A DNA stretch of 60,503 nt, taken from IMG/VR virus record IMGVR_UViG_3300021478_000004, positions 1 to 60,503 of that record, one strand, 5' to 3'. The stretch comes from a virus. The notes under the pieces are model-generated. The model saw nothing but the letters and a program-made list of their open reading frames with translations. It had not been told where the DNA came from and ran no database searches. Below are positions 1 through 60,503 of the stretch, piece by piece; the stretch's first letter is position 1, and every line of letters starts with the position of its first letter. Both the position numbers and the translations under genes were made by a program.

Positions 1-127
1 TCGCCGGGTCGGGCGCGACGGACGAAACCAGCGCGGCAAGCGTAGGCGGTGGAGGGGCTCCCGGCTGGGGCTGCGGCGGGGCTGGGGAAGGAGCCTGAAC
101 CGGTGCGGAGGGAAGCTGCATAGGCGC
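1..127. repeat. Terminal direct repeat, left copy
   Basis: These 127 bases are identical to the last 127 of the window. A reading frame runs unbroken through the join, so the molecule is a closed or circularly permuted unit of about 60,376 bp. The length of 127 equals a common assembler k-mer size, so it is probably an assembly overlap and not a physical terminal repeat. Confidence 0.95.
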
Positions 128-460
128 GGCAGGAGGCGGCGTGGCGGGCTGCCCTGCGCCGCCGCCGAGCAGAGGGCTCATGGTCCCCGGCGCGCCCTGC
201 TGCCATGCCTGCTGCTGCGCCAGTGGCCCCAAGTCCGCCGCCTGGGTCGCTCCTCCGGCTTGCCCGAACTTTTGCATCGCGGCCGCCCAATTCGGCGTGC
301 CGTCCGAGTTCATCGGAAAGCCGCCCTTGAACGCGTTGCTGATGTCGATTTGGGTCTGCTGCTGTTGCGCGTTCCGATAGTCGCCCGGCAGGTTCCCGAT
401 CAGGTTCGATAGGAGCGACGCGTAGTTCGGATAGCTCGGCGACGGGGGGAACTCAGCCAT
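1..460 (-). CDS. N-terminal part of 761-aa lytic transglycosylase virion protein (continues at 60376)
   Basis: This is the first part of the protein whose remainder lies at 58551-60503. The start is the ATG at 460-458, preceded on its strand by AGGA-like bases (TAGCTCCTGATGG region). The frame is open from there to base 1 and continues in register across the circular join, adding 113 residues before the Met at 60497. This part is rich in Gln, Ala, Gly and Pro, with a QQQQ run near residue 35, and has no recognisable domain. Low-complexity N-termini of this kind are common on phage internal or ejection proteins. The lytic transglycosylase domain lies in the other part. Confidence 0.9.
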   Translation of the reverse strand, partial: MAEFPPSPSYPNYASLLSNLIGNLPGDYRNAQQQQTQIDISNAFKGGFPMNSDGTPNWAAAMQKFGQAGGATQAADLGPLAQQQAWQQGAPGTMSPLLGGGAGQPATPPPAAPMQLPSAPVQAPSPAPPQPQPGAPPPPTLAALVSSVAPDPA

Positions 461-476
461 CAGGAGCTATTACCGC

Positions 477-505
477 TTGCATTTCGTCTCACCTTTTGCT
501 AATTT
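477..505 (+). promoter_or_regulatory. Predicted promoter giving a leaderless transcript
   Basis: TTGCAT (477-482) is followed after 17 bases by TAATTT (500-505), which carries an extended -10 TGC at 497-499. Transcription would begin about 7 bases downstream, at or next to the A of the ATG at 512. No Shine-Dalgarno sequence precedes that ATG, which fits a leaderless message. The match to sigma-70 consensus is moderate; this is an inference from spacing. Confidence 0.45.
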
Positions 506-512
506 CGTCTCA
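481..512 (+). repeat. Two 11-bp direct repeats, 21 bp apart, over promoter and start codon
   Basis: ATTTCGTCTCA occurs at 481-491 and 502-512. The 21-bp period is two helical turns, so a protein could read both copies from one face. The first copy sits between the -35 and -10 elements and the second runs from the -10 into the start codon. That is the arrangement expected of an operator, perhaps for the HTH-like protein encoded immediately after. Confidence 0.55.
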
Positions 513-829
513 TGACCAACAAGAGAAAAACTGGCCGTCCCGCCTCATCGTCATATCCCGGACCGCAATGCGGCGTGTCGCGGGCGACGTGGTATCGTAA
601 GCGAAAACTAACATTTAAGTATGAGGAGCAAAAATCCGCCAAACTAGAGGAACAATGCTCTGATATGAAACGCCAGATAGATGAACTTATCGTTCATAGA
701 GATACACTTATCAAAGAATTGTTTAGGATAAGACAAATGTCCGTACACGAACTAGATAACGATGAATTAGCTAGGTTGAGAAGGGCGACTGATCCGAAAA
801 AACGTCCCTTCAGAGCCGGGGTGAGATAG
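512..829 (+). CDS. Small basic HTH-like/coiled-coil protein, lone opposite-strand gene in the late operon
   Basis: A 105-residue protein. The N-terminal third is basic and contains a helix-turn-helix-like stretch around residues 20-32 (CGVSRATWYRKRK), as in small DNA-binding regulators and resolvase or transposase tails. The middle (about 38-75) is heptad-rich and likely a coiled coil. The gene is visibly AT-rich compared with the GC-rich virion genes on both sides and lies on the opposite strand, ending 3 bases before the stop of the next gene. It has its own promoter. Together these mark it as a later insertion (a moron) that may act in the lysogen. Function is not recognised; regulator or superinfection factor are guesses. 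Confidence 0.7.
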   Translation: MTNKRKTGRPASSSYPGPQCGVSRATWYRKRKLTFKYEEQKSAKLEEQCSDMKRQIDELIVHRDTLIKELFRIRQMSVHELDNDELARLRRATDPKKRPFRAGVR

Positions 830-832
830 CCC

Positions 833-1744
833 TCAAGCCGCGTCCAAGAACCTAGCGAGTTCGGCTGCGCGTTCGGTGGCGGCCCCGTAATTTACGGCGA
901 GCCAGCCGCCGATTTCGTGGACCGCGTCGGGATTGTCCACGGCTACTTCCTGAGCCATCAGGCCGATGCGCGGCGTATCGTCGCCGATATAGTTGTATCG
1001 GTAAATCTGCTGACCGTCGTAGAGTTCGCCCACTGGTTCTATGTCTTCTTTCAAGCGCTCGTCGGAGAACAGCGAGCCGAGCGAGCCGAGAATACTGCTT
1101 CCCGGGATCGCCGTGGTGAGGCCCTTTGCCGCGCCGCCGAGCAGCCCGAGACCGAGGCTCTGGTTTGCGAGGTCAGCCGACGCGTTAGCGTTGCCGATGC
1201 CGACGTTCGCGCCCATGTTGAGGCCCGCGAGCGTGTTCTGGTTCGCGTTGAGCCCGCTGCCGAGGCCAGTGTCGACGCCAGCGATTCCCGTCGCTCCTTG
1301 CGTGGAATATCCGAGGTACGGCTGCAACTGCGAGACGTAATTGTTGTAGGTCGTCCCGGCCAAGTTCTGGCCCATGTTCTGGAGCGCGATGGCCTCGTTG
1401 CCCGAGTCGCCTGTTCCGCCGGCCTGCGCGGCGGCCTTGACGGCGTTTTCGCCCGAGCCCAGTTGGAACTGGTATCCCGGCGTCGTCTGAAGCGCGGTGA
1501 GCGCGGATTGCGTGCCCGCCGGCCCGTTGAGGCCCAGCACGTTGCCGAGCGCGCCGACGCCTTGCTGCGCGTTGCCGAAGTTCTGCTGGAATGGCTGAAG
1601 CGCGGCGGCGTAATTCGTCTGAAGGGCCTGATTGCCCGTGGCGATGTTGCCCTGCGCCTGCTGCTGGCCCGCCTGAATGCCTTTGATTTGATCCTGCGCC
1701 GCATTGTCCGCGCCGCCGAACAAGTCCGAAAAAAATGAAGCCAT
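833..1744 (-). CDS. Ejection/internal virion protein with C-terminal S74 intramolecular chaperone domain
   Basis: 303 residues. Residues 1-220 are Gln/Ala/Gly/Asn-rich and helical, like injected internal proteins of P22-like podoviruses. From residue 227 the sequence changes to SDERLKEDIEPVGELYDG, the conserved start of the peptidase S74 / endosialidase chaperone domain. In that family the domain trimerises and cuts itself off just before the Ser, using a Ser-Lys dyad; here S227 and K232 fit. The domain is shortened (77 residues). Its usual carriers are tail fibres, so its place on an ejection-type protein between neck and ejection genes is notable. The ATG shares one base with the upstream stop (TGATG). 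Confidence 0.75.
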   Translation of the reverse strand: MASFFSDLFGGADNAAQDQIKGIQAGQQQAQGNIATGNQALQTNYAAALQPFQQNFGNAQQGVGALGNVLGLNGPAGTQSALTALQTTPGYQFQLGSGENAVKAAAQAGGTGDSGNEAIALQNMGQNLAGTTYNNYVSQLQPYLGYSTQGATGIAGVDTGLGSGLNANQNTLAGLNMGANVGIGNANASADLANQSLGLGLLGGAAKGLTTAIPGSSILGSLGSLFSDERLKEDIEPVGELYDGQQIYRYNYIGDDTPRIGLMAQEVAVDNPDAVHEIGGWLAVNYGAATERAAELARFLDAA

Positions 1745-1962
1745 CAGATCAACCTCACTCTGAGCGCGCCCGCATTATGATACACACCGCCGACCGCGAC
1801 GCCAGCCTTGGCCGCGGCCGCGTCATTCGCCGCGCTCGGGAACGGCCCGAGGTTGCCCGCCGCAAACAGCGTCATGAACAGGCGGAAAGCCTCCTCGGGG
1901 CGGCCGGTCTTGGTGTCGATCCACGGCAGCGTCGGCGAGGGGAGGTTTGCGACGCGGGTCAT
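1744..1962 (-). CDS. Small virion-module protein, unknown
   Basis: 72 residues, starting at an ATG that overlaps the gp10-like gene's stop (ATGA) and ending one base into the next gene. It begins MTRVANLPSPTLPWIDTKTG and has a weakly hydrophobic, Ala/Gly-rich second half. Small proteins of this size and position, between the gp10-like and ejection proteins, recur in related podovirus modules. No domain is recognised. Confidence 0.7.
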   Translation of the reverse strand: MTRVANLPSPTLPWIDTKTGRPEEAFRLFMTLFAAGNLGPFPSAANDAAAAKAGVAVGGVYHNAGALRVRLI

Positions 1963-4052
1963 CTCTCGCTCGGCCTCAATTCCGACGACTGCGTCCCGCC
2001 AAAAAACGAGACATAAACGTCATCCGTGACGTCGAGCCGCCAGCGCACGCCCATCGATCCGGCCTGCCCCATGTTCGAAACCGAAACGTACTGGCGTCGA
2101 GAGTGCGCTTGCGCGCCGAGCGAGCGAATCAGAGGGTTGCCCCAATTCAGCCCGCCGTTGCGGCTCATCGAAACCGCGACCTGAGGCGCGACCGAGTTCG
2201 GCGGCGATGTCAGGTCGACAACGGAGCCGCCCGATGTGTAAGCGTTGGTGAAGACTGACCCTTGAAGCCCGATGTGCGTTGCGTCGATCACAGTGATTTG
2301 CCAGACGCCGTTGGCCTCCACCGTGCCGACGACTCCTGACACGCGGGCAACGTCGTTCGTGCGCATGTTCGTCGTCGAGGTGACGGCAAGCGCGATGATC
2401 CCTCCCGCACCGGCCGCGGCTCCAGTGACGCCGGTCGTGACCGACCCTACCGCTTGGCCGACGCCGAACACAAAATCGAAATCTCCGCGAGCTACCCGAA
2501 GTTCGGACGGAAACGCGCGAACCGGCCCCGATTCCATGCGCCAAATCTGAGACGCGCCATTCTCGGTGTAGTTCGTATCGTCGATATAGAGCAGATTGCC
2601 TGATTGCACGTCCCCGAGCATCCACTTCCCGAAAGCCGGATGCCCGCCCGTCGCGCGCCAGCGGCCATAAATTTCAGACGTGGCGAGCGACCAGCGCTCG
2701 TTCCATTTCTTCGTCTGTAGGTTGAATTCCCACGTCCAATTTGGCGACGATAGCGCCCAGAACTTCTTGCCCGCCGTGATGTAAACCCCAGCCTCCAGCG
2801 TGTTCCCGGCGCGTACCTCGGCCTCGATCAGGCGGTCCAGATCGGGAGGGGAAATCTTGATGAAAGCCAAGCCTCCGCTCGTCATCCATTGGACGCCGCA
2901 GCCCTCGTCCACCCATATCAGTTCGGAAAATCCGGTATCCCATCCCGCAATCGCGTTCGGCTGAATGAGACCAGTTTCTAGCACGCCGATGCGCGAGTAT
3001 GGAAAGGCTGGCGCGGGGATCGCCGCGTCCTGCCATACCTCGCAAGAGCCGGTCGTAAACGCGAGCAACAGGCCCGAGAACGCGATGCCCCGGAGCAATT
3101 GCACATCGGCCTTGGCCTGCACGGTGATGAAAGTCAGCGCTGTGACCGTAAGACCATTGATAGTGCTAGCAAAAATCCTTCCGTCGCCGATCGTGAAAAA
3201 GAAATAGCCGTCTTGGAAACAGACCGAATTTGGCTCCGGCAAATTACCAGCGCCATTGAATAGCGTGGGGTTGCCGGTGAACGCTCCGAAAGTTCCCTGC
3301 CCGCCCGCGAGATTGCCTGACACTGGCGCGAAGGTGACGGTTTCGTTCCCGGTCCCGGTGACGCCGGAATCGACCGAGGTTTGATTGCCGATCGATCCCT
3401 GATGATCGAAGGTGATCACCGCTCCGGCCGATGTCGCCGTTAGATTTGCTGCCGCGAGGGCGGAGTTAGCGTTCACTGCAGCGGCCAGTGCTGTCGCTAC
3501 GGTAATCGCCGTCTCTGCCGCGCCGAGCGTGTAGCTAACGGAAATAGGAAAGCTTCCGATGACGCTCAGCGCCGGGTTGAGAAATGTCAGCGCTACGACG
3601 TCGCCCGTGTTGAATGTCGTACCGCCGATCGTCGCCGTGGCGGTGGCGGCTAGGACGGCCGCGCTGCCGAGGACATAGGCCCCGTTGTCGAGGTCGACCG
3701 CGACCACGTCCGGCGTCGGACTCGCCTGATTACGCGCGATCGACACTTTTTTCGTGCCTGGAAAAACTCCGGTCCCGATCGGGGTGAGAGCGCCGGCCGA
3801 ACTCACCGTCGAGGCATCATTCGCCCAGGTTTCATATGAAACACCGCCAACGGTCAGGCCACCGCGATAGCCGCTGTTCGCCGAGACTGCAAACTGCGAC
3901 AGGCCGGGGCTTCGAATCCATTTAAACTTTCCCGGACCGACGTCTCCCAATGGCTCGGCATAGGCATTGATGAGCCGGCCGCCGCTCTCTTGCGGGTTGT
4001 TACCGGGGAATGAACTTGTCGGCCACGAGATGGGCGTTGGCTTGTTGGGCAC
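1959..4052 (-). CDS. gp10-like DNA-stabilisation / tail hub protein
   Basis: 697 residues, GTG start overlapping the adaptor gene's stop by one base. The N-terminus (SSFPGNNPQESGGRLINAYA, then RSPGLSQF) and the repeated beta-rich blades resemble the packaged-DNA stabilisation proteins (P22 gp10 group) that plug the neck after packaging. Two modules look inserted. About residues 135-250 form a Thr/Ala-rich region (GGTTFNTGDVVALTF, then TAISVATALAA-like sequence). About residues 555-615 are a module of the kind often annotated as E1 FCCH-like in phage proteins (TSTTNMRTNDVARVSG, then ANGVWQITVID). Order in the operon (portal, scaffold, capsid, gp4-like, then this) supports the call. Confidence 0.7.
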   Translation of the reverse strand: MPNKPTPISWPTSSFPGNNPQESGGRLINAYAEPLGDVGPGKFKWIRSPGLSQFAVSANSGYRGGLTVGGVSYETWANDASTVSSAGALTPIGTGVFPGTKKVSIARNQASPTPDVVAVDLDNGAYVLGSAAVLAATATATIGGTTFNTGDVVALTFLNPALSVIGSFPISVSYTLGAAETAITVATALAAAVNANSALAAANLTATSAGAVITFDHQGSIGNQTSVDSGVTGTGNETVTFAPVSGNLAGGQGTFGAFTGNPTLFNGAGNLPEPNSVCFQDGYFFFTIGDGRIFASTINGLTVTALTFITVQAKADVQLLRGIAFSGLLLAFTTGSCEVWQDAAIPAPAFPYSRIGVLETGLIQPNAIAGWDTGFSELIWVDEGCGVQWMTSGGLAFIKISPPDLDRLIEAEVRAGNTLEAGVYITAGKKFWALSSPNWTWEFNLQTKKWNERWSLATSEIYGRWRATGGHPAFGKWMLGDVQSGNLLYIDDTNYTENGASQIWRMESGPVRAFPSELRVARGDFDFVFGVGQAVGSVTTGVTGAAAGAGGIIALAVTSTTNMRTNDVARVSGVVGTVEANGVWQITVIDATHIGLQGSVFTNAYTSGGSVVDLTSPPNSVAPQVAVSMSRNGGLNWGNPLIRSLGAQAHSRRQYVSVSNMGQAGSMGVRWRLDVTDDVYVSFFGGTQSSELRPSER

Positions 4053-4453
4053 TAGAAGCTATCCGTGCGAAGCGGCTCTCCTGTCGGACGGCCCCGCAGC
4101 ATCACCTTGAGGCTCTGCGCAGCCGCGCCAGCCCCGACCGGAACCTGGCCCCAACCGCCGAGACCGCGATTGATGTATTCTCCTGCCTCTTCCCCGCTCG
4201 AGCCCATGGCTCTCGCGCACTCGCCAGCAACGATCAGCACGAGGTCGCTAAACCATTCGCCCGGGATGTTGTTAGGATCGGCGACATAAACGATTTCGTT
4301 CCCCGCCAGCTTACGAAGGATCGAATCCAGCTTGTTGTTGACGGTCGAGAAGTCCTCTGGCGATATGGGCTGGCCTGGACTGAGAACGCCAAGCTCTTCA
4401 AGCGCTCCGAGAACGAGGTCGCTCGACGTGCGGAACGGGTTGTAAGCCGCCAC
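4052..4453 (-). CDS. gp4-like head-tail adaptor
   Basis: 133 residues, GTG start. The sequence LGVLSPGQPISPEDFSTVNN followed by LDSILRKLAG is the helical pattern of P22 gp4-type tail accessory factors, which bind the portal ring and join it to the gp10 hub. It lies just before the gp10-like gene and overlaps its start by one base, so the two are probably translated together. Length is somewhat below that of gp4 (about 166). Confidence 0.7.
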   Translation of the reverse strand: MAAYNPFRTSSDLVLGALEELGVLSPGQPISPEDFSTVNNKLDSILRKLAGNEIVYVADPNNIPGEWFSDLVLIVAGECARAMGSSGEEAGEYINRGLGGWGQVPVGAGAAAQSLKVMLRGRPTGEPLRTDSF

Positions 4454-4461
4454 GGCTCAGA

Positions 4462-5019
4462 TCACTTCGCGCGCCACGGAAGGTCCAGGACCCCATACTT
4501 CACCCAGACCCGGGAGACGTCCATATCGGTCATCCCCTGCTTCATTCGGAGATCGCGAAGCACCGGCTCGGCCATCGTCCCCAGCCATTTTACGTCGTCT
4601 TCTCCGACCTCGCATGTCTGTCGCAGCACGCGATCATCCGCCCAATGCTTGATCAATCCCTCGACGCTGTCGCACGTCTTGAGCCAGGCGACGACGTGCG
4701 CGCGATACTCCATCGCCGTCTTCGGGCCGTCGTTCGGATTGTGATCGGCCGGCTTGCTCGGATCGCCCTTGCCGACGCGGAAAAAGCGGTTCGTGCGCGC
4801 GGCTTCGATGTGCGCCGCGTTCGTGATCCGCTGCGTGACGCCGGCATGGAACTCGACCCCGCGCCATGTGGTTTTGGGAGGATCGCCGGGGCCGGGCAAA
4901 TAAGTGATGTCCTCGCCGTCATCCTTCGCGGGTTCCGGCTTGGGCGGGGCGACCGTATGGGCTTGCACAGGGCGCGGCGGATCGGCAGGCGCAGGCGGTT
5001 TGTTTTTGTCATCGGCCAT
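4462..5019 (-). CDS. Unknown structural-module protein with Pro/Lys-rich N-terminus
   Basis: 185 residues. ATG at 5019 with AAGGA upstream. Residues 1-40 are disordered and Pro/Ala/Lys-rich. Next comes a compact stretch with YLPGPGDPPKTTWRGVEFHA, and a helical C-terminal half containing EYRAHVVAWLKTCDSVEGL. The TWRG-V-FHA stretch resembles small head-completion-region proteins of related phages, but no function is established. It sits between capsid and adaptor genes, so a virion role is likely. Confidence 0.75.
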   Translation of the reverse strand: MADDKNKPPAPADPPRPVQAHTVAPPKPEPAKDDGEDITYLPGPGDPPKTTWRGVEFHAGVTQRITNAAHIEAARTNRFFRVGKGDPSKPADHNPNDGPKTAMEYRAHVVAWLKTCDSVEGLIKHWADDRVLRQTCEVGEDDVKWLGTMAEPVLRDLRMKQGMTDMDVSRVWVKYGVLDLPWRAK

Positions 5020-5341
5020 TGTGGCTATCCTTGATCGTTTTCATAAAATCAGTCTCGATCACACGCCCGGTTCTGCGCTCGTATTCGGAAACTTGGTCCG
5101 CCAGTAGCAGCGCCAAGTCCTTGAACGATCCGATACTCATGGCCAAGACCGCAACAGTCTCTTGCGGCATGAACGGCGCAAGATCGCCGTTTTGCAGTTT
5201 GCTTGGCCGCAACTGGTTGGCCAGCAAGACCGCGTCATTGCTGGTACAAGATAACTGGAACCCTGACACATGAAACCTAGGAGCCTCAATCGGAATCGCC
5301 GTTACTATCGCCCCTTGCGGTAGCTTAGGTTCAAATCTCAT
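5009..5341 (-). CDS. Small protein, possibly DUF3467-like
   Basis: 110 residues from the ATG at 5341, chosen because GGAGAG lies 7 bases upstream; a longer frame to 5455 would run deep into the upstream gene. It has a beta-rich first half and a C-terminal helix (ETVAVLAMSIGSFKDLALLL followed by ADQVSEYERR). This layout recalls DUF3467 proteins, which end in a similar 'SPxxAKxLxxxLxxxIxxYE' helix; the link is tentative. It overlaps the next gene by 11 bases. Confidence 0.7.
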   Translation of the reverse strand: MRFEPKLPQGAIVTAIPIEAPRFHVSGFQLSCTSNDAVLLANQLRPSKLQNGDLAPFMPQETVAVLAMSIGSFKDLALLLADQVSEYERRTGRVIETDFMKTIKDSHNGR

Positions 5342-5351
5342 GCACTCTCCT

Positions 5352-5876
5352 TCACTGATCGTTGTTCTTAGCGAACGTGATAACGATCGTGCAAATGCCA
5401 GTCGTGGCCGCAGTCCCGGTCTGCGTATATTTGACGAAAATAGGGACCGAGCCATTTATCGCCGTCTGAAAGGTCGGGCTGTTGGTGACTTGCATCCCCA
5501 GCCCCGCCGCAGTCGTAAGGTGATAGATTCCCGGAGTTCCCGCGGTGATGCCCGACGCCACGATTTCGTTGGCGCTCGCCGCCGTTGCGCCTACCGTGAT
5601 GACGTTGGTCGTAGCCGCGTTGAACGCTGTGACGACCTGCGCATCGATCGTGAGAATGAAGGCGTTCTTGGGCAGCGTCGCGTACCAGACGCCGGTCGCG
5701 ATACGCGGGTCGTTGAAGTTGATCGTGACGCGAGAGTAGCATACCTGCTGCGACAATTCGCAGGTGCGCTCCGGGATGATCTTGTTCGGATCGGTGACGA
5801 GGGCGGACGCGGGGACGAAGGCGAAGCAGGCGAGGAGGAGAACCGCGAGGGCGGACTTGATGAGTTTCGAAAACAT
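5352..5876 (-). CDS. Decoration-like head protein with an N-terminal signal peptide
   Basis: 174 residues from the ATG at 5876, which has AGGA upstream. Residues 1-25 (MFSKLIKSALAVLLLACFAF then VPASA) form a textbook Sec signal peptide. The mature part is a beta-rich domain with FNAATTNVITVGATAASANE and VKYTQTGTAATTGICTIVI. That pattern recurs in small proteins coded beside phage capsid genes and thought to decorate the head. Those relatives usually lack a signal peptide, so its presence here is odd. It follows the major capsid gene after 65 bases. Confidence 0.75.
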   Translation of the reverse strand: MFSKLIKSALAVLLLACFAFVPASALVTDPNKIIPERTCELSQQVCYSRVTINFNDPRIATGVWYATLPKNAFILTIDAQVVTAFNAATTNVITVGATAASANEIVASGITAGTPGIYHLTTAAGLGMQVTNSPTFQTAINGSVPIFVKYTQTGTAATTGICTIVITFAKNNDQ

Positions 5877-5941
5877 GGCGGGGATTCCTGTGTGCGAGAT
5901 GGAAGAAGCCGCCCCTTGATTGGGACGGCTAGATTTTTCGA

Positions 5942-7105
5942 TCAATCCTTTACGGCGGCCTCGAACATCGTGAAGATGCCCCATTCCTTGAAGTTGCCAG
6001 CCGCATTCAGCTTCGCCAGCTTTCCAAGCCCGTAGCACATCTCAACGCCAGTGCCGCGGACGAACCCGTAGTCGTCTTCCTTGCGGAAGGTAGCCATCGG
6101 CATCTTGCCCCAGCACCAGGCTTGCGCCTGCTGGCCGCAGAGGAACGCGGGCGCTACCTGGGTTGTCGCGGCGGCTCCGGCGGTCGCGTAAAAGGTCGGC
6201 AACCGGAGCGACAATTCCGGGATTTCCCGGATGATCACGCCGTTGTAGAGCAAGTCGCCGTCGACGAAGATCGGGTTCTTGAGATAGCCCTGATTTTCGC
6301 GGGCGCGCGAGTTCTGGTTCGCGGTTTTGATATCCGTGTCGTTCTGAGCGTCACGGAACTGCTCTTGCCCGACGAATAGCACGAACCATTCCGTGCCGTT
6401 TTCCTTCAGCTTGTACGGCCGGATACGCGGATTCGCCAGCTTGGCCGCCCGCTTGGCCCTCATGATCAGGGCTCCTGACATCGTCATCGCCGTCGTGATA
6501 TTCGTCATCGAGGCGGCGAAGTTGCCAGCCGACAGGTTCGCGGCGTTGGACGATCCGATCAGGATGCGGTCGGCGTTGTCGGTGATCCATGTGTTGCGCT
6601 GCGCCGCCGTGGCCGCGTCGAACAGGATGCCGTTGACGCGCTGGCCGTTGGCGCTTCCTAGGCCGGCAGGCGCGGATTGCGAGGGCAGAGCGTAGAACGA
6701 GTCGCAAATCTCGTCGCGCTGTAGTTCCTTGCCCCAATCCACCAGCATCGGCTTGGCTTCGGCGAACAAGTCGATCGAGGATTTGTTCTCCTCGGGCTTG
6801 TTGATTACGACCGCGTTTCGAGCCCAATCGACGTAAAGACGCTGCCCGTAGTTGTCGAGGGCCTCTTCGTTGCCGACCAGAGGGCCGCTAGCGATGGCTT
6901 GAGCATTGAGCCTGGCCATCAGCGGGACGTTGATCTGTTCGCCGCCGTTCTTGCCGCCCTTGTCGAGGTCGGGAATTACGCGAATGATCGTGTTGATGTC
7001 CGTGCCCATGTAGGGGGAGAACAGATTCTCGCGGACATATTCTCGGAAGATCTGCTTCCGGAATTCTATGAGTTTGTTGTTGGCCTGTGTGGCTGTGAAA
7101 GCCAT
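5942..7105 (-). CDS. Major capsid protein, N4 gp56/DUF4043 family
   Basis: 387 residues, ATG with AAGGA upstream. The start MAFTATQANNKLIEFRKQIF, the block FSPYMGTDINTIIRV, and GEQINVPLMARL match the N4 gp56-type capsid family, an HK97-fold group in which the N-terminal helix is followed by the long beta hairpin of the E-loop. WARNAVVINKP and the C-terminal CWGKMPMATFRKEDDYGF fit the family core. It directly follows the scaffold gene, as expected. This family is usual in N4-like phages; combining it with a P22-type portal is seen in several alphaproteobacterial podoviruses. Confidence 0.85.
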   Translation of the reverse strand: MAFTATQANNKLIEFRKQIFREYVRENLFSPYMGTDINTIIRVIPDLDKGGKNGGEQINVPLMARLNAQAIASGPLVGNEEALDNYGQRLYVDWARNAVVINKPEENKSSIDLFAEAKPMLVDWGKELQRDEICDSFYALPSQSAPAGLGSANGQRVNGILFDAATAAQRNTWITDNADRILIGSSNAANLSAGNFAASMTNITTAMTMSGALIMRAKRAAKLANPRIRPYKLKENGTEWFVLFVGQEQFRDAQNDTDIKTANQNSRARENQGYLKNPIFVDGDLLYNGVIIREIPELSLRLPTFYATAGAAATTQVAPAFLCGQQAQAWCWGKMPMATFRKEDDYGFVRGTGVEMCYGLGKLAKLNAAGNFKEWGIFTMFEAAVKD

Positions 7106-7161
7106 AGTCGCGCGTCCTTATTCTTGGCCGCGCAAGCGTCGTCGAGACGTAGCGCGGTATT

Positions 7162-8208
7162 TTAAGTGAAAGCGCCGTCGAAGACCGCTCGATCCGATCC
7201 GTCGAGTATTCCGGGATCGATCGGCGCGCGGATGTTGCCGCCGGACGCCCGATTGAGCGACGCGGGCAGGCGGGTTTGAGTTCGCGGGGTTCCGTCATCG
7301 CCCGCCATCGCGTCGGCGCGCATTTCGGCCACGAGTTTTTTCCTGAACTCGGGATCGTTCATGAGCGCCGTGCGCGCGTCTTCGGCGATCCTCGCCTTGT
7401 AGGCGGCCGGATCGTCGCCGACCTCGCGAAGCGTTTCCGTTCGCTTGTGCCAAGCGACGACAGCCTCTCCGGGGTTCAGAGATGAGGTCATTCGCTCGGC
7501 CAGCGCGCGGCCATCCGAGCTGCTTTGGGCGGCGCTCTGCAAAGCTGTGAAGGCTTTGACGAACGTATCGCCGTGGCGATCCTTGGCCATTTGCATGCTC
7601 GCGTTGATGCGCATTTCCTCCATTCGCTGGTCTCGCGCCTGGAGCCGAGCTTCCACCCTCTTGTCGATATAGTCCGAGTACGCTTGCGGACTTTCGTACA
7701 TGTCAGGGGGTGCATCTGGCTTGATCTCGGCTGGCTTTGGCTGCTCGGCGGGCCTTTGCTGCTGACGAAGCGCCGTCAGGAACTCGGCGCGAAGGGCGTC
7801 GATCTTCCTTTGGCTCTCGGCTTCTGCGGCTTCGAGGCGCGCCTTCAGCGCGTTGCGTTCGGTCTCAAAGGCGAGCGTCCGCTCTCGGAGGATGCGAGAG
7901 GGCACACGTCCCTTCGAATCCTCTTCGACATCTGGCTCTGGCTTGGTTTCCGGTTTGGCTTCCGGCTTGGGCTCGGCTTTCGCTTCAACCTTTTCAGGTT
8001 CGCCCTCGCCTTCCTCGCCTTCCTCGTCCGCCTCGTCCTCGTCCTCATCGGGCTCATGCTGACCTTCTAGCCCGTCACCCATCGCTTCGCGCGATCGATC
8101 TCCGGTTTCGTCGAGCGTCAGTTCTTCCTTGCCCCACGCGTCGCCGAAGATTTCCTTGTTAGTCCCGATAATCGCATCCCGAAGGATGTCCTGTTCCGTG
8201 TCCGCCAT
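7162..8208 (-). CDS. Scaffolding protein
   Basis: 348 residues. Residues 45-100 are strikingly acidic (EPDEDEDEADEEGEEGEGEP) and then Pro/Lys/Glu-repetitive. Residues 105-165 form a long coiled coil (RTLAFETERNALKARLEAAE), and the rest is helical and charged. High charge, coiled coil and position between portal and capsid genes identify the head scaffold, which is expelled after shell assembly. A GAAGAGAG-type RBS precedes the ATG. Scaffolds diverge fast, so the call rests on context and composition. Confidence 0.8.
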   Translation of the reverse strand: MADTEQDILRDAIIGTNKEIFGDAWGKEELTLDETGDRSREAMGDGLEGQHEPDEDEDEADEEGEEGEGEPEKVEAKAEPKPEAKPETKPEPDVEEDSKGRVPSRILRERTLAFETERNALKARLEAAEAESQRKIDALRAEFLTALRQQQRPAEQPKPAEIKPDAPPDMYESPQAYSDYIDKRVEARLQARDQRMEEMRINASMQMAKDRHGDTFVKAFTALQSAAQSSSDGRALAERMTSSLNPGEAVVAWHKRTETLREVGDDPAAYKARIAEDARTALMNDPEFRKKLVAEMRADAMAGDDGTPRTQTRLPASLNRASGGNIRAPIDPGILDGSDRAVFDGAFT

Positions 8209-8328
8209 TGTAGATTGCTCTCTTCACGTTTCGCTGTGATGCGTTGCGCCTGTCTCGCCGGTCGCGTGCGTTGGAGATTGTCGAGCGGCTCTCCGGGCCG
8301 CGGCTCGTGTCGTGAGCTAGACGAAACT

Positions 8329-10308
8329 CTATGCAGGCCGCTGTTGGCCCTGTTGCTGCCCCTGCGGTTGCGCTGGGGGCTGAAACAACTGTAGCGCCTC
8401 GGTCCACATGCGGTGCTGCAATTCAGCCGCGTCAAGCTGCGTCTGCGTCTCGTGCGCGTTGACCTGATGTTGCAGCCCCGCGGCATCGAGATGCACCTTC
8501 GCGCCCGCGACATGGGCATCGTGGATCGTCTTCTGGGCCATCGCGTCGGCTCGGCGTGCCTCGGCCGCGGTCTTGGCGTTCCTTACCGCTTCGCCTTCGA
8601 GAGCGAGCTTCTTTGCCATCTCCTTCGCTGGGTCGGCCTGCGGCGGCTTCGGCGAAAGCATCTGCAAAATCATGTTCTTGCGCTCGCGCGGCATCGGCGA
8701 GAGTTCGATCAAGACCTGGGGCGGGAATGTGCCGGGCGGATATCCCTTTAACGTGTCGTACGCGTCCTGCATGACGGTCTCGACGTCCGGCCCCTCTTCA
8801 AGGACGATGTTCACGTCGAGTGCGCCCAGAAGATTGACCATCGCTGGTCGCCCCCATTGGTCCTCTCCAAGTGCGTTCAACCAAATTCCTGCCTTTACTG
8901 GGTCGTTGTCGTTGATGATTGGCAACCACCGCTCTTTCGTCCATGACCGTTGTGCGGTCGTCCAAATGTCTCGATAGAGTTGTAGCTTCCATTGCCGATA
9001 CGCGAGTACGAACGGACCCAACTCGGCCATGCCGGGCTGGCGCAGCAGTTCCAACGCGCGCCCGGAAATGTTGGCCAGCGACGCGCCCTGAAGCACGGCA
9101 ATATTGGTTCCTGCGAAACTGTCGATTTCCTGACCAGCCTGTTCAGACATCCCATGGAATGCGGCGAGGTCCGTTGTCTTGTCGTCGGGCTCCCACTTTC
9201 TCCCCGGATTTACTTCGATAATTCCGTCCGGGCGAGCCTGCTCGATGCGAGCCTGCTCGACGTTGTCGACCGCGCCCTTCTCGGTAATCACTCGTCGGGT
9301 GTTCGCAAGATGCAATTCCTTGGACTTTGACTGATTGAACGAATCCTGCGGGCCTTTGAGTGCCCGGGCGAACCCGTAGCGATCCCCCTGTTGGTCGACC
9401 GCTGCCGAGAACATATTGAACGACGAAGCGCTATTTCCATCTTTATCGAAAAACGGAGAAATACCCTCGTCTAGCAAGACTGATGAAACGTAGAACGCCC
9501 AGCACCATTTGCCCTTCCGCTTATACCAGTGCTCTATGAGACGAAGGCTCTGGGTCGACGTCACGACCCACTTGTATTCTCGGTCGGCGTTGGTCGTGAG
9601 GTCCGAATCGCCCTGGATAAGGCCTCTGAGCACGTCCTCCTTATGGGGGAAAAGCTCGATTGCCTCCTCGACGTCTAGCCATTTCGACAAGCCCTCGTAG
9701 CGCCGATCATTGAAGTCGAGGCGGTAGGACCGAGGGTCATAGAAATATTCGTCTCCGATGACCCAATTGAGTTTGATGTCGTTTTCGCCGTTTTTCCCAG
9801 GCACCAGCGTACGCTGGACGCCGGCCACGCCGTCGATGCAGCACTGCAAAAGGCACCATGGATCTATGCCTTTCCAGTCGTTGCCGTCGAGAACCGAGCG
9901 GATGACCTGGGTAGCGATATCAGCCCCGGCTTGGCTTCGCACCGAGGTCGGCAAGGCTTTAGGGTCTGACCGAAGCCGCTCCACAAGGCCGACGATGCCA
10001 TTGATCTTACGATTCACCCGGGGCCAAGTGAGCACCGCCTGATGACGTCGTTTCAGGGTTTCAATCTGCTTCCCGTCCCACTGTATGCAATGGTAGTAGC
10101 AACGCGCAATCTTCTGTTCTTCGATCTCTTCGGATTTCGACCAGAGATAGTCTAGGTATTGCGTGCGCAGCTTACGCACGTCTAGGAACTGATCCTTCTC
10201 GTCGTCGTCCGTCTCGCTCACGGACGCGATCTTGTCGCGCTGTTGTGGGTCGCGAACTAGGCCCGTCAGCCGGGATCGGTCCCGAGATAGAAGCTCAGCT
10301 ACGGGCAT
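8329..10308 (-). CDS. Portal protein, P22 gp1 type
   Basis: 659 residues, the size of the P22-like portal class. Recognisable blocks include QYLDYLWSKSEEIEEQKIAR, RRHQAVLTWPRVNRKINGIV, and the crown-to-stem stretch DPWCLLQCCIDGVAGVQRT. Residues from about 560 form a long Ala/Gln-rich helix and low-complexity tail (PPAQPQGQQQGQQRPA), as in the P22 barrel. The dodecamer forms the DNA gate that binds terminase outside and the gp4-like adaptor below. It overlaps the preceding gene by 14 bases. Confidence 0.88.
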   Translation of the reverse strand: MPVAELLSRDRSRLTGLVRDPQQRDKIASVSETDDDEKDQFLDVRKLRTQYLDYLWSKSEEIEEQKIARCYYHCIQWDGKQIETLKRRHQAVLTWPRVNRKINGIVGLVERLRSDPKALPTSVRSQAGADIATQVIRSVLDGNDWKGIDPWCLLQCCIDGVAGVQRTLVPGKNGENDIKLNWVIGDEYFYDPRSYRLDFNDRRYEGLSKWLDVEEAIELFPHKEDVLRGLIQGDSDLTTNADREYKWVVTSTQSLRLIEHWYKRKGKWCWAFYVSSVLLDEGISPFFDKDGNSASSFNMFSAAVDQQGDRYGFARALKGPQDSFNQSKSKELHLANTRRVITEKGAVDNVEQARIEQARPDGIIEVNPGRKWEPDDKTTDLAAFHGMSEQAGQEIDSFAGTNIAVLQGASLANISGRALELLRQPGMAELGPFVLAYRQWKLQLYRDIWTTAQRSWTKERWLPIINDNDPVKAGIWLNALGEDQWGRPAMVNLLGALDVNIVLEEGPDVETVMQDAYDTLKGYPPGTFPPQVLIELSPMPRERKNMILQMLSPKPPQADPAKEMAKKLALEGEAVRNAKTAAEARRADAMAQKTIHDAHVAGAKVHLDAAGLQHQVNAHETQTQLDAAELQHRMWTEALQLFQPPAQPQGQQQGQQRPA

Positions 10309-10594
10309 GCTTGCGTTCTTCGGCTTTCGCTAGCGCCCTGTCCGAAACCGCCCCCGACTTACGCAAATGCCGAGCCTTCATGGCCAAGCCGTGATGCAGC
10401 TTCGCCTTTTTCTCGTGGTGCTTGGCGATGGCCTCGACGTATTTGCCGTTGGCCTTTATCTTCTCGGCGCGGTCGAGATGGCGGCCGCCTTCGTCCAACT
10501 CGTAATCGTCCCAAGGCCCGTTGGAGCGCTCGTGGGGCTCCTTGTACTCACGGGACGGCGTGGCCGTGGACGATTCGATCGCGGCGCGCGGCAT
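10295..10594 (-). CDS. Small basic protein, unknown
   Basis: 99 residues, overlapping the portal start. The C-terminal half is Lys/His/Ala-rich and helical (KYVEAIAKHHEKKAKLHHGL). No family is recognised. Its place immediately before the portal gene suggests a head-assembly accessory or DNA-binding internal protein. Confidence 0.65.
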   Translation of the reverse strand: MPRAAIESSTATPSREYKEPHERSNGPWDDYELDEGGRHLDRAEKIKANGKYVEAIAKHHEKKAKLHHGLAMKARHLRKSGAVSDRALAKAEERKHARS

Positions 10595-10596
10595 GG

Positions 10597-10809
10597 TCAG
10601 CCCTCCCTCTTGATAGAGTGCAATTCCCCGCGAGGCTTGCCCTGGATGGTTTCTCGCAGAGCGGTGAGCATTGCTATCCCCTCGACGCGTAACGATCGGT
10701 CCTCGATCAATTCAACTCTGCAAATTAGTTGCGTATATGCGCGAACACGCTCCGCAATCGGATCACGCTGCGGAGGTTCGTAGTTGATGATTTCCTTGTC
10801 GGTCGTCAC
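10597..10809 (-). CDS. Small protein, unknown
   Basis: 70 residues if translation starts at the GTG at 10809, which lies 9 bases after an AAGGGTGGG ribosome site. An earlier GTG at 10821 would have that site on top of it. Sequence: MTTDKEIINYEPPQRDPIAE, then a helix VRAYTQLICRVELIEDRSLR. No domain recognised. Tightly coupled to the ATP-grasp gene upstream. Confidence 0.6.
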   Translation of the reverse strand: MTTDKEIINYEPPQRDPIAERVRAYTQLICRVELIEDRSLRVEGIAMLTALRETIQGKPRGELHSIKREG

Positions 10810-10811
10810 CG

Positions 10812-12167
10812 CTACGCCCACCCTTGCTTCTCAGCCAACCGCTCGAACGCTCGCTTAGAGATCACGCCGCTCTTCACCATGTCCTCTGCCTTCGCCTGCT
10901 CTTTCGACACCGGCGCATCTCCGGACGCCCCGAGCGTCTCCTTCAAGTCCGCCAGCGCCGTTTCTAGCGCGTCAGGATTGCTCTTGATCTCCAAGGCATG
11001 CACCGTCTTGGCAATTTCCGTCACCTTGCCGATGGCTTCCTTCGCGGTATCGCCGTAAGCGACGACCGCGCCGAGGAACGGCATCTTGTTGGCCTGCGGA
11101 ATGACGTACTTGCTGCCTTCGTGCTCAGTGAAATACCTGAGCTTGACGTTCTCGTCGTACTCTTTCGGGTATGTCACCTTGACCCACGATTCCGCTAGCT
11201 CCTCGCTCGTCAAGATCAGTTCCGCGCCCCACTTGCCGGAGAATTCCGGCTCTATCAAAACGCCCTCGGCTCCGTACCAGACGATATCTCCTAGGTTGGT
11301 CATCATGATCTGATAGAGTTCGCCCGGAGGCGAAGGCATGCGGCAGCACGGGTCTATGAGATAATCGTGGCCGTCTTCGGTGCTTCTAATTTCGGCCGAA
11401 AGAAAGCCGCGGTAGTTGTATTTCTTGAGTTGCGGCGAGAGCTTGGCGTTGATACTGCTGACCGCCGCGGGAATCTTGCTGTATTTTACCACCTTGGCGA
11501 CGAGCGCCGTATCCTTGGCCTCTACGCCGACGAGGCAATAATCGGTAAATTGGCCGTCGATCGTATAGCCGTCATAGGCCAACTCGATCGCCGGGCCGGT
11601 GTTGTCCTCGACGATGAACTCCATCAAGTCGGCCTTAGGCCCTAGCTTATAGTCGATCTCGTCGAGCTTGCCCTCAACCGCCTCGAAAGTCGGCGCATGG
11701 AATGTCTCCATGTCTCCGCGCGTCCGGCTGATCTTCACGTACTGATCGTCGTTCGCCTTGAGATACCGGCGAAGCTTCTCGATCCCCATCATGGTTTTGT
11801 AGGGGCCGACTTCGATGCCGAGCCGCGTGCTGATTTCCTTCGACTTCGCGCGATCTATTTCTAGTTCGCAGCCGCCGCGACAACCCCATACGCGCTTGCC
11901 GAGGCTGACGAGGTACTTCTGAACGTCGCCCTCGTAGACGTCGGGAAAAACAAATATGTCGACCTCGTCGAGCCGCGTCCATGGGCTGTCGACGCTTTCG
12001 ATTTCCGGCACGCCCATCGCGATCATCTGCAATTGCGACGTTGGAAAGCCGGTCACCCACGGACAGTAGTACAGGACTTTGCCGAACTGCTTGGATAGGG
12101 TGACAGCGAGGGAGACGAAGAGGCCGTTGTCCCAGACCAGCGCCGTCTTGCTTTTCAGGTCCGTCAA
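10812..12167 (-). CDS. ATP-grasp ligase-like protein
   Basis: 451 residues from a TTG at 12167. That start overlaps the upstream stop (TTGA) and has GGGGGA just before it; the frame is open further up, but only inside the previous gene. The N-terminal 90 residues look like a pre-ATP-grasp alpha/beta domain (YYCPWVTGFP, DIFVFPDVYEGDVQKYLVSL). The ATP-grasp fold follows: QYVKISRTRGDMETF (142-156) as the first ATP-binding lysine strand, LMEFIVED, then YRGFLSAEIRS (252-262) and YLIDPCCRMPSPPGE (269-283) in place of the Mg-binding E-x-N loop. ATP-grasp enzymes join a carboxylate to an amine. Phage versions near head genes are known, and cell-wall or virion modification has been proposed for them. 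The substrate here is unknown. Confidence 0.72.
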   Translation of the reverse strand: MTDLKSKTALVWDNGLFVSLAVTLSKQFGKVLYYCPWVTGFPTSQLQMIAMGVPEIESVDSPWTRLDEVDIFVFPDVYEGDVQKYLVSLGKRVWGCRGGCELEIDRAKSKEISTRLGIEVGPYKTMMGIEKLRRYLKANDDQYVKISRTRGDMETFHAPTFEAVEGKLDEIDYKLGPKADLMEFIVEDNTGPAIELAYDGYTIDGQFTDYCLVGVEAKDTALVAKVVKYSKIPAAVSSINAKLSPQLKKYNYRGFLSAEIRSTEDGHDYLIDPCCRMPSPPGELYQIMMTNLGDIVWYGAEGVLIEPEFSGKWGAELILTSEELAESWVKVTYPKEYDENVKLRYFTEHEGSKYVIPQANKMPFLGAVVAYGDTAKEAIGKVTEIAKTVHALEIKSNPDALETALADLKETLGASGDAPVSKEQAKAEDMVKSGVISKRAFERLAEKQGWA

Positions 12168-12580
12168 GATTCCCCCGATCGATATTCCAACCCGTTTACA
12201 GCCGCCTCGTAAGCGTCCCAACTCACTCCTAGCACCATCGCCGCAAACCGCTCGACAAGCGTCGCGAGATGATGTCCCTCGCGATACGGGGCCTTCGGAT
12301 CGTCCCCCGGCTCGCTAAAATCCCCGGGCTTGCGGTTCTTCTCGTAATCCATGTCGAACGCATCCACGTCGGCTTGCTTCACGCCGCGACGCTTGCACCA
12401 CGCGAGTTCGAGCATCTCATGGAACGCGACCAAGAACTGATAGCGCCAGTCGCCGAGTTCAGAGACCCGGATGTGCCAGCCTTCCTCATCCGTCCACCAA
12501 TCTCCGACCGTGTCGTAGCGCTGGCTGTTGTGGGGGATGGTCTTGATCTCGATCATGCCGTCGAAGAGTGACTCTCGCAT
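12164..12580 (-). CDS. Small HExxE protein, putative metal-binding/zincin-like
   Basis: 138 residues from the ATG at 12580, which has GGAGGA 8 bases upstream. It contains FLVAFHEMLELAWCKRRGV, an H-E-x-x-E variant of the zincin helix, then DAFDMDYE, EPGDDPKAPYREGHHLAT and VERFAAMVLGVSWDAYE. I recognise this as a recurrent phage family with the same order of blocks, normally annotated as hypothetical. The invariant His/Glu pair and the later His suggest a metal site. It is coupled to the ATP-grasp gene by a TTGA overlap, so the two may act in one modification step. Confidence 0.65.
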   Translation of the reverse strand: MRESLFDGMIEIKTIPHNSQRYDTVGDWWTDEEGWHIRVSELGDWRYQFLVAFHEMLELAWCKRRGVKQADVDAFDMDYEKNRKPGDFSEPGDDPKAPYREGHHLATLVERFAAMVLGVSWDAYEAAVNGLEYRSGES

Positions 12581-12640
12581 ACATGGGTCCTCCGCGGACG
12601 AACCAGCAAAGCAGTTCGATCGCATTGAGTGCGAGGTCGA

Positions 12641-13015
12641 TCAATGCGCCGTCCAATTAGTTCCGTTGCAGAACAGTGGCCCGATGAGAGCGCCTCCCGA
12701 AACATAGGTCGCGTTGTAGGTCATCGTCGTGATGTCGTTCGACCATACGTTCTGTCCCGCGTTGTCCGCATTGCAAGTCGGTATGGGAGTTCCTGCCGCA
12801 CTGTACGGCCCTGGGATAGGAACAGCCGATAGGCCCTTTATCAAGTCCTGCTTGCTGCCGAAGTAGGTATCCCACGTACCTTGTGTCGGCGCTGATCCTG
12901 GATCGAACGGCGGGACGGTCTGGGCGACAGCTTGCGCCACCAGCGCGGCACGCCAGCATGCGGCAAAGAAGGCAATCTCCAGCAGAAGCGCCGCGATGAT
13001 GAGACGGCCTCGCAT
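12641..13015 (-). CDS. Exported small protein, beta-rich C-terminus
   Basis: 124 residues. The ATG at 13015 overlaps the upstream stop (TGATG). Residues 1-33 are a hydrophobic export signal or anchor (LIIAALLLEIAFFAACWRAA then AVAQT). The C-terminal TCNADNAGQNVWSNDITTM, YVSGGALIGP and FCNGTNWTAH resemble the end module of the tail proteins at 46623 and 52795 (HCNGTNWTVM). The shared ending suggests a surface or fibre-like beta module, reused here far from the tail genes. Confidence 0.65.
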   Translation of the reverse strand: MRGRLIIAALLLEIAFFAACWRAALVAQAVAQTVPPFDPGSAPTQGTWDTYFGSKQDLIKGLSAVPIPGPYSAAGTPIPTCNADNAGQNVWSNDITTMTYNATYVSGGALIGPLFCNGTNWTAH

Positions 13016-13224
13016 CACTCCTCGCCCTTCATCTTCGCCATCTGTTTTGGCGACACCAGCCCGCGCTTGGCCATCTTGTACGCGTGCTTCGGGAGGCGCT
13101 TGATCTTGCGGCCGTGGTCGGCCTTGACGAACTCGGCTCCCACTTTTTTTGGGATTCCGATCGTCGAGCGGCCTTCTTCAGCCGCATGCATAGCGCGCGA
13201 TTGTGATTGCGATTTTGATGGCAT
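13015..13224 (-). CDS. Small basic protein, DUF3008-like start
   Basis: 69 residues from the ATG at 13224; a longer frame would lie wholly inside the upstream gene. It opens with MPSKSQSQSRAMHAAEEGRS, the MPxKSxxQxRxM signature of DUF3008-type proteins, followed by a Lys-rich tail. Basic, compact and coded in the head module; a DNA-packing or assembly role is plausible but unproven. Confidence 0.65.
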   Translation of the reverse strand: MPSKSQSQSRAMHAAEEGRSTIGIPKKVGAEFVKADHGRKIKRLPKHAYKMAKRGLVSPKQMAKMKGEE

Positions 13225-13282
13225 TTCGCGGGTTGCCTTTCCTCGGTATTCGACGAGGGCGTTGTTAGGTCCGGTGGCGGTT

Positions 13283-14026
13283 TCAGCCACCGTCTTGTTG
13301 CGCTGCCTCGGCGCGAGCCTGCTGCTCGTCATGCCATTTCTTGTACGAAGCCTGATCGCTCTCGGCCTGCGTCTTGGGCTTGACAGCCGCCTGGTTCTTA
13401 GCGGCCGTGGCCCTTGCGTCGGCCGCGTCCTTGTCCGCCTTGACCTTGGCGTCTCTCGCCTGGGCTTCGGTGTCCCACTGCGTCCCCTGTAGCGCTGGAT
13501 TGGGCAATCCCGGCGCGGGCGGGCCGTGGTCCATGTTGTTGCGAGCATCCATAGCCGCTTGCTTGATGCGCCGATCATCCATGTGCTCGCTCTGCCACAT
13601 CGCCACGCGGGCTCTATATCCGTCGTCGCTCTCGCCGGTGGCCCTTGCGGGCATCGCATCCGGCTCGCTCCGCCACTTCTCTACGCGAGCCTTATGGGCT
13701 TCCTCGGTCTCGCCAAAGGCTCGCTTGGGTGCGTTTGCGGCTTCGGCCCGCTTCTCCTCGGCCTCATCGTCTTCCTGCCATCGAGCATACGATCCGCGCT
13801 CCGGCACGTCGCCCTCGCCGTCCCACACATGAACGGACGGGCGTTGCCACAGCGATCCCTCCTTGCCGAACACGGCTAGGTTGACCAGCGGGCTTGCCTT
13901 AGCGTCGACGTGACGATGCGAATGCACATAGGTCACGAACGCCAAAAGCGGCTGGTCCGAGTGCATCACCGTTTCGTGCCCACCGGCATAAAACCACAAC
14001 GGTTGGCCTACTCGTAGGTCTTTCAT
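13283..14026 (-). CDS. Two-part protein: small beta domain plus charged helical tail
   Basis: 247 residues, ATG with GGAGG 9 bases upstream. Residues 1-75 form a compact domain (VGQPLWFYAGGHETVM, VHVWDGEGDVPERGSYARW) that I have seen as a stand-alone phage protein of unknown role. The rest is a long, Ala/Glu/Lys-rich helical tail containing two similar segments ending RVEKWRSE and RVAMWQSE, an internal repeat of about 33 residues. The tail resembles scaffold-like assembly factors. Function unknown. Confidence 0.75.
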   Translation of the reverse strand: MKDLRVGQPLWFYAGGHETVMHSDQPLLAFVTYVHSHRHVDAKASPLVNLAVFGKEGSLWQRPSVHVWDGEGDVPERGSYARWQEDDEAEEKRAEAANAPKRAFGETEEAHKARVEKWRSEPDAMPARATGESDDGYRARVAMWQSEHMDDRRIKQAAMDARNNMDHGPPAPGLPNPALQGTQWDTEAQARDAKVKADKDAADARATAAKNQAAVKPKTQAESDQASYKKWHDEQQARAEAAQQDGG

Positions 14027-14041
14027 TGTTTGAGTCCTCCT

Positions 14042-14323
14042 TCAAAAACCTGATTGCGACCAGAACTTGCCTTCGGGACCGCAACGATCTTCCGCTCCTC
14101 CGGCCCGCTCTCGGTAAGCGTCGCGGCTGTTCGGGACATCTTCGCCTATGACTAGATCGCGATGGGAACCCAATTGCGGCCGCTCGCAAATGTGCTTGAT
14201 CGACGGAGCATAATCTTGTGCCTCATCGATCCGCTCAGGTGAGCGATAATGCGTGCACCGATCACAAGACCGATCGGTCAGCGGTTCGTCGGCGTCGGCG
14301 TATCCGGACTTGTCTTCGCTCAT
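14042..14323 (-). CDS. Cysteine-containing small protein
   Basis: 93 residues from the ATG at 14323 with GAGGGA upstream; a GTG at 14335 overlapping the terminase stop is an alternative. Cys pairs in SCDRCTHYRSPE, HICERPQLG and DRCGPEGKFW could bind zinc. The ending RCGPEGKFW is a known mark of small phage proteins of unknown function. Confidence 0.7.
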   Translation of the reverse strand: MSEDKSGYADADEPLTDRSCDRCTHYRSPERIDEAQDYAPSIKHICERPQLGSHRDLVIGEDVPNSRDAYRERAGGAEDRCGPEGKFWSQSGF

Positions 14324-14331
14324 AACTTCCC

Positions 14332-15834
14332 TCACATCGTCAGCGCATCGAGATCGCTATAGTTCGAACCGCTGCCGCGATAGCCGCTGCTCGTGTTCTT
14401 CTCAGGTTGCACCGGCTTCTGCCCATCTATCATCGTGTCGAGCAGTTGCCCGATCAGCCCGCACGCGTCTACCTGATCGTCGTGAACTCCGGCCGGGAAC
14501 CGCAGCAACTCGCTTTCGAACTCGCCCCGCCACGCCGCCGCAACCGGCACACGCAAGCCCCGCGTCGCGATCAAGCCTCGGAACGACTGCGCTCGCACCG
14601 CCTTGTCGCCTCGGGTCGGAAACTGCTCTCGCAGGGTGTAGGCGTGGCGCTCGCGCATCTCGCGCTCCAAGAACGGCCCGACGCCGCTCTTGATCTGGCC
14701 GGATTCCTCGGCCCAACCCATCGGCTTCCACTTCTTGACCAAGTCGCAAAATACCTCGACCCATTCGTCGGATGCGGCTTGCTTCCGCCAGATGTCCAGC
14801 ATCCACGGATTGCTGTCAGGGTCGAGCGCGAGGACCGCGTGGACCGTGAAGTCGCCGCCACTCGATGTGACAGCGTAGTCTGATCCTCCGTATACCCGTA
14901 GGCTTTCCCGCGGCGGGAGATTGTCTACCGGGAGGAGCCATTCGCGCTTGAAATAATCTCCCGTGTCGGGAATAGGTTCTTGCTGATACAGCGCCGAGAA
15001 GTAGCGAGGGATGCTGTTGGCTCTAATTCGCTCTATCGCCGTCAACGGATAGCGATCAGGCCACAACGCCTCGCCAACGTCGCTTACGGCTGGCATTTTG
15101 ACGATTTCGAACTTGTCGCCGCCCGACGCCGCGTGCGAGATGATCTTCCCAGAAAGATCGTCGTCGTGCATGCGATGATTGATCAGGATTACCGCTCCGC
15201 CCGGCTCCAAGCGGTTATACGCGGTTCCGATATACCAGTCCCAGACTTCCTTGCGCTTATTCTCGCTCTGGGCGTCAGCCATCGAGGAAAACGGGTCGTC
15301 GATAAGAAGAAAGTCAGCGCCCTTGCCCATGAAGTGGCCGCCGACGCCGACCGCGTAGTAACCTCCTCCGTCTTGGGTGCGCCACTTGTTCTTGGCCTGG
15401 CTATCTTCCGCGAGGGACGTGTTGAAAATGCACTTGTATTGCGGGCTGTTGATCAAGTTTCTGACGTCGCGTCCGAAATCTGTCGCCAGATCGGCGCTAG
15501 CCGAAACAGAGATGAACTCTTTGTCGGGTTGACGCCCTAAAATATAAGCCGGCAAGCGACGAGAAGCCAATTCCGACTTGCCGTGCCGAGGAGGGAGCAG
15601 CAGCATCAAACGATCGACTTCGCCCCGCTCGACCCTCTCCAACTGTTCCGCTACCTTCCGATGAAATTCCGCGGCACGGTACTTCGGCAGCGTGTATTCA
15701 GTGAATGGAATCAGAGCCTTCCTCGCCATCCTGCGCTTGAGAAGCTCCTCGGCTGCGTCCAATGGCGATAAAGGCGGCAAGTTCTTCGTCTGCGTATTCG
15801 GTAATGTGTTTGCGATGCTCGACACGCATTTCAA
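14332..15834 (-). CDS. terL: Terminase large subunit
   Basis: 500 residues by the longest frame (TTG at 15834). The true start may lie up to 36 codons later, because the 5' end overlaps the small-subunit gene by 137 bases. ATPase: Walker A PPRHGKSE (81-88), Walker B FLLIDDPF (175-182). RNase H-like nuclease: YGGSDYA with D319 and HDDQVDA (451-457). It binds the portal, drives DNA into the head and cuts concatemers. The family can be of the headful-cutting kind, consistent with the circularly permuted assembly. Confidence 0.93.
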   Translation of the reverse strand: MKCVSSIANTLPNTQTKNLPPLSPLDAAEELLKRRMARKALIPFTEYTLPKYRAAEFHRKVAEQLERVERGEVDRLMLLLPPRHGKSELASRRLPAYILGRQPDKEFISVSASADLATDFGRDVRNLINSPQYKCIFNTSLAEDSQAKNKWRTQDGGGYYAVGVGGHFMGKGADFLLIDDPFSSMADAQSENKRKEVWDWYIGTAYNRLEPGGAVILINHRMHDDDLSGKIISHAASGGDKFEIVKMPAVSDVGEALWPDRYPLTAIERIRANSIPRYFSALYQQEPIPDTGDYFKREWLLPVDNLPPRESLRVYGGSDYAVTSSGGDFTVHAVLALDPDSNPWMLDIWRKQAASDEWVEVFCDLVKKWKPMGWAEESGQIKSGVGPFLEREMRERHAYTLREQFPTRGDKAVRAQSFRGLIATRGLRVPVAAAWRGEFESELLRFPAGVHDDQVDACGLIGQLLDTMIDGQKPVQPEKNTSSGYRGSGSNYSDLDALTM

Positions 15835-16363
15835 CCTTGGTCGGGAACATCCCCAAGTGCTTGCCGATATCGACTAGCGCCGCCCGCTTGTCGTGGAGCT
15901 TGACCGTCACGCCGCCGTTGATGTTCTGAGTGACTTGCGAAATAGCAGCGGCCGTTGCGTCGTCGAGTTCATCGCTGGGGACGATCTCGACCAGGTTCGT
16001 CACGACGGTTTTGATGACCAGAACCTCGCCGCCGTCCGGATTATCCTCCTCGGTGACTAGCGCACTCTTCCACCGAACAGCTTTACGGATGTCGGAGAAT
16101 CCGATTTTAGCGAGTTCAGCTAGAACACGCTCCTTTGATATTGCTAGTCTTTCTATCGCGCGCTCGGTTGCGATGACCTCTATCGATCGCGCTCGCTCTA
16201 GGAGTTCAGCGACCCGTACTACAATGTGCTCTTTTCGCGCCATAGCGGCAGCATTCGACCTATGTTCGTGATATCCAGCAATGACATAGGACGCATCTGC
16301 GCTCTTTCCCTTGGCGAGTTCTTGCGCGAACCGCTCGTGCTTCGGGTTGGGCAGAACCGGCAT
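15698..16363 (-). CDS. terS: Terminase small subunit
   Basis: 221 residues. N-terminal PKHERFAQELAKGKSADASY is the HTH region of the Terminase_2 family; ERLAISKERVLAELAKIGFS and later LHDKRAALVDIGKHLGMF are its oligomerisation core. It recognises the packaging site and feeds the large subunit. It shares one base with the upstream stop (TAATG) and overlaps the large subunit widely, so the two are likely made together. Confidence 0.9.
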   Translation of the reverse strand: MPVLPNPKHERFAQELAKGKSADASYVIAGYHEHRSNAAAMARKEHIVVRVAELLERARSIEVIATERAIERLAISKERVLAELAKIGFSDIRKAVRWKSALVTEEDNPDGGEVLVIKTVVTNLVEIVPSDELDDATAAAISQVTQNINGGVTVKLHDKRAALVDIGKHLGMFPTKVEMRVEHRKHITEYADEELAAFIAIGRSRGASQAQDGEEGSDSIH

Positions 16364-16746
16364 TACTGGCTCGCCTTGACGGCGGCCTGGGCTTGCTGAG
16401 TGGCAACAGCCGGAGGATTGGCGTCGAGCGCGGCCTGAACCTTCGTCGCATTGTTGGTCACTCCATCAAATACCGCGTCGATCTTGGCCTGAACAGCCGG
16501 CGGGATGGTCGCTCCCGCTAGCGCGTCCTTGAGTTGCTGCTCGACGCCATTCATGAGCGCTATCAGGCTGTCGGTCTTGGTGCCTTCGTCCGCAACATTG
16601 GCGAGGACTTCGTCGATCGTATGGGCCATGGTCGTCATCTTTCCTTGAATCGCCGCTAGTTGCGCGGATTGCGCGGTCAGAACGGTGGCGATGGCGTTCA
16701 GACGGTAGAGGATTTGGTTGACGTCGCCATTGGAGAACCAAGGCAT
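16363..16746 (-). CDS. First gene of the late operon: helical coiled-coil protein
   Basis: 127 residues. Heptad-rich (VNQILYRLNAIATVLTAQSA, EGTKTDSLIALMNGVEQQLK) with a Pro/Ala tail (IPPAVQAKIDAVFD). Short proteins with this pattern occur in many phages, often near tail or head genes, and have no assigned role. As the first cistron it directly precedes terminase. Confidence 0.7.
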   Translation of the reverse strand: MPWFSNGDVNQILYRLNAIATVLTAQSAQLAAIQGKMTTMAHTIDEVLANVADEGTKTDSLIALMNGVEQQLKDALAGATIPPAVQAKIDAVFDGVTNNATKVQAALDANPPAVATQQAQAAVKASQ

Positions 16747-16850
16747 TTCGGCTCCCCTTCCGGGTTGCGATGCGAGGCTTATGACACGGGATTATGACAG
16801 GCTTGTAACATTTCGTGATAGTCAATCAACCATATCTCTCTGATGGCCAA
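16747..16850 (-). promoter_or_regulatory. Late-operon upstream region with TTATGACA repeat
   Basis: This non-coding stretch lies back to back with the promoter of the GIY-YIG-HTH gene. TTATGACA occurs twice, 13 bases apart (16780-16787, 16793-16800). On the minus strand these read as TGTCATAA, close to a -10 element, about 35-50 bases before the first late start. No good -35 is placed for them, so late transcription may need an activator that binds this repeat. Confidence 0.4.
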
Positions 16851-16879
16851 TTGCCTGGTATGGCTAGTTCCTCTAATAT
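16851..16879 (+). promoter_or_regulatory. Sigma-70-type promoter for the GIY-YIG-HTH gene
   Basis: TTGCCT (16851-16856), 17-base spacer, TAATAT (16874-16879). Transcription would start near 16886, with the AAGG ribosome site at 16900-16903 and ATG at 16911. Confidence 0.7.
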
Positions 16880-16910
16880 TATATTCTTAGAATTAATAGA
16901 AGGTAATCAC

Positions 16911-17447
16911 ATGAACATTTACATCATCGGCATGGATTCCGGCGCTCCATACAAGGTCGGTGTTGCTAAAGATTCATATAGGCGGTTGATAGCCATGCAA
17001 ACTGCTCACCCCGATAAATTGCGACTTTACGCGACTGCGGAGGCTGAAACTTTCAATGAAGCCGTAGCGTTAGAACGACGCGTTCACAAACTTCTATCAG
17101 AACATTCGAGACGGGGAGAATGGTTCGACGCTACCTTTGAAGTGATTTGCTCGGCGTTTGAAAACTGCGGTTTGAGACCAAAAACCTTCCAAAAAGGGGA
17201 TATGGACCACGAGTTGGCCATTCTTCCCCCAGGAATGACACCTGATGAGTTTCAGGCATGGATTGATCACATGCGAGTCACGCGGGGTTGGCTTCAGCAC
17301 GATTGCGCATGCGCTCTTGGGGTCCAGCCTAGGCAGATAAGTCGTTGGAAACAAGATGGAACATGGGCTTACGTCAACTTGGCATGCGCTGCCATCGCGG
17401 CAGATATCGACGTATGGACGAGAAACTTTCCAAAAGAAAGCACTTGA
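16911..17447 (+). CDS. T5orf172/MUG113-type GIY-YIG nuclease domain fused to helix-turn-helix
   Basis: 178 residues from the ATG at 16911. Residues 1-75 match the compact T5orf172/MUG113 branch of the GIY-YIG fold: IYIIG at 3-7, YKVGVA (14-19) for the second half of the signature, Arg in YRRL, the catalytic-type Glu in ALERRVHK (E55) and the family ending RRGEWFD (68-73). Residues 115-165 form a Cro-like HTH (WLQHDCACALGVQPRQISRW). Nuclease-like and DNA-binding parts together suggest a site-specific nuclease or a regulator that reuses the fold. It is AT-richer than its neighbours and has its own promoter opposite the late operon. Confidence 0.72.
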   Translation: MNIYIIGMDSGAPYKVGVAKDSYRRLIAMQTAHPDKLRLYATAEAETFNEAVALERRVHKLLSEHSRRGEWFDATFEVICSAFENCGLRPKTFQKGDMDHELAILPPGMTPDEFQAWIDHMRVTRGWLQHDCACALGVQPRQISRWKQDGTWAYVNLACAAIAADIDVWTRNFPKEST

Positions 17448-17491
17448 CTTCCTATCGCCAATTGGCTATTCCATCGAAACGGAGCAAGCAA

Positions 17492-17737
17492 ATGAAATTC
17501 CCGATCACAGACACGCGGACCTCGCATCCCTCGCTACTCGGATCGGACACCGATCGCGCCATCGCAATTATCGACGGGACTCTGAAGGGAGTTACCTACG
17601 ACGATCCATGTTCGGATATTGTCATCGCCATCATGACGCGGGCTCGATCTTTTGGATTTCCTGATCCAGCAAATACCGCTCGCGAGAAGGGCATCTCTCT
17701 GAAAGATTTCCTTCGTAGCGAGGCAATCATCGCTTGA
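17492..17737 (+). CDS. Small protein, unknown
   Basis: 81 residues from the ATG at 17492 (GGAG 10 bases upstream). It contains TDRAIAIIDGTLKGVTYDDP and a helical C-terminus ending ISLKDFLRSEAIIA. Second gene after the GIY-YIG-HTH gene and probably co-transcribed with it. No family recognised. Confidence 0.6.
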   Translation: MKFPITDTRTSHPSLLGSDTDRAIAIIDGTLKGVTYDDPCSDIVIAIMTRARSFGFPDPANTAREKGISLKDFLRSEAIIA

Positions 17738-17761
17738 CGGGAATGTGACGGTCCCGAAAGC

Positions 17762-17791
17762 AAAAACCCGGCAACCATTCCTGGCTCCGGG
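17762..17791 (-). terminator. Intrinsic terminator of the leftward early operon
   Basis: Read on the minus strand this is CCCGGAGCCA, a GGAA tetraloop, TGGTT-G-CCGGG and then TTTTTGC. The ten-pair stem has a single bulge and one G-U pair, and the loop is of the stable GNRA class. It lies 53-82 bases after the stop of the last early gene. Confidence 0.8.
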
Positions 17792-17843
17792 CGCAATTAT
17801 AGCAACACTTCAAAAGTGCATTTAGCGGATAGGTTTTGGGATG

Positions 17844-18467
17844 TCAAGCCGGCTTCCCCTCGTTTATTCCGAGATTCAGCAGCCCGAAATGACGCGCGAG
17901 GGCATACAACCCGGATTTCAGCATCCTTGTTTCCGAAGCTGGCGGATCGAGGTCGTCGTAGGTCAGCCGCAGCATGGCATCGATGCGCTGGCGATTGTGT
18001 AGCGCTTTGTCGGCACTGGTGCGGGCCATGGAGGCCAATTCTCTTCTCGCGGCTACCTCAGCACCAGAAAGTTCAGAATTGCCGCCAGGACCCCACGGCT
18101 GGCCCGGCACGGGCAATCCTAGCGAGAGGCGATCCTCTCGGACGGTCTCAGCGTACTCCATCCCGGCCTGATGCAGCGCGCCTCGCAGGCAATGGTCATC
18201 CACAAAACGACCTAGTGCATATCCTCTGATCGAGCTTCGGCGGCCGTCCCGATGCTTCTGGGCGAGCACGACCGACATAGTTTCGCGCTCTTCGGCGTCG
18301 CCGCGAATTCGCTCGGCCGCGATTTGGCGCTCCGATTTGGCGGCGCGCATCGCCACGACGGTCGTGATCGGAAAACGCAGCGCTTGCGGCTGGCGATGGA
18401 CGATGGCTGACCGCTTGCCGGGTTTGCAGACCGTGATCGTGGCGGCGTCGAGGGTGGCGTGCATCAT
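17844..18467 (-). CDS. Unknown protein, last gene of the early operon
   Basis: 207 residues from the ATG at 18467, next to the upstream stop; longer frames run through the previous gene. The middle is charged and helical (AAKSERQIAAERIRGDAEER). The C-terminal part (EVAARRELASMARTSADKAL, then RLTYDDLDPPASETRMLKSG) is distinctive but not assigned. Last genes of such operons are often antiterminators or late activators; I see no direct evidence of that here. Confidence 0.65.
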   Translation of the reverse strand: MMHATLDAATITVCKPGKRSAIVHRQPQALRFPITTVVAMRAAKSERQIAAERIRGDAEERETMSVVLAQKHRDGRRSSIRGYALGRFVDDHCLRGALHQAGMEYAETVREDRLSLGLPVPGQPWGPGGNSELSGAEVAARRELASMARTSADKALHNRQRIDAMLRLTYDDLDPPASETRMLKSGLYALARHFGLLNLGINEGKPA

Positions 18468-18793
18468 GCTGGCTGCCTCGCAAGGGAAGCGTCGATGCGA
18501 TCGGCGATTTCGGTCGGAGTGGTCGTGCCATACTTCGGGTCGATATAGCCGCGATGGAAAATGTCCACGACGGTACTGTAGGATATATCGAAGGCTGCCA
18601 TCATGGCCGTTCCGTATGGTTTGTCGGCCATTCCCAGCTTGCAGGCCAATCCCATCGCGCATTTGTTCGGAATGTGAAAATCCCACTCCCCGAAGTCGTC
18701 AGGCCACGTCTCGGGGTGACGAAGCGCATGGCTGAGGCGGCGCAAGGGCTCATCGGCCTCGGCCACGAATGACTTGACGGGTTCCATTTTCAT
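18464..18793 (-). CDS. Unknown protein
   Basis: 109 residues from the ATG at 18793 (AGGGA upstream). The end contains KCAMGLACKLGMAD, AAFDISYSTVVDIFHRGYID and TTPTEIADRIDASL. The last part reads like an intact small helical domain, but no family is known to me. Its stop overlaps the next start. Confidence 0.65.
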   Translation of the reverse strand: MKMEPVKSFVAEADEPLRRLSHALRHPETWPDDFGEWDFHIPNKCAMGLACKLGMADKPYGTAMMAAFDISYSTVVDIFHRGYIDPKYGTTTPTEIADRIDASLARQPA

Positions 18794-19011
18794 CGCAAAA
18801 TCCCTGCGTATCGTTTGATCACCGGCCTGTTTTCCTGCCGGTCGAAAATCTCGGTGCTGACGCATCCGGGCGCGAGACGGATTGCGGCAGCGACTTTATC
18901 AGCGCCGTCGAGGTCGTCGGTCCACCCGATCACAGATGTTCCGCCGCTCGGATATTCCGTCGCGCGGACCTCGTACCGCTGGCTTCGCGGCTTGCCGCCG
19001 GAGTGCGTCAT
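18790..19011 (-). CDS. Small protein, unknown
   Basis: 73 residues, ATG at 19011, coupled by overlaps on both sides. Pattern RYEVRATEYPSGGTSVIGWT followed by DLDGADKVAAAIR suggests a short beta-alpha fold. No function recognised. Confidence 0.65.
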   Translation of the reverse strand: MTHSGGKPRSQRYEVRATEYPSGGTSVIGWTDDLDGADKVAAAIRLAPGCVSTEIFDRQENRPVIKRYAGILR

Positions 19012-19253
19012 TTCTTGAACGCCTGATTGGGGGGATCATCAAATACGCGAACCGACACATTCGTCCCTGGAATTGCGGACAGGTCCGGCTCCGGCGGCGA
19101 GAACCGCCCCAAGGTGAAATCCTCGAACCGACGTTCCAGCGCGCTGAGCTTGCCTTGCGTGTCGATCAGGTCGCCCCGCAGGGCGCTGACGGTGTCCTCT
19201 AGCGTGGCGATACGATTTGAGGTGCGGAGGGATTCGCCCATGGTGGATGTCAT
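19008..19253 (-). CDS. Small coiled-coil protein
   Basis: 81 residues. The ATG at 19253 overlaps the primase-helicase stop (ATGA). Residues 10-42 form a coiled coil (IATLEDTVSALRGDLIDTQG, LSALERRFED) and the end is Pro/Asp-rich. It could be a partner or oligomerisation factor for the helicase; this is inference from coupling only. Confidence 0.65.
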   Translation of the reverse strand: MTSTMGESLRTSNRIATLEDTVSALRGDLIDTQGKLSALERRFEDFTLGRFSPPEPDLSAIPGTNVSVRVFDDPPNQAFKK

Positions 19254-20803
19254 TTTGCCATTCCCGTCGTTGCGGCTTTCTTCGCCTTCCAAATCGGCAT
19301 TAGCCCGTTAAGGGACAGATATCCCTCTGTCTCCGCGTCGTAGCGCAGCGTGACTTCGGCTTTCTTGCCGGACCATCCGAAGCGAACCTTCTTGACCGCG
19401 ATCACAGTTTCGCCCGCATCCGCGTCAGGAACGAACACGACTATTCCATGATCCGGCTTGTTGAACCATGCGGCCGACCCGGCGATGTCGTAAAGCCCTG
19501 GCATTCGCGTTGCGCCATCCTTGCCTACTTCCTTGGTAGGGTGGGCGATCACGATTGCGATCACCTGATAGCGCGTAGCGAAGCGGCGGATCATGCGGAG
19601 CGCACGGTTATGATATTCGGTCTCGGTCTCGCCTCGGGGCTTGGCGTGTTCGACCTCGTTCCACGGATCGATAACCAGGACGCGAATCCCGTCGCGGATC
19701 ACGGCGTCGGAGGCGCGTTCCAATAACCATTCGAGCGTCAATTCCTCCTCGCCATCGCCGGTAGGGTCGTCGTCGATGAATAGAAAATAATCGTTTATCC
19801 AGCGGTCGGCTGCCGCCTTCATGTCGGGGCGCCAGTGCTCCGAAGCTAACTTAGTCGCTGCGAGCCTGAGTTTGTGGCGAAGCGCCGGCACGGTCTGGAT
19901 TTCGAAGGAGGCCATTGCCGTGATCCAGCCGTAGGCACCCGCGAGATTGACGCACAGGTTGATGATGAACGAACTCTTCCCGTGTCCGGGGATTCCCGTC
20001 ACGACCATCATTTCTCCGAGCCACAACTTCAGGCATTCATCGAGGTCGGCGAAGCCCGTGGAGAACGTTTCAGGGTCCGCCACATCGGGATAGTCGCTAA
20101 GCCGATAAAGGCCTCGCACGGGGTACGGACGGGCCGCGTTGAGGCATCCCGCCACAGCTTCGGCGCCATGCTTGACGCGGACGTCGCTGAGGTCTTTGCA
20201 GTCGTCGGGATAGACGATCGAGAGGCACTTCGACGGCGCGAGACGACGCAGCAGTTCGGCCTCTAGCCGCTTGCCGGGATCGTCGTTGTCGACCGCCAGA
20301 ATGAACCGCTTTATCCGCTTCAGCCGATCTCTATTGACCCAAACGTATTCGAACTTTCCTCCGCTCTCAGCGCTGCGGTCGATCGGATCGAGCTCGTCCG
20401 GAGCTTTGCCTTTTGGAACCGCTGGAGCCCCGTCGGGAACAGAAACCGTGAACGGGAACCCGCAATCGATCGCGGTCAAGGCGTCCAGTTCGCCCTCGGT
20501 GATGATCAGCGGGGAGATGCCATGTTCCAGGCTCGGATCGTCGAGGATGTCGGCATTCCAGAACGTTTTTTTCCCGCCCTTGCGCTGCCAGAACTTCTTG
20601 CCGGGCGCGCGGTATTTCTCGGCCACGACGCGACCGTGATCAAAATACGGAAAAGCGACGACGTTACCGGCGGGGTCGGGCTCGACCTCCCCGTCAGCGA
20701 TGGCTAGGGAAGTATAAATCCCGAAACGAACCGCTGTTTCCTCGCTTATACCCCGTTGGTCGAACGCTTTTTGCCCGATCGGACCAAGTATCTGCGCGTT
20801 CAT
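19250..20803 (-). CDS. Primase-helicase (TOPRIM plus DnaB/RecA-like ATPase)
   Basis: 517 residues from the ATG at 20803, which has GGGAGGT 7 bases upstream. TOPRIM: ITEGELDA (101-108) with catalytic E103 and AVDNDDPG (170-177). RecA-like helicase: Walker A GIPGHGKSS (270-278), Walker B VLVIDPWNE (375-383), sensor IVIAHPTK (417-424). The layout is that of T7 gp4-type replicative proteins, which unwind DNA and lay down primers. The N-terminal zinc-binding module is missing from this chain and is coded by the overlapping gene just upstream. Confidence 0.88.
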   Translation of the reverse strand: MNAQILGPIGQKAFDQRGISEETAVRFGIYTSLAIADGEVEPDPAGNVVAFPYFDHGRVVAEKYRAPGKKFWQRKGGKKTFWNADILDDPSLEHGISPLIITEGELDALTAIDCGFPFTVSVPDGAPAVPKGKAPDELDPIDRSAESGGKFEYVWVNRDRLKRIKRFILAVDNDDPGKRLEAELLRRLAPSKCLSIVYPDDCKDLSDVRVKHGAEAVAGCLNAARPYPVRGLYRLSDYPDVADPETFSTGFADLDECLKLWLGEMMVVTGIPGHGKSSFIINLCVNLAGAYGWITAMASFEIQTVPALRHKLRLAATKLASEHWRPDMKAAADRWINDYFLFIDDDPTGDGEEELTLEWLLERASDAVIRDGIRVLVIDPWNEVEHAKPRGETETEYHNRALRMIRRFATRYQVIAIVIAHPTKEVGKDGATRMPGLYDIAGSAAWFNKPDHGIVVFVPDADAGETVIAVKKVRFGWSGKKAEVTLRYDAETEGYLSLNGLMPIWKAKKAATTGMAK

Positions 20804-20993
20804 AGTCGCGACCTCCCTTCCATTCGCAGTGGTGACAAAAGAACGCAAACCCCGCCCCTGTGGATTTTACTGACAAACATGGCTGACTTTTCTTTTTCCT
20901 GGCGTCGCTGCATTGAGGACATCGAAAGTATTTCGTCCCCTGGAATGACCTCGGGTAGCAGTTTACGCTGGCAAGTTCTTGCTCGAAGTCCAT
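20694..20993 (-). CDS. Separate zinc-finger primase module, overlapping the primase gene
   Basis: 99 residues. The ATG at 20993 has GGAGG 6 bases upstream. YFRCPQCSD and FFCHHCEWKGG form the four-Cys zinc ribbon of CHC2/T7 gp4-type primases, which reads the template. The ribbon ends almost exactly where the TOPRIM protein begins in the next frame, and the two frames overlap by 110 bases. The 39 residues after the ribbon look like non-coding read-through. Either a short zinc protein works with the TOPRIM chain, or a +1 shift near 20803-20820 makes a fused primase. Confidence 0.75.
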   Translation of the reverse strand: MDFEQELASVNCYPRSFQGTKYFRCPQCSDARKKKSQPCLSVKSTGAGFAFFCHHCEWKGGRDYERADTWSDRAKSVRPTGYKRGNSGSFRDLYFPSHR

Positions 20994-21005
20994 TGAGCGC
21001 CTCCA

Positions 21006-21785
21006 TCAATCCCGGCTCCACAGCGTTCCTGGCGGAAATGGGGACCTCGGATCATGTTCCACGACCTTGGCAGGTTGGTCTTCCCATCGGCGTCCGTTCA
21101 GGAACGTGGCCGGGTGCATCCACGCCCGATCGGCGGGTTTCGCGGCGATGTAGCGCTCTACGCCCCTCATTATCTCGGTAAATTCCAAGTGGACCTTTGC
21201 AAACGCCTTGCTCGCCGCGGCTTTGGCCTCCTTGTTCGGCCACTTATCCCAGAATTCCTCGAAGTCATGGTCGAGTGCTGAGCCGTTGGCTTCTTTTTTT
21301 TCTTTTGATTCTTTTTTTTCTTCTTGTGACGAAGGCGGTAGAGACGAAGGCGGCCCGCGTGGGGCTATATTTTGGCTAGCCGGTTGGATAGCCGGTCGGC
21401 CCTCATTTTCGTTGATTTTATTGCGTAATTGCTCCCATTTCTTTTTTGTCGTCTTGCCACCGTTTAATGAATTCTCAACGTTTTTTCGAATTCTCTGCGA
21501 AATTTTTCCTAATTCCTTCTCGGTTCGAGGGATGGATAATGCCCCGTCGACGCAAACGAGCTTCCCGATCCTATCGAGGTTTCCAATAGCCTTTGAGAGC
21601 CTACCTTTCGGAAGGCCGGAACGAACCGATAGCTCGTGCTCACGCCCTACATAAATCACCGGGACACCTCTGTCATATTGCAACATCATGATTATCGTGT
21701 ATGCGGCTATTTCATCTCCAGTCAGTCCTATTACGCCATTGAGAAAATCCGATGGGTAGCAGTCGAATCTCGAGACGCCCGGCAT
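21006..21785 (-). CDS. DUF1376-type replication accessory protein
   Basis: 259 residues. The N-terminus FDCYPSDFLNGVIGLTGDEI, followed by AAYTIIMMLQYDRG, is the DUF1376 winged-helix signature. Next comes a disordered Lys/Glu/Ser linker (QEEKKESKEKKE). The C-terminal domain has FEEFWDKWPNKEAKAAASKA and AWMHPATFLNGRRWED, seen in phage replication initiator or helicase-loader proteins. Directly upstream of the primase pair, so a role in starting replication is likely. Confidence 0.78.
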   Translation of the reverse strand: MPGVSRFDCYPSDFLNGVIGLTGDEIAAYTIIMMLQYDRGVPVIYVGREHELSVRSGLPKGRLSKAIGNLDRIGKLVCVDGALSIPRTEKELGKISQRIRKNVENSLNGGKTTKKKWEQLRNKINENEGRPAIQPASQNIAPRGPPSSLPPSSQEEKKESKEKKEANGSALDHDFEEFWDKWPNKEAKAAASKAFAKVHLEFTEIMRGVERYIAAKPADRAWMHPATFLNGRRWEDQPAKVVEHDPRSPFPPGTLWSRD

Positions 21786-21791
21786 TGCATG

Positions 21792-22259
21792 TTAGCCTTC
21801 CTCGCGTTGCTTGGATCGAAGCGACGACCGACGCCCAGCGCCAATCTCGACGCATTCGGTATGAAACGTCATGATCATGCTGATTACGTCCTCGGCGCAC
21901 CGCGCGGCCGACGCGTTTATCTCGGCGCCCGTGAACCGCAGCAGGCGATAGCCTTGCGCCGTCAGGAACCGATCTCGTTTCTTGTCGCGCGCCGCCTGAT
22001 GCTTCGTGCGCTCGTGGAAATCGTGGCCATCGCACTCCACGACGAGGTCGCTCTCCGCGCCGAAGAACGCATAGGCGACGACGAAATCAACGCGATAGTT
22101 GCCGACTCGCTGCTGTGGACGGATCGCGATCGTGCCGGACCCGGTAGGAACCTTGCCGACGCGATAGCCGTGAGCATGGGCTTCCTCGACGATCGCTGTG
22201 AGCAGCGCGCTTTCGATCGGGCTTTCGGTGGCGCCGAGGAGCGCTTCCCAGCGCGTCAT
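21792..22259 (-). CDS. DUF559/Vsr-like PD-(D/E)XK nuclease
   Basis: 155 residues. E16 in SPIESALL, D58 in NYRVDFVV, and E75 in VVECDGHDFHERT give the E...D...E-x-D-G pattern of DUF559/very-short-patch-repair-like nucleases; FLTAQGYRLLRFTGAEI is the family's closing strand and helix. Likely acts on DNA, in repair, recombination or host-DNA attack. It precedes the replication genes and overlaps the macro-like gene by 4 bases. Confidence 0.75.
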   Translation of the reverse strand: MTRWEALLGATESPIESALLTAIVEEAHAHGYRVGKVPTGSGTIAIRPQQRVGNYRVDFVVAYAFFGAESDLVVECDGHDFHERTKHQAARDKKRDRFLTAQGYRLLRFTGAEINASAARCAEDVISMIMTFHTECVEIGAGRRSSLRSKQREEG

Positions 22260-22693
22260 ACCGCCCCCTCCGCATCCCCACTCGCCAGAACTGCCTTGAA
22301 CACGTCCGGCAGGATCACATTCCCCGTCGCATCACGAAACATCGGCGCTATCTGCGCGGGCGTGAATCCAGCGAGTCCGCATCCGACTGGGGTGACGCGA
22401 AACGTCAACTCAGGGTGCGCTGCGGCAAAAACCAGAAATGTCTGGACGCCCGTCTCGATTGTCTCAAGTTGTAGGGGACGAAGCCTCTTGTCCTTCGTCG
22501 GGATAGCGTAGGAGCGGCCCTGCATCCCCTCGCCTTGGCCATAGATCGCGCCGTGATGATAGCGAGCGTCGAGCGCCGCGCCTCTGCCGTGTCGGCCCGC
22601 ATCGTTTGAGCCGAACACGAAAATATCCGCACCCGCGCTTCCCGGCACCGGACGCGTATCGGCCGGCGATTGCTTGACGGCGACGACGGTCAT
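22256..22693 (-). CDS. Macro-domain-like protein
   Basis: 145 residues from the ATG at 22693. IFVFGSNDAGRHGRGAALDA, AIYGQGEGMQGRSYAIPTKD and FRVTPVGCGLAGFTPAQIAP give the order of loops of a compact phage and bacterial family related to macro domains, which bind ADP-ribose-type ligands. GSN-x-G-x-H-G-x-G and the late GCGLAG loop fit the ligand pocket. It may remove or sense ADP-ribose marks set by a host defence enzyme; that role is inference. Confidence 0.7.
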   Translation of the reverse strand: MTVVAVKQSPADTRPVPGSAGADIFVFGSNDAGRHGRGAALDARYHHGAIYGQGEGMQGRSYAIPTKDKRLRPLQLETIETGVQTFLVFAAAHPELTFRVTPVGCGLAGFTPAQIAPMFRDATGNVILPDVFKAVLASGDAEGAV

Positions 22694-22989
22694 GACGTCC
22701 ACCCCTTCAAGAAAGCCCTCGCCCGCCGTTCCCAGTCGGCCAAATCCTTTTCGTACTGATCCTGGACCCACAACGGAATCGTCGCCGACCGTGTCAGCAT
22801 TGGCTGATCGGGAAACATCGCGTTATGGATAGCAGCGCGACGACCTATATTTTCCTTCCACCATTCCGGCGGCGCCAATGACGCCTCGACCTGCGTATTT
22901 GTTCGTTCCTGCGCATCTAGCGCGCGGGCTCTGACGCAAAGATCGAGCCCTTCGGAAAGTAGGAGTCGGCAAGGGTCGATCTCGGTCAT
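22690..22989 (-). CDS. Unknown helical protein
   Basis: 99 residues with overlaps at both ends. Trp-rich C-terminal half (PPEWWKENIGRRAAIHN, YEKDLADWERRARAFLKGW). No domain recognised. Confidence 0.65.
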   Translation of the reverse strand: MTEIDPCRLLLSEGLDLCVRARALDAQERTNTQVEASLAPPEWWKENIGRRAAIHNAMFPDQPMLTRSATIPLWVQDQYEKDLADWERRARAFLKGWTS

Positions 22990-23258
22990 GTCGATTTTTG
23001 CTCCCTACTAGAGCGAAAAAATCGACTCGGCGCGCGAACGCCCACGCCTAACCCGGGACCTCGCGCCGCTAGCCCATTCTCGCCTAGCCACCGCGCATGC
23101 GCAGCAACCCGCCGAGCCTTCCACGCCCGGAAATAGTCCCCCGTACACTCGCGGCAGAGATACCGAAGGCCGTCGCGAGTCTGGGTGGACGAGGAAAACG
23201 CCTCTAGCGGGCGAGGCTTGTGGCAGGCCGCGCATGTCTTGGTCGGAAGGGGCTTCAT
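22986..23258 (-). CDS. Zinc-ribbon protein, endonuclease VII-like N-terminal motif
   Basis: 90 residues. KTCAACHKPRPLEAFSSSTQ followed by GLRYLCRECTGDYFRAW is the four-Cys ribbon found at the front of recombination endonuclease VII and many phage HNH-like proteins. The catalytic part is absent; the C-terminus is a basic, Gly/Arg-rich tail. Either a minimal DNA-binding protein or a remnant of a nuclease. Confidence 0.7.
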   Translation of the reverse strand: MKPLPTKTCAACHKPRPLEAFSSSTQTRDGLRYLCRECTGDYFRAWKARRVAAHARWLGENGLAARGPGLGVGVRAPSRFFRSSREQKST

Positions 23259-23479
23259 GCGCTCGCCCCCTCAAACAAATCCGGCTCCCTTGCCCGCTCC
23301 CGTTCGGCCATAACCGCAACCGCCTTCGCCAACCTCCGCGCGTCTAGTTCGATCCCACTCCACTCGCCTCGGTCGCGGATATGCTCGGCCAGAGTCTGCG
23401 CCTCGGCGACCGCCCGCACTTCCGCCGCGAGTTCGTCGGCCAGGCGCGCGAGCGCGGCGGTGCGGGTCATAGCGCTCAT
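23255..23479 (-). CDS. Small helical protein, unknown
   Basis: 74 residues, Ala/Arg/Glu-rich single helix pattern (LARLADELAAEVRAVAEAQT). Overlaps of 4 bases on both sides place it firmly in the operon. Confidence 0.62.
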   Translation of the reverse strand: MSAMTRTAALARLADELAAEVRAVAEAQTLAEHIRDRGEWSGIELDARRLAKAVAVMAERERAREPDLFEGASA

Positions 23480-23718
23480 ATTTCCGACAGGCGCTTCATA
23501 TCTGCGGTTATCAGCGCTAGTTGTTTGGCGATGCGCAGAAGTTTCCTGCCTACCGAAATGGGGGAAGCGCTGATCCTTACTGTCTCGCCATCAAAGAAAC
23601 ACTTGATTTCATTACTGTGAACTTCTACGCGGCACACCTTGCGGCGGTGCGTATCTTCGCCTGCGAGAATAAATCCTGTGCAAGCGGTTTCGGCCTTGGA
23701 AGGAACAATCAGTTTCAT
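23476..23718 (-). CDS. Small protein, unknown
   Basis: 80 residues with GGAGAG before the ATG. A beta-rich first part (FILAGEDTHRRKVCRVEVHS, IKCFFDGETVRIS) and a C-terminal helix. No family recognised. It follows a 54-base gap, so it may have its own ribosome entry. Confidence 0.62.
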   Translation of the reverse strand: MKLIVPSKAETACTGFILAGEDTHRRKVCRVEVHSNEIKCFFDGETVRISASPISVGRKLLRIAKQLALITADMKRLSEI

Positions 23719-23772
23719 TTTATCTCTCCGTTTAGCCCATGCGATGGATCGCGGCGATGCGGGGTAGGGCGG

Positions 23773-23940
23773 TCATCGCAACGGCTCCACGGGCTCGCTG
23801 CAGGTACAGAGCCATTCTAGGATGACGGCGTAGTCGTCGTGATGAGATCGGAATGTGCCAGCGAAATACCAGCCGCAGGCGATGAACGCGTCGATGCGTC
23901 TGATCTGGACGTAGCGGAAGATGCGGATGCGCGGTGTCAT
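23773..23940 (-). CDS. 55-residue protein coupled to the methyltransferase
   Basis: The ATG at 23940 overlaps the methyltransferase stop (ATGA) and the frame ends in TGA at 23773. It begins MTPRIRIFRYVQIRRIDAFI and contains CGWYFAGTFRSHHDDYAVIL and a C-x-C pair near the end. The coupling and the lack of any competing gene here support it. Function unknown. Confidence 0.6.
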   Translation of the reverse strand: MTPRIRIFRYVQIRRIDAFIACGWYFAGTFRSHHDDYAVILEWLCTCSEPVEPLR

Positions 23941-24626
23941 AACGACATCTCCATCTGCTCGATCTTGCGGGGCTCTTCGAACGGGAGGCGCGGGCGGCGG
24001 AGGGCTTCGGAGAGGCGGCGGCAGGCGATGTCGAAGTATTTTGGCTCTATCTCTATGCCGATGAATGAGCGATCAAGATTAATGCACGAAACTCCAGTCG
24101 TGCCTGAACCCATCAGTGGATCAAGGACGATCTCGCCATAGAAAGACACGCGGTTAACGATCCAATCCATGATTCCCTGCGGCTTGGAACAAGGATGCCC
24201 GTTCGTCTCACGCAGAAATCTTCTAATGATAGAATCGCTTCGACGCCCAAGACCCCTCTGGAGGAAGGGGTCCTTTCCCCAAACAAGAATTGGTTGCCAA
24301 GAGGGAAAGCCCCACACGCATCCACCCTCCCCACTTGGGTCTGTCCAGTTAAGCACCCAATCATCGGCAGGGTACTTCCACATATTTGGAACTCCGCAGG
24401 TCAGTGCTATTCTTGAAGACGCAGCTAGCAGCGGCGGCATGATGTCGGCAATCAAACTAGCAAGGTTGTCTTTAGTGTCATCAAATTCGCCGTACTCTGT
24501 CCCGTTTCCATACGGCGGGTCAGTCACGACAGCATCAACGCGCCCGATTATCGGCAGAACGTCCCGGCAATCTCCGCAATACAGCGTCACGCCGTCCGCC
24601 AATTGTTCCTTGCGAGGCGTGGTCAT
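23937..24626 (-). CDS. DNA N6-adenine/N4-cytosine methyltransferase (beta-type order)
   Basis: 229 residues from the ATG at 24626 (AAGG upstream). DAVVTDPPYGNG holds motif IV (DPPY, 36-39) in the N-terminal half, and VLDPLMGSGTTGVSCINLDR with SFIGIEIEPKYF supplies the AdoMet motifs at the C-terminus. That is the order of N6_N4_Mtase (DAM-type beta class) enzymes. It would methylate phage DNA to evade host restriction or to mark promoters. Next to a second, MT-A70-type methyltransferase. Confidence 0.85.
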   Translation of the reverse strand: MTTPRKEQLADGVTLYCGDCRDVLPIIGRVDAVVTDPPYGNGTEYGEFDDTKDNLASLIADIMPPLLAASSRIALTCGVPNMWKYPADDWVLNWTDPSGEGGCVWGFPSWQPILVWGKDPFLQRGLGRRSDSIIRRFLRETNGHPCSKPQGIMDWIVNRVSFYGEIVLDPLMGSGTTGVSCINLDRSFIGIEIEPKYFDIACRRLSEALRRPRLPFEEPRKIEQMEMSL

Positions 24627-25225
24627 TCTGCCGCCTTCATGACTGGATCGAACTTCGTCGCCTCGTTGCCCCAGGTCGCCCAACAGGGCCGCGATTGGCG
24701 GGCGAACAGTTCTAGGTACGGCCCTTCGACGAGGCGCTCGATCCGTTCGTGTACGCAATCGGGCTTGCGGCTGTGTTGCCTGATCGGCTCAATGATCGCT
24801 TGCCTAACCCCCGCGTCGCGTCGCTTTGGCTTTCCCCGAGTGGCCAGCAGGCAGACTTCGCTGTTTGCGCGGGTCCAGTATCCCAGACCCATGCGAAGGT
24901 CTTCCTGCAAAGCAAACAACCTATACTGATCAGCCTTAACCCAAGCGAACGCGCATGTCTTGTATGTGAACCCCCATGACTTAATCAGATCGAGAGCTTC
25001 GGGCATCGTTGGCCAGACAATCCAGACAAATAGGGCGCATGTGTCGGCTGCTATATCGCCGATAGGAAGAGAGGAAAGATCACCCATTTCCATCGTTTCG
25101 TACGGCGTGACGCTGCCTCGGCTGGCGACGCGCTTGTCTTTGCCATCCCAGCATTTAAATCCCCACGGCGGGTCAGCCAAGATCGCCTTGAAGCCTCCCG
25201 GCGTAGTTGGCAGCGGTTCGCTCAC
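24623..25225 (-). CDS. MT-A70-type adenine methyltransferase
   Basis: 200 residues. ILADPPWGFKCWDGKD has the DPPW motif (18-21) of the MT-A70 family. LFVWIVWPTMPEALDLIKSW, TRANSEVCLLATRGKP and LELFARQSRPCWATWGNE follow in family order. Phage members methylate adenine in DNA. Four-base overlaps link it to the VRR-NUC gene before it and the second methyltransferase after it. Confidence 0.85.
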   Translation of the reverse strand: MSEPLPTTPGGFKAILADPPWGFKCWDGKDKRVASRGSVTPYETMEMGDLSSLPIGDIAADTCALFVWIVWPTMPEALDLIKSWGFTYKTCAFAWVKADQYRLFALQEDLRMGLGYWTRANSEVCLLATRGKPKRRDAGVRQAIIEPIRQHSRKPDCVHERIERLVEGPYLELFARQSRPCWATWGNEATKFDPVMKAAE

Positions 25226-25701
25226 GACCCCGCCTCCGCCCGCTCGCCGAACAGCACAAGATCGCGCTTGGCGATCTTAATCCGAAGTACCCCAAAGCGC
25301 TCTAGCGCAGCCATAGCGTCATCGACCGTCCACGCGGTTGCGTACGGAATAGCGTGACCGAAACACCACGAACGAAAATCTCTCTGCTCCTCGGTCAAGT
25401 CCTCGCCCCCTCGCTTCAATTCGAGAGCATGGAGTTGCCCGATGACAGGCGAGAATAGGACGAAATCTGGCCACCCGCGCGCGAGCCCCATCGCCCGAAG
25501 CTTCGCCCCCGTGCGCACGTCCCGATGCTCGCCGGCCGGGAAGTGCGACCAGCGCCAATCGGGCTTGGCAAACCGCCGCAGCACGTCGGCGACGGCCATG
25601 TGCAACTCGATCTCCTTCGGCCGCGGGGCTTTCGCCTTGCGCGGCCGGGCGCGGATGCCTTGCGAAATAGCGAGGAGCGGGGGAATGGTCATAATGCCCA
25701 T
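25222..25701 (-). CDS. VRR-NUC domain nuclease
   Basis: 159 residues from the ATG at 25701, which abuts the upstream stop (TGATG). E31 in KEIELHMAVADVL, GWPDFVLF with D79, and HALELKRGGEDLTEEQ with E94 and K96 are the PD-(D/E)XK core of stand-alone VRR-NUC proteins. Such phage proteins act on branched DNA such as Holliday junctions. It fits with replication and Bet-type recombination in this phage. Confidence 0.82.
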   Translation of the reverse strand: MGIMTIPPLLAISQGIRARPRKAKAPRPKEIELHMAVADVLRRFAKPDWRWSHFPAGEHRDVRTGAKLRAMGLARGWPDFVLFSPVIGQLHALELKRGGEDLTEEQRDFRSWCFGHAIPYATAWTVDDAMAALERFGVLRIKIAKRDLVLFGERAEAGS

Positions 25702-25880
25702 CACCGGAGAGGTCTCGGTCGACGCCACTCTTTCTCGAATGATCGCCGCACCGCTCCACAGCGGCGGCAATATTTTACCTCAGTCTCGCCTTCCCCCTCC
25801 ATGAGGTCGGCCATCACGTCGCCTCGGTCATGCGGGCAACGCGCCATCCACCAGTCAACAACCCAATCCAACATGCGCAT
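25701..25880 (-). CDS. Small Cys/His protein
   Basis: 59 residues from the ATG at 25880 (AAGGA 9 bases upstream). ARCPHDRGDV and KYCRRCGAVRRSF give a C-x-H...C-x-x-C set that could hold one zinc. Coupled to the VRR-NUC gene, so possibly its accessory. Confidence 0.6.
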   Translation of the reverse strand: MRMLDWVVDWWMARCPHDRGDVMADLMEGEGETEVKYCRRCGAVRRSFEKEWRRPRPLR

Positions 25881-25892
25881 GGTGATCAATCC

Positions 25893-26330
25893 TTAGTACT
25901 GGCCTTGGATTTGGCGAGCAACCCAATCCCTAACGCGATAAAATCGGTCCTCTGGCGTCTCGACCATGCATGTCGCCTCATCGTTTTCCCACATGACCTC
26001 GGCCGCAAGCGCGCCGGCAATACCGAACGTCCCCGCGATGCTCTCGCGGTCATGTGGGTCGATCTTGTCCATATCGATGCCGCGAGCCCTACCGACACTA
26101 CCAAGTGCGCAAACTTGGCCAGAGAATTCCAGAACGCCCGCGATCAGCCGCTTCTCGGGCATCGCGTCCAGAGCCGACAGCATTTCGTTTAGGAATGCCT
26201 GCCCGCGCTTACCCCTGATGGCGCTCGTCACCGCGCCACGCCAGCGGATCATCGCCCACTCGTTTTCGCAATTATCGGTGTAGCCGGATCGTCCCACTGG
26301 CGTACTCCCACCTATTTGACGTGAGTCCAT
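25893..26330 (-). CDS. Conserved phage protein of unknown function
   Basis: 145 residues. RGAVTSAIRGKRGQAFLNEM, LSALDAMPEKRLIAGVLEFS, VCALGSVGRARGIDMDKI and DPHDRESIAGTFGIAGALA form a very well conserved family in phages and prophages of proteobacteria, always annotated hypothetical. Its start lies inside the 3' end of the HNH gene (19-base overlap), which suggests that gene inserted just upstream of it. Confidence 0.75.
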   Translation of the reverse strand: MDSRQIGGSTPVGRSGYTDNCENEWAMIRWRGAVTSAIRGKRGQAFLNEMLSALDAMPEKRLIAGVLEFSGQVCALGSVGRARGIDMDKIDPHDRESIAGTFGIAGALAAEVMWENDEATCMVETPEDRFYRVRDWVARQIQGQY

Positions 26331-26896
26331 AACTTTCTATTTACAATTAAACTGATAGTAGATTGATCAACGACAAATTTCTTCGCGAGTACAGATTGCC
26401 GGCATCTAGGCCACAGATTTCTTATCTCAATAACATCAGCATCGCACAATTTGGCATGAGGTTGCATTTCCCCGCGTCTAAGCGTCCCGTGAAGCGCCAT
26501 ATCGCGATGATTTTCTAATGGAGTCGCCCACCGCAAATGTTTTCTAGTTACACACCCGTCGCGGCCTCTCCCACATGAGTGGGCCGCTTCCATACGCTCT
26601 GATGGCGGCGCACCGTTGGCGTGCTCGCAAATAATTCTTGAAACGAATGCAATATTGCCAAATATACGCATCCTAGGACGCCTATCGTCATCGCCGTAAG
26701 GTCCGTATGGCCACATTAAGCATTCATCACCAAAATATTCCTTGGCCATTTCTAAGAATGTGTGTGGACTCCCTTTTGGAGTCCCGCCCGCTAACGGGTC
26801 GCCGTGGCGGCAAACTCTTTGATAATGCGCGCTGCAGAAGCCTCGAGTAATCTTTTTCTCGCTGCCACATCCATCAACGGAACAAACCCTGCTCAT
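26312..26896 (-). CDS. HNH endonuclease, free-standing homing type
   Basis: 194 residues. N-terminal zinc-like knuckle (CSVDGCGSEKKITRGFCSAH), HNH core EAAHSCGRGRDGCVTRKHLR then WATPLENHRD, and a C-terminal HTH (QSVLAKKFVVDQSTISLIVN) like the DNA-reading tails of homing enzymes. It is clearly related to the gene at 41509 in the same phage. It is AT-richer than its neighbours. Likely a selfish element in the early operon. Confidence 0.82.
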   Translation of the reverse strand: MSRVCSVDGCGSEKKITRGFCSAHYQRVCRHGDPLAGGTPKGSPHTFLEMAKEYFGDECLMWPYGPYGDDDRRPRMRIFGNIAFVSRIICEHANGAPPSERMEAAHSCGRGRDGCVTRKHLRWATPLENHRDMALHGTLRRGEMQPHAKLCDADVIEIRNLWPRCRQSVLAKKFVVDQSTISLIVNRKLWTHVK

Positions 26897-26909
26897 TGCT
26901 TTCTCCCGC

Positions 26910-27512
26910 CTACCGCGACAGCGCGGCGATTGCGTCGTGAAAACCCTTGTCGGTCCTCATATGCTGATAGAGATCGACCGGCTTCTCCCACGCGACGAAC
27001 GTCGGGTTCGCGATCATCGAGAGTCCAACCCGCGAGACGGCTGCCGAAGGCCGATAACGCTTCTTTGGCGCGCCGCGCTGCGACGGCTCTTGCAGCGTCC
27101 GCTTCTGATGCGGAAGCGCCTTGCCATATCTTCGATCAGAGGCTGCGGCATGCTCGCTCTTCGCCTCCTCCGCGAATGCCCCCCGGCTCCGGTTCACGAT
27201 GCCGATCGGCGTATTCCTCGTCATCCCGCCGCCGAACCGGATAGCGATATCGGCGGCCGTCCAGCCGTCGGCCCACAGCCTCAACACGCGCGCCTCGCGA
27301 TCGAGGTTCTCCGGGCTCATGAATCTTCGAACCTCTCGCAGCGCCTTGTTGCGAAAGTGCTCGCGAATGGTCTCGTCGTCTGCGCCGTATTTGATGATTC
27401 CATTCGCCTTGCTTTCGGTGATCCCTTGTTCTCTCCCGATCTCTGAGGCGAACTTGCCCTTCGCCCACTCGGCGATGATGCGGGATTTCAACTCAGGAGG
27501 GTTAGCGCTCAT
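26910..27512 (-). CDS. GcrA-like regulator with two HTH segments
   Basis: 200 residues. Residues 73-111 (EARVLRLWADGWTAADIAIR, then MTRNTPIGIVNRSRG) match the GcrA cell-cycle regulator family (LW-xxG-xSAxxIAxxLG-VTRNAVIGKxxR). An extra N-terminal HTH lies at 10-42 (IIAEWAKGKFASEIGREQGI). In Caulobacter and relatives GcrA activates sigma-70 promoters carrying methylated GANTC. A phage copy next to two DNA methyltransferases may redirect that control. It is the best sign here of an alphaproteobacterial host. Confidence 0.75.
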   Translation of the reverse strand: MSANPPELKSRIIAEWAKGKFASEIGREQGITESKANGIIKYGADDETIREHFRNKALREVRRFMSPENLDREARVLRLWADGWTAADIAIRFGGGMTRNTPIGIVNRSRGAFAEEAKSEHAAASDRRYGKALPHQKRTLQEPSQRGAPKKRYRPSAAVSRVGLSMIANPTFVAWEKPVDLYQHMRTDKGFHDAIAALSR

Positions 27513-27727
27513 GGGCGATCCTTTCGCGCTCGGCTTTCGATCCTCGGCGGCGCAATGCGGGGAACGATCGGCAACTCGACCCCGCCCATCACGAAAAGCG
27601 GGGGTACGAAATCAAATCCGCGCGTCTTGTGCATCTTCCAGCGGAAGGCCTGGCGGCACGCTTCGTCCGTGATTTCGTCGATCTGGATGGCGATGCGTAG
27701 CACTCGCCTAGTTTCCGGACTAATCAT
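27509..27727 (-). CDS. Small protein, unknown
   Basis: 72 residues with 4-base overlaps on both sides. RVLRIAIQIDEITDEACRQA then FRWKMHKTRG suggests one helix and a short beta part. No family recognised. Confidence 0.62.
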   Translation of the reverse strand: MISPETRRVLRIAIQIDEITDEACRQAFRWKMHKTRGFDFVPPLFVMGGVELPIVPRIAPPRIESRARKDRP

Positions 27728-28086
27728 CGTGAGACCCTTCCGAGTGCCCTGTTCGCCGCATCAATCGCAGCTTCCACCGCTGAAAAATCAACGTCGCGCT
27801 CAAGCAGGCGAGCCATAGCAAGCTCGGCTTCGGCTTTGACGACTTGTCGCTCGAGGAAGGCGACGAATGCGGCTCTGATTTTTGAACGAATGGCCTCGAC
27901 ATTTTTCAAACGTCCTCGTTTTAAATTCTGAAGAGTGAATGGCGAGAGACCAGCGCGGCGCGCGACAGTGCTCTCAGCTTCATGGCGTTTGACATGCGCC
28001 TCCATCATCTCTGATCGGACCAACCGATCTGCGATCAACGCAACAGTCATAGGCATGGCTCTATCAGCCTCTTTTTTTGGCTCCAT
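27724..28086 (-). CDS. HTH DNA-binding protein
   Basis: 120 residues. ESTVARRAGLSPFTLQNLKR, GRLKNVEAIRSKI is a Cro-like helix-turn-helix (about 38-70), followed by a long helix with two half-repeats (VVKAEAELAMARLLERD). The ribosome site AAAGGA lies within one arm of a strong inverted repeat (28092-28126). The protein may read that repeat, or the hairpin may control its translation. Confidence 0.7.
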   Translation of the reverse strand: MEPKKEADRAMPMTVALIADRLVRSEMMEAHVKRHEAESTVARRAGLSPFTLQNLKRGRLKNVEAIRSKIRAAFVAFLERQVVKAEAELAMARLLERDVDFSAVEAAIDAANRALGRVSR

Positions 28087-28091
28087 TGACT

Positions 28092-28126
28092 TTTCCTTTC
28101 GTGGTTCATGGGTTCACGGAAGGAAA
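28092..28126. promoter_or_regulatory. 12-bp inverted repeat covering the RBS of the HTH gene
   Basis: TTTCCTTTCGTG (28092-28103) and CACGGAAGGAAA (28115-28126) pair at 11 of 12 positions around an 11-base loop. On the minus strand the arm nearest the gene contains AAAGGA, the Shine-Dalgarno sequence for the ATG at 28086. The stem would hide the ribosome site; as DNA it is also a good operator. Confidence 0.65.
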
Positions 28127-28205
28127 CAGAGATGGAGCAGGACACACAAAACACACGCTACAAACAAACCCGCACCAGCCCCGGCAAGGGCCGCGCAGGA
28201 ACCGA

Positions 28206-28445
28206 TCAGGCGAAAGAAAGAGGCGCGACCGTCATCCAGACAGCCGCGTCAGTTGCCCCGCCTCGTCCGGGGGAGGGCTGGAGGGCGGGAACCTCAGAAG
28301 TGCCGTTCACGCGGCGCGAAAAATCAAAACGGACACTCGCCTCGCCGCATACGCAGCATGCGAAAAGCCGCGCCCCATCGTCATCGGCGATGTAGTCGGC
28401 CGAGACAGAAGCGGCACAATTGGTGCAAGCTATGAGTAAGGTCAT
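28206..28445 (-). CDS. Cys-rich zinc-ribbon-like small protein
   Basis: 79 residues. The ATG at 28445 overlaps the upstream stop (ATGA). IACTNCAASVSADYIAD and LFACCVCGEASVRFDF supply two C-x-x-C pairs for one zinc. The C-terminus is disordered. Proteins of this type bind nucleic acid or act as adaptors. Confidence 0.65.
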   Translation of the reverse strand: MTLLIACTNCAASVSADYIADDDGARLFACCVCGEASVRFDFSRRVNGTSEVPALQPSPGRGGATDAAVWMTVAPLSFA

Positions 28446-28753
28446 GCGTCGACGACCTCGCGCTTCGGAAGGCGATCCAGAATGGATTGGAACACGGAAA
28501 TGTCGGCTTTGGGCTCGACGACAGGGCGGAAGCGCCACGAAAAGAAAGCGGTCTCGATACCGCTGCCATCCCAACACACTCGAGCCGTAACCTCTTTCAG
28601 GTAGATCGCGATTCCAGGCTCACCGATCGCTGGTCTGACCGACCTTATGGTGTAGACAGCGCCTAGATCAAGGCTTCCCTCTACGATCCAATAAGGGTTG
28701 ATGTCATCTGCATCCACGCAAACGACTTTCTGACCTATGTGCCAATCAGTCAT
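28442..28753 (-). CDS. Conserved small phage protein, SH3-like beta fold likely
   Basis: 103 residues. WHIGQKVVCVDADDIN, GAVYTIRSVRPAIGEPGIAI and FFSWRFRPVVEPKADISVF follow a pattern common in alphaproteobacterial phages (GQKVVCVDD...GxxYTVR...RFRPV..R.TDISIF). Function unknown. Coupled on both sides by ATGA overlaps. Confidence 0.72.
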   Translation of the reverse strand: MTDWHIGQKVVCVDADDINPYWIVEGSLDLGAVYTIRSVRPAIGEPGIAIYLKEVTARVCWDGSGIETAFFSWRFRPVVEPKADISVFQSILDRLPKREVVDA

Positions 28754-28857
28754 CGCTCATCCCCCCGACGGATTCCGGCCCCAATCAAACACCCCAACGC
28801 CGTGGATAGCGATGCCCAAACGATTAGGTCTGCGAGAATGTGAAGGATGAGTGTCAT
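28750..28857 (-). CDS. 35-residue single-span membrane protein
   Basis: MTLILHILADLIVWASLSTA followed by LGCLIGAGIRRGDER: one membrane helix and a charged end. The ATG at 28857 overlaps the Cro-like gene's stop and its own TGA overlaps the next ATG, both as ATGA. That double coupling is the main evidence that so short a gene is real. Confidence 0.55.
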   Translation of the reverse strand: MTLILHILADLIVWASLSTALGCLIGAGIRRGDER

Positions 28858-29072
28858 TCTGCGGCGACCTTCCTCGCATGCGCGAACATGAGAATTTCGG
28901 CCGTCAGACCTATCTCTCGGCCTTTTTCGCTTGCGAGAATGGTAGGCCAGTATGCCGGGGGAATAGACCCGCGCCGCTTCATTTCCGAAGCCGTGGAGGG
29001 TCCTACGGACAGGATGCGCGCTACGTTCGCGCCCCCGCCCAGCTTCTCGACAATTTCAGCGACCGTGTTCAT
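28854..29072 (-). CDS. Cro/YdaS-like repressor, first gene of the leftward operon
   Basis: 72 residues from the ATG at 29072; an earlier ATG (29096) would fall between the -35 and -10 of the predicted promoter. EIVEKLGGGANVARILSVGP followed by STASEMKRRGSIPPAYWPTI is the YdaS/Cro helix-turn-helix with its typical 'IPxxYW' continuation. It faces the CI-like gene across a palindromic operator, as Cro does in lambdoid switches. Confidence 0.72.
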   Translation of the reverse strand: MNTVAEIVEKLGGGANVARILSVGPSTASEMKRRGSIPPAYWPTILASEKGREIGLTAEILMFAHARKVAAE

Positions 29073-29082
29073 GCCTACACGG

Positions 29083-29114
29083 CCTACACTACTCATGTTG
29101 GCTTTGTCAACATG
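29083..29114 (-). promoter_or_regulatory. Leftward early promoter and palindromic operator
   Basis: CATGTTG-GCTTTGT-CAACATG (29094-29114) is a perfect 7-bp-arm palindrome. On the minus strand it carries TTGACA (29110-29105) as -35; TGTAGG after 16 bases is a weak -10. The same CATGTTGACA string occurs at 29889-29898 on the plus strand. Repressor binding here would cover the promoter. Confidence 0.6.
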
Positions 29115-29148
29115 ATTTATGTGCACCAGCCGAAATATCTTCCAGCCC

Positions 29149-29640
29149 ATGGATGAGACGATGGGAGAACGGCTGAAAAGCGCGCGGATCGCCTTGGGCA
29201 TTCCATCGGCGAGAAAGGCGGCAAAGCGATTCGGCTGGACGATATCCACCTATGCCGCTCACGAGAACGGCCAAAATAATTTCGATTCGGCAACCGCGGC
29301 TATTTACGCCAAGACGTACAATGTTTCTGCGGCGTGGCTGCTCACTGGCGAGGGGTATCGCTCCGCTAAGGCTCTTTCTCGGACCAATCCGACGCAGCCG
29401 GACGCGCCACATGCGGCACGGGCGCCAACGGGCATTTCGTTGACGGGCAGGCTTCGCAGCATAGAGCCAGACGAAACACCTGAGTTACAGAACGTGTGGG
29501 AACTGGTCGAGGCGACAGTTCGCAAGGTCTTTCCGTTCGCCGCAGATAGGCTTCCCACGGAGGATGAAGTTCTCGCTCTGGTAAGGTCAGTGATAGCAGA
29601 CTTCGAAGCCCGGAGAGTTCTGCCGCCTCGTGGTAAGTGA
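29149..29640 (+). CDS. CI-like HTH repressor without peptidase domain
   Basis: 163 residues from the ATG at 29149; ATGs at 29119 and 29161 are alternatives and none has a strong RBS. MDETMGERLKSARIALGIPS, KAAKRFGWTISTYAAHENGQ, AKTYNVSAAWLLTGEG is the XRE-type HTH (residues 6-60) of phage repressors. The C-terminal part is helical (ELVEATVRKVFPFAADRL) and lacks the LexA-like Ser-Lys peptidase, so induction would not go by RecA-driven self-cleavage. Divergent from the Cro-like gene. Confidence 0.78.
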   Translation: MDETMGERLKSARIALGIPSARKAAKRFGWTISTYAAHENGQNNFDSATAAIYAKTYNVSAAWLLTGEGYRSAKALSRTNPTQPDAPHAARAPTGISLTGRLRSIEPDETPELQNVWELVEATVRKVFPFAADRLPTEDEVLALVRSVIADFEARRVLPPRGK

Positions 29641-29722
29641 GCGGATAGCCGAATTCGTCCTTCAGCATAAGATCGCAAAGACGACATAGCAGCTGCGCGC
29701 GCGTCAAGTCTGCGCTACACAT
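29366..29722 (-). CDS. Possible gene antisense to the repressor's 3' half
   Basis: 118 residues from the ATG at 29722, which has GGGG 8 bases upstream and a good promoter about 80-100 bases before it. The first 29 codons lie outside the repressor gene and read like protein (MCSADLTRAQLLCRLCDLML, EFGYPLTYHEAAELSGL). The remainder runs antisense to the repressor and becomes Pro/Cys-rich. It may be a short real protein with a fortuitous tail, or only an antisense RNA. Low confidence. Confidence 0.3.
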   Translation of the reverse strand: MCSADLTRAQLLCRLCDLMLKDEFGYPLTYHEAAELSGLRSLLSLTLPERELHPPWEAYLRRTERPCELSPRPVPTRSVTQVFRLALCCEACPSTKCPLAPVPHVARPAASDWSEKEP

Positions 29723-29798
29723 TGGCATTTCCCCACTGGATAATTTACTTATCTACATTTCACGCGATAGCCGTCATAAACCGTTAACATATAATATG

Positions 29799-29826
29799 AA
29801 TATATTGTGACCGTTTGGAAAGTCAA
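29799..29826 (-). promoter_or_regulatory. Minus-strand promoter antisense to the repressor
   Basis: On the minus strand: TTGACT (29826-29821), 16-base spacer, TATATT (29804-29799). It points toward the 3' end of the repressor gene and would drive the ORF starting at 29722 or an antisense RNA. Confidence 0.55.
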
Positions 29827-29888
29827 ATCGGCGTGTGCGCGCCGCTCACGCGGACGCCGCGAAAATAAATTCGCCCGTCTACATTTTC

Positions 29889-29921
29889 CATGTTGACATG
29901 ATTTGTGTTCGCGTGTACGCC
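29889..29921 (+). promoter_or_regulatory. Rightward promoter with repressor-like half-site
   Basis: CATGTTGACATG (29889-29900) is a palindrome with CATGT/ACATG arms and contains a consensus TTGACA (29893-29898). It repeats the CATGTTGACA of the leftward operator. The -10 at the right distance is poor, so activation or an alternative -10 is possible. It lies about 70 bases before the GTG of the HNH-AP2 gene. Confidence 0.5.
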
Positions 29922-29969
29922 TCTCCCCACGCCGAAGCACGGAGCGCGGCGAACCCGGGGAAAGATGCA

Positions 29970-30506
29970 GTGCTAACCGATCTCACTGTCGAACGCGTAA
30001 GGCAGGTTTTGGATTACGATCCTGAGACCGGCATCTTCACGTGGATTGTACGCCTGAGTAACCGGGCATGTGAGGGGCATGCTACCAAGGGCAGTCTGGA
30101 CGGAAAGGGCTATTACCGCCTGATGATTGATCGGCGGACGTATCAAGCCCATCGCATCGCGTGGCTCCATGCCTATGGAGTGTGGCCGACCATGGTGATC
30201 GATCACATCGATCGCGATCCTGCCAATAATCGTCTGAGCAACCTACGCGATGTCTCCTATGCCGTGAATAGCACTAACTGCTCGCCGTCGCACGGAGGTC
30301 ACGCGCGGGACACCGACGCACGTGGATGCACGTTCGTAGCGAGAACGCAGAGGTGGCAGGCGCAAATATCAATCAACGGAGTCAACAAATATCTAGGTTA
30401 TTTCAAAGAACTAGCCGACGCTAGGGCTGCGTATAAGCGGGCCAAACTTGAGCACGAGCAATCCACCGACGCCAAATTCGCCGCCCTCCGCGCCGCGCTG
30501 GCCTGA
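29970..30506 (+). CDS. HNH endonuclease with AP2-type DNA-binding domain
   Basis: 178 residues from the GTG at 29970 (GGGGAAAG upstream); homologues begin at the same LTDLTVERVRQ. The HNH_3 core is YQAHRIAWLHAYGVWPTMVI followed by DHIDRDPANNRLSNLRDVS. The C-terminal AP2-like domain is RGCTFVARTQRWQAQISING, VNKYLGYFKELADARAAYKR. This domain pair is typical of phage homing endonucleases. It sits as first gene of the rightward operon. Confidence 0.88.
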   Translation: MLTDLTVERVRQVLDYDPETGIFTWIVRLSNRACEGHATKGSLDGKGYYRLMIDRRTYQAHRIAWLHAYGVWPTMVIDHIDRDPANNRLSNLRDVSYAVNSTNCSPSHGGHARDTDARGCTFVARTQRWQAQISINGVNKYLGYFKELADARAAYKRAKLEHEQSTDAKFAALRAALA

Positions 30507-30547
30507 CACGAGGGGCGAAGGCCCCTCACTTTTTCCGGGAGCAATCC

Positions 30548-30769
30548 ATGACCAACGAAGCCATCGTCGAAGCCGCCGCGCGCCTCTGTATCAAACCGAC
30601 CCGCGCGCCCGTGGGGTCGCATGTCTGGGAGTGCTGGGCGGATAGGGTCCAGCAAGCCGACATGTATAGCCGGGCAGCAAGAGGTCGCGAAGTTGGTTCC
30701 GACTGGTGGAACGAAATGATTTTCGCGTGCTCGATTGCCGTCAGCGAAGCCAACTCCTCCGCCGTCTGA
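30548..30769 (+). CDS. Small protein, unknown
   Basis: 73 residues, GGGAG before the ATG. ARLCIKPTRAPVGSHVWECW and SDWWNEMIFACSIAVSEAN suggest a compact helical protein with several Trp. No family recognised. Confidence 0.6.
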   Translation: MTNEAIVEAAARLCIKPTRAPVGSHVWECWADRVQQADMYSRAARGREVGSDWWNEMIFACSIAVSEANSSAV

Positions 30770-30783
30770 TCGAGGATCACGCC

Positions 30784-31044
30784 ATGAACGCAATCATCAC
30801 ACAAACCCGCACCGCCTTCGACGACGAAATCAAAACCGCAATGTACGACGCCGTCTGCGACGGCGAGGGGCATTCGACCGCGTTCTATCTCAAGCGCCAT
30901 CTCGCCAAGCACGGCCTCGTCATCGTCGAGGCGCGTGAATATGACCGAATGCTGACGGCGCTGCAATTTATCGGGTCGTGCGCAGATACGCGATTCGCGG
31001 CGGTTGCCAGCGCAGCCCGCAACGCCCTCGCGAAAGGAGCATGA
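30784..31044 (+). CDS. Small protein, unknown
   Basis: 86 residues; GAGGATC upstream of the ATG. DDEIKTAMYDAVCDGEGHST and EYDRMLTALQFIGSCADTRF. Helical; no known domain. Confidence 0.62.
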   Translation: MNAIITQTRTAFDDEIKTAMYDAVCDGEGHSTAFYLKRHLAKHGLVIVEAREYDRMLTALQFIGSCADTRFAAVASAARNALAKGA

Positions 31045-31047
31045 CCG

Positions 31048-31323
31048 ATGAAACACGAATTCGCCCGCAGTCCTATCAAGCCCAGCCTGGCGATTGAGCA
31101 GATAGACGCCGCCGTAGACCGTAGCTGGACCGAGATGGCGTCATGGATGCCCGACCAGCGCCGCGAGAACCTTCCTATGCTTCTCAATGCGATCGGCAGA
31201 CTTGAAACTCGCCTGATGGTGCTGCGGCAGGGCGTAAAGCGAGAGATCGCGGTCTGGAACGACCTCGTCAAGCCGTCGCGGGTCGGGGTTGTGCCTGACG
31301 AAGACGAGAATGAAGGGGATTGA
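31048..31323 (+). CDS. Small protein, unknown
   Basis: 91 residues; AGGAG 8 bases upstream. A helical pattern (SLAIEQIDAAVDRSWTEMAS, LNAIGRLETRLMVLRQGV) and an acidic tail. No family recognised. Confidence 0.62.
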   Translation: MKHEFARSPIKPSLAIEQIDAAVDRSWTEMASWMPDQRRENLPMLLNAIGRLETRLMVLRQGVKREIAVWNDLVKPSRVGVVPDEDENEGD

Positions 31324-31325
31324 AC

Positions 31326-31553
31326 GTGAAGATCGAGGAAGCGATAGAGCAGATCAAAGCTCGCCACTATGAGTGCTTCATTGAGGATCACGAGTCGATC
31401 CCTTGGACGCCAGGGCGATGCGCTGGGTATCTCGGCCGGTCGCTATATCTCATTCGATGCACACGGCGCGACGGCCACGGTATCGGCGGATTGTTTTGTC
31501 GTCAACACGCCGAGAAGGATTGGACAGCAACGCATTGGGAGACGATGGAATGA
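31326..31553 (+). CDS. Small Cys/His protein
   Basis: 75 residues from the GTG at 31326, which has AAGGGG at good distance. PGRCAGYLGRSLYLIRCTRR then GLFCRQHAEKDW carries Cys and His that could bind zinc. Its stop overlaps the next ATG (ATGA). Confidence 0.6.
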   Translation: MKIEEAIEQIKARHYECFIEDHESIPWTPGRCAGYLGRSLYLIRCTRRDGHGIGGLFCRQHAEKDWTATHWETME

Positions 31554-31648
31554 CCGAAACCTCAATCCTAGCCCTCGCCGTGATCGTCAACGCCATCAGC
31601 GTCGCGATCGTGGCCATCAGTGTCGCGATTCAAGGCTGGCGTCTATGA
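31550..31648 (+). CDS. 32-residue membrane peptide
   Basis: MTETSILALAVIVNAISVAI then VAISVAIQGWRL: one membrane helix. ATGA overlap with the gene before and an ATG-in-stop overlap with the gene after (31645). Too short to assign. Confidence 0.55.
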   Translation: MTETSILALAVIVNAISVAIVAISVAIQGWRL

Positions 31649-31869
31649 AAGTCACCAAATACCCCCACCGCGTCACAATCAGCCTTTCGCAATCCGAGTA
31701 TGCCGCGCTGCTCGCAGTCGTCGACAACGGGATGAAAGACTTTGGCGACGGTTCCGCTTTCGCGTCGGTGAAGGCGAATTCCGTCCGACGCGTTCTAGAT
31801 ATCTGGGCTCGCAGCTTGCCGTTCAGGGTCTACGTCGAGAAGCCCGGCCGTGGAGGGTCTGCCAAATGA
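31645..31869 (+). CDS. Small protein, unknown
   Basis: 74 residues. KVTKYPHRVTISLSQSEYAA with LLAVVDNGMKDFGDGSAFAS recalls a ribbon-helix-helix or simple DNA-binding fold, but the motif is not decisive. Overlaps both neighbours by 4 bases. Confidence 0.62.
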   Translation: MKVTKYPHRVTISLSQSEYAALLAVVDNGMKDFGDGSAFASVKANSVRRVLDIWARSLPFRVYVEKPGRGGSAK

Positions 31870-32066
31870 AATGGCTCGCTATCGTCTGCGCAACGCTGAT
31901 CCCGACCGCCGACATGGACCGCGACCCCCGCCCGGCGCCGACACGCTGGCCCGGAATGCGCGACGACCGCGTCCCGCTGCCGCACAACGGCGCTTGCCCG
32001 GGATCATTCGAGACGCCGTGGAACTACGATAGGAAACATGGCCAGATTTGCGTCAGGAGGGCGTGA
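31866..32066 (+). CDS. Exported small protein, CPG...ICV family
   Basis: 66 residues with a short hydrophobic start (MKWLAIVCATLIPTA). The C-terminus PLPHNGACPGSFETPWNYDR then GQICVRRA closely matches the end of the protein at 35204 (CPGAYVLWTYDPNKPAICVR). The two Cys probably pair outside the cytoplasm. Confidence 0.62.
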   Translation: MKWLAIVCATLIPTADMDRDPRPAPTRWPGMRDDRVPLPHNGACPGSFETPWNYDRKHGQICVRRA

Positions 32067-33085
32067 TGATCGAGGATAATTTTCAGCAACTAGGCGACAT
32101 CGCCGCCGGCATCGTCGCTGGCCTCAAGCCGACTCGCGCCGATGTGCCCAGCGAGTGGTTTTGGTGGGAACGGGCGTTGGAGTCGGGAAAGCCGGCCGAG
32201 ACTGAGGTCGGCAATCCGCGCTCTGGATTTTGGCGCGTCAGAGACCGCAATGCCGATCGCAGCCTGCGGTGGGACGCTGTGGCTATCTGGCGCGAGGATG
32301 GCGAGGTCTACTGCTCGCGAACCGGCCCGCGCCCCGCGCCCGAAGGAATCGACGCGATTGACGAATTGTTCGCCTATTGTGCCGCCAACCCGATTAGCCA
32401 CGAACTTTATATAGCGATCGAGAACGGCGAGGCGTGGCCGGAGGATGTCGCGCCGGCTACGGAGGCCCCCGTCGCCCTCTTGCCTCACGAGGAGGTCGCT
32501 GACGCGCTCGCCAAGCAACAGTTAGCGGCCAAAGCGTGGTTCACAGTGCTTGGCCATAAGCCGGCCTCGCAGGGGGAGGCTGACAAGGCCGCCAACTTCG
32601 GGACCGAATTCGACAAGATCAGGAAAAAGGCCGTTGCGCTGCATACGATCGAGAAGGAGCCATTTCTGGCCGGAGGTCGCGAAGTCGATTCACGATATTT
32701 CCCGACGCGCGACGCGGCGATAATCGCAGCCAAATGGGCAAAGGGTCTGTCCGACGATTACGTGAAGGCCGAGAATGCGAGGCGCGCTGAAGAGGCTAGG
32801 ATCGCCAATGAGGCCGCCCGTAAGAGGGCTGACGGTGCACTACCGGAGCCAAAGACGATCGTAGCCGAGCCCGTGCGCGTCGGAACAGCCGGGCGCCGGC
32901 AATCGCTGCGAACGATAGAAACGTGGGAGTTGGAATCTATCGGGCAATTGCTGCTGTTTCTATCGGAGCGAAACCACTTCAGCCAAGACTTGGTCGACGC
33001 CGCGACCAGAGAGGGACGCTCGCTCGCGAAATCCGGGGCTGACGTTCCGGGGATGAAAAAGGTCATAACGGAGGAAGTGAGATGA
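32066..33085 (+). CDS. Bet-associated conserved protein, unknown
   Basis: 339 residues from the ATG at 32066, preceded by AGGAGG. The N-terminal part has SEWFWWERALESGKPAETEV and IAIENGEAWPEDVAP. The middle is SQGEADKAANFGTEFDKIRK, with a coiled coil KAENARRAEEARIANEAARK, and the end is WELESIGQLLLFLSERN. Long proteins of this kind often precede bet/recT in proteobacterial phages and may help load it; no catalytic motif is visible. It overlaps bet by 4 bases. Confidence 0.75.
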   Translation: MIEDNFQQLGDIAAGIVAGLKPTRADVPSEWFWWERALESGKPAETEVGNPRSGFWRVRDRNADRSLRWDAVAIWREDGEVYCSRTGPRPAPEGIDAIDELFAYCAANPISHELYIAIENGEAWPEDVAPATEAPVALLPHEEVADALAKQQLAAKAWFTVLGHKPASQGEADKAANFGTEFDKIRKKAVALHTIEKEPFLAGGREVDSRYFPTRDAAIIAAKWAKGLSDDYVKAENARRAEEARIANEAARKRADGALPEPKTIVAEPVRVGTAGRRQSLRTIETWELESIGQLLLFLSERNHFSQDLVDAATREGRSLAKSGADVPGMKKVITEEVR

Positions 33086-34071
33086 ACGAGATTGCCACCA
33101 TAGAACCCCGCGCCAAATCGGTAACCGCCGCGATGGCCGATAAGTTCGGAATGGACCCGGGGCCATTTGAACAGACATTGCGCGCCACCGTATTTCCCAG
33201 CGTCGGCACGCGCGAGCAATTCGCAGCGTTTCTCCTGGTAGCAAAGGAATACGACCTCAATCCGCTGACGAAGGAGATTTACGCCTTCCCCGGGAAGGGC
33301 GGCGGGATTGTTCCCGTTGTCAGTATCGACGGCTGGGTGACGATGATCAATCGCCATCCCAAATTCGACGGGATGGATTTTCAAGACAACCTCGATAGCG
33401 AGGATCAACTCCTTTCGATCGAATGCTCGATCTGGCGCTCAGATCGCTCGCGGCCCATCGTCGTTACGGAATATCTGTCGGAATGCTACCGGGCGACAGA
33501 CGCATGGAAAATGAAACACCGCATGCTGCGGCACAAGGCGCTGATCCAATGCGCCCGATACGCCTTCGGGTTCTCCGGTATCTATGATCCGGACGAGGGC
33601 GAGCGAATCGTGGAAGCCCAGGGCGGAAATGGACTGCCACGCTTGACGATGCCTTCCCGCCGGACCCCTCCGGCCCCGCCCAAGAGGCGCGCCGAAACTG
33701 TCGATCCCGAGACGGGCGAAATCATCGAACACGAGCAAGACAGCCCCGCCCCCGGCGCGGCCACGGAACCCGCGGGCGGCGTACCCCCAGGCCCGGCGGA
33801 GGCGTCCCCGCAAGGGCCGCTGGAAGGCGCTGCGGTCTCTCCCAGCAGCGGGGCTGCGGTGCCTTCCGATCCGGAGGCCGCCCTGGAAGCCGGTCGCAAG
33901 GCCGAAATCCTTGCGACCGGCAACGCGCGGACGCAGGGCGGGACAAAGGCTGTGACTGCGTATCTCCTGGAATTGCAGAAGGACGGCGAAATCGACCTAA
34001 TTTCCAACATTCAGCGGTCCGCGTGGCATGACGCGGCTAAGGCGGCGGATGTGGAGCGGGGGAGGAAGTGA
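33082..34071 (+). CDS. Bet/RecT-type single-strand annealing protein
   Basis: 329 residues. EQFAAFLLVAKEYDLNPLTK, EIYAFPGKGGGIVPVVSIDG, WVTMINRHPKFDGMDF is the conserved core of the lambda Bet (RecT superfamily) annealases, and KHRMLRHKALIQCARYAFGF closes it (to about residue 175). After this comes a long Pro/Ala/Gly-rich linker and a small C-terminal domain (AVTAYLLELQKDGEIDLISN), which in lambda binds SSB and exonuclease. It anneals complementary strands in recombination. No exonuclease of the lambda type is adjacent; the VRR-NUC protein could partner it. Confidence 0.88.
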   Translation: MNEIATIEPRAKSVTAAMADKFGMDPGPFEQTLRATVFPSVGTREQFAAFLLVAKEYDLNPLTKEIYAFPGKGGGIVPVVSIDGWVTMINRHPKFDGMDFQDNLDSEDQLLSIECSIWRSDRSRPIVVTEYLSECYRATDAWKMKHRMLRHKALIQCARYAFGFSGIYDPDEGERIVEAQGGNGLPRLTMPSRRTPPAPPKRRAETVDPETGEIIEHEQDSPAPGAATEPAGGVPPGPAEASPQGPLEGAAVSPSSGAAVPSDPEAALEAGRKAEILATGNARTQGGTKAVTAYLLELQKDGEIDLISNIQRSAWHDAAKAADVERGRK

Positions 34072-34517
34072 TGGGAGAAAAGGACACAATGAAAATGGAA
34101 AAGCCGATTCTATGCGTCGATTTCGATGGCGTAATCCACAGCTACACGAGCGGATGGAAAGGCGAAACCGTCATTCCCGACCCGCCCGTGAGGGGCGCTA
34201 TCAAATGGCTATGGAAAGCCACCGAATGGTTCGACGTCCAAATCTATTCGTCGCGATCGAAAAGCCCGAATGCGATTATTGAAATGAAGCGGTGGCTGAT
34301 CCAGCACTCGGTAGACCAACTAGGACTTGATCATCCGATGGCCGGGGCCGGAGGCTCTGTCGACGGCTTTAATATCCCCTACCCGATCAAATTCGCATCC
34401 GAAAAACCTGCTGCATTCCTAACGATTGACGACCGCGCCATCTGCTTCGAAGGCGAGTGGGATGATCTGGAGCCCGCAGACCTATTGAACTTCAAGCCCT
34501 GGAATAAGCGCTCATGA
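34071..34517 (+). CDS. HAD-superfamily phosphatase
   Basis: 148 residues from the ATG at 34071 with GGAGG before it. ILCVDFDGVIHSY holds motif I (DxD), VQIYSSRS motif II, and AFLTIDDRAICFEGEW motif IV. Small phage HAD enzymes of this kind act on nucleotides or DNA ends. Substrate not clear. Confidence 0.78.
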   Translation: MGEKDTMKMEKPILCVDFDGVIHSYTSGWKGETVIPDPPVRGAIKWLWKATEWFDVQIYSSRSKSPNAIIEMKRWLIQHSVDQLGLDHPMAGAGGSVDGFNIPYPIKFASEKPAAFLTIDDRAICFEGEWDDLEPADLLNFKPWNKRS

Positions 34518-34798
34518 AAATCACTTGGCACGACTCCGCCCGAGAGCCGCAATGCGCCCCGAATCCCGCCTACCCAGACGGGGTCGACCTCGATGCCTCC
34601 GATGGGGCGAAAACATCCTGCAAAGCCGTGCTGCCCTACCCCGCTAAGCGCTGTGGGTATTTCCTCGTGATTTGCGAGGCATGCGGCGTATCGGCCGCTA
34701 TCACGACGGCCGGACGGCGAGATGATCCGCGATCGGTGAAGCTGCCATGTAAGTTGGCGGATGCGGAGCGGGGACGTGCCGCGGGAGGGCGGGGATGA
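34514..34798 (+). CDS. Conserved phage protein with C-x-x-C
   Basis: 94 residues. PAYPDGVDLDASDGAKTSCK, LPYPAKRCGYFLVICEACGV and AITTAGRRDDPRSVKLPCK belong to a very widespread proteobacterial phage family of unknown function. Cys in RCG and CEACG may bind zinc. ATGA overlaps on both sides. Confidence 0.75.
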   Translation: MKITWHDSAREPQCAPNPAYPDGVDLDASDGAKTSCKAVLPYPAKRCGYFLVICEACGVSAAITTAGRRDDPRSVKLPCKLADAERGRAAGGRG

Positions 34799-35199
34799 GC
34801 GACATGCGCCGTTTGTTATTCACGACGAAACTGTTGTTCGCCAATTCCGAGGCGTGCGTGGCCAATCATCACGGCTTCAAACTCGGCGATCAATATCCCG
34901 GATGGTTGGCCGACTGCCGCAAGAATATCGAGATCGCCGAGGCGTCCCTCCAGCTTCCCGATCCGGCGCCAGACCCACACGAGGCCACGATCGCCCGCCT
35001 ATCCGCCGAGCTGGACGCAGCGCGCGTCGAGACTGAGCGGATGTTGGAGACGTGGAACAAGGCGAATCACGAAGCAAACGCTTCTATGGCCGCGTACGAA
35101 GCCGAGTTAGCACTGACCCGCGAGGCGCTGGACCTTTTCACCGCGCTCGACCCTGACGGAGCCCGCGCCGTGCTGGCCAAGATCGCTAAGTGGACATGA
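34795..35199 (+). CDS. Coiled-coil protein, unknown
   Basis: 134 residues. N-terminal LLFTTKLLFANSEACVANHH, then a coiled coil (ATIARLSAELDAARVETERM). Compact helical end. No known role. Confidence 0.65.
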   Translation: MSDMRRLLFTTKLLFANSEACVANHHGFKLGDQYPGWLADCRKNIEIAEASLQLPDPAPDPHEATIARLSAELDAARVETERMLETWNKANHEANASMAAYEAELALTREALDLFTALDPDGARAVLAKIAKWT

Positions 35200-35203
35200 G
35201 CAG

Positions 35204-35470
35204 ATGCGGTTGATCGATCCGTGGCCGGAGATACTCCTCGTCCTCGTTTCTTTCTGGATGAGCGGAATGCTCTGGATGGCGTCGCCAGACGCGCCAGGCC
35301 CCGAAATGAAGTGGTGTGATCAGCGCGGCTGGTCTGGAATGCTCGACGGAAAGTGCATGGGGGTCACGATGGACCCGATTCCGCTGCCGTCCGCAGGAAC
35401 TTGCCCCGGAGCGTATGTGCTCTGGACTTACGATCCTAACAAGCCGGCAATTTGCGTGAGGAAAGCGTGA
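35204..35470 (+). CDS. Membrane-anchored small protein, CPG...ICV family
   Basis: 88 residues. One membrane helix (EILLVLVSFWMSGMLWMA), then an outside domain with four Cys ending AGTCPGAYVLWTYDPNKPAI-CVRKA. It is a longer relative of the protein at 31866. The stop overlaps the excisionase-like start. Confidence 0.65.
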   Translation: MRLIDPWPEILLVLVSFWMSGMLWMASPDAPGPEMKWCDQRGWSGMLDGKCMGVTMDPIPLPSAGTCPGAYVLWTYDPNKPAICVRKA

Positions 35471-35673
35471 TGCCCAGGCGAACCGAGCTAGTCGCTCCGA
35501 TGCGCTACGAACGCCGCGCCTTGCGCCCCAAAGATGCCGCAACGGCATATGGAATCTCCCGCTCTCTGCTATACGAGTGGATTAAAGCCGGCCGCCTTGC
35601 GAGCGTTCGCATCGGCGGCGCTCGTTTGATCTCGGTCGATGCCCTGGAGGCTCTCATCTCGGGGTCCAAATGA
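35470..35673 (+). CDS. Excisionase-like HTH protein (AlpA/HTH_17 type)
   Basis: 67 residues. ALRPKDAATAYGISRSLLYE, WIKAGRLASVRIGGARLISV is the MerR-like winged helix of excisionases. Its place right before a stretch with arm-like repeats supports a role in excision. No integrase lies on either side, so it may instead be a plain regulator. Confidence 0.72.
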   Translation: MPRRTELVAPMRYERRALRPKDAATAYGISRSLLYEWIKAGRLASVRIGGARLISVDALEALISGSK

Positions 35674-35840
35674 ACCCGCGCGCAAGTTGGGGCAAATGTT
35701 GGGGCAAAGCTTTCGTGCTGAAAAATATCTCTATTAAATCAGATGCTTGGGCCGGGCATATGGCGGAAGCCCGCTCCGCCAATCTATTGTCCATCCGAGT
35801 CCACGTGAGTCCACAAATAGCCGTTAATTCAGTGGATTAG
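35670..35840 (+). CDS. Possible 56-residue reading frame across the repeat region
   Basis: The ATG at 35670 overlaps the excisionase stop as ATGA, and the frame stays open to TAG at 35838. The start reads MNPRASWGKCWGKAF, where the WGK pair is just the direct repeat translated. The sequence has no protein-like pattern. It is listed because of the overlap only. Confidence 0.22.
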   Translation: MNPRASWGKCWGKAFVLKNISIKSDAWAGHMAEARSANLLSIRVHVSPQIAVNSVD

Positions 35841-35953
35841 ACGGCTTAGTTGTCCAGATACGTCCATCGGCGTACACCCCGAGCCAGGACCTTAATTAGG
35901 GCAAATGTTAGGGCAAAAATCGGGCGCAATAGGAGATGAAAGGGATCATCAGC
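35674..35953. other. Attachment-site-like region with paired direct repeats
   Basis: TTGGGGCAAA occurs twice 12 bases apart at about 35687-35708 and TTAGGGCAAA twice 12 bases apart at about 35896-35917. The pairs flank roughly 190 bases that contain a perfect hairpin (TGGCGGA 35761-35767 / TCCGCCA 35775-35781), a doubled GAGTCCAC near 35797-35816 and an AT-rich stretch. Two arm-like pairs around a core, next to an excisionase-like gene, is the layout of a phage attP. Iterons of a replication origin are the alternative. Confidence 0.5.
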
Positions 35954-36223
35954 ATGAGTGGAGAAATGATAGAACGCGTCGCGAAGGCCATTATCGACAC
36001 AATGTTCGAGGAGCACGAACTACCGCTTGAAGACGCAATTTACGAGAAGTATCTGGTAACGGCTGATGCTGGAATGTCGGCGCTTCACCAGCCTACCGAG
36101 GCAATGCTTGACGCCGCGCGCGACTGGTCGGCGAAGAAATACGGGGTAGGCATCGGGAATAAGGATGCAATCGGCTGCTGGCAAGCCATGCTCGCCGCCG
36201 CGCGCGGGAACCCGCCGACATGA
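35954..36223 (+). CDS. Small conserved-type protein, unknown
   Basis: 89 residues from the ATG at 35954 (AAGGG 9 bases upstream). MSGEMIERVAKAIIDTMFEE and HQPTEAMLDAARDWSAKKYG with CWQAMLAAAR form a pattern common to small phage proteins that begin 'MIERVAxAI'. Function unknown. Confidence 0.65.
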   Translation: MSGEMIERVAKAIIDTMFEEHELPLEDAIYEKYLVTADAGMSALHQPTEAMLDAARDWSAKKYGVGIGNKDAIGCWQAMLAAARGNPPT

Positions 36224-36265
36224 AAACAACTCCGCCCGCCCCACCGTCCCAACGGGATAGCCGAG

Positions 36266-36418
36266 ATGGAACTTATGGCTCTGCTAGTAATAATCCTGCC
36301 GCTGTTGGTGTGGGCTATTTTGCAAACTCAAATCAATTCTCTCGAAAAACGCATAATGGAACTCGAGAAGACCAGCTACCGCCTGAGCCTGCCCAAGGGC
36401 GCGGGCGGGGCGGCCTGA
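36266..36418 (+). CDS. 50-residue membrane/coiled-coil protein
   Basis: MELMALLVIILPLLVWAILQ is one membrane helix, followed by a short coiled coil (INSLEKRIMELEKT). The TGA at 36416 lies at the next gene's 5' end. Size and layout recall small spanin or holin-like proteins, but the operon is not the lysis one. Confidence 0.5.
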   Translation: MELMALLVIILPLLVWAILQTQINSLEKRIMELEKTSYRLSLPKGAGGAA

Positions 36419-36432
36419 TGAAAGGAACCGAC

Positions 36433-36930
36433 ATGCTAAAATTAATCATAGCCGCTGCCATACTGGCGATGGCGTCTCCGGCTTGGGCAGACGATGGCGG
36501 CGTTCCCCCGCTCATGTGCGGAGAAAAACCCTGTCTAATTGAATGCGGTGACGCTCATTGCTGGCGTTCTGGTGGTATCCCTACGGAAAGTCCGCAAGTC
36601 GATCGCTCCTGGCATCTCCTGACCCAGAGCGAAGGCGGAACGGTCTCGCTGCTGAAAGACTTGACCAAGCACGAATGCGAGTTCGCTATGCACCGAGCGA
36701 AAGGCGAGCCGGCAACTGATCAGGAAGTGCAAAAGGCGATTCAGGACAAAATAGACGAAGAAGCCCTCCTAGCACAGGCGAGGGAATTCTGCGCTAATCC
36801 AGAAACACCTGAGCCTAGGCGACAAAAGAATTGTTACCAAGGCGTGCCATTGTTTTACTTCATGAACCATAACCATGGCGGCAACTCGACTCAGCCCGGG
36901 GACATCAGGTCAGCGGAGTGCTTCCAATGA
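36433..36930 (+). CDS. Secreted Cys-rich protein
   Basis: 165 residues from the ATG at 36433 with AAAGGA 6 bases before it. Signal peptide MLKLIIAAAILAMASPAWA, then CGEKPCLIECGDAHCWRSGG and further Cys pairs. Its stop overlaps the next start (ATGA). The signal-peptide DNA (36461-36488) is repeated exactly in the next gene. It may act in the periplasm of the host, for example to alter the envelope. Confidence 0.7.
   Translation: MLKLIIAAAILAMASPAWADDGGVPPLMCGEKPCLIECGDAHCWRSGGIPTESPQVDRSWHLLTQSEGGTVSLLKDLTKHECEFAMHRAKGEPATDQEVQKAIQDKIDEEALLAQAREFCANPETPEPRRQKNCYQGVPLFYFMNHNHGGNSTQPGDIRSAECFQ
36461..36488 (+). repeat. 28-bp exact repeat, first copy (signal peptide)
   Basis: Identical to 36952-36979. 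Both copies encode the LAMASPAWA cleavage region of a signal peptide in the same frame, at the front of adjacent genes. Confidence 0.85.
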
Positions 36931-37562
36931 AAGCCATCGTTGTGTGCGCCCTACTGGCGATGGCGTCTCCGGCTTGGGCTGTCGACTGCGAGACGGGTTA
37001 TCTTTGGCGACCGGGGGATGGATGCGTCAAGAGCGATGCGGGCGGCGTTGGGATGGATTCCGCATGGTGCTCGGCCGATAATGCTCATTGGTTTCCCCCA
37101 CGCGATGACGGACTATGCCACGCAGAGGACGTCCCCACTACTTCCGGGCGATGGGTCGATATCCCGACCACCACTATCTGGCCTGATAGGCACGGAGGCG
37201 GCTGGCCTGACATGCGCGGCGGAGGCGCTGGGGGTGTTGGTGGTGGCCCATTCCAGAGAGTCATCGAAGACGCCCCAGGCTTAACCGGAGGCGGCGTAGG
37301 AACGCAGGCCGATTGTGGTTCAGGCTGGATTCTCATGAGCGACCATCCCCACTTGTGCTGGAAGGATGGCCTAGTGAAGAGATTTCCCCCAGGCTCGGTA
37401 TGGAGTGATAAATGCTCGGGTGACGGATGCGTGGGTGTTGGACATGGAACTATAGAATGGTCAAATCCAGTAGCGCCAATCTGCCCCGCCGGCGACGCCC
37501 TTCTTGCCTATCCCGGAACATGGACGCTTGTCTGCGCGCGAGATTTGCAGATTCCGAAATGA
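36927..37562 (+). CDS. Secreted Cys-rich protein, shares signal peptide with neighbour
   Basis: 211 residues. Signal peptide MKAIVVCALLAMASPAWA, then CETGYLWRPGDGCVKSDAGG, Gly-rich middle (GGGAGGVGGGPF) and Cys-containing blocks CGSGWILMSDHPHLCWKDGL and CPAGDALLAYPGTWTLVC. The even spacing of Cys suggests disulfides. The mature part is unlike that of the previous protein, so only the signal was copied. Confidence 0.7.
   Translation: MKAIVVCALLAMASPAWAVDCETGYLWRPGDGCVKSDAGGVGMDSAWCSADNAHWFPPRDDGLCHAEDVPTTSGRWVDIPTTTIWPDRHGGGWPDMRGGGAGGVGGGPFQRVIEDAPGLTGGGVGTQADCGSGWILMSDHPHLCWKDGLVKRFPPGSVWSDKCSGDGCVGVGHGTIEWSNPVAPICPAGDALLAYPGTWTLVCARDLQIPK
36952..36979 (+). repeat. 28-bp exact repeat, second copy (signal peptide)
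   Basis: Second copy of the 36461-36488 sequence, in the same reading register of the second secreted protein. Confidence 0.85.
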
Positions 37563-37690
37563 GTGACTCTTGCGGACTAGTTCACGCCTTCGAATGGCAA
37601 CAATCCATATCATTAATAATTTGCTGTAACTTTGTCGCGACGGCGATGGTCATCATCATATTAACTCGGAGACGGAAGCGGGCGGGATAG
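37559..37690 (+). CDS. 43-residue membrane protein
   Basis: The ATG at 37559 overlaps the upstream stop. MSDSCGLVHAFEWQQSISLI then ICCNFVATAMVIIILTRRRK: one membrane helix with a basic inner end. Confidence 0.55.
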   Translation: MSDSCGLVHAFEWQQSISLIICCNFVATAMVIIILTRRRKRAG

Positions 37691-37702
37691 GAGAGGGTGA
37701 AA

Positions 37703-37888
37703 ATGAAGCTGGCAATTATTATCGCCTGTACACTGGCATCGGGGGCTTTCGCTGGTATCGCCGTGGTCATCGGCGTTAGCACCACAAAATCTAACCCACT
37801 TCTGGCAATCCCGTTCGCTTTCGTGTTCATGGTGGGATTAGCGGGGTCGGCTTGGCTTTTTTCGCCCGATGGACCGTTGGCTCGATGA
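37703..37888 (+). CDS. 61-residue two-span membrane protein
   Basis: GGAGAGGGTGAAA precedes the ATG. Two hydrophobic stretches (LAIIIACTLASGAFAGIAVV and LLAIPFAFVFMVGLAGSAWL) with a short loop, a holin-like layout outside the lysis genes. Role unknown. Confidence 0.58.
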   Translation: MKLAIIIACTLASGAFAGIAVVIGVSTTKSNPLLAIPFAFVFMVGLAGSAWLFSPDGPLAR

Positions 37889-37910
37889 TGCGACGGGAGA
37901 GGAGATAGCG

Positions 37911-38093
37911 ATGGAAAGCCAGGAATATCGCGATGGGATTGACGCCTTTAGCGCGGGGAAGCCGATTGAAGCCAACCCTTATGAGAACTACGAATGGAGC
38001 GGTTCTTACAACGATTGGAACCGCGGATGGCGAGACGCCAAAGAACAAGCCTCAGACGACCAGGATACTCGGGAAGGGCGCTATATTTCCTAA
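37911..38093 (+). CDS. Rmf/CrpP-like small protein
   Basis: 60 residues from the ATG at 37911, with AGAGGAGA upstream (an earlier ATG at 37869 lies in the previous gene). YRDGIDAFSAGKPIEANPYE and WNRGWRDAKEQA have the Y-xxG-xxA-xxG-xxxNPY...W-xxGW pattern of ribosome modulation factor and CrpP. The fold binds nucleic acid or ribosomes; a phage role in host translation shutdown is possible. Confidence 0.6.
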   Translation: MESQEYRDGIDAFSAGKPIEANPYENYEWSGSYNDWNRGWRDAKEQASDDQDTREGRYIS

Positions 38094-38135
38094 CCTCCCC
38101 GCCACGCCTGCCAATGCGCCGCATGGGAGAGAGCG

Positions 38136-38249
38136 ATGGATCGATTGACTGACCGTCAGCTTAGATTGCTGCTAGTCGCGGCGATATGCCTCTGCATAGC
38201 CTGCATTACCGCGATGCTGGGTCCGCTGCCGAAGTTAGTACTGCCCTAA
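38136..38249 (+). CDS. 37-residue membrane protein, last gene of the rightward operon
   Basis: GGGAGAGAGCG before the ATG. MDRLTDRQLRLLLVAAICLC then IACITAMLGPLPKLVLP. One helix. Its stop overlaps the end of the converging minus-strand gene by 4 bases. Confidence 0.55.
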   Translation: MDRLTDRQLRLLLVAAICLCIACITAMLGPLPKLVLP

Positions 38250-38341
38250 CCCCGCACCGCCCACCACATCGCCGCCGCGAACAACAGCGTGCCCGTAATC
38301 GCTATGATCGCGGCGATGTGCGGAGAAGGGTGGGGGGTCAT
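38246..38341 (-). CDS. 31-residue membrane protein, last gene of the late operon
   Basis: The ATG at 38341 overlaps the upstream stop (ATGA) and the frame ends TAG at 38246. MTPHPSPHIAAIIAITGTLL then FAAAMWWAVRG: one membrane helix. The overlap and the exact fit of the space support it. Confidence 0.55.
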   Translation of the reverse strand: MTPHPSPHIAAIIAITGTLLFAAAMWWAVRG

Positions 38342-39201
38342 ACCTGACGAGTGTCGTTGTTAGGATGATAATAATTATTCGCTATATGTCCTCGTTGAAA
38401 GAACCCTATTATCGCAATGATGCCTGCACCAGTCGCGATGATGCCAAATATCCACGTTACCGTCTGATCTGTTCCTCCTTTATTACCTTCTATCCGATCC
38501 AACCGAGACTTAGTGTCTATGAGTTGTGCTTGCATCGAAGCGATCGTGTTCTGTGAGATAGCCAGCGGACCTTCAGACTTGTCTAGCCGAGATTTCAAAT
38601 CGGTAATCTGCGCCGTTTGCGCCGATATTTCAGATGACGCCAGCGTCCGTAGCTGTGCAAGCTGTTCTGTGGTCTGTGTCTGTGCTTTTTCGATTGCACT
38701 GGCGCTGCTCTTGTTCTGTTCGCCCACCGCCTCCTTCGCAGCTTGGAGGGCCGCCGCGATAGCGGTTGAGCTCGCCGCGGTTCGCTCTTGGAATTGTATC
38801 GCGAGGACGGAGAGCTTACCGCTCACTTCCTCGAGTTTTCCGCTCAACTCCTCTCGTTTTGTGGCCGCCTCCGATGAGATGACGGCGAGCTTGCTATCGA
38901 ATAGCGCTTGCACCCCATTGATGGCGCGGTCGACAATCGTCGGCACCCGAACCGAGTCTTCATGCGCAAGCTGGATCGCCTTTTCGATCGCGTCAAACCG
39001 GACGCCGTTCTGCAGGAGAACCGATGCAATCGCCCGATCCACGTCCAAGCGAGAAACTTTGTCGGTGTCGTTGGAATACTGATTGAACTGCGGTTGCGTG
39101 CTCGGCGGCGTGACCTTCCCGATAACAGGCGGATTGACATCCTGCGCCCACGCGCTGCCGGAGAGCACGACGATACATGCGGCGAAGACAAGCGCTCTCA
39201 T
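38338..39201 (-). CDS. Exported coiled-coil protein with C-terminal membrane helix
   Basis: 287 residues. Signal peptide MRALVFAACIVVLSGSAWAQ; a long helical region with AIEKAIQLAHEDSVRVPTIV and AAALQAAKEAVGEQNKSSAS, a repeat-rich coiled coil seen in many phage proteins; then TDQTVTWIFGIIATGAGIIA as a membrane span. The ALQAAKEAVGEQN block is a widely shared phage module of unknown role. Bitopic layout across the periplasm fits a lysis (spanin-like) or envelope role. Confidence 0.7.
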   Translation of the reverse strand: MRALVFAACIVVLSGSAWAQDVNPPVIGKVTPPSTQPQFNQYSNDTDKVSRLDVDRAIASVLLQNGVRFDAIEKAIQLAHEDSVRVPTIVDRAINGVQALFDSKLAVISSEAATKREELSGKLEEVSGKLSVLAIQFQERTAASSTAIAAALQAAKEAVGEQNKSSASAIEKAQTQTTEQLAQLRTLASSEISAQTAQITDLKSRLDKSEGPLAISQNTIASMQAQLIDTKSRLDRIEGNKGGTDQTVTWIFGIIATGAGIIAIIGFFQRGHIANNYYHPNNDTRQV

Positions 39202-39587
39202 ATCGAAGGCAACCTACAGCCTCGGACGAACGCGACGATCTGCTTCGATGCGTCCTCGGTAATGATGCCAGAAAACGTGACGTGGCCGTACTGAGTGACC
39301 GTGATCGTCGTCTGGAACACCTGGATCGTCAGCCCTCCGCCCATTAGAGCCTTTCCGTCCTTCCTCGCTCGACTATCGTCGAGGTGATGCTCGTGACCGT
39401 CAATCCATGCGATGACCGTTAGCGGATGCGCCCGGTCCTGGTCCAATGTCACTTGATGGGATTCCGACGCATTGCTAACCGAGAACGTGACCGGCATCGG
39501 CATGTGGTGGCGACCTCGCAAGGCGATGGCGTCTGTTAGGCACGCGACCACGACCAGGATGCACGCGGCGAGGACGAGCGGCTTCAT
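39198..39587 (-). CDS. Exported beta-rich protein, paralogue of the next gene
   Basis: 129 residues with signal peptide (MKPLVLAACILVVVACLTDA). The mature domain ends VTQYGHVTFSGIITEDASKQ then IVAFVRGCRLPSI, matching the neighbour's ISQAGVHYAGTVPASQSAAL, AAFIKACGLPDL. Same fold, but only this one carries an export signal. Confidence 0.65.
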   Translation of the reverse strand: MKPLVLAACILVVVACLTDAIALRGRHHMPMPVTFSVSNASESHQVTLDQDRAHPLTVIAWIDGHEHHLDDSRARKDGKALMGGGLTIQVFQTTITVTQYGHVTFSGIITEDASKQIVAFVRGCRLPSI

Positions 39588-39596
39588 GCGGCTAGG

Positions 39597-39944
39597 TCAC
39601 GCCGCGAGGTCTGGCAGCCCACAGGCCTTGATGAAGGCCGCTAGCGCCGCGGATTGACTGGCAGGAACCGTACCTGCGTAGTGGACACCGGCTTGGGAAA
39701 TATCCAGCGCCACCGCATGATTGACTACATCGACGGTCAGGTTGACCTTGTCGCCCTTCCACACCCATATATCCACGAGGCCGCTGAGCGCATCGCCCGC
39801 GCCGTTAGCGGTGCACTCGTAGACGACATGTGGGCGGCCATCGACAGACGAATTGATCGTGCGCTTGTTGTTCGCGTCCTGCTTCACGACAATCCTATGT
39901 GTGCCAGCAGGAGATGTAACGTTGAGGATAACTTGGTTTGACAT
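39597..39944 (-). CDS. Cytoplasmic paralogue of the exported protein at 39198
   Basis: 115 residues without signal peptide. IVVKQDANNKRTINSSVDGR, WKGDKVNLTVDVVNHAVALD and the ending AAFIKACGLPDLAA. Likely arose with 39198 by tandem duplication. Function unknown. Confidence 0.65.
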   Translation of the reverse strand: MSNQVILNVTSPAGTHRIVVKQDANNKRTINSSVDGRPHVVYECTANGAGDALSGLVDIWVWKGDKVNLTVDVVNHAVALDISQAGVHYAGTVPASQSAALAAFIKACGLPDLAA

Positions 39945-39976
39945 GGAGAGGTTTCCTTTGGGTTGATGGATTATAC

Positions 39977-40180
39977 TTACCGCGTAGAACCGATGGTCCG
40001 TGACGCCTTCGCCTCAAGCATGCGGACGCGCATCTCCAGCGCGTCGATCATCCTCACCAGGGTCGGAACCCAGACGCGTGCGTCCGACACGTCGCTGACC
40101 AAAACGCCGCAGGCATCTGCGGACGGGTCGGCGGAGCGCTGGTCCCGCACGCGGTCGCGCTCCTGGTAATCGGATGTCAT
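39977..40180 (-). CDS. Small coiled-coil protein
   Basis: 67 residues from the ATG at 40180 with GGGAG upstream. VPTLVRMIDALEMRVRMLEA is a short coiled coil. No known role. Confidence 0.58.
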   Translation of the reverse strand: MTSDYQERDRVRDQRSADPSADACGVLVSDVSDARVWVPTLVRMIDALEMRVRMLEAKASRTIGSTR

Positions 40181-40253
40181 AGTCGGGGCTCCCACTACTG
40201 CTATGCTCGCTCGCGTCTATTCGGTGTCTCACGAGGCGGGGGAGCCCCTTCTC

Positions 40254-40583
40254 TCAGTTCGGTGTGGGCGTAGGTGTCGGCTTAGGCGTCACGGTTGCTG
40301 CCTGCACGACCGTCCATACCTGCAACAGCGTTGCGAACGCCGAAGCTATGTCGGTCGGTGGATTGGCGCAGATCGCCTTGCCTTCCGCCTCGGCGGTGGC
40401 CACGGCTGCAGTCGGCGTCCCGACGATCATCGCGAAATAGCTCTCAGCCTTGTCGACGATGGCGCAGGCGGTCGGGATATCGTTTTTTGCCAATGTGGCG
40501 AGCGTATTGTTGATTGCGGTCACTGGCTGGCACCCCGCGAGTAGCGGGAGAGCGAGGCAAGCGGCGAGGGCGTATTTTTTCAT
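40254..40583 (-). CDS. Lipoprotein
   Basis: 109 residues from the ATG at 40583 (AAGGA upstream). MKKYALAACLALPLLAGC has the lipobox LAGC at Cys18. The mature part is helical (DIPTACAIVDKAESYFAMIV) and ends in a Thr-Pro repeat (TPKPTPTPTP). It could be an Rz1-like outer-membrane partner or a superinfection lipoprotein; neither is proved. Confidence 0.68.
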   Translation of the reverse strand: MKKYALAACLALPLLAGCQPVTAINNTLATLAKNDIPTACAIVDKAESYFAMIVGTPTAAVATAEAEGKAICANPPTDIASAFATLLQVWTVVQAATVTPKPTPTPTPN

Positions 40584-40614
40584 GTGAGGCTTCCTTTTGT
40601 CGGGCGTCGTGCCC

Positions 40615-40818
40615 CTAGCGTTCTGGATTATCTGGAGCAGTAAAAAGCGTAGGCCCACCAATCAATTCCACGGACCATATTTCTACTCCCAAAGACCCAA
40701 CCTCGATATTTGTCGGCCATAGGAGTATTGCTGCCGCCTTGGCTTCGTCTAAGCTATTCGCTTCAACAATAACGGTATAGAATTGTTGCTTGCGTAGCGT
40801 ACATTCATATGTGGTCAT
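40615..40818 (-). CDS. Small beta-alpha protein, unknown
   Basis: 67 residues from the ATG at 40818. TYECTLRKQQFYTVIVEANS, LDEAKAAAILLWP fits a small ferredoxin-like or DpnD/PcfM-type fold. Overlaps the upstream gene by 14 bases. Confidence 0.55.
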   Translation of the reverse strand: MTTYECTLRKQQFYTVIVEANSLDEAKAAAILLWPTNIEVGSLGVEIWSVELIGGPTLFTAPDNPER

Positions 40819-41017
40819 GATACGTGGTCCCACGTGCGCGCCGATCGATCTCGGCGTTGATGTGACTAATAGCGACGTCAAACATTGTGGCGGCGGCGTA
40901 GTCGTGATGCTCCCGCGACCACGCGCGGAGCTTTATGCAATCGGCGAGGACGAGCGCGAGCAGTTGGCAACTCATCGACGCGGCAGTCTGGTCGAGAAGA
41001 TGAGCAAAATCTCTCAA
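40805..41017 (-). CDS. Small protein with coupled TTG start
   Basis: 70 residues. TTG at 41017 overlaps the upstream TGA as TTGA, the same device seen at the ATP-grasp gene. CQLLALVLADCIKLRAWSRE and helical remainder. Function unknown. Confidence 0.5.
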   Translation of the reverse strand: MRDFAHLLDQTAASMSCQLLALVLADCIKLRAWSREHHDYAAATMFDVAISHINAEIDRRARGTTYHDHI

Positions 41018-41178
41018 AGCCGACCCATCAGGAGCAGGACAACGAGGATGATCAGGATCACGCCGACGATCCCGATCCCGCCGTGGCCCATGCCATAGCC
41101 GTAAGGAATGCCGATTCCGCCGCCGCCGATCCCTCCAAACAGAATCAGAACAAGGATGACGATTAGGATCAGCATCAT
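41014..41178 (-). CDS. DUF3309-type small hydrophobic protein
   Basis: 54 residues from the ATG at 41178 with AGGAGA upstream. MMLILIVILVLILFGGIGGG, then YGYGMGHGG and GIVGVILIILVVLLLMGRL: two membrane helices around a Gly/Tyr/His loop, as in DUF3309 proteins of Alphaproteobacteria. Possibly a holin-like or stress-type membrane protein. Confidence 0.72.
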   Translation of the reverse strand: MMLILIVILVLILFGGIGGGGIGIPYGYGMGHGGIGIVGVILIILVVLLLMGRL

Positions 41179-41191
41179 TGGCTCATATCTC

Positions 41192-41521
41192 CTAGTACGA
41201 CAGCGGGATAAAGAAGCAGCGGACGTCGCCGATCTTAGGCGGCGCGTCATGTTCCTGCCAAACAGTAACTCCGAAGAGCCAGTAATCGCCGTCCTGGCTC
41301 GGGTCCGTCTGTGAAAGCGGGATCACGCCATCGTGGCCGTCGACCAGATATCCGCCGTCAACGCGATGGACTTGCTCGGGCTTTAGGTGGTGGACGTCGT
41401 TTATACCACAACATCTCTGTGCGACCCACGCGGGAACCGGTTCCCCGTTGGCCCAGAATTTATGCGCAAAGGCACTTGAACAATTTAGAATAAGGATCGC
41501 AGCGACCATCATGTTGCGCAT
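41192..41521 (-). CDS. Secreted Cys-containing protein
   Basis: 109 residues from the ATG at 41521 (AAAGG upstream). Signal peptide MRNMMVAAILILNCSSAFA. Mature part HKFWANGEPVPAWVAQRCCG, DGGYLVDGHDGVIPLSQTDP, ending RCFFIPLSY, seen as a small secreted family in Rhizobiales genomes and phages. Likely periplasmic. Confidence 0.68.
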   Translation of the reverse strand: MRNMMVAAILILNCSSAFAHKFWANGEPVPAWVAQRCCGINDVHHLKPEQVHRVDGGYLVDGHDGVIPLSQTDPSQDGDYWLFGVTVWQEHDAPPKIGDVRCFFIPLSY

Positions 41522-42129
41522 CGTCGTGCCTTTCCATTCACAATCCTGCAAACGTGGCTCGGAGATATCCCGTATTCGGATGCCAATCCTCTAATGGTCT
41601 TGCCGCCGCGGGAATGAGCGGCAATCACAGATGACATCACTTCATCGGAAAATCTTACCGCTCCGTAATAATTTGCCGTTCCATGAAGTATCTTGTCTTG
41701 TTCGTTCTCTACGGGCGTCGCCCAGCGGAGATGGCGGGGATTGACACACTTTCTGTTGCCGCACGAATGGGCGCTTTGATGTTGTTCAGTCGGGGCCAGC
41801 CCGTATGTTCTTTCGCATACAATGTGATTGGCCGTGCTTGTTGATCTGTTTCTGCTCCAAACTCCATATCCCTTGTCGCCGAGTGCGAAAGGCCACGGCA
41901 AGCATTCATCGGAATCGTGCGCTAGGATCGTTTTTGTCCAAAACTCCTCGATCGGACCTTCGCCAATGCGACATGTCGTCTTTCGCCCCAGACGAAACCG
42001 CTCATAGTGAGCGTGACACATCATTCTAGCGTAAAACGGTCTTTGGCAGTCGCCTACCGTGCAATGCTCGGGCGGCGATCTATTAGGCTTGCTAACGCGC
42101 GCGATTTCGGGCTTGCTCTGAGCAGCCAT
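41509..42129 (-). CDS. HNH endonuclease, paralogue of the early-operon enzyme
   Basis: 206 residues from the ATG at 42129 (GGAG upstream). CTVGDCQRPFYARMMCHAHY (zinc knuckle), HQSAHSCGNRKCVNPRHLRW then ATPVENEQDKILHGT (HNH) and the HTH GLASEYGISPSHVCRIVNGK match the protein at 26312 block for block. It has its own promoter and is AT-richer than its surroundings. It splits the lysis-region genes, as homing enzymes do. Confidence 0.85.
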   Translation of the reverse strand: MAAQSKPEIARVSKPNRSPPEHCTVGDCQRPFYARMMCHAHYERFRLGRKTTCRIGEGPIEEFWTKTILAHDSDECLPWPFALGDKGYGVWSRNRSTSTANHIVCERTYGLAPTEQHQSAHSCGNRKCVNPRHLRWATPVENEQDKILHGTANYYGAVRFSDEVMSSVIAAHSRGGKTIRGLASEYGISPSHVCRIVNGKARRCAT

Positions 42130-42211
42130 GACGGTCTCCAATCCAGATCGTTGTGGTTAGCGCCGTCGAACGTGTTGCAAGCACTTCGGCGGCGCGCCTT
42201 TCAGCGAAGTA

Positions 42212-42240
42212 ACAATACGAGAATCGACCAACGTTTGCAA
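42212..42240 (-). promoter_or_regulatory. Promoter for the HNH gene
   Basis: Minus strand TTGCAA (42240-42235), 17 bases, TATTGT (42217-42212). It lies about 80 bases before the ATG. A local promoter in the late operon would allow early expression of the endonuclease. Confidence 0.5.
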
Positions 42241-42251
42241 GGGATTCCGCC

Positions 42252-42596
42252 TCATCGCCCTCGCGAAGTTGACGGCACGCCAGGATCGGGCGTGAACACG
42301 ATCTGCACCGCGACTGCTGCGGGAATGCCGGCCTTGGCGCTGACGGCCACCGCGGCAACCTGAATGGTTTTATTTGCATAGAAACTATTCGCGATGTCTG
42401 ACATGATCGCCACGGCGGCCGTTATGTCGAGCAGCGGATTCGTCCCCTCGGCAAGCGCTGCGGCCAAAACCTGCTGAAATGGAAATGCGTCGAGAAACTG
42501 AAGGAACTCGTTGGCTGGCTTCGTTTGGCCCGACGCAGGTTTGATGCCGGCTATGATCGCCTGGAGGTATTGGCCGATCGTCGAGAGGATCGTCAT
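42252..42596 (-). CDS. Small helical protein, unknown
   Basis: 114 residues. STIGQYLQAIIAGIKPASGQ, LLDITAAVAIMSDIANSFYA and AVAVSAKAGIPAAVAVQIVF: Ala/Ile-rich helices, possibly membrane-associated. Coupled to the holin candidate. Confidence 0.6.
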   Translation of the reverse strand: MTILSTIGQYLQAIIAGIKPASGQTKPANEFLQFLDAFPFQQVLAAALAEGTNPLLDITAAVAIMSDIANSFYANKTIQVAAVAVSAKAGIPAAVAVQIVFTPDPGVPSTSRGR

Positions 42597-42889
42597 GCTG
42601 GTCCCTTTAACGGGTGATCGATTGCCGGAGTCATCGCCGTCGCCGGAACGACTTTGACCCCATTATTTGCGGTGTTGACGGCGGCAATCTGAGCGGTTGG
42701 CGTATGCGACCGCGTCTTGTACCAAGCCAAGCCTGCGGCTACGGCTCCGGCCCCTATCATGACAATGTCGTTCGCGAACGATGATTGATCGGCGGAAGGT
42801 ATCAGTCCTTTGCTGGCCGCCCATGCCGCAATGCCTGTCGCGGCATAGCCGGCAACCGTGGTCAAAATGCTCTTGAGTTGCGGGTCCAT
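42593..42889 (-). CDS. Holin candidate
   Basis: 98 residues. Two hydrophobic segments (ILTTVAGYAATGIAAWAAS and ANDIVMIGAGAVAAGLAWY) with a short polar turn, followed by a soluble tail. Size, layout and position close to the endolysin suit a class II holin. No sequence family is recognised, so the call rests on context. Confidence 0.6.
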   Translation of the reverse strand: MDPQLKSILTTVAGYAATGIAAWAASKGLIPSADQSSFANDIVMIGAGAVAAGLAWYKTRSHTPTAQIAAVNTANNGVKVVPATAMTPAIDHPLKGPA

Positions 42890-42977
42890 TCTCTTATCCC
42901 CTTCCCGGCCTGTTCCAGTGCGCCCGATCTAAGCCGGGATTGCTCACTTCTTCTCTGGAAGCGTGTAAGTCTCGCTG

Positions 42978-43433
42978 TCAGTCATATTGTTCAAGACCGT
43001 TGTGGTTGATCACCGCCATCAGCGCCGCGGGGTAGTTCGGAGCCGTGGCGTAGCCGCATGCGTGCAGGGCTTGGGCGTAGGCGTCGGGGGACTTGGCATC
43101 GATGCAACGCTGATAATGCGGGGACGTGAGAAGCGCGGCATGGGCGTCGAAAGCAGCTTCAAGGGAAGGGTAATTGGCGAACCATTGTTGCTCGGCGACG
43201 TAGCGATGACCGATATACTCGTGGGTCAGGACCAGCCGAGCTTGCCCTGACGCGCGCTGCGCCTGGGTTGCCTTTATGCCAAAAGGATTGTTCACCCCCG
43301 ACAAATGCGCGCCATAGCCTGATTCTACAGCCCACTGAGCGAGCGAGATGGACACGAACGGCCCGCGCGGTGAAAACTTGGCGTGGCTCGCGCGGGCGAT
43401 TGGGATGATGGGGAGAAAGCGGGAATCGGTCAT
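42978..43433 (-). CDS. Endolysin, glucosaminidase-type
   Basis: 151 residues from the ATG at 43433. FVSISLAQWAVESGYGAHLS, GVNNPFGIKA is the glucosaminidase core with catalytic Glu in AVESGYG (E37); YIGHRYVAEQQWFANYPSLE, AFDAHAALLTSPHYQ is its second half. It cuts peptidoglycan sugars at lysis. No signal peptide, so it needs a holin. Confidence 0.85.
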   Translation of the reverse strand: MTDSRFLPIIPIARASHAKFSPRGPFVSISLAQWAVESGYGAHLSGVNNPFGIKATQAQRASGQARLVLTHEYIGHRYVAEQQWFANYPSLEAAFDAHAALLTSPHYQRCIDAKSPDAYAQALHACGYATAPNYPAALMAVINHNGLEQYD

Positions 43434-43648
43434 GGCTGTAGATTCCACCGCAGGATGTATGTCGTCTTGTCTTCGCGAACGCACTCATAATGCGGCAGCG
43501 TGCCGTTGCAGTCTCGCGCTGGCTCCTGCTCGCAAAATTCGCGCACAGTGTGAGCTGCAAGATCGGCCACCGGACGACAAATTGTCGGGCCGGGGAGGCA
43601 ACCCATCGCCGTCACCATCGTCGGAACGACCAGCGTGCAGATATCCAT
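43430..43648 (-). CDS. Small exported Cys-containing protein
   Basis: 72 residues from the ATG at 43648 with AAAGGA upstream. A moderately hydrophobic start (MDICTLVVPTMVTAMGCLPG) and four or more Cys. It overlaps the endolysin start (ATGA) and may belong to the lysis set. Confidence 0.58.
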   Translation of the reverse strand: MDICTLVVPTMVTAMGCLPGPTICRPVADLAAHTVREFCEQEPARDCNGTLPHYECVREDKTTYILRWNLQP

Positions 43649-43658
43649 TATCCGTCCT

Positions 43659-45944
43659 TTACGGTAGCGCACACGTCGGCATTTTGCCTTGCTGAAAGCA
43701 GTACATCGCAGGCAACAGAACCGACGTCCCGCCACTTCCGCCAGAAGTCGCCCCCGTCGTCGGGCTGACCCACGGCCAAGGATGCGTGCCGAAAAAAGAT
43801 GGCTTGGAGGCTAAGTAGAACGAGTTCGGCAGCGCTGTCGCCGCCCCGGTGCATGCCGTCGTCGCCGCGGAACCGAACGTATAGCAACTCTCAGCGCTAG
43901 ACACCCAATCCCAGTTAGCCAGCCTAGTTATTGTGTTGACTGTGGTCGGGTCGTACGAATTGATTCCGCCTGGAGCCGTGTACTCGCCGAGAATCCACAT
44001 CGGCACATCGTTTCCAGCAATCATAGCGTTATAATCAGTATTAGTCGTGACCTGGACCATAAAGGCGGTCTGCGTCTGGGTACAGGTATAGCCGGGTCGG
44101 CCTGACTCATTGATGAGCGTCTGCCCGCTATATCCTAAAACGTTGCCGACGAAACCGTTGTAGAAACTCGCCTTCTGAACCTGGATTGGAGCTCGGCTAT
44201 CCCCGCGATAATCGCCGTAGTAGATCGTGCCGCAACCGGTGCCGCTAGCCGAATACGTATTAAGCGGCGCGTATCCAGCATTCGGAGGCGATGATGCGCG
44301 AAGTCCCGAGAACCAATTGCGATACGCCGAAATAAAGATTGCTGAACCCCAGTAGGAATCGCCAGCGAAGTTAGCCCCGTAGTTTCCCTCCATAAGTCCT
44401 AGATGCGTCGAGTAGTTGTGGGCGTCGTTCCAACCAGACTCGGGCTCGTCTGGGTAAGTGAAACCGAAGCTATCGTCGCCATAGTTGTACGCTAGAACAT
44501 TGCCGCCACCAGCCGTCTGCATGACGTCATATTTGTTACCATACCACATGACATTGTTCTCAATTAAAGTTTCGGTCGAACCACTGCTGATCGCGGTAAG
44601 ATAGCCCGCGCCGCCGTTTTCCGGCACGGCAGCTTCGTGGATGAATGAATCGCGAATGACGTCGTGATAGCCCCAGGCGATGCAAATGGCGCAACCTGTC
44701 GACCACATCGTCTCGACGTTCTTTACCCAGCAGTAGGCGCACGGATTGCCGCCGCCGTTGCCAAGTCCAATGTTGGTATTGACCCCGCCCCACACGAACA
44801 TGTTCTCGATGCCGCCGCCATGCTGCGGCGTCTGGCTCCAGGTCGTCACCTGCGCGTCGCAACCGCTGCAAGTCGAGGATGTGTGATATGGGTACATGAT
44901 TGGGGTCACGAACGTAATTGTGGCCCCGCTGACGGAAGCAACCTCCTTTTGCTCAGTGATGTTTCTTCCTGTTGCCCTGGTAAAGCCGCTGAAATTATTT
45001 CCGACATAGGTGTTAGGATCGTTGGCGGAATTCTCATCAAGAATTATCAAATCCCCTTGATTGATAGCCGGGCTCGGCGTGGCCGTAAGCGTGACGCTGA
45101 AGGCCCCCTGCACGGCGTCGGCCGCGAGGTCATAGGACGTCCCATAGAAAGTGTTGTTGCGCCACATCGTAAAGAGGCTGTTTGAGCCCGTGCGCGTGGT
45201 CTGGACGAGTTGGGTCGCGGTCGAATCGGTGCAATAATTTCCACCATTGATTGTGACGAGCGTGCCGCCGACGCAGGCACGGATCGCGGTCCCGCCATTG
45301 ACTGGATTGAGGCTCGTGCTCTTTTGAGCACCTGCGCCCGAGCCGCGCATCGTGCATCCGGAGACATCCATGTGGATGCCGCCGTTAACACTGTCGATCT
45401 TGAATACGCCGAGCGAAAGCAGCACGACCTGACCGGCGGGGCAGGCGGCAAGCGCGTTGTTGATCTGCGCCGTGTCGTCACCGCCGCTCGGCGTTAGCGT
45501 CGTGGAGATTGTAGAACGGTTCGGGATGCCGTTTGCCGTCATCGCTATGGGCGAACCTGAACTACCGACCGTCTGTGAGGGGCTGATGGTGTAGGTTCCC
45601 GTGTCTCCCGCGCCGCTCCCCATGGCCGTTATCGTCGTGCCGCTCGTCACCCCTGGCCCGGTGATGGCCTGACTTGGCCCCAGAGCATTGGAATGCGAGG
45701 TCGTGACGGTCAGCGTGGTCCCGGCGATATAGCCCGAGAGCGGGATCGCCTGGAGCCCCGCTGTTTGCCAATTCGCCCATCCGTCTGCCGCAGTCGGGAG
45801 CAGCCCTGCAGTCGGATCGCCGCCTCCACCACCGCCGCCGCCCTGGAGAGTGATGCCTGGGATGAGGAATTGCGCCGCCGCCGAAGCTGCGACGAGCAGC
45901 CCACTAACGAGTGCGGCGCATAGCAGTTTGACGAACGCCCTCAT
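43659..45944 (-). CDS. Tailspike-like beta-helix protein with signal peptide
   Basis: 761 residues from the ATG at 45944, overlapping the upstream gene by 4 bases. Residues 1-25 are a Sec signal (MRAFVKLLCAALVSGLLVAA, SAAAQ). Then a Gly8 linker, a Thr/Ser-rich neck, and GGDDTAQINNALAACPAGQV, the start of a pectate-lyase-like right-handed helix that carries on through repeated short coils (TLIENNVMWYGNKYDV, GGGNVLAYNYGDDSFGF). Such spikes bind and cut surface sugars. Several Cys in the helix fit an exported protein. Confidence 0.78.
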   Translation of the reverse strand: MRAFVKLLCAALVSGLLVAASAAAQFLIPGITLQGGGGGGGGDPTAGLLPTAADGWANWQTAGLQAIPLSGYIAGTTLTVTTSHSNALGPSQAITGPGVTSGTTITAMGSGAGDTGTYTISPSQTVGSSGSPIAMTANGIPNRSTISTTLTPSGGDDTAQINNALAACPAGQVVLLSLGVFKIDSVNGGIHMDVSGCTMRGSGAGAQKSTSLNPVNGGTAIRACVGGTLVTINGGNYCTDSTATQLVQTTRTGSNSLFTMWRNNTFYGTSYDLAADAVQGAFSVTLTATPSPAINQGDLIILDENSANDPNTYVGNNFSGFTRATGRNITEQKEVASVSGATITFVTPIMYPYHTSSTCSGCDAQVTTWSQTPQHGGGIENMFVWGGVNTNIGLGNGGGNPCAYCWVKNVETMWSTGCAICIAWGYHDVIRDSFIHEAAVPENGGAGYLTAISSGSTETLIENNVMWYGNKYDVMQTAGGGNVLAYNYGDDSFGFTYPDEPESGWNDAHNYSTHLGLMEGNYGANFAGDSYWGSAIFISAYRNWFSGLRASSPPNAGYAPLNTYSASGTGCGTIYYGDYRGDSRAPIQVQKASFYNGFVGNVLGYSGQTLINESGRPGYTCTQTQTAFMVQVTTNTDYNAMIAGNDVPMWILGEYTAPGGINSYDPTTVNTITRLANWDWVSSAESCYTFGSAATTACTGAATALPNSFYLASKPSFFGTHPWPWVSPTTGATSGGSGGTSVLLPAMYCFQQGKMPTCALP

Positions 45945-46297
45945 GGAAGGGTCGTCCCGCTCCCTGCCGGATAGGTTTGAGCCACCCCGGCCGAGATCAA
46001 CGACAAATTGAACTTGTTGCTGGCCAGCCCGACGACTTGGAGGGCCGCGTCGCTGATGGACACGGCACCAGCCCAATTTGACGGGGAAACGACGCAATTA
46101 AACATCACTGTCCCCGCAGGCGCGGCAGAAGCCAAGCCGGACGCCGCCGCCGTTGGCGTGCATACGGTCCCCGTGGATGCAGGCCCCGACAAGGTAAAAC
46201 TCGGGATAGTCAGCGATGCGGCATGCGCTTTGAAGCGACCTGCGGTAGGAACTGACAGCAGTGCGAGTAGCGCGGTCGACAGAAGGAGCTTTCTCAT
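45941..46297 (-). CDS. Exported small beta protein of the tail cassette
   Basis: 118 residues with signal peptide (MRKLLLSTALLALLSVPTAG). Mature part SLTIPSFTLSGPASTGTVCT and NWAGAVSISDAALQVVGLAS is beta-rich with two Cys. It resembles single modules of phage fibres. Coupled by TGATG. Confidence 0.65.
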   Translation of the reverse strand: MRKLLLSTALLALLSVPTAGRFKAHAASLTIPSFTLSGPASTGTVCTPTAAASGLASAAPAGTVMFNCVVSPSNWAGAVSISDAALQVVGLASNKFNLSLISAGVAQTYPAGSGTTLP

Positions 46298-46605
46298 CAC
46301 TTCGGCCCCGGGACTGGCGCGGGCGCTGGCGGTGCAGGCGGGGCAGGCGGGGCAGGCGGGGGATTCTTCGCCTTCTCCAATTCGTCTTTCAGCTTGACGA
46401 CTTCCGCTTGGGCGCGTGCCAACAGGATCGCCTGTCCGGCTTCTCGCTCGTGTTCTGCTGCAAGCTGGTCCTCGAAGCTCTGCTTCATCGCTGTGATATC
46501 TTCGCCCGTCTGCACGGCTATCATCCCATTTGGCGCGGCGTGCGCGTAGTTCGCGGCAAGGATGATGCCGACTGCGCCGTATTTGATTGCGTGTTTCATT
46601 TGCAT
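46297..46605 (-). CDS. Exported coiled-coil protein with Pro-Ala-Pro tail
   Basis: 102 residues. Signal peptide MKHAIKYGAVGIILAANYAHA, coiled coil AMKQSFEDQLAAEHEREAGQ, and a PPAPPAPPAPPAPAPVPGPK tail made by a 9-base DNA repeat. Extended Pro-rich tails can span the periplasm. Role unknown. Confidence 0.65.
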   Translation of the reverse strand: MQMKHAIKYGAVGIILAANYAHAAPNGMIAVQTGEDITAMKQSFEDQLAAEHEREAGQAILLARAQAEVVKLKDELEKAKNPPPAPPAPPAPPAPAPVPGPK

Positions 46606-46622
46606 TTTTCCAGTTCTCCTAG

Positions 46623-49157
46623 TCACATCCCCATTACGGTCCAGTTGCCTAGCTCATTACAGTGAGCCAGCGTGGCGTGAGTTCCATTGGCCGAGATCGT
46701 CACACCAGCATTGCTCGGCGTATTCGCTAGATTGGTCAGCATATTAGCAAAAGCTCCGGAGAGACCAGCGGTTGAGCATGGGGGGAACGTCGTGAAATTG
46801 GCCGGGGGGTTGCCGAAGATGCCGGGCCATTTCAACTCGGCTATGGCTGCGGCTCCCCCGACATTGGTTGAGTTGATTCCTTGCAGAAGACCGCTGCCGC
46901 TGTTGACCATTTGGAATTCAAATCCACCAATAGCGGTATTGGTCTTGATATATTCCGGACCCCACAATATTTCACTACAAAGGTCGGTGGCGCAGCCTGC
47001 ATTCGTTCCTGCAACCATCTTTATAGCGGGACCAGTCACATGATTGCCAACAAGCAGAGCCGTCACAGCGAAATCAATGTTGAGTGCGTTCAACCATGCC
47101 GGGGTTTCCAGCGCTCCGGCCGGCTGCTGGCTTGATATGCGAAGACCATACTGACCCTGTGTCGATCCGAGATTCTCAATGTCGTCAAACCCGGCGAATG
47201 TGCCTCCAGGGGTATAGACAGCTATATGATGCTGATAAGCCACCACATAAGGGTAAGGAACAACCGCGTACTCGATGGCGTCACTGACGGCCCAGGCAGA
47301 AGGCGTGCCGACACTTTCGAAAACGATTTGTCCGGTGATAGTCCCGAAGTTCATTATCAAAGCGCAGGGGGCTATCGTGTAGGTTTTAATAGTTCCGACG
47401 CCAATACCCGAGTAACCGCCCCCTCCAGAAGTATTAGGAGAATTGACGGTCAAATGGGTTGGGTCATCATTGCTGATGATTTGATACCACGATTTCAGCG
47501 GGCCAAGGGTCGTCCCCGGCGTACCATTGAACGGCGCACCCGTATATGTGTCCGCGTCGAGCGCAATGCAGCCAATATTACCATCATTGCCACCAACCAT
47601 GTTATGGGTCCAAGTCGTGCCTGACCCAGTAAAAGTGGCCCCGGAAATGGATGTGACTGTTCCCGTGGTATAAGTTGGCTGTGTGAGGTCGACAGCCCAT
47701 CGCCCCTGACCAGATTGATTGGCCGTGTTCATCTGAATTAGAAGAGCTGGTGTGACGGTGACGCCTGTGGTGGCGGCGACAAGAACAGAGAAACCGGTAT
47801 AAGAGCCCCCGGGAGTCGCGATAGTTGCAGATAGGGAGTCGCCAGCGGTGTAGTTCTTGCCAGGGGTTTGGACGCTGTTTGGTTCTATGAAGGACACAGA
47901 GGTCACAACGCCGCTAGCAATGATGATGGTGGCTTTTGCCAGGGTGCCCGTACCGCCGGCGAGGGCGACATTGGTGTAAGTTCCGTCGCACGTTGATCCT
48001 CCACCTGCGCAGGTTCCCGAAGTGATCGCCCCGAACGTCGCAATTATTCCGTTGTTGTAATTCGCGCGAACGATGCCTGAAATCGTGTTCGTTCCGCAGG
48101 CAGTGATTTGCATCGCCGTTTTGGTATCTTGCGAAGACGCGAATTGCTGAGCAAAAATGACCCAGTCTCCGACGTTACACCCTGTGTTGTCGACGACCGT
48201 GACCGTCTGAACGGTTTTTGCTCCAACTATAGCCTGCGTTGTGACGGTGTTCACGGTCGATTGTGTCGGTACGACAGTTATCGTGGCTAGTGTCAACGCG
48301 CCCAGGGTTTGCTGGAGCAGGTTGACGTCAGTAAATCCTTCGCCCTCGTCTCCAGCTATCGGGCCGTTATAAAAATACACGAACGTCGTGTTGGCTGCAC
48401 AATCGCTTTTTCCGCCGTAACACGTTATCTGATCACCCGTAAGCAACCTCTGCCCGGAGGCGAGATAAGTGCCCTGAATCAGCAATGCCTGCATCGTGGT
48501 TTTAACTGAATTGGTTCCATAATATAATGATGAGAAAATTGCATCTCCTTGAGTTACTGATTGCTGGTCCCAAATACAAACATTATCATGGAATCCGGAT
48601 GTAGGGAGGAGAACATTGTTGCCTACACAACTGAATTCGTTGGAAAATATGTCAGTGGTAAGTCCTGACGCGTTGGCATTTGGCCCCTGCGTAAAAATAC
48701 CCCCGGGCAGAGTCCCTGTCCCCAGCGTAAGAATGCCGGCCCCATATTTGATCTGGTTGTTGTCGCCAAGAAGGAGGTTTCCGCTAGACGAAAGCAGGCC
48801 GCTGTTAGCGCTCACGTTGAGGAAAGCGACATTGCCGATCGTCCCCGTGGTCGCTGGAAACGTGATCGTCTTCGAGCCCAGCGCGCCTGTGGTCGGCTGC
48901 AATACAATCGTACCGCTCGTCGCATTCCCCATCGTGATCGAGCCGAGCGTGCCGCTCTTGCCGAGTTGCAGGCCTCCGGGAGAGGTATAGACGACATTGC
49001 CGCTATCGCCTCCGAGGGAGAACGCGCCGCCCGTAGCCGTGAGACCTCCCGTAGGGGAGGCCGTAGCGGGGCTACCGCCGTTCCGCACCGACTGCGCAAG
49101 CGTCGGCGACGCCAGCAACAGGCATACGACCATGGCGAATAGAGGCTTCATCATCAT
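46623..49157 (-). CDS. Large tail fibre protein A, with signal peptide
   Basis: 844 residues from the ATG at 49157 (ATGA overlap). Signal MMKPLFAMVVCLLLASPTLA. Its N-terminal repeats (GNVVYTSPGGLQLGKSGTLG) are like fibre shafts. The body shares long stretches with the protein at 52795: GTYLASGQRLLTG, CYGGKSDCAA, PIAGDEGEGFTDVNLL, IGCIALDADTYTG, GYSGIGVGT. The ending HCNELGNWTVM is common to both. It holds one extra repeat-like segment (about 420-540). A likely receptor-binding or enzymatic fibre. Confidence 0.78.
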   Translation of the reverse strand: MMMKPLFAMVVCLLLASPTLAQSVRNGGSPATASPTGGLTATGGAFSLGGDSGNVVYTSPGGLQLGKSGTLGSITMGNATSGTIVLQPTTGALGSKTITFPATTGTIGNVAFLNVSANSGLLSSSGNLLLGDNNQIKYGAGILTLGTGTLPGGIFTQGPNANASGLTTDIFSNEFSCVGNNVLLPTSGFHDNVCIWDQQSVTQGDAIFSSLYYGTNSVKTTMQALLIQGTYLASGQRLLTGDQITCYGGKSDCAANTTFVYFYNGPIAGDEGEGFTDVNLLQQTLGALTLATITVVPTQSTVNTVTTQAIVGAKTVQTVTVVDNTGCNVGDWVIFAQQFASSQDTKTAMQITACGTNTISGIVRANYNNGIIATFGAITSGTCAGGGSTCDGTYTNVALAGGTGTLAKATIIIASGVVTSVSFIEPNSVQTPGKNYTAGDSLSATIATPGGSYTGFSVLVAATTGVTVTPALLIQMNTANQSGQGRWAVDLTQPTYTTGTVTSISGATFTGSGTTWTHNMVGGNDGNIGCIALDADTYTGAPFNGTPGTTLGPLKSWYQIISNDDPTHLTVNSPNTSGGGGYSGIGVGTIKTYTIAPCALIMNFGTITGQIVFESVGTPSAWAVSDAIEYAVVPYPYVVAYQHHIAVYTPGGTFAGFDDIENLGSTQGQYGLRISSQQPAGALETPAWLNALNIDFAVTALLVGNHVTGPAIKMVAGTNAGCATDLCSEILWGPEYIKTNTAIGGFEFQMVNSGSGLLQGINSTNVGGAAAIAELKWPGIFGNPPANFTTFPPCSTAGLSGAFANMLTNLANTPSNAGVTISANGTHATLAHCNELGNWTVMGM

Positions 49158-49912
49158 TGATAATCCGCGCTTATGTAGGCCGTGTCCGTGCCGGTGGTGA
49201 ACGTGAACGGATTCGCAGCCGTCGACACCAGGATCACGATCCCGGTTCCGTATTGTCTGGGGAATGGAATGCGATCCAGCGAACAACCCATCGCACCAGC
49301 GGCGAACTGGCAACTATCAAGCACCTGCGCTCCTGTGAGCGAGCTACCGGGGACGGTCGTAGAGTTGTACGCGATACACCATCCCGCCGCGCCACCCACC
49401 ACGTTGCAGTAGAATCCGTAGAGGTTCCCGGCCGAGGCCTTGCAGATGTGCGAGGCCTCCATCGCCGTGCTCGAACATGTGCTCGTCGCCGCGGACGATG
49501 CGCTCGATGGCAGTTGATTGGCCGCCGTAGCAGCGCCATTCAGCGTTCCAAGATTAAATGTCGGAGTCGCGGCAAACGCCGGAAGAGTGCTACCAGCCAG
49601 AGAGGCAAAGATCGGATTGCTGGACGAAAGGACCGACCCGCCCTGCATCAGCACGACGGCGAGCGGGACGCCTCCGGTCAGTCCTTGGACTGCGAGGCCG
49701 TTTGTTCCCGGGGTTCCGGCTGGATTTACTGACGCCAGGACGGCACATGCTGCACCGTCACAGATAGCGCCGTTACCAAATAACTTGCTCGCCCCGTCCG
49801 TCCCAAATCTAAATGGGGTAGTCGAGCCGGGATTGGCTAAAAATGTCGTCTGTGCTAGCGCTGGCGAACTCAGCCCTAGCGCCAACAGAATCGCGGCGAC
49901 CTTCAGTCTCAT
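49154..49912 (-). CDS. Exported fibre/tail protein
   Basis: 252 residues from the ATG at 49912. Signal MRLKVAAILLALGLSSPALA. Mature part begins QTTFLANPGSTTPFRFGTDG, Cys in NGAICDGAACAVL, and beta-rich remainder ending FTTGTDTAYISADYQ. The 'STTPFRFGTDGASKLFGNG' stretch recurs in fibre N-termini of alphaproteobacterial phages. Coupled on both sides. Confidence 0.7.
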   Translation of the reverse strand: MRLKVAAILLALGLSSPALAQTTFLANPGSTTPFRFGTDGASKLFGNGAICDGAACAVLASVNPAGTPGTNGLAVQGLTGGVPLAVVLMQGGSVLSSSNPIFASLAGSTLPAFAATPTFNLGTLNGAATAANQLPSSASSAATSTCSSTAMEASHICKASAGNLYGFYCNVVGGAAGWCIAYNSTTVPGSSLTGAQVLDSCQFAAGAMGCSLDRIPFPRQYGTGIVILVSTAANPFTFTTGTDTAYISADYQ

Positions 49913-50106
49913 TGAAACGGCTCCGCTAGTATGAAGATATATTGGCTGTTGCAAGGGTCGCTGAAATCAAACGAGTTCGAGCACGCAGGAGGCGTTCCTC
50001 CCGTCGCGACGATTCCTTGGAGCAGAAATTGCGCGATGGTGTCCGTGCTCCCGAGGATCGAGGCGCAGACGCCGATCAGCAGGGCGGCGATAAAATTTCT
50101 CTGCAT
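49909..50106 (-). CDS. Exported 65-residue tail-cassette protein
   Basis: Signal peptide MQRNFIAALLIGVCASILGS, TDTIAQ. The mature part is only 40 residues: LLQGIVATGGTPPACSNSFD with two Cys, then SQYIFILAEPF. Coupled by overlaps. Confidence 0.6.
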   Translation of the reverse strand: MQRNFIAALLIGVCASILGSTDTIAQFLLQGIVATGGTPPACSNSFDFSDPCNSQYIFILAEPFQ

Positions 50107-52352
50107 CAGAAGAACTCGACGACGATTATCAAGCCAGGCCCGCCGTTGCCGCCCGCGCCGGGAACACCGCCGTTGGTCATGGAACCGCCACCGCCACCGC
50201 CGGACGCGATCCCTCCGAGACCGCCGTTGCCGGCCGTTCCAGATATTCCCGAACCGCCGCCACCCGCGCCCGTACCGGCGGCAAACAACGCGGTTCCCGC
50301 TCCGGTAATCCCAGGATTCCCGGAAGAACCGGCCGCGCCGCCAGTTGCGCCAGACTGGTTTGCACCCGTGCCAAAGAGCGCGCCGCCGTTGCCACCGGCA
50401 GTGGCGGCATTAGCCGCTGAAACTCCGCCGCCAGCACCGCCGCCAGCACCGCCGTTGTAGGCGAGGAATCCGACCCCTCCGAGGGCTCCATTAGCGCCGA
50501 TGCCGCCCGCCGACCCGGAGTATGTGGTGGTCGCACTAGCGCCGCTGCCGCCTCCGGGAGCCCCGGCGGTGCCGTTGGTTGCGCTGGTGGCATTTCCACC
50601 TTGGCCGGAAAGACCCGCGCCACCACCACCGCCTGCGGCCGCAGCTAGTTGTCCTCCAGCGCCACCGCCACCGCGTATCCCTGCGAGTATTATGGGGCCA
50701 GGTGCGCCGAATGAGCTATTGCCTACCGCTGAAACGCCGTTGCCTCCGGCCGTCGTATTGGCCGTAGCCGCTAGGCCACCCGTGCCACTGATGCCGACGG
50801 TCATGGTTTGCGAGGCTCCAATTACGGCCGCCGTGAACCTGCCGACGTTCAGGCTTCCGCCGCCACCACCGCCAGCGCCCGAAACTGCTGTCGAAGCAAC
50901 TTGCAGAGCTCCACCGCCGCCCCCGCCGCCGCCTCCATAGGCATAAACATCACAGATCACCATTCCAGCGGTCGGCGTATAGGTCTGAGTGATAGCCGCC
51001 CAAGTGATGACGAACGTGCCGCCCGTTCCCACCCCTGACGTGCTTCCCTGCGTCGATGGATTGCTCGTGGGGAGAACCGTGCAGCTTCCCGCTGTCGTAA
51101 CGGCTAGCGCTGTGATCGCTCCGGCGCTGGCGGTGACGGTCAGGACGGGCGCAGTCGAACACGTCCCGCCCGTCGTCGACACGGTGATCGTATCGTTGGT
51201 GACGTAGCCAGACCCCACTGCCGCGACGGCGGCCGATCCGACTTTCGCGAGCTGCGAAAAGGTTTGGATGTTTGGCGCGTGATGAATGACGCTCGATGCC
51301 AGTATGCCGGAATCCTGAAGCGTCTGTCCGCCCGTGCCGTTGAACGACACGAGGTTGCCGCTTACCGAGGAGCCTGGGCCTGACGCCGTACCCAGCGTCA
51401 CGGAGGCGGAAGGGAATGTGTATGTGAAGCCCGCCGCTCCAAAGGCAAGCGTGGTAGTCCCCGCGCCCGTGGTCGTCAGCGGGCCGCCGAGCGTCAGCGC
51501 CTTGCCGTTGATCGACGTGCAGGTGATGTTCGGGGCCGTGAACGTGCAATCGCCGCCGAGGGTAAAGGTGCTCGGCGCTGCGCCAGCCCCTCCGCCCTCC
51601 ACGAGAGAGCCCGCGGCAAGCGCGGCGCTCGACGCCCATGTGGTGGCCGAACTGAAATAGGAAATACCGCCGCTCGTGCCTGCCACTGTGAAGGCTGGGG
51701 TCGTGGTGGGCGTCGCGACGCTGATCAATCCACCAGCGAAGCTGGCGCTGGTGACGGTTCCTGTTCCTCCGGGAGCTCCGCCGTCTTGCAGCAGTTGCCC
51801 CGTCGCCCCGCTGAACGTTGCGATATGCCCGCTCGTCGCGCTCGGTGGCCCGCGCACATAAGGACCACCCCCGCATTGCCAGTTAGTTCCGTCGAACGCG
51901 ATACCGACCCCTTGGTTCTGTTGCAGCACGACCGTCGCCGAACCGCAAATCGTTCCCGTCGTGGGGGTGATCGTTTCAGCGCCTGCGCCGGTATTTACAA
52001 TGTTGATGAAATTGTTGGCGACGAAAGACGCTGTTGGCAGGCTCGGCGCGCGAGGGGTTCCGTCAGAAAGGATGACCAACTTGCCACAATCGGAGGCAAG
52101 GAACGTGTACGCGCTCCCGGCCGCCGGGGCATTGGGGACGACGGCCCCGCTAACCGTCCCGCTCGTGGTGATCGGTCCGCCGGAGACGCCGCAGGACGTG
52201 GCGACCGAGGTGACGGTGCCTGTTCCGCCGCCGCCTCCCCCGCCGCCGCTGCCCCCACTGCCCTGCCCGAGGGGAACCGGCGGCCAGTTCTGGGCGAGCG
52301 CCGATGTGGCGAACAGCGCAGCCGCGAAGAGAGCGGCGATTATCCGCTTCAT
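50106..52352 (-). CDS. Glycine-rich tail fibre with signal peptide
   Basis: 748 residues. Signal MKRIIAALFAAALFATSALA, then a Gly/Ser linker and GTGTVTSVATSCGVSGGPIT, a classic phage fibre shaft motif. Shaft repeats continue to about 450. The C-terminus (from about 480) is a polyglycine domain (GAGGGGGGSLNVGRF, GGGAGGGVSAANAATAGGNG) closing with GGPGLIIVVEFF, the signature of Gly-rich fibre tips like T4-type adhesins, where Gly sandwiches hold variable receptor loops. Confidence 0.8.
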   Translation of the reverse strand: MKRIIAALFAAALFATSALAQNWPPVPLGQGSGGSGGGGGGGGTGTVTSVATSCGVSGGPITTSGTVSGAVVPNAPAAGSAYTFLASDCGKLVILSDGTPRAPSLPTASFVANNFINIVNTGAGAETITPTTGTICGSATVVLQQNQGVGIAFDGTNWQCGGGPYVRGPPSATSGHIATFSGATGQLLQDGGAPGGTGTVTSASFAGGLISVATPTTTPAFTVAGTSGGISYFSSATTWASSAALAAGSLVEGGGAGAAPSTFTLGGDCTFTAPNITCTSINGKALTLGGPLTTTGAGTTTLAFGAAGFTYTFPSASVTLGTASGPGSSVSGNLVSFNGTGGQTLQDSGILASSVIHHAPNIQTFSQLAKVGSAAVAAVGSGYVTNDTITVSTTGGTCSTAPVLTVTASAGAITALAVTTAGSCTVLPTSNPSTQGSTSGVGTGGTFVITWAAITQTYTPTAGMVICDVYAYGGGGGGGGGALQVASTAVSGAGGGGGGSLNVGRFTAAVIGASQTMTVGISGTGGLAATANTTAGGNGVSAVGNSSFGAPGPIILAGIRGGGGAGGQLAAAAGGGGGAGLSGQGGNATSATNGTAGAPGGGSGASATTTYSGSAGGIGANGALGGVGFLAYNGGAGGGAGGGVSAANAATAGGNGGALFGTGANQSGATGGAAGSSGNPGITGAGTALFAAGTGAGGGGSGISGTAGNGGLGGIASGGGGGGSMTNGGVPGAGGNGGPGLIIVVEFF

Positions 52353-52362
52353 GAACTCAGCC

Positions 52363-52767
52363 TCAGTTGTTGGTGTAATAGAGTACGTCTAGCGTCGCGC
52401 TCCCGCTGACGGCGATGAACCGCATAGCCTGGAGTTGGACGAGCGATCCTCCGTAAACAGCAGGTCCGATAGTCCAGAGGTTACCTAACGTCGTCGTCGG
52501 ATTGGTCCCGTCATCCAACATTCTGATGGACGCAGTTTCGACCGTAAACTCCGCTATCGTCGCCGTAGGAGGAACTGTTAGCGCCACTACGGCTCCCGAT
52601 GTGATCGTCAGTTGCTGATGGGTGTTCGGCCCAGCCGACTTGAACATATTGATAGGCGCGGTAGCTATGAGACCTCCACCGCCCGCGCCAGTGTTGTTTT
52701 GCGCTGCGGACGGCGCGGCGGAGATCGCAAGCAAGATCACCGCGAGAAGCGGCTTGCGGAGTTTCAT
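52363..52767 (-). CDS. Exported beta protein of the tail cassette
   Basis: 134 residues. Signal MKLRKPLLAVILLAISAAPS, AAQ. Mature part ATAPINMFKSAGPNTHQQLT, TATIAEFTVETASIRMLDDG and SATLDVLYYTN reads as one small jelly-roll-like module, as in fibre-associated proteins. Confidence 0.65.
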   Translation of the reverse strand: MKLRKPLLAVILLAISAAPSAAQNNTGAGGGGLIATAPINMFKSAGPNTHQQLTITSGAVVALTVPPTATIAEFTVETASIRMLDDGTNPTTTLGNLWTIGPAVYGGSLVQLQAMRFIAVSGSATLDVLYYTNN

Positions 52768-52794
52768 GTCTTGGATTCCTTCAGTCGGAGGCCC

Positions 52795-54852
52795 CTAGTT
52801 GGCCATCACAGTCCAATTGGTCCCGTTGCAATGCGCCTTGACGGGTAGGAAGGCTCCATTGCTGGAAATCGTCGCGCCAAAGGGGGTGTTTACGTTCGCG
52901 AGCATCTCGGCCGTCGATCCTGAGAGCGCGCTGGAGCAAGCCGGGAATGTGGAGAAATTCGTCGGCGTCGTCGTGACAATTCCCGGCCATAGCAGTTCGG
53001 ACTTGACTGTCGCACCGCCTGCGACGACGCCCGAACCGATCGCCTGCAAGAGACTATTTGACCCTTCAGTCATGTTGAAGTCCATACCCTGATTGGCGGT
53101 ATTCGGCCGAATATAAGCTGCACTCCACTGTATTTCACCGCAATTATCCGAGGCGCAACCATCAAATATCCCCTGCGCCATCTTGATCGCTGGCCCGGTC
53201 ACATGGGTTCCGACGAGTAGCGCCGTGACGGAAAAATCAATGTTCAACGCATCCAGCCAAGCCGGAGTCTGCAGTGCGCCCGCAGGCTGTCGCCCGTTTA
53301 TCCTGATGCCGTATTCGCCTTGCGCGGAACCAGTATTTTCAATATCCTCAAATCCCTCGAATGTTCCGCCAGGCGTCCAGCTTTGGATGTGATATTGACT
53401 GGCGACAATGTAGGGAAACGGAACAATTGCCGTCTCTACGAGATCACCCACAGCCCATGTTGAGGTCGAGGTTTCGAGGACAACAAGACCAGTTACGGAG
53501 CCATTGGTGTTTCCTAGGTATAGTATTTCGGCGCATGGATAAATTTTGTAGGTGTGCGTGGTTCCGACGCCAATGCCGGAATAATTTCCGGCCCCGGCGG
53601 TGTTTGGAGAGTTCACGCCAAGATGCGTCGCGTCGGTGAAATTGATAATTTGGTAGTAAGAATGCAGGGGTCCGTTTGCTGCCGGAGCCACACCATTGAA
53701 CGGAGAACCCGTGTATGTATCTGCATCGAGCGCGATGCAGCCGATATTGGTGGCATTGCCGCCTACCATATTGGCGGCCCAAGTCGTTCCTGATCCGGTG
53801 AAGATATTGCCGGCAATCGAAGCAACCGTACCCGTCGCGTATGTCGGCTGGCTCAGGTCTACCATGACCCGGTTCTGACCTGTCTGGAATGTAGAGTTGA
53901 AGGTGAGAACCTTGGCCGGGGTAACGGTGACGCCACTAACGTAATTGGCCCTGACAATGCCTTGAATCGTGTTCGTCCCGCATGCGGTGATCTGCATCGC
54001 GGTCTTGGAATCCTGCGCGGAAGGAAGCTGCTGGGCCAGCACAACCCACTGCCCGACGACGCAGCCGGTGGAACTGGCTACCGTAATCGTCTGGGCAGTT
54101 TTAGACGCCGCGATGATCTGAGTGGTGGTCGTGTTGACGGTAGATTGCGCGGGTTGCGTGCCGGTAATTGTCGACAGCGACAGGAATCCTTGCTGCGAGA
54201 GCAGATTTACGTCGGTAAATCCGCTTCCCTCATCACCCGCAATTGGCCCGCTCGCAAAGGTGACAAAGGTCGTTTTGGCGGCGCAGTCGCTGGACCCTCC
54301 GTAGCAAGTTATTATCTCCCCCGTCAGAAGCCGCTGTCCGGACGCGAGATAGGTTCCATTAATGTCCAACGCCTTCATTGTCGACTTGGCTTGCGTCGTT
54401 CCGAACGACAGCGACGAAAATATCGCATCCCCATTAATTGCGTTGATGTTGATCTCTGCGCAGTTGGCATCCGTAAACCCAGGGGTCAGCGTCGCGTTGG
54501 TGACGCCACAGGTAGCGCTGATTGATGTATGGTTGGTTGGTTGAGCAAGAACGTCGGAATCGAACCCGACGACATTCACACCCGCTCCTATGGATGAACT
54601 TCCCAAATTGAGATACGCGGCCGTGCCGCCGATTATGACGAACGGCGATGGCGCGGCTATGGTGGCTCCCCAGCCAGCGCCGAGGCCGCTCCCGGTCTGC
54701 TGCGCGACCGACAACAGCGACGCATCGGTCGCCGAACGCTCTGCCGACGTGCCGTTGCCGATGACGTGGCCGGACTTTATCGTCTGCGCATGCGCGGAAC
54801 AGACAAATAGGATCGCGAAGATAGCGGCGGCGATGCGTGTGATTGAGGTCAT
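52795..54852 (-). CDS. Large tail fibre protein B, paralogue of the 46623 protein
   Basis: 685 residues from the ATG at 54852 (ATGA overlap). Signal MTSITRIAAAIFAILFVCSA, HAQ. KSGHVIGNGTSAERSATDAS is a common fibre start. The body matches protein A over most of its length (GTYLASGQRLLTG, CYGGSSDCAA, PIAGDEGSGFTDVNLL, IGCIALDADTYTG, AHCNGTNWTVM). Front parts differ. The pair may have different receptors, or one may be a spare formed by duplication. Confidence 0.78.
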   Translation of the reverse strand: MTSITRIAAAIFAILFVCSAHAQTIKSGHVIGNGTSAERSATDASLLSVAQQTGSGLGAGWGATIAAPSPFVIIGGTAAYLNLGSSSIGAGVNVVGFDSDVLAQPTNHTSISATCGVTNATLTPGFTDANCAEININAINGDAIFSSLSFGTTQAKSTMKALDINGTYLASGQRLLTGEIITCYGGSSDCAAKTTFVTFASGPIAGDEGSGFTDVNLLSQQGFLSLSTITGTQPAQSTVNTTTTQIIAASKTAQTITVASSTGCVVGQWVVLAQQLPSAQDSKTAMQITACGTNTIQGIVRANYVSGVTVTPAKVLTFNSTFQTGQNRVMVDLSQPTYATGTVASIAGNIFTGSGTTWAANMVGGNATNIGCIALDADTYTGSPFNGVAPAANGPLHSYYQIINFTDATHLGVNSPNTAGAGNYSGIGVGTTHTYKIYPCAEILYLGNTNGSVTGLVVLETSTSTWAVGDLVETAIVPFPYIVASQYHIQSWTPGGTFEGFEDIENTGSAQGEYGIRINGRQPAGALQTPAWLDALNIDFSVTALLVGTHVTGPAIKMAQGIFDGCASDNCGEIQWSAAYIRPNTANQGMDFNMTEGSNSLLQAIGSGVVAGGATVKSELLWPGIVTTTPTNFSTFPACSSALSGSTAEMLANVNTPFGATISSNGAFLPVKAHCNGTNWTVMAN

Positions 54853-55430
54853 CTCTGATACCATCCACCGCTAGTTAGCGGATAGAACGTCTTCGCGCCG
54901 CCATCCACATCGATCAGCGCCACGCCGTTCGCGACCGCCGCCGCCGCGGAAAAGCCGTCGAGCGTTTCTCCGGAAGACGGGACGAATGTTATGTTGTTCG
55001 TATTGGCGTCATAGGTCAGGTCTTTGACGGTAATCGGCAGTCCGTTGCCGTAGCGCAAGGACGATGCAGGAAGATTGATCGTGGACGGTCCGGAAGGCGA
55101 TTTCTGAAGCAAGATGGTGGGGACATCGGTCGGTGTTACCGCTACAGCCCCTGCCGCCGTCACCGTCCTATAAGCGATGTTGCCGCCGCCTCCGCCTCCC
55201 CCGCTACCGGCCAGAGACGCAGCAGTTACGTAGTTCCAACCTCCGCTAGCGGTATCGTAAACCGCGACAATTTGCGTTGGCGTTTGTCCGGGAGCCAGCG
55301 CGAGCAACTGATAGTTAGGCTTGATCGTCCAAATGCCGTTCGCTTTGGCGACGGTGATGAACGCGCCGCCCTGCACCAGCGCCGGGAAGGGAATGCGGAC
55401 GTTGACGCGGATGTTGGCGGGAAGGGTCAC
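54849..55430 (-). CDS. Tail/fibre attachment protein
   Basis: 193 residues from the GTG at 55430, which overlaps the upstream TGA as GTGA; a longer frame is shadow. TLPANIRVNVRIPFPALVQG, IWTIKPNYQLLALAPGQTPT, a Gly7 linker and VKDLTYDANTNNITFVPSSG. Its beta-rich modules resemble proteins that dock fibres on the tail. No signal peptide. Confidence 0.68.
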   Translation of the reverse strand: MTLPANIRVNVRIPFPALVQGGAFITVAKANGIWTIKPNYQLLALAPGQTPTQIVAVYDTASGGWNYVTAASLAGSGGGGGGGNIAYRTVTAAGAVAVTPTDVPTILLQKSPSGPSTINLPASSLRYGNGLPITVKDLTYDANTNNITFVPSSGETLDGFSAAAAVANGVALIDVDGGAKTFYPLTSGGWYQR

Positions 55431-55852
55431 GGGCCATGCCCTCCGAAATGAACCGGCAGATTCCCGATCAGGATTTGTCGCGCGTCTTGGCCCGCGACGT
55501 CCTCCAGCCTCATAAACACGTCGTAAGTTTCGGCTCGGCGCAGCGTTTGCATGATGGTGTAGGGGATTTGCACCTGGATCGTGCCCACGTCGATGATCGC
55601 GAGATAGTTTGACAGCGTCGCTAAAATACGCGGCTCTCCGGTATCGTTGTCGTAATATGGCGAGGAAAATTGTCCATTGTGGCCATGACGATGCCTCGGC
55701 GGGGATATTTCCAAATAGATCGAATACAGAGGATTCCCCGATCCATCGGTTAGCGTGATCAGGTCGCCCGTCTGGTCGTCGGCAATCTGTGCCGTCCAAA
55801 CCCAGCTTTCTCGGTTGCTGATCGCGGGGAAGTTTACAGGGTACTCATACAT
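55427..55852 (-). CDS. Tail protein, beta-rich
   Basis: 141 residues. VNFPAISNRESWVWTAQIAD, DGSGNPLYSIYLEISPPRHR and LSNYLAIIDVGTIQVQIPYT, then AETYDVFMRLED are typical of small baseplate-type proteins of podoviruses. No signal. Coupled to the next gene by GTGA. Confidence 0.7.
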   Translation of the reverse strand: MYEYPVNFPAISNRESWVWTAQIADDQTGDLITLTDGSGNPLYSIYLEISPPRHRHGHNGQFSSPYYDNDTGEPRILATLSNYLAIIDVGTIQVQIPYTIMQTLRRAETYDVFMRLEDVAGQDARQILIGNLPVHFGGHGP

Positions 55853-55858
55853 CGATGG

Positions 55859-56851
55859 TCACAACTTTATATGCCATGTGCCCAACACGAATGCGGCCAT
55901 ATTGTTGTGCGCCCCGTTGCCTGCGTGATCGGTGAGTGTGAGTCCGGTTGTAGCCGTAGCGGTGGTCGCGTCGAATGTGATGATCGTGCCGCCTGGGAAG
56001 GCGTTGGCTCCCCCCGATGGGACGGCGACCGCAAATCCTGTGGCGGGGCTCAGCGGCGCGTGAGAATGCGGAACCTCCGCGTTCATCGTCAACTGGCCCG
56101 CAGGGGCCTCGGCGACCACGAGTCGATGGTTGCTCTCCCCGCCCGAAGCCGCGGGCGTAGTCGGCCCGTCACCGCCACCTGACGTGACATTGCCGGCGAG
56201 GATGATCCCGGCCGCGCTGGCCCCCATGTCGTCGAGGCCGGTGAGAACTCTCGCGCGCCAGTCCGGAAGCTGTATCGTCTTGTTAGCCGAGAAATCGGCC
56301 AGCGCGCTCGCGCCTCGCGCTCCGGCTACGGGGCAATGCGCGTTCGTGAAATTGTTCCACAGATAGACGTAAAGGTTCTGGGTGTCCGCGTTGGCTCTCT
56401 GGGACGCCCCCGAACTCGCCGAGCCGATCGTCTGGCCATTGACCTTTACCCAGCCCGTCAGAACCTCGCTAGTCGCGCGGAATTTGACGTCGCCGGTCGC
56501 GGCTACCGTCGTCGGATCGACCGAACCGCCTCCCCCGCCGCCACCGCCGCCACCGCCGGAGGAAGGGCCGATCACTTGCATGGTGGGGTAGTCGAAGACG
56601 ACGACGCCGCTAGAGTCGGTGAGTCGGACGTGTATTTGCCCGTCCGCCAAATAGAACATCGGAATGCGGCCGAACTGATCCGCCGCCAGCGGGTTCGGGT
56701 TTTTAAGCGTCAGGCCGAAGTCCTGAAAAGAATCCTGCGGCGTGCCCACCGTACCGGCCTGGAAGAAATATAGCAGCGCGCCAGCCATCGGTTGCGCGGG
56801 GCTCGTGGCCGTGAATTGCTGCGTCAGGGCGATCGGCAAAGTCCCTGCCAT
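55859..56851 (-). CDS. Tail-collar-type fibre protein
   Basis: 330 residues. The N-terminus (ALTQQFTATSPAQPMAGALL, YFFQAGTVGTPQDSFQDFG) is a tail-anchoring domain found on many podovirus fibres. After a Gly11 linker comes the collar-like domain, with GWVKVNGQTIGSASSGASQR and LPDWRARVLTGLDDMG, and a His-rich end (VPHSHAPLSP, HAGNGAHNNMAAFVLGTWHI). It lacks a signal peptide, so it could be the fixed base for exported fibres. Confidence 0.78.
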   Translation of the reverse strand: MAGTLPIALTQQFTATSPAQPMAGALLYFFQAGTVGTPQDSFQDFGLTLKNPNPLAADQFGRIPMFYLADGQIHVRLTDSSGVVVFDYPTMQVIGPSSGGGGGGGGGGGSVDPTTVAATGDVKFRATSEVLTGWVKVNGQTIGSASSGASQRANADTQNLYVYLWNNFTNAHCPVAGARGASALADFSANKTIQLPDWRARVLTGLDDMGASAAGIILAGNVTSGGGDGPTTPAASGGESNHRLVVAEAPAGQLTMNAEVPHSHAPLSPATGFAVAVPSGGANAFPGGTIITFDATTATATTGLTLTDHAGNGAHNNMAAFVLGTWHIKL

Positions 56852-58551
56852 CAGTTTGGCCTCTGGGGTTTTTGGTCATCACTCCCGAGAGAACCTACGA
56901 TGTCGTCTGGCGAGGCCGTTATCCCGGCGTCAGCTAGATTGCTCGAAAGGTTCCTCGACGCGAGCATGAGCCGCGCGATATTCTTCGGGACCGGCGATCC
57001 ACGGGCGGCCGTGGCGGCCTGACCGAACTTTCCGAGCGAGGATTGCATTTGACTGCCTAGCGGCGACCTAGAACGTACAAGTTCTTCCAGCCTGTGGACG
57101 TCAGCCTTCGCCATTGCCCCGCTCAGCTTCTTGAGCGCGTATCCAGCGGCCGGCAACATGACAAAGGAAGCTACCGCTGCTGCAGGATTATGTGAAAAGG
57201 CGGCCACCCCCTCGTGCCCGAGCGCACCCGTGAGCATCGCACCAAGTCCGCCTCCGCCTCCGAGCAGATTGCCTAGCCGTCGAGAGATATTCTCCGGCGT
57301 GCTACCCGACACGATGGCTTCCATCGCTGTGATCTCCTCCTTGGAAAAACCACTGCGAAGCTTTTGGTTCTTTAGGATCGGCGCGATGCGTTGGCGGATC
57401 GCGTTGTCGAGGTTCATGCCGCTGTTGGCGCGGCTAGCGTTTATGCCCGCACCGTAGAGTTCTTGTTCCAACTTGGTGCTTCGCTTAGCCGCCGCGTAAT
57501 TCCCCCTGGCCTCGGCGAGGGCGGCGGCGACAGCCTTGTTATCGCCTCGCAGCACATCAACTTTCGGAATTCTGGACATATAAGCATCTAGCGACCGGAT
57601 CGCGTGCTCGGCTGCTGCGCCTTCCGTCTTGCCAAGATTGTCATGGGCGATGTGTCCAAGGACGATGCGAAGCGTATTGAACTCCTGCCCGGTGAAAAAA
57701 GCTCCCTTGGGGGCATTGTCCAAATCTTTCAGTGTCGAAAAAGTCAACGGGGCGAGCTTGTCGTTGAAGCCCTTGGAATTCATCCCGACTACGGTCTGAT
57801 CCTTCCATAGCTTGCCGCTTTTTTGCGTGACGGCAAGGTCTTTGATGACCGGGTCTTTGTACGCCGCAGTGGCCGCGTCGAAGAGTTCTTGCGTCGTCGG
57901 CGCTTGGATCGGGGTGCGCAATCTTACCGCTTCGTCGAATGCGGCTTGCGCGCCTCTCGCGGGAACCATCGCGGGGTTCATCACATCACCGGCTACCTTG
58001 GCCGCCTCTCCGACCTTGCCGATGATGCCGGGCGCACGCGCGGCGAGGCCTCCGCCTAATGTGAGAGGTAGGCTCACGTCAGTAAGCGTGCCTATTGGAT
58101 CGCTCCCGAGGGATTTCTTGAAGCCTTCGACGCTCCCGAACTCATCGCCAAAATGCTGGCCGACCGCCTGTGCGGCTCCCTCATGCCCTGTCTGCTGCGT
58201 CAATCCGTGCTTGTAACGTTCGTCGAACGTCGCCTCTGGGAGGCCGGATTGCATGAATTTCGGGACGTACGGCTCTATCGCGGCGTTGGTCTTGGCATTG
58301 GCCATGTCGAGCGCGCCGGCCCCGACGTTGTAGAGGCCCTTCGCGGTGTCAATCGGGTGCGCAACGATACGGACGGCGTCGCCTACGGCCTTACCGGCGC
58401 TAGGGACGAAGTTGCTGATCACATTCCCCGCCACGGTCGACCATGGCGTGCTCGGCGCAGTCGGCGGGGCTTGATCCCACCAGTTGCCGCCATCCCCTGC
58501 CGGTTGCGCTGCTGGCGCGATTGGCGGTGCGTTGGCCCACCAGTCTGCCAT
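56851..58551 (-). CDS. Ejection/internal virion protein
   Basis: 566 residues. The N-terminus has a repeated WW motif (MADWWANAPP and GGNWWDQAPP), followed by Ala/Gly-rich helices with SNFVPSAGKAVGDAVRIVAH, PIDTAKGLYNVGAGA. Such a layout marks large ejection proteins of podoviruses, which enter the host envelope to form the DNA channel. It shares one base with the transglycosylase gene. Confidence 0.75.
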   Translation of the reverse strand: MADWWANAPPIAPAAQPAGDGGNWWDQAPPTAPSTPWSTVAGNVISNFVPSAGKAVGDAVRIVAHPIDTAKGLYNVGAGALDMANAKTNAAIEPYVPKFMQSGLPEATFDERYKHGLTQQTGHEGAAQAVGQHFGDEFGSVEGFKKSLGSDPIGTLTDVSLPLTLGGGLAARAPGIIGKVGEAAKVAGDVMNPAMVPARGAQAAFDEAVRLRTPIQAPTTQELFDAATAAYKDPVIKDLAVTQKSGKLWKDQTVVGMNSKGFNDKLAPLTFSTLKDLDNAPKGAFFTGQEFNTLRIVLGHIAHDNLGKTEGAAAEHAIRSLDAYMSRIPKVDVLRGDNKAVAAALAEARGNYAAAKRSTKLEQELYGAGINASRANSGMNLDNAIRQRIAPILKNQKLRSGFSKEEITAMEAIVSGSTPENISRRLGNLLGGGGGLGAMLTGALGHEGVAAFSHNPAAAVASFVMLPAAGYALKKLSGAMAKADVHRLEELVRSRSPLGSQMQSSLGKFGQAATAARGSPVPKNIARLMLASRNLSSNLADAGITASPDDIVGSLGSDDQKPQRPN

Positions 58552-60503
58552 TACGGTTTTGTCCTAGGGGTTTGGGTCGGATCGTCAACGGCGATAAATG
58601 GCGCTCCCTTCGGCAAGGCGTCGTATTGCTCCTTTGTGACCCTAGCCGGCTGGCCAGCGCCGCCTGTCGCGCTCTGAGCCGGAGCCGCCGCCGTCGGCGA
58701 TGCGCCACCCTGCGGTGCAAACCCCGCGCCGGGGATATCGCTCATCGAAAGTCCGAACTCGCTCAGCGTATCGTTGACGCCTCCCTTGGCCGATTGCAGT
58801 TCGATGTTGATCTGATCCAGCGCCGCTTCGATTTGTCCTTTGGACCACGCCTCATCCAAGAGGCCTAGCGCGTGGTCTGTTTCTCCGCCGGTCGGCGTCC
58901 CGCCGCCCTTGAGGACGCGGGCGTAGACGTTCGCCAGCGACGCGGCCGAAATGTGGAATTTGACGATATTCGGATCGCCGGTCTGTTTCGCATAGGCGTT
59001 GATGGCTGCATTGAGCGTCGGATAGTCCGTGTGGTTGAGTTTCGGCAGTAGATCACGCACTCTCGGGAGGAGACGGTTGGCCTCGTTTTCGACCAGAGTT
59101 AGCCCGGTCGCGCGCTGGAATACCGATCGGAGGCCCGCCGGCCTAGCGTTGAACCCTTGCTGCAAATCCGCGAGTTTCTGCGGGTCGATGCCTCGTTCTG
59201 CGGCAAGTTCGGCCGCACGATTGTAGACCGCCGCAAGGTTTTGCGCGCCCTGTACGCCGCGTCCGATATTCGCGGGCGGCTTGCCGGTTTTCAGCGCGGT
59301 TTCGGCAGCATCGTCGAGTGCGGCGGGAGATAGCGTGCCTTGCCCAGACGCAAACGGACCCTGAGCAAGCGGCGGGCCTCCCTGAGCCGGGAGTATCGTT
59401 TCGGTCGGACCCAGCTTGACGGGGGCAACCGATTCGGCGATCCGGTTGCGCCAGTCGGAGAGCGCCGCGACTTGCCCTTGCGCGTAGGGGTTCGGGTTCG
59501 TCGAGGCCTTCGCGATTTCGCGATCAATCGCGAGGATAGCCTGTTGCGGGTCCGTGATGCCCGGCGGGAGGGGGACTTGCGGGACGATCGGGCGATTGCC
59601 CTGCGCTCCGCCTTGGCCCCGTGCCACGGGCGCACCGCCGCCACCCGTCACCTTCGCCACATAGTCCCGCGTCTCGGCGGGCATGTAGCTGAGCCAATCG
59701 CCGCCACGCTTAGAGGCTTTGGCTTGCGCCGCTAGCACCGCGTTAGGGCCGGCGTTGTATGCAGCGGCGGCAACGTCGGGGGAGCCGAATGCCTGTACCT
59801 GCTGCGCGAAGTAGGCGCGCCCGAGCGCGAGGTTGTAGTTCGGATCGTTTTTGAACCGAACCGGGTCCCATGGCAGGCCCGCCAGCTTAGCCGCCGCCGG
59901 CCCGGTTCCCGGCTCGACCTGAGCAATCCCGATCGCGCCCGTGGGGCTCGTGACTACGGAGCCATCGGCGTTGAATTGCTTGCCGCCTGATTCCTGCGGA
60001 ACCATCCGCTGCCAGACGGCCTCGGCGGCGGGCGGAAGGCCGAAGGGAGTCCCCGCACCACCGCCGGTCCCCGGGGAGTTTCCGGTCGCAATTGCGGTCG
60101 CTTCGGCTTGCGTGAGATTCCGCTGCGGAGCGCCATAGGCGACCGTTTCTTTCGTTGCGATATCTCGCGCCGCCTCGGGTTGCGGAGTTCCTACCGTCGC
60201 CGCTTGATCCGGCATCAAATCCCAGCGAACCGGCGCGGATAGCTGGCCCGGCGCGCTCGGTCCTAGTTTCGCCGCCGACATGATGCGTTGCGCTCGCGCC
60301 ACCTGAGCCGGCGTCAGCGGCGCGGTCGGGTCGACGCCGAGGATGTTCGCGAGCATCTTCATCACGGCCGCGCCCTTCGCCGGGTCGGGCGCGACGGACG
60401 AAACCAGCGCGGCAAGCGTAGGCGGTGGAGGGGCTCCCGGCTGGGGCTGCGGCGGGGCTGGGGAAGGAGCCTGAACCGGTGCGGAGGGAAGCTGCATAGG
60501 CGC
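58551..60503 (-). CDS. Lytic transglycosylase virion protein, main part (starts at 460 across the join)
   Basis: With the 113 residues at 1-460 the protein has 761 residues. A lytic transglycosylase (SLT) domain lies at about 270-400 of the full chain: VWQRMVPQESGGKQF with catalytic Glu at 282, TGAIGIAQVEPGTGP (the GxxGIxQ motif) and AAAAYNAGPNAVLA. The rest is Ala/Pro/Gly-rich with helices. It enters the envelope at infection and opens peptidoglycan for DNA entry. The Met at 60497 is internal, not the start. Confidence 0.9.
   Translation of the reverse strand, partial: APMQLPSAPVQAPSPAPPQPQPGAPPPPTLAALVSSVAPDPAKGAAVMKMLANILGVDPTAPLTPAQVARAQRIMSAAKLGPSAPGQLSAPVRWDLMPDQAATVGTPQPEAARDIATKETVAYGAPQRNLTQAEATAIATGNSPGTGGGAGTPFGLPPAAEAVWQRMVPQESGGKQFNADGSVVTSPTGAIGIAQVEPGTGPAAAKLAGLPWDPVRFKNDPNYNLALGRAYFAQQVQAFGSPDVAAAAYNAGPNAVLAAQAKASKRGGDWLSYMPAETRDYVAKVTGGGGAPVARGQGGAQGNRPIVPQVPLPPGITDPQQAILAIDREIAKASTNPNPYAQGQVAALSDWRNRIAESVAPVKLGPTETILPAQGGPPLAQGPFASGQGTLSPAALDDAAETALKTGKPPANIGRGVQGAQNLAAVYNRAAELAAERGIDPQKLADLQQGFNARPAGLRSVFQRATGLTLVENEANRLLPRVRDLLPKLNHTDYPTLNAAINAYAKQTGDPNIVKFHISAASLANVYARVLKGGGTPTGGETDHALGLLDEAWSKGQIEAALDQINIELQSAKGGVNDTLSEFGLSMSDIPGAGFAPQGGASPTAAAPAQSATGGAGQPARVTKEQYDALPKGAPFIAVDDPTQTPRTKP
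60377..60503. repeat. Terminal direct repeat, right copy
   Basis: Identical to bases 1-127; see the left copy. Counting it once gives a unit of 60,376 bp. Confidence 0.95.

What the first reader, a model, noticed from the sequence alone, without database searches (positions are those of the whole stretch)
10812..12580. ATP-grasp ligase and HExxE protein coupled inside the head operon
An ATP-grasp enzyme overlaps a small conserved protein with FHEMLE by TTGA, between terminase and portal genes. ATP-grasp enzymes make amide or peptide bonds. In this setting they may modify capsid protein, add a tag, or change host wall peptides. The partner could be a metallo-enzyme that removes or prepares the group.
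Basis: partly seen in the sequence, partly recalled or inferred. Interest (0 to 1): 0.75.

Follow-up and report, generated by a model that had tools for sequence, protein, structure and literature searches.

The report
Phage amide-ligase and metalloprotein gene pair
Many uncultured phages, this one included, carry a tightly coupled pair of genes for an ATP-driven bond-forming enzyme and a small metal-site protein, and sister phages pair the same enzyme with arginine-decarboxylase-type enzymes, which points to an undescribed viral chemistry on small amines or amine-modified proteins.

Summary
The two genes lie at 12580-12164 and 12167-10812 (- strand), overlap by TTGA, and sit between the large terminase and portal genes. 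Neither matches Pfam or PHROGs, and none of 50,697 GenBank phages encodes either. The larger protein is an ATP-grasp enzyme: its AlphaFold model matches glycinamide ribonucleotide (GAR) synthetase, PurD (Z 29.6), and the catalytic-type residues are invariant in 56 relatives. The small protein has a zincin-like fold with invariant H54, E58 and H103, and near-invariant E110. That is the spacing of the metal site of the EF-P hydroxylase YfcM, with one His and one Glu exchanged.

Co-occurrence is strong. Of 57 dereplicated viral loci of the ATP-grasp family, 27 have the small gene beside it, in either order, 11 of them checked to have a 4-base stop/start overlap. Thirteen have a SpeD-family (AdoMet decarboxylase-like) gene nearby; another has a pyruvoyl arginine decarboxylase. 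Neither family was found in about 85,000 prokaryote genomes with the patterns used.

The cassette sits beside head, replication, recombination or tail genes, so capsid modification is not its general role. Best reading: a phage amide-ligation cassette acting on an amine. Substrate, product and target are unknown.

The parts
12164..12580 (-). Small HExxE metalloprotein-like gene (138 aa), here called HX; putative metal quartet H54, E58, H103, E110
   Evidence: AlphaFold pLDDT 91.7; zincin-like fold (selecase Z 5.1, CapP Z 5.0, IrrE Z 4.8); metal-site residues invariant or nearly so in 40 rows
10812..12167 (-). ATP-grasp amide-ligase gene with GAR-synthetase (PurD) fold (451 aa, TTG start)
   Evidence: pLDDT 86.6; PurD 2yw2 Z 29.6 over 380 residues; profile E 9e-8; invariant E103 R106 K145 R150 E154 D199 E216 K218 E259 D272 R276
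12164..12167 (-). TTGA stop/start overlap of the two genes
   Evidence: the same kind of 4-base overlap seen in 11 other checked loci
10812..10904 (-). C-terminal tail (about 30 aa) of the ATP-grasp, shared with the two small neighbours
   Evidence: hits only in this lineage among 15,453 ORFs, none in reversed sequences
10295..10594 (-). Small head-operon gene (99 aa) carrying the same C-terminal tail
13015..13290 (-). Small gene (about 91 aa, probable GTG start near 13290) carrying the same C-terminal tail
   Evidence: start inferred from the homologue in L068
14332..15834 (-). Terminase large subunit (context)
   Evidence: phrog_38 E 6e-100
8329..10308 (-). Portal protein, P22-like (context)

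Best explanation
The pair is a phage-borne amide-ligation cassette. The PurD-fold ATP-grasp enzyme uses MgATP to activate a carboxylate as an acyl phosphate and joins it to an amine. The co-translated HX protein is a small metalloenzyme that acts on the same substrate or product in a second step. Its site (two His, one Glu and a supporting Glu, in the spacing of YfcM/EpmC) fits an Fe-dependent hydroxylation or oxidation slightly better than proteolysis. In sister phages a SpeD-family or pyruvoyl arginine-decarboxylase gene is the partner; it probably makes the amine (agmatine- or putrescine-like), while the window phage would take it from the host. Shown: fold, conserved residues, coupling, repeated co-occurrence. 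Inferred: amide chemistry (from the ATP-grasp superfamily), amine substrate, HX chemistry, and whether the acceptor is a small molecule or a protein.
For: ATP-grasp: Foldseek top hits are all PurD (E 3e-20); VIA-align Z 29.6, rmsd 3.4, 380 aligned; family profile against PDB 2yw2 E 9e-8, aligning D272 with PurD's Mg-ligand Glu, R276 with its Arg and R106 with its Lys. Eleven catalytic-type residues are invariant in 56 rows. Coupling: HX in 27 of 57 dereplicated ATP-grasp loci, 15 HX-first and 12 ATP-grasp-first; 4-base stop/start overlaps in both orders. In 50 whole records every HX lies beside the ATP-grasp, and a record with two ATP-grasp genes has two HX genes. On the tree the HX label needs 11 changes, 9 forced by starred branches. 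HX records without this ATP-grasp carry another GARS-like one (L007, L008, L012, L019, L022, and away from HX in the records of L025 and L027), except short contigs. Amine: SpeD-family genes (PF02675 E 1.4e-8) beside the ATP-grasp, with the pyruvoyl Ser and catalytic Cys kept; the unrelated PvlArgDC in L063/L041 (E 5e-45). HX site: H54 x3 E58 ... H103 x6 E110 against YfcM H59 x3 H63 ... E98 x6 D105 (PMC4231759). The peptidase-type general base E55 is lost in two members while the four metal-site residues stay. In seven lineages HX is longer, with an Erv1/Alr redox domain confirmed by Pfam in two (PF04777 E 4e-8).
Against: The window phage has neither SpeD nor PvlArgDC, so its amine source is not shown. 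In the SpeD-family genes, His68 (T. maritima numbering) is replaced, mostly by Asp, so decarboxylase activity is uncertain. E55 is kept in 38 of 40 HX proteins, which fits a hydrolase too. The YfcM match is weak in structure (Z 3.2); the nearest folds are peptidases. Twenty of the 57 loci have neither HX nor a decarboxylase nearby. No substrate or product is known.
Confidence: 0.5

Rival explanations
1. Ligase and peptidase antagonists: the ATP-grasp adds an aminoacyl or peptide group to a phage or host protein, and HX is a minimal zincin peptidase that removes it or trims the acceptor.
For: HX fold neighbours are peptidases (selecase, CapP, IrrE, abylysin) and IrrE/SprT-like viral proteins; the HE general base is kept in 38 of 40 rows.
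Against: The second motif residue is Glu, not His (HExxE, not HExxH); E55 is lost in L042 and L057 while the metal-site residues remain; fusion to a redox domain in several lineages fits oxidation better.
Confidence: 0.25
2. Head-linked modification: in the window's lineage the ATP-grasp works on, or is packaged with, the small head-operon proteins that carry the same C-terminal tail, and so modifies a virion component.
For: The gene lies between TerL and portal; a C-terminal tail is shared by the ATP-grasp and neighbouring small proteins in window, L002, L003, L068, L047 and L048, with no hit elsewhere among 15,453 ORFs and none in reversed sequences; L049 shows it by eye at the ATP-grasp end.
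Against: Other lineages carry the cassette beside replication or recombination genes and lack the tail; the tail could be only an assembly or dimer motif.
Confidence: 0.15
3. Auxiliary purine gene: a diverged GAR synthetase that boosts host purine synthesis.
For: PurD fold and weak PurD profile similarity.
Against: The PurD N-terminal GxGGREHA phosphate loop is replaced by the conserved DNGLF, and the GDPE motif by GSPP (PurD motifs partly from general knowledge); no other purine gene recurs among the neighbours; SpeD, PvlArgDC and HX partners have no role in that pathway.
Confidence: 0.05

Closest known systems
PurD / GAR synthetase (phosphoribosylamine-glycine ligase), ATP-grasp superfamily
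   Same: Whole fold over 380 residues, order of domains, ATP-grasp catalytic frame
   Different: About 15% identity, no Pfam GARS match, PRA-binding loop and GDPE motif replaced, Lys to Arg at 106, Mg-ligand Asn replaced by Cys/Thr/Ser, found only in viral contigs
YfcM (EpmC), EF-P lysine hydroxylase, partner of the ligase EpmA
   Same: Small zincin-like fold; two His, one Glu and a supporting acid with the same i+4 and i+7 spacings; works after a ligase in EF-P modification (PMC4231759)
   Different: Second and third ligands exchanged (Glu58, His103); structural similarity weak (Z 3.2); the EpmA ligase is not an ATP-grasp (general knowledge)
Minigluzincins and IrrE/CapP-type peptidases
   Same: Closest fold hits (Z 4.6-5.1) and HE at the start of the motif
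   Different: HExxE in place of HExxH; His in place of the third-ligand Glu; HE Glu lost in two members
Phage SpeD-derived arginine/ornithine decarboxylases (PMC9992855, PMC10407285)
   Same: SpeD-family gene in phages with pyruvoyl Ser and catalytic Cys in the same spacing
   Different: His68 replaced, usually by Asp; coupled to this ATP-grasp (word searches found no ligase in either paper; ATP-grasp was searched for only in the second)
ATP-grasp plus amidoligase genes of LUZ24-like phages (PMC3890496)
   Same: Phage ATP-grasp with other amide-chemistry genes
   Different: 291 aa enzyme in the early region, with glutamine amidotransferase and amidoligase partners rather than HX or SpeD

Membership tests
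ATP-grasp superfamily, PurD-like fold | Two-domain ATP-grasp fold with preATP-grasp domain and C-terminal domain | tested here: met
   Z 29.6 to 2yw2, 380 residues aligned
ATP-grasp superfamily, PurD-like fold | ATP-binding Lys, Mg-binding acids and catalytic Arg kept | tested here: met
   K145, E259, D272, R276 invariant in 56 rows; the Mg Asn is replaced and one Lys is Arg106
GAR synthetase (PurD, Pfam GARS_A/GARS_C) | Match to the curated family models above cut-off | tested here: not met
   no Pfam family at E up to 1
GAR synthetase (PurD, Pfam GARS_A/GARS_C) | Phosphoribosylamine-binding GxGGREHA loop | tested here: not met
   conserved DNGLF at that place (the PurD motif itself is from general knowledge)
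Gluzincin / minigluzincin metallopeptidase | HExxH with a third-ligand Glu on the next helix | tested here: not met
   HExxE in the family, with His103 on the next helix
Gluzincin / minigluzincin metallopeptidase | Zincin-like fold | tested here: inconclusive
   best Z 5.1, within the middling range
YfcM/EpmC-like 2-His-1-carboxylate metalloprotein | Two His, one carboxylate and a supporting acid with i+4 and i+7 spacing on two helices | tested here: met
   H54, E58, H103, E110; met as a sequence pattern only, geometry inferred, coordinates not inspected
YfcM/EpmC-like 2-His-1-carboxylate metalloprotein | Fe(II) binding and hydroxylase activity | not testable with these tools
   Needs purified protein
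YfcM/EpmC-like 2-His-1-carboxylate metalloprotein | Overall fold similarity | tested here: inconclusive
   YfcM 4pdn Z 3.2, 71 residues, rmsd 3.8
Ligase plus metalloprotein as a functional pair | Repeated adjacency in unrelated phages | tested here: met

The most novel reading that the evidence does not exclude
A phage-only modification pathway in which a pyruvoyl decarboxylase makes an amine, a PurD-fold ATP-grasp ligates it, and a YfcM-like metal protein hydroxylates or oxidises the product. It would be a viral counterpart of the EF-P/eIF5A type of modification, built from unrelated ligase parts and placed on a phage or host protein or released as a small molecule.
Probability: 0.2. Interest if true: 0.85.

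Novelty: new variant of a known kind. Interest (0 to 1): 0.62.

Why it matters
Two unnamed protein families, absent from Pfam, PHROGs and cultured phage genomes, form a recurring cassette across dozens of diverse uncultured phages. The alternative partners give a testable clue to what these phage ATP-grasp enzymes do: chemistry on decarboxylated amino acids, probably polyamine-like, in amide linkage. If the product is attached to a protein, it would be a new viral post-translational modification; if it is free, a new phage auxiliary metabolite.

Tried and rejected
Pfam and PHROGs scans of both proteins gave nothing useful. Single-sequence search of PDB gave nothing for the ATP-grasp, and a profile search gave nothing for HX. 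GenBank phages: no match for the window pair or for relatives; one 28% relative of the second ATP-grasp type in MW202796, with no gene annotated at the match. Prokaryote genomes: no match for either family, but only with short exact motif patterns, so this is not proof of absence. A full-family alignment failed as a scan query. SHOCT was tested as the identity of the shared tail and not found. PurD function, capsid modification as a general role, and a strict peptidase role were considered and lowered for the reasons given. No structure of the complex, ligand modelling or inspection of model coordinates was possible. Literature: papers with ATP-grasp, phage and decarboxylase terms together were not found in the library; the key 2009 ATP-grasp review is not held.

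Full report
Observation. The window is a 60,503-base IMG/VR virus record. On the - strand the genes run TerS (16363-15698), TerL (15834-14332), small genes, HX (12580-12164), ATP-grasp (12167-10812), a small gene (10594-10295), portal (10308-8329), a probable scaffold and the major capsid protein (7105-5942). HX and the ATP-grasp overlap as TTGA. A 17-kb contig, L001, has this region with 100% identical proteins, and more divergent versions exist (L002, L003, L068).

The ATP-grasp. Pfam and PHROGs give nothing, but a nine-sequence profile finds PurD in the PDB at E 2.7e-4 and a 56-sequence profile at 9e-8. AlphaFold (pLDDT 86.6) gives a model whose Foldseek and VIA-align neighbours are GAR synthetases (2yw2, Z 29.6, rmsd 3.4, 380 residues). 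Across 56 relatives E103, R106, K145, R150, E154, D199, E216, K218, E259, D272 and R276 are invariant. In the profile alignment R106 takes the place of a PurD Lys, D272 the Mg-ligand Glu, R276 the Arg and C274 (Cys/Thr/Ser in relatives) the Mg-ligand Asn. The family also has an invariant Glu (E259) where PurD has Gly; from general knowledge this resembles the first Mg ligand of biotin carboxylase. The N-terminal phosphate-binding loop of PurD is replaced by a conserved DNGLF, so phosphoribosylamine is unlikely to be the substrate. This is an active-looking ATP-grasp ligase with a different amine.

The HExxE protein. AlphaFold gives a confident model (pLDDT 91.7): three strands, then helices, two of which carry the motif residues. 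Solved-structure neighbours are weak but consistent: minimal zincins such as selecase (Z 5.1), CapP (5.0), IrrE (4.8) and abylysin (4.7), with YfcM at 3.2; viral neighbours include IrrE- and SprT-like proteins. In 40 rows (some loci represented twice) H54, E58, D76 and H103 are invariant, E110 is present in 39 and E55 in 38. L042 and L057 have HAIIE and HSLVE, so they lack the Glu that a zincin peptidase uses as general base. In YfcM the metal is held by H59, H63 and E98, with D105 supporting H59 (PMC4231759). HX has H54, E58, H103, E110: the same i+4 and i+7 spacing with one His and one Glu exchanged. In seven dereplicated lineages (L076, L077, L079, L083, L092, L097, L100) HX is about 230 aa or longer and carries a C-terminal Erv1/Alr-like domain, confirmed by Pfam in two of them, with a CPC motif. 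These facts favour a redox metalloenzyme over a peptidase, without excluding the latter.

Co-occurrence. A scan with the HX motif and one with the ATP-grasp start from opposite sides. From the ATP-grasp side, 88 loci reduce to 57 at 85% identity; 27 have HX within 6 kb, separated by at most about 350 bases, 15 with HX first and 12 with the ATP-grasp first. Eleven junctions that were printed have a 4-base ATGA, GTGA or TTGA overlap. Whole-record searches of 50 viruses found HX in 26, always beside the ATP-grasp, and one record (G004) has two ATP-grasp genes each with its own HX. The tree of the ATP-grasp needs 11 changes of the HX label, 9 of them forced by starred branches, so the association has been gained or lost many times. 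From the HX side, loci without this ATP-grasp often carry a different GARS-like ATP-grasp beside HX (L007, L008, L012, L019, L022) or elsewhere in the record (L025, L027); L026 has only a profile match to the second type. The exceptions are contigs of 5-13 kb (L010, L015, L024, L031).

Other partners. Neighbour clustering showed one further recurring small family: about 120-aa proteins that match Pfam AdoMet_dc (best E 1.4e-8), in 13 of the 57 loci, mostly directly upstream of the ATP-grasp (up to about 1.1 kb away in L049); four loci have HX as well. They keep the Ser that becomes the pyruvoyl group and, where complete, the catalytic Cys at the same spacing as T. maritima SpeD, but replace His68, usually by Asp. 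Phage SpeD homologues that decarboxylate arginine or ornithine are known (PMC9992855, PMC10407285). In L063 and L041 the neighbour is instead the unrelated pyruvoyl arginine decarboxylase (PF01862 E 5e-45; E 3e-45 in the whole record). Two non-homologous decarboxylase families beside one ligase family make a decarboxylated amino acid the best guess for its amine. The window's ATP-grasp is nested with the SpeD-associated L047 and L049, although the window has HX in place of SpeD.

Context. Neighbours include portal and terminase genes (window lineage, L054, L056, L057), exonuclease and Sak4 (L083 group), DNA polymerase (L023), ParB, primase, methyltransferase and tail spike genes. The cassette therefore moves among modules, and location in the head operon does not define its role. 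One observation keeps a head link open for this lineage: the ATP-grasp ends in a roughly 30-residue tail (consensus close to A..L..SG.IS...L.K) that also ends two small proteins of the same operon. The tail was found in window, L002, L003, L068, L047 and L048 and nowhere else among 15,453 ORFs of all loci apart from L049 and near-identical contigs, with no hit in reversed sequences. In L049 it is found on two small proteins and seen by eye at the ATP-grasp end. Some of these sequences seeded the tail model, so only the hits in L002, L047, L048, L049 and on the L003 and L068 ATP-grasps are independent. It is not Pfam SHOCT.

Distribution. Nothing in 50,697 GenBank phages and nothing confirmed in 84,980 prokaryote species by motif scan. 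The families appear to be viral and uncultured.

Assessment. The coupled pair and its amide-ligase half are well supported. The amine substrate is a moderate inference, the chemistry of HX a weaker one, and the acceptor is open. The finding is a new variant of known kinds (ATP-grasp ligases in phages, SpeD-type phage decarboxylases) with an undescribed combination.

Noticed in passing
window 10812-10904, 10295-10394, 13015-13090 (- strand): Three proteins between TerL and portal, the ATP-grasp among them, share a C-terminal tail of about 25-31 residues; found only in this phage lineage and not matched by Pfam SHOCT.
   Followed up: partly
L076:9345-10049, L083:9266-9964 and related loci: HX is fused to a C-terminal Erv1/Alr sulfhydryl-oxidase-like domain with a CPC instead of CxxC motif and a conserved HNxVN motif.
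   Followed up: partly
L063:9242-9799 and L041:9242-9799: A pyruvoyl-dependent arginine decarboxylase gene directly downstream of the ATP-grasp in a phage contig.
   Followed up: yes
L008:8835-10133, L012:6220-7581, L019:3986-5344, L115:525-1805, L116:446-1870: Other, more PurD-like ATP-grasp proteins occur beside HX or elsewhere in HX-bearing records; one 28% relative lies unannotated in GenBank phage MW202796.
   Followed up: partly
G004 (contig of L083), 28706-30324 and 91249-92860: One phage record carries two diverged copies of the ATP-grasp plus HX cassette.
   Followed up: partly
L090:7478-7915: A GNAT acetyltransferase gene precedes the ATP-grasp in a locus that has neither HX nor SpeD.
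   Followed up: no
L012:8391-9281: A papain-like cysteine protease gene (PF00112 just under the cut-off) follows HX.
   Followed up: no

Follow-up and report, generated by a model that had tools for sequence, protein, structure and literature searches.

Predicted signal peptides on outer virion proteins of a soil phage and its relatives suggest tailed-phage assembly in two compartments

In the window (the whole 60,503 nt stretch analysed here, IMGVR_UViG_3300021478_000004, from a soil virus of bacteria), the putative capsid cement protein and nine proteins of a tail cassette carry predicted Sec signal peptides (SPs). We propose, with a probability of about 0.6, that proteins of the outer virion pass through Sec, lose their signal and form disulphides in the periplasm, and that particles built in the cytoplasm acquire them at lysis. 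We hold it slightly better than an even bet that this describes a widespread group of tailed phages with a cytoplasmic core and pre-exported cement, hub and fibres, in which single proteins switch route by gain or loss of the SP while the mature N-terminus stays unchanged. The sequences themselves show the signals, confined to outer proteins and present on some orthologous virion proteins but not on others, as well as the coincidence of cleavage sites with the starts of SP-less orthologues and the cysteine pattern; from these we infer actual export, cleavage, disulphides, virion incorporation and timing. In the literature searched, SPs were not reported for cement, hub or fibre proteins of tailed phages.

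Gene and signal peptide calling

Genes were taken from a codon-score gene caller, and SPs were called with a home-made rule (n-, h- and c-regions plus an Ala-x-Ala site) instead of SignalP. By this rule all ten window proteins look like substrates of Sec and signal peptidase I. Background calls amounted to 8 of 286 non-gene ORFs of the window (2.8%) and, with the same rule-based caller, to ~4.5% of comparable genes of related phages (about 21 of 465 same-strand genes of at least 90 aa, from 15 related phages without an SP on cement); on shuffled N-termini the rule called 3-40%. Core genes (terminase, portal, scaffold, major capsid protein (MCP), adaptor, ejection) served as a control, and in phages with an SP on cement none of about 66 had one. 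An SP on cement is accompanied by SPs on other large genes of the same strand: those of at least 300 aa carried one in 16 of 104 cases in these phages, versus 2 of 147 in phages without a cement SP.

Table 1. Features of the window; ^ marks the predicted cleavage site
Feature	Coordinates	Strand	Predicted SP	Remarks
Cement (capsid decoration) protein (putative), 174 aa	5352..5876	-	MFSKLIKSALAVLLLACFAFVPASA^LVTD	AGGA ribosome site; directly after MCP gene
MCP	5942..7105	-	none	phrog_334
Scaffold position	7162..8208	-	none	synteny
Portal protein	8329..10308	-	none	phrog_156
Terminase large subunit	14332..15834	-	none	phrog_38
Holin-like	42593..42889	-		Phage_holin_10 match below cut-off; lysis module adjoining cassette
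Endolysin	42978..43433	-	none	
Beta-helix spike-like protein, 761 aa	43659..45944	-	MRAFVKLLCAALVSGLLVAASAAA^Q	16 Cys
Small exported (predicted) protein, 118 aa	45941..46297	-	MRKLLLSTALLALLSVPTAGRFKAHA^A	cleavage site less clear (AHA^A)
Small exported (predicted) protein, 102 aa	46297..46605	-	MQMKHAIKYGAVGIILAANYAHA^A	
Large fibre 2, 844 aa	46623..49157	-	MMMKPLFAMVVCLLLASPTLA^Q	14 Cys
Exported (predicted) protein, 252 aa	49154..49912	-	MRLKVAAILLALGLSSPALA^Q	8 Cys
Small exported (predicted) protein, 65 aa	49909..50106	-	MQRNFIAALLIGVCASILGSTDTIA^Q	
Gly-rich fibre, 748 aa	50106..52352	-	MKRIIAALFAAALFATSALA^Q	9 Cys
Small exported (predicted) protein, 134 aa	52363..52767	-	MKLRKPLLAVILLAISAAPSAA^Q	
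Large fibre 1, 685 aa	52795..54852	-	MTSITRIAAAIFAILFVCSAHA^Q	12 Cys in mature part; paralogue of 46623-49157
Docking domain protein, 193 aa	54849..55430	-	none	no Cys
Tail docking protein	55427..55852	-	none	no SP in any relative found; position of Pam5 'receptor-binding protein'
Tail hub/collar, 330 aa	55859..56851	-	none	starts M-AGTLPIALTQQ; orthologues' SP predicted to be cleaved before AGT

The nine-gene cassette

The original prediction was that nine consecutive tail-cassette genes (54852 to 43659), which lie on the minus strand, each open with a Sec SP. All nine start coordinates proved real and our rule found an SP-type N-terminus in 9 of 9, some of the cleavage positions in Table 1 being our own reading and not the rule's first choice. 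The genes lie head to tail and tightly packed, with no other credible gene between them, and nine SP genes in a row cannot be put down to chance because the background rates given above are low. Position and sequence style suggest that the nine products belong to the virion. The two large fibres are paralogues, as had been claimed (58% in the alignment), and had no relatives in the viral contigs, genome contigs or phages searched. The beta-helix gene matched a tail family over a short stretch only (phrog_38233, 2.5e-12), and the other eight genes gave no significant match to a fibre or spike family. Weak PDB profile matches of the beta-helix protein were to pectinesterase, pectin lyase and polygalacturonase; its relatives, found in another phage (L013) and among cellular secreted proteins (L014-L019), all have an SP or a lipobox, and L013, which has a different backbone, carries four SP genes in a row. 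An AlphaFold model of the beta-helix protein was set aside (pLDDT 41.7).

The cement gene

A tenth outer-protein SP of the window, at 5352-5876, had been missed by the original prediction. The gene lies directly after that of MCP (5942-7105), and cement is encoded directly after MCP likewise in L027, L028, L031 and L036. For the AlphaFold2 model of its product (pLDDT 89.8), the top four PDB matches by Foldseek were 7eel_H, 7dn2, 8h89 and 7dou, all cement proteins (E 1.3e-4 to 3e-3, probability 1.00, TM only 0.45-0.52 by query length), and the predicted fold agrees with that of cement in phages Pam1, KHP30 and GP4. By position and predicted fold, the SP-bearing protein is a cement protein. An SP-less member of the cement family drew the PHROG label 'Rz-like spanin' (phrog_20969, E 4.8e-7), which was dropped because both gene position and fold point to cement.

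Among 60 non-redundant cement homologues, 20 carry an SP, which in nearly every case is preceded by a ribosome site; the other 40 have no SP and start directly. A hydrophobic helix is predicted at the cement N-terminus, where the Ala-x-Ala motif is kept while the hydrophobic core varies. At least two cysteines occur in 14 of the 20 SP versions versus 1 of the 40 SP-less ones, a statistic that is not independent because the cement SP has essentially one main origin. The search for cement relatives returned, among isolated phages, only RHph_Y1_10, whose protein is SP-less. Of Acidobacteriota prophages, none turned up in 297 genomes.

The tail hub and its neighbours

The window collar matches the tail protein family phrog_8763 (E 1.2e-33), as do six SP-bearing hub orthologues (E 7e-31 to 1.4e-65). 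An SP is present in 46 of 69 non-redundant hub homologues and absent from 23. Aligned, SP-less hubs read M|AGTLPIALTQQ and SP-bearing ones ..LPARA^AGTLPIALTQQ; the predicted cleavage leaves AGT, QGT or AGS, which is the start after Met in SP-less orthologues. The SP state changes about seven times on the hub tree, at least three of these on supported branches, and export cannot be essential for hub function because close relatives include both hubs with an SP and hubs without. An even cysteine count of two or more was found in 40 of 46 SP hubs versus 5 of 23 SP-less hubs, an association for which tree-corrected sign tests lacked power; over all SP genes the count is even in 24 of 29, and cysteine density is about twice that of non-SP genes.

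The neighbours at 55859, 55427 and 54849 had been described as signal-less docking proteins. A signal is indeed absent from all three; the description also suits relatives of 55427 and 54849 (0 of 12 with an SP in those examined), but for the hub at 55859 it fails beyond this lineage, which nests in an SP-bearing hub clade. A tail-spike-like protein (L137, phrog_7458) carries an SP as well.

Proposed assembly route and alternative explanations

In the proposed route, DNA-filled heads and the tail core (MCP, portal, adaptors, ejection proteins and, here, hub and docking proteins) would assemble in the cytoplasm, while the capsid cement, the fibre and spike set and, in most relatives, the hub would be made as Sec precursors. 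Signal peptidase I would cut these at the Ala-x-Ala site, and the products would fold, gain disulphides and stay held in the periplasm. Opening of the envelope by holin and endolysin would bring the two protein pools together, and the virion would be completed, during lysis or shortly afterwards, as outer proteins bind the finished particles. Tailed-phage assembly in textbooks is wholly cytoplasmic; if the proposal is true, tailed phages would use the host's export pathway, its signal peptidase and its periplasmic disulphide machinery as assembly factors, infectious particles would not be finished before lysis, and disulphide bonds could form part of the folding of receptor-binding proteins. 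It predicts virion hub proteins starting AGT or QGT and a window cement starting LVTD, and orthologue pairs with and without the signal are a natural experiment. In annotation, SP-bearing proteins in phage head or tail modules should not automatically be called morons or spanins.

Three meanings had been offered for the signals: addition of exported fibres at lysis, display on lysogens, and N-termini kept as membrane or tail anchors. The first is the best supported by the sequence patterns, and appears to extend to capsid cement and tail hub. We think it rather unlikely that the cassette proteins are exported without entering virions, and are instead released by infected cells or lysogens or displayed on their surface (as decoys, surface modifiers or enzymes that degrade glycans), although individual cassette genes may encode free secreted enzymes. 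The SP or lipobox on all cellular secreted relatives of the beta-helix protein points this way, as do related phages in which a GDSL esterase and a GH5 cellulase, both with an SP, are encoded between portal and scaffold, and lambda lom and bor are a precedent for exported proteins coded in the tail region. This reading does not explain why cement and hub orthologues, structural proteins in relatives, should have SPs, nor why the tail-spike-like L137 has one; on the cement and hub SPs we rejected a pure moron or secretome reading.

It is improbable that the signal acts only as a delay, with precursors chaperone-held or partly exported and the unexported cytoplasmic fraction entering virions: the even cysteine counts of SP versions point to oxidative folding, and an uncut signal would directly precede the conserved hub N-terminus, although close relatives manage without a signal and cytoplasmic assembly is thus possible in principle. 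We give still less weight to a hydrophobic N-terminus retained as a helix that docks on capsid or tail, or as a membrane anchor, which would suit the helix predicted for cement. SP-less orthologues dock without this helix and begin exactly at the predicted cut, and cysteine parity follows the signal, which disfavours the tail anchors of the original prediction; these N-termini, with the conserved Ala-x-Ala beside a varying core, led us to reject the docking helix. Wrong start codons or compositional bias are scarcely credible as the source of the signals. Ala-rich, high-GC genomes do give some false calls, as the non-gene ORFs and shuffled N-termini attest, but ribosome sites directly precede the SP starts of cement genes, the architecture is conserved over dozens of diverged orthologues, and core genes of the same genomes lack SPs; we rejected chance or wrong starts on the core-gene controls and ribosome sites.

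Comparison with known systems

For exported virion proteins, the nearest parallel is in filamentous phages (M13/fd pVIII, pIII), whose virion proteins are made with a Sec leader that leader peptidase removes, and have disulphides formed in the periplasm. These phages share no homology and are extruded through the membrane without lysis, whereas tailed phages package in the cytoplasm; such extrusion does not describe the window, which has terminase, portal, MCP, holin-like and endolysin genes. Short-tailed cyanophages of the Pam1/Pam5 type (cryo-EM for Pam1) have the gene order TerL-portal-scaffold-MCP-cement-adaptor of the window, which also matches the Pam1 cement fold (7eel_H) and has a hub homologous to the Pam5 tail fibre. 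Their cement, tail fibre and spike genes have no SP; Pam5 gp19, after the spike gene, carries one. Rhizobium phage RHph_Y1_10 and an R. tumorigenes plasmid prophage share the MCP-cement module with the window, the prophage also a homologous hub, and their cement and hub are without SP. KHP30 was rejected as a precedent: the product of its cement gene (gp15, 126 aa) is exactly as long as the PDB chain, and therefore no leader is missing.

In the PhicrAss001 virion the tail and fibre hubs are stabilised by disulphides (PMC10172136, which does not mention signal peptides); disulphides in tailed-phage virions without a reported export step count against the proposal. Lom is an SP-bearing protein encoded in the tail gene region (PMC12309495), and conversion proteins of the lambda Lom/Bor type belong to the host envelope and are not orthologous to virion parts. 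SP-endolysins, e.g. that of UFJF_PfDIW6 (PMC8951688), are phage lytic proteins exported by Sec before lysis, and as lysis enzymes differ from the virion components considered here. In the window, SPs that the original prediction had also missed are found on small genes near the lysis region, at 36433+, 38338-, 40254- (with a lipobox) and 41192-.

Signal peptides of the tail cassette

All signal peptide (SP) calls were made with a rule of our own rather than SignalP. The nine starts named in the original prediction are genuine: they belong to minus-strand genes that form an unbroken head-to-tail series from 54852 down to 43659, and in all nine N-termini a basic segment is followed by a hydrophobic core and an Ala-x-Ala-like site. 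A gene caller that scores codons and selects starts regained eight of the nine with the same starts and signals, the gene at 45941-46297 coming out shortened. Nine consecutive SPs are not due to chance, since the rule called few SPs elsewhere (8 of 286 non-gene ORFs in the window and about 21 of 465 same-strand genes 90 aa or longer in 15 related phages).

The beta-helix protein of the cassette is 50% identical, over its full length, to a protein of phage record L013, which has four consecutive SP genes and no cement relative by the cement profile. Its cellular relatives, all of them secreted or lipoprotein-like, come from Acidobacteria, a deltaproteobacterial MAG and Phytohabitans, so the phage may have acquired it by capture of a secreted protein. 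No relatives of the two large paralogues, the Gly-rich protein or the small cassette proteins were found in the collections and loci searched, and their putative virion role is therefore deduced from place and style only.

A capsid cement protein with a tenth signal

In Pam1 and Pam5, the gene next after the major capsid gene encodes a cement (capsid decoration) protein. The window gene at this position is preceded by AGGA and bears a tenth SP, MFSKLIKSALAVLLLACFAFVPASA^LVTDPNK (^, predicted cleavage site). Its AlphaFold2 model (52-row alignment, pLDDT 89.8) had cement proteins as best PDB matches, from Pam1 (7eel_H, E 1.3e-4), KHP30, GP4 and KHP40. A profile scan of viral contigs yielded 252 relatives, 80 of which were retrieved, and 60 non-redundant proteins were compared. 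Twenty carry an SP, with a ribosome site before nearly all, and 40 start directly, typically with MATGTAGTTARQ..HYLR; the cements of Pam1, Pam5 and RHph_Y1_10 lack the signal. Eighteen of the 20 SP forms cluster on the cement tree and the other two are placed elsewhere. The family is also matched by phrog_20969, named "Rz-like spanin", which may be misnamed.

The tail hub with and without signal

The window hub was predicted to lack a signal and does so, starting M-AGTLPIALTQQ. Orthologues in related phages, which share its tail PHROG, read ..LPARA^AGTLPIALTQQ, ..APVWA^AGTINLSLSQQ, ..SPAFS^AGTLY, ..PSAHA^AGTIPLA and ..AAFA^QGVIPVALAQQ. Among 69 non-redundant hubs from a wider scan, 46 have an SP, and their first residues past the predicted cut are AGT (23), QGT (8), AGS (4) or similar; the 23 without one have AGT (10) or AGS (9) after Met. 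The hub tree requires seven changes of SP state, of which three or more fall on supported branches. This shared start and the repeated changes indicate that the hub signal is a removable module before an unchanged virion protein. The window hub, L187 and L189 are nested inside an SP clade, which suggests loss in their lineage. SPs were commoner downstream of SP hubs (14/116 genes) than of SP-less hubs (1/50).

Distribution of signals and cysteines

The two docking proteins lack an SP, as predicted, and so do their homologues in ten SP-cement phages. In these ten, no SP was called among about 66 terminase, portal, scaffold, major capsid, adaptor, head completion/closure, ejection and docking proteins, and five of seven hubs had one. 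Of the same-strand genes 300 aa or longer, 16 of 104 carried an SP in SP-cement phages versus 2 of 147 in others. Among these large SP genes are those for a tail-spike-like protein (L137), a GDSL esterase (L028) and a GH5 cellulase (L036). The portal-scaffold gap of related phages is an insertion spot for exported enzymes (see table).

If the signals are functional, the proteins would fold in an oxidising place. With kinship ignored, an even cysteine count of two or more was found in 40/46 SP hubs versus 5/23 without SP (the stretch NNFTNAHC of the window hub reads GICDNTHC or NSCADAQC in hubs with SP), and at least two cysteines in 14/20 SP cements versus 1/40 SP-less. Across eleven SP-cement phages, cysteine content in genes of at least 150 aa was 1.40% with SP versus 0.76% without, and non-zero counts were even in 24/29 SP genes (p 0.0003) versus 63/143 others, again ignoring kinship; tree-based pairs went in the same direction but were too few to give power. 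The cassette is rich in cysteine, its large members having 16, 14, 12, 9 and 8, whereas 18 non-SP structural genes of the window have 28 over 6010 residues.

Proposed assembly

The signals, the orthology and the cleavage-site coincidence are facts of sequence; that the proteins are exported and cut, form disulphides and enter the virion, and when they do so, is inferred. On our best reading, outer proteins would cross into the periplasm, lose their signal, become oxidised there and be kept in store until lysis brings them to particles made in the cytoplasm. In other phages, finished particles can take up decoration proteins and fibres in vitro, which makes attachment at a late stage physically reasonable. 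The strongest rival is that some cassette genes encode free secreted proteins.

Filamentous phages send virion proteins through Sec, but their particles form by extrusion. Lom-type proteins and SP-endolysins are exported without being part of the virion. Full-text searches of open-access literature found no report of SPs on tailed-phage cement, hub or fibre proteins, which is not proof of absence. If proven, the export of outer proteins would represent a new assembly logic for tailed phages.

Phage type and host

The window, a virus record of 60,503 bases, encodes terminase, portal, major capsid and head-closure proteins with matches to PHROG families. The closest annotated capsid relatives are from Pseudanabaena phages Pam1, Pan3 and Pam5, record CBW1004C-Prop1 and Rhizobium phage RHph_Y1_10, and plasmid records of alphaproteobacteria (Caenibius, Rhizobium, Paracoccus) contain relatives of the portal; the host is therefore probably a Gram-negative alphaproteobacterium. 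Loci L020 and L043, a 17-kb contig whose portal and cement are identical, probably represent the same phage in another assembly.

Locations of features in the window and in related loci
Feature	Location	Remarks
Cement protein	window 5352-5876 (-)	after major capsid gene (5942-7105)
469-aa protein	window 10812-12221 (-)	kept between terminase and portal in relatives; no Pfam/PHROG match
DNA methylase fragment	window 23937-24170 (-)	
MT-A70 methyltransferase	window 24623-25225 (-)	
GcrA-like regulator	window 26910-27512 (-)	weak
287-aa SP protein	window 38338-39201 (-)	weak DUF16 match; no relatives found
Small lipobox protein (LLAGC)	window 40254-40583 (-)	possible outer-membrane spanin
Small SP protein	window 41192-41521 (-)	relative in L134
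Docking proteins	window 55427-55852, 54849-55430 (-)	
Tail hub/collar protein	window 55859-56851 (-)	
Tail-spike-like protein with SP	L137:9205-11655	one of the large SP genes (300 aa or longer)
GDSL esterase with SP	L028:12737-14320	between portal and scaffold
GH5 cellulase with SP	L036:15696-17459	between portal and scaffold
Beta-helix-like protein, possible Tat signal (TRRK)	L036:14006-15580	between portal and scaffold
phrog_20969 match	L057:9959-10375	cement family
Two overlapping SP genes	L017:1302-4609	Sulfotelmatobacter contig; one related to beta-helix protein including N-terminal segment; possibly a prophage
Pam5 gp19	L041:17837-18146	directly after tail spike gene; SP start MRALSLTLAAGLLAASPAAA^F; product may be exported; the phage is an isolate
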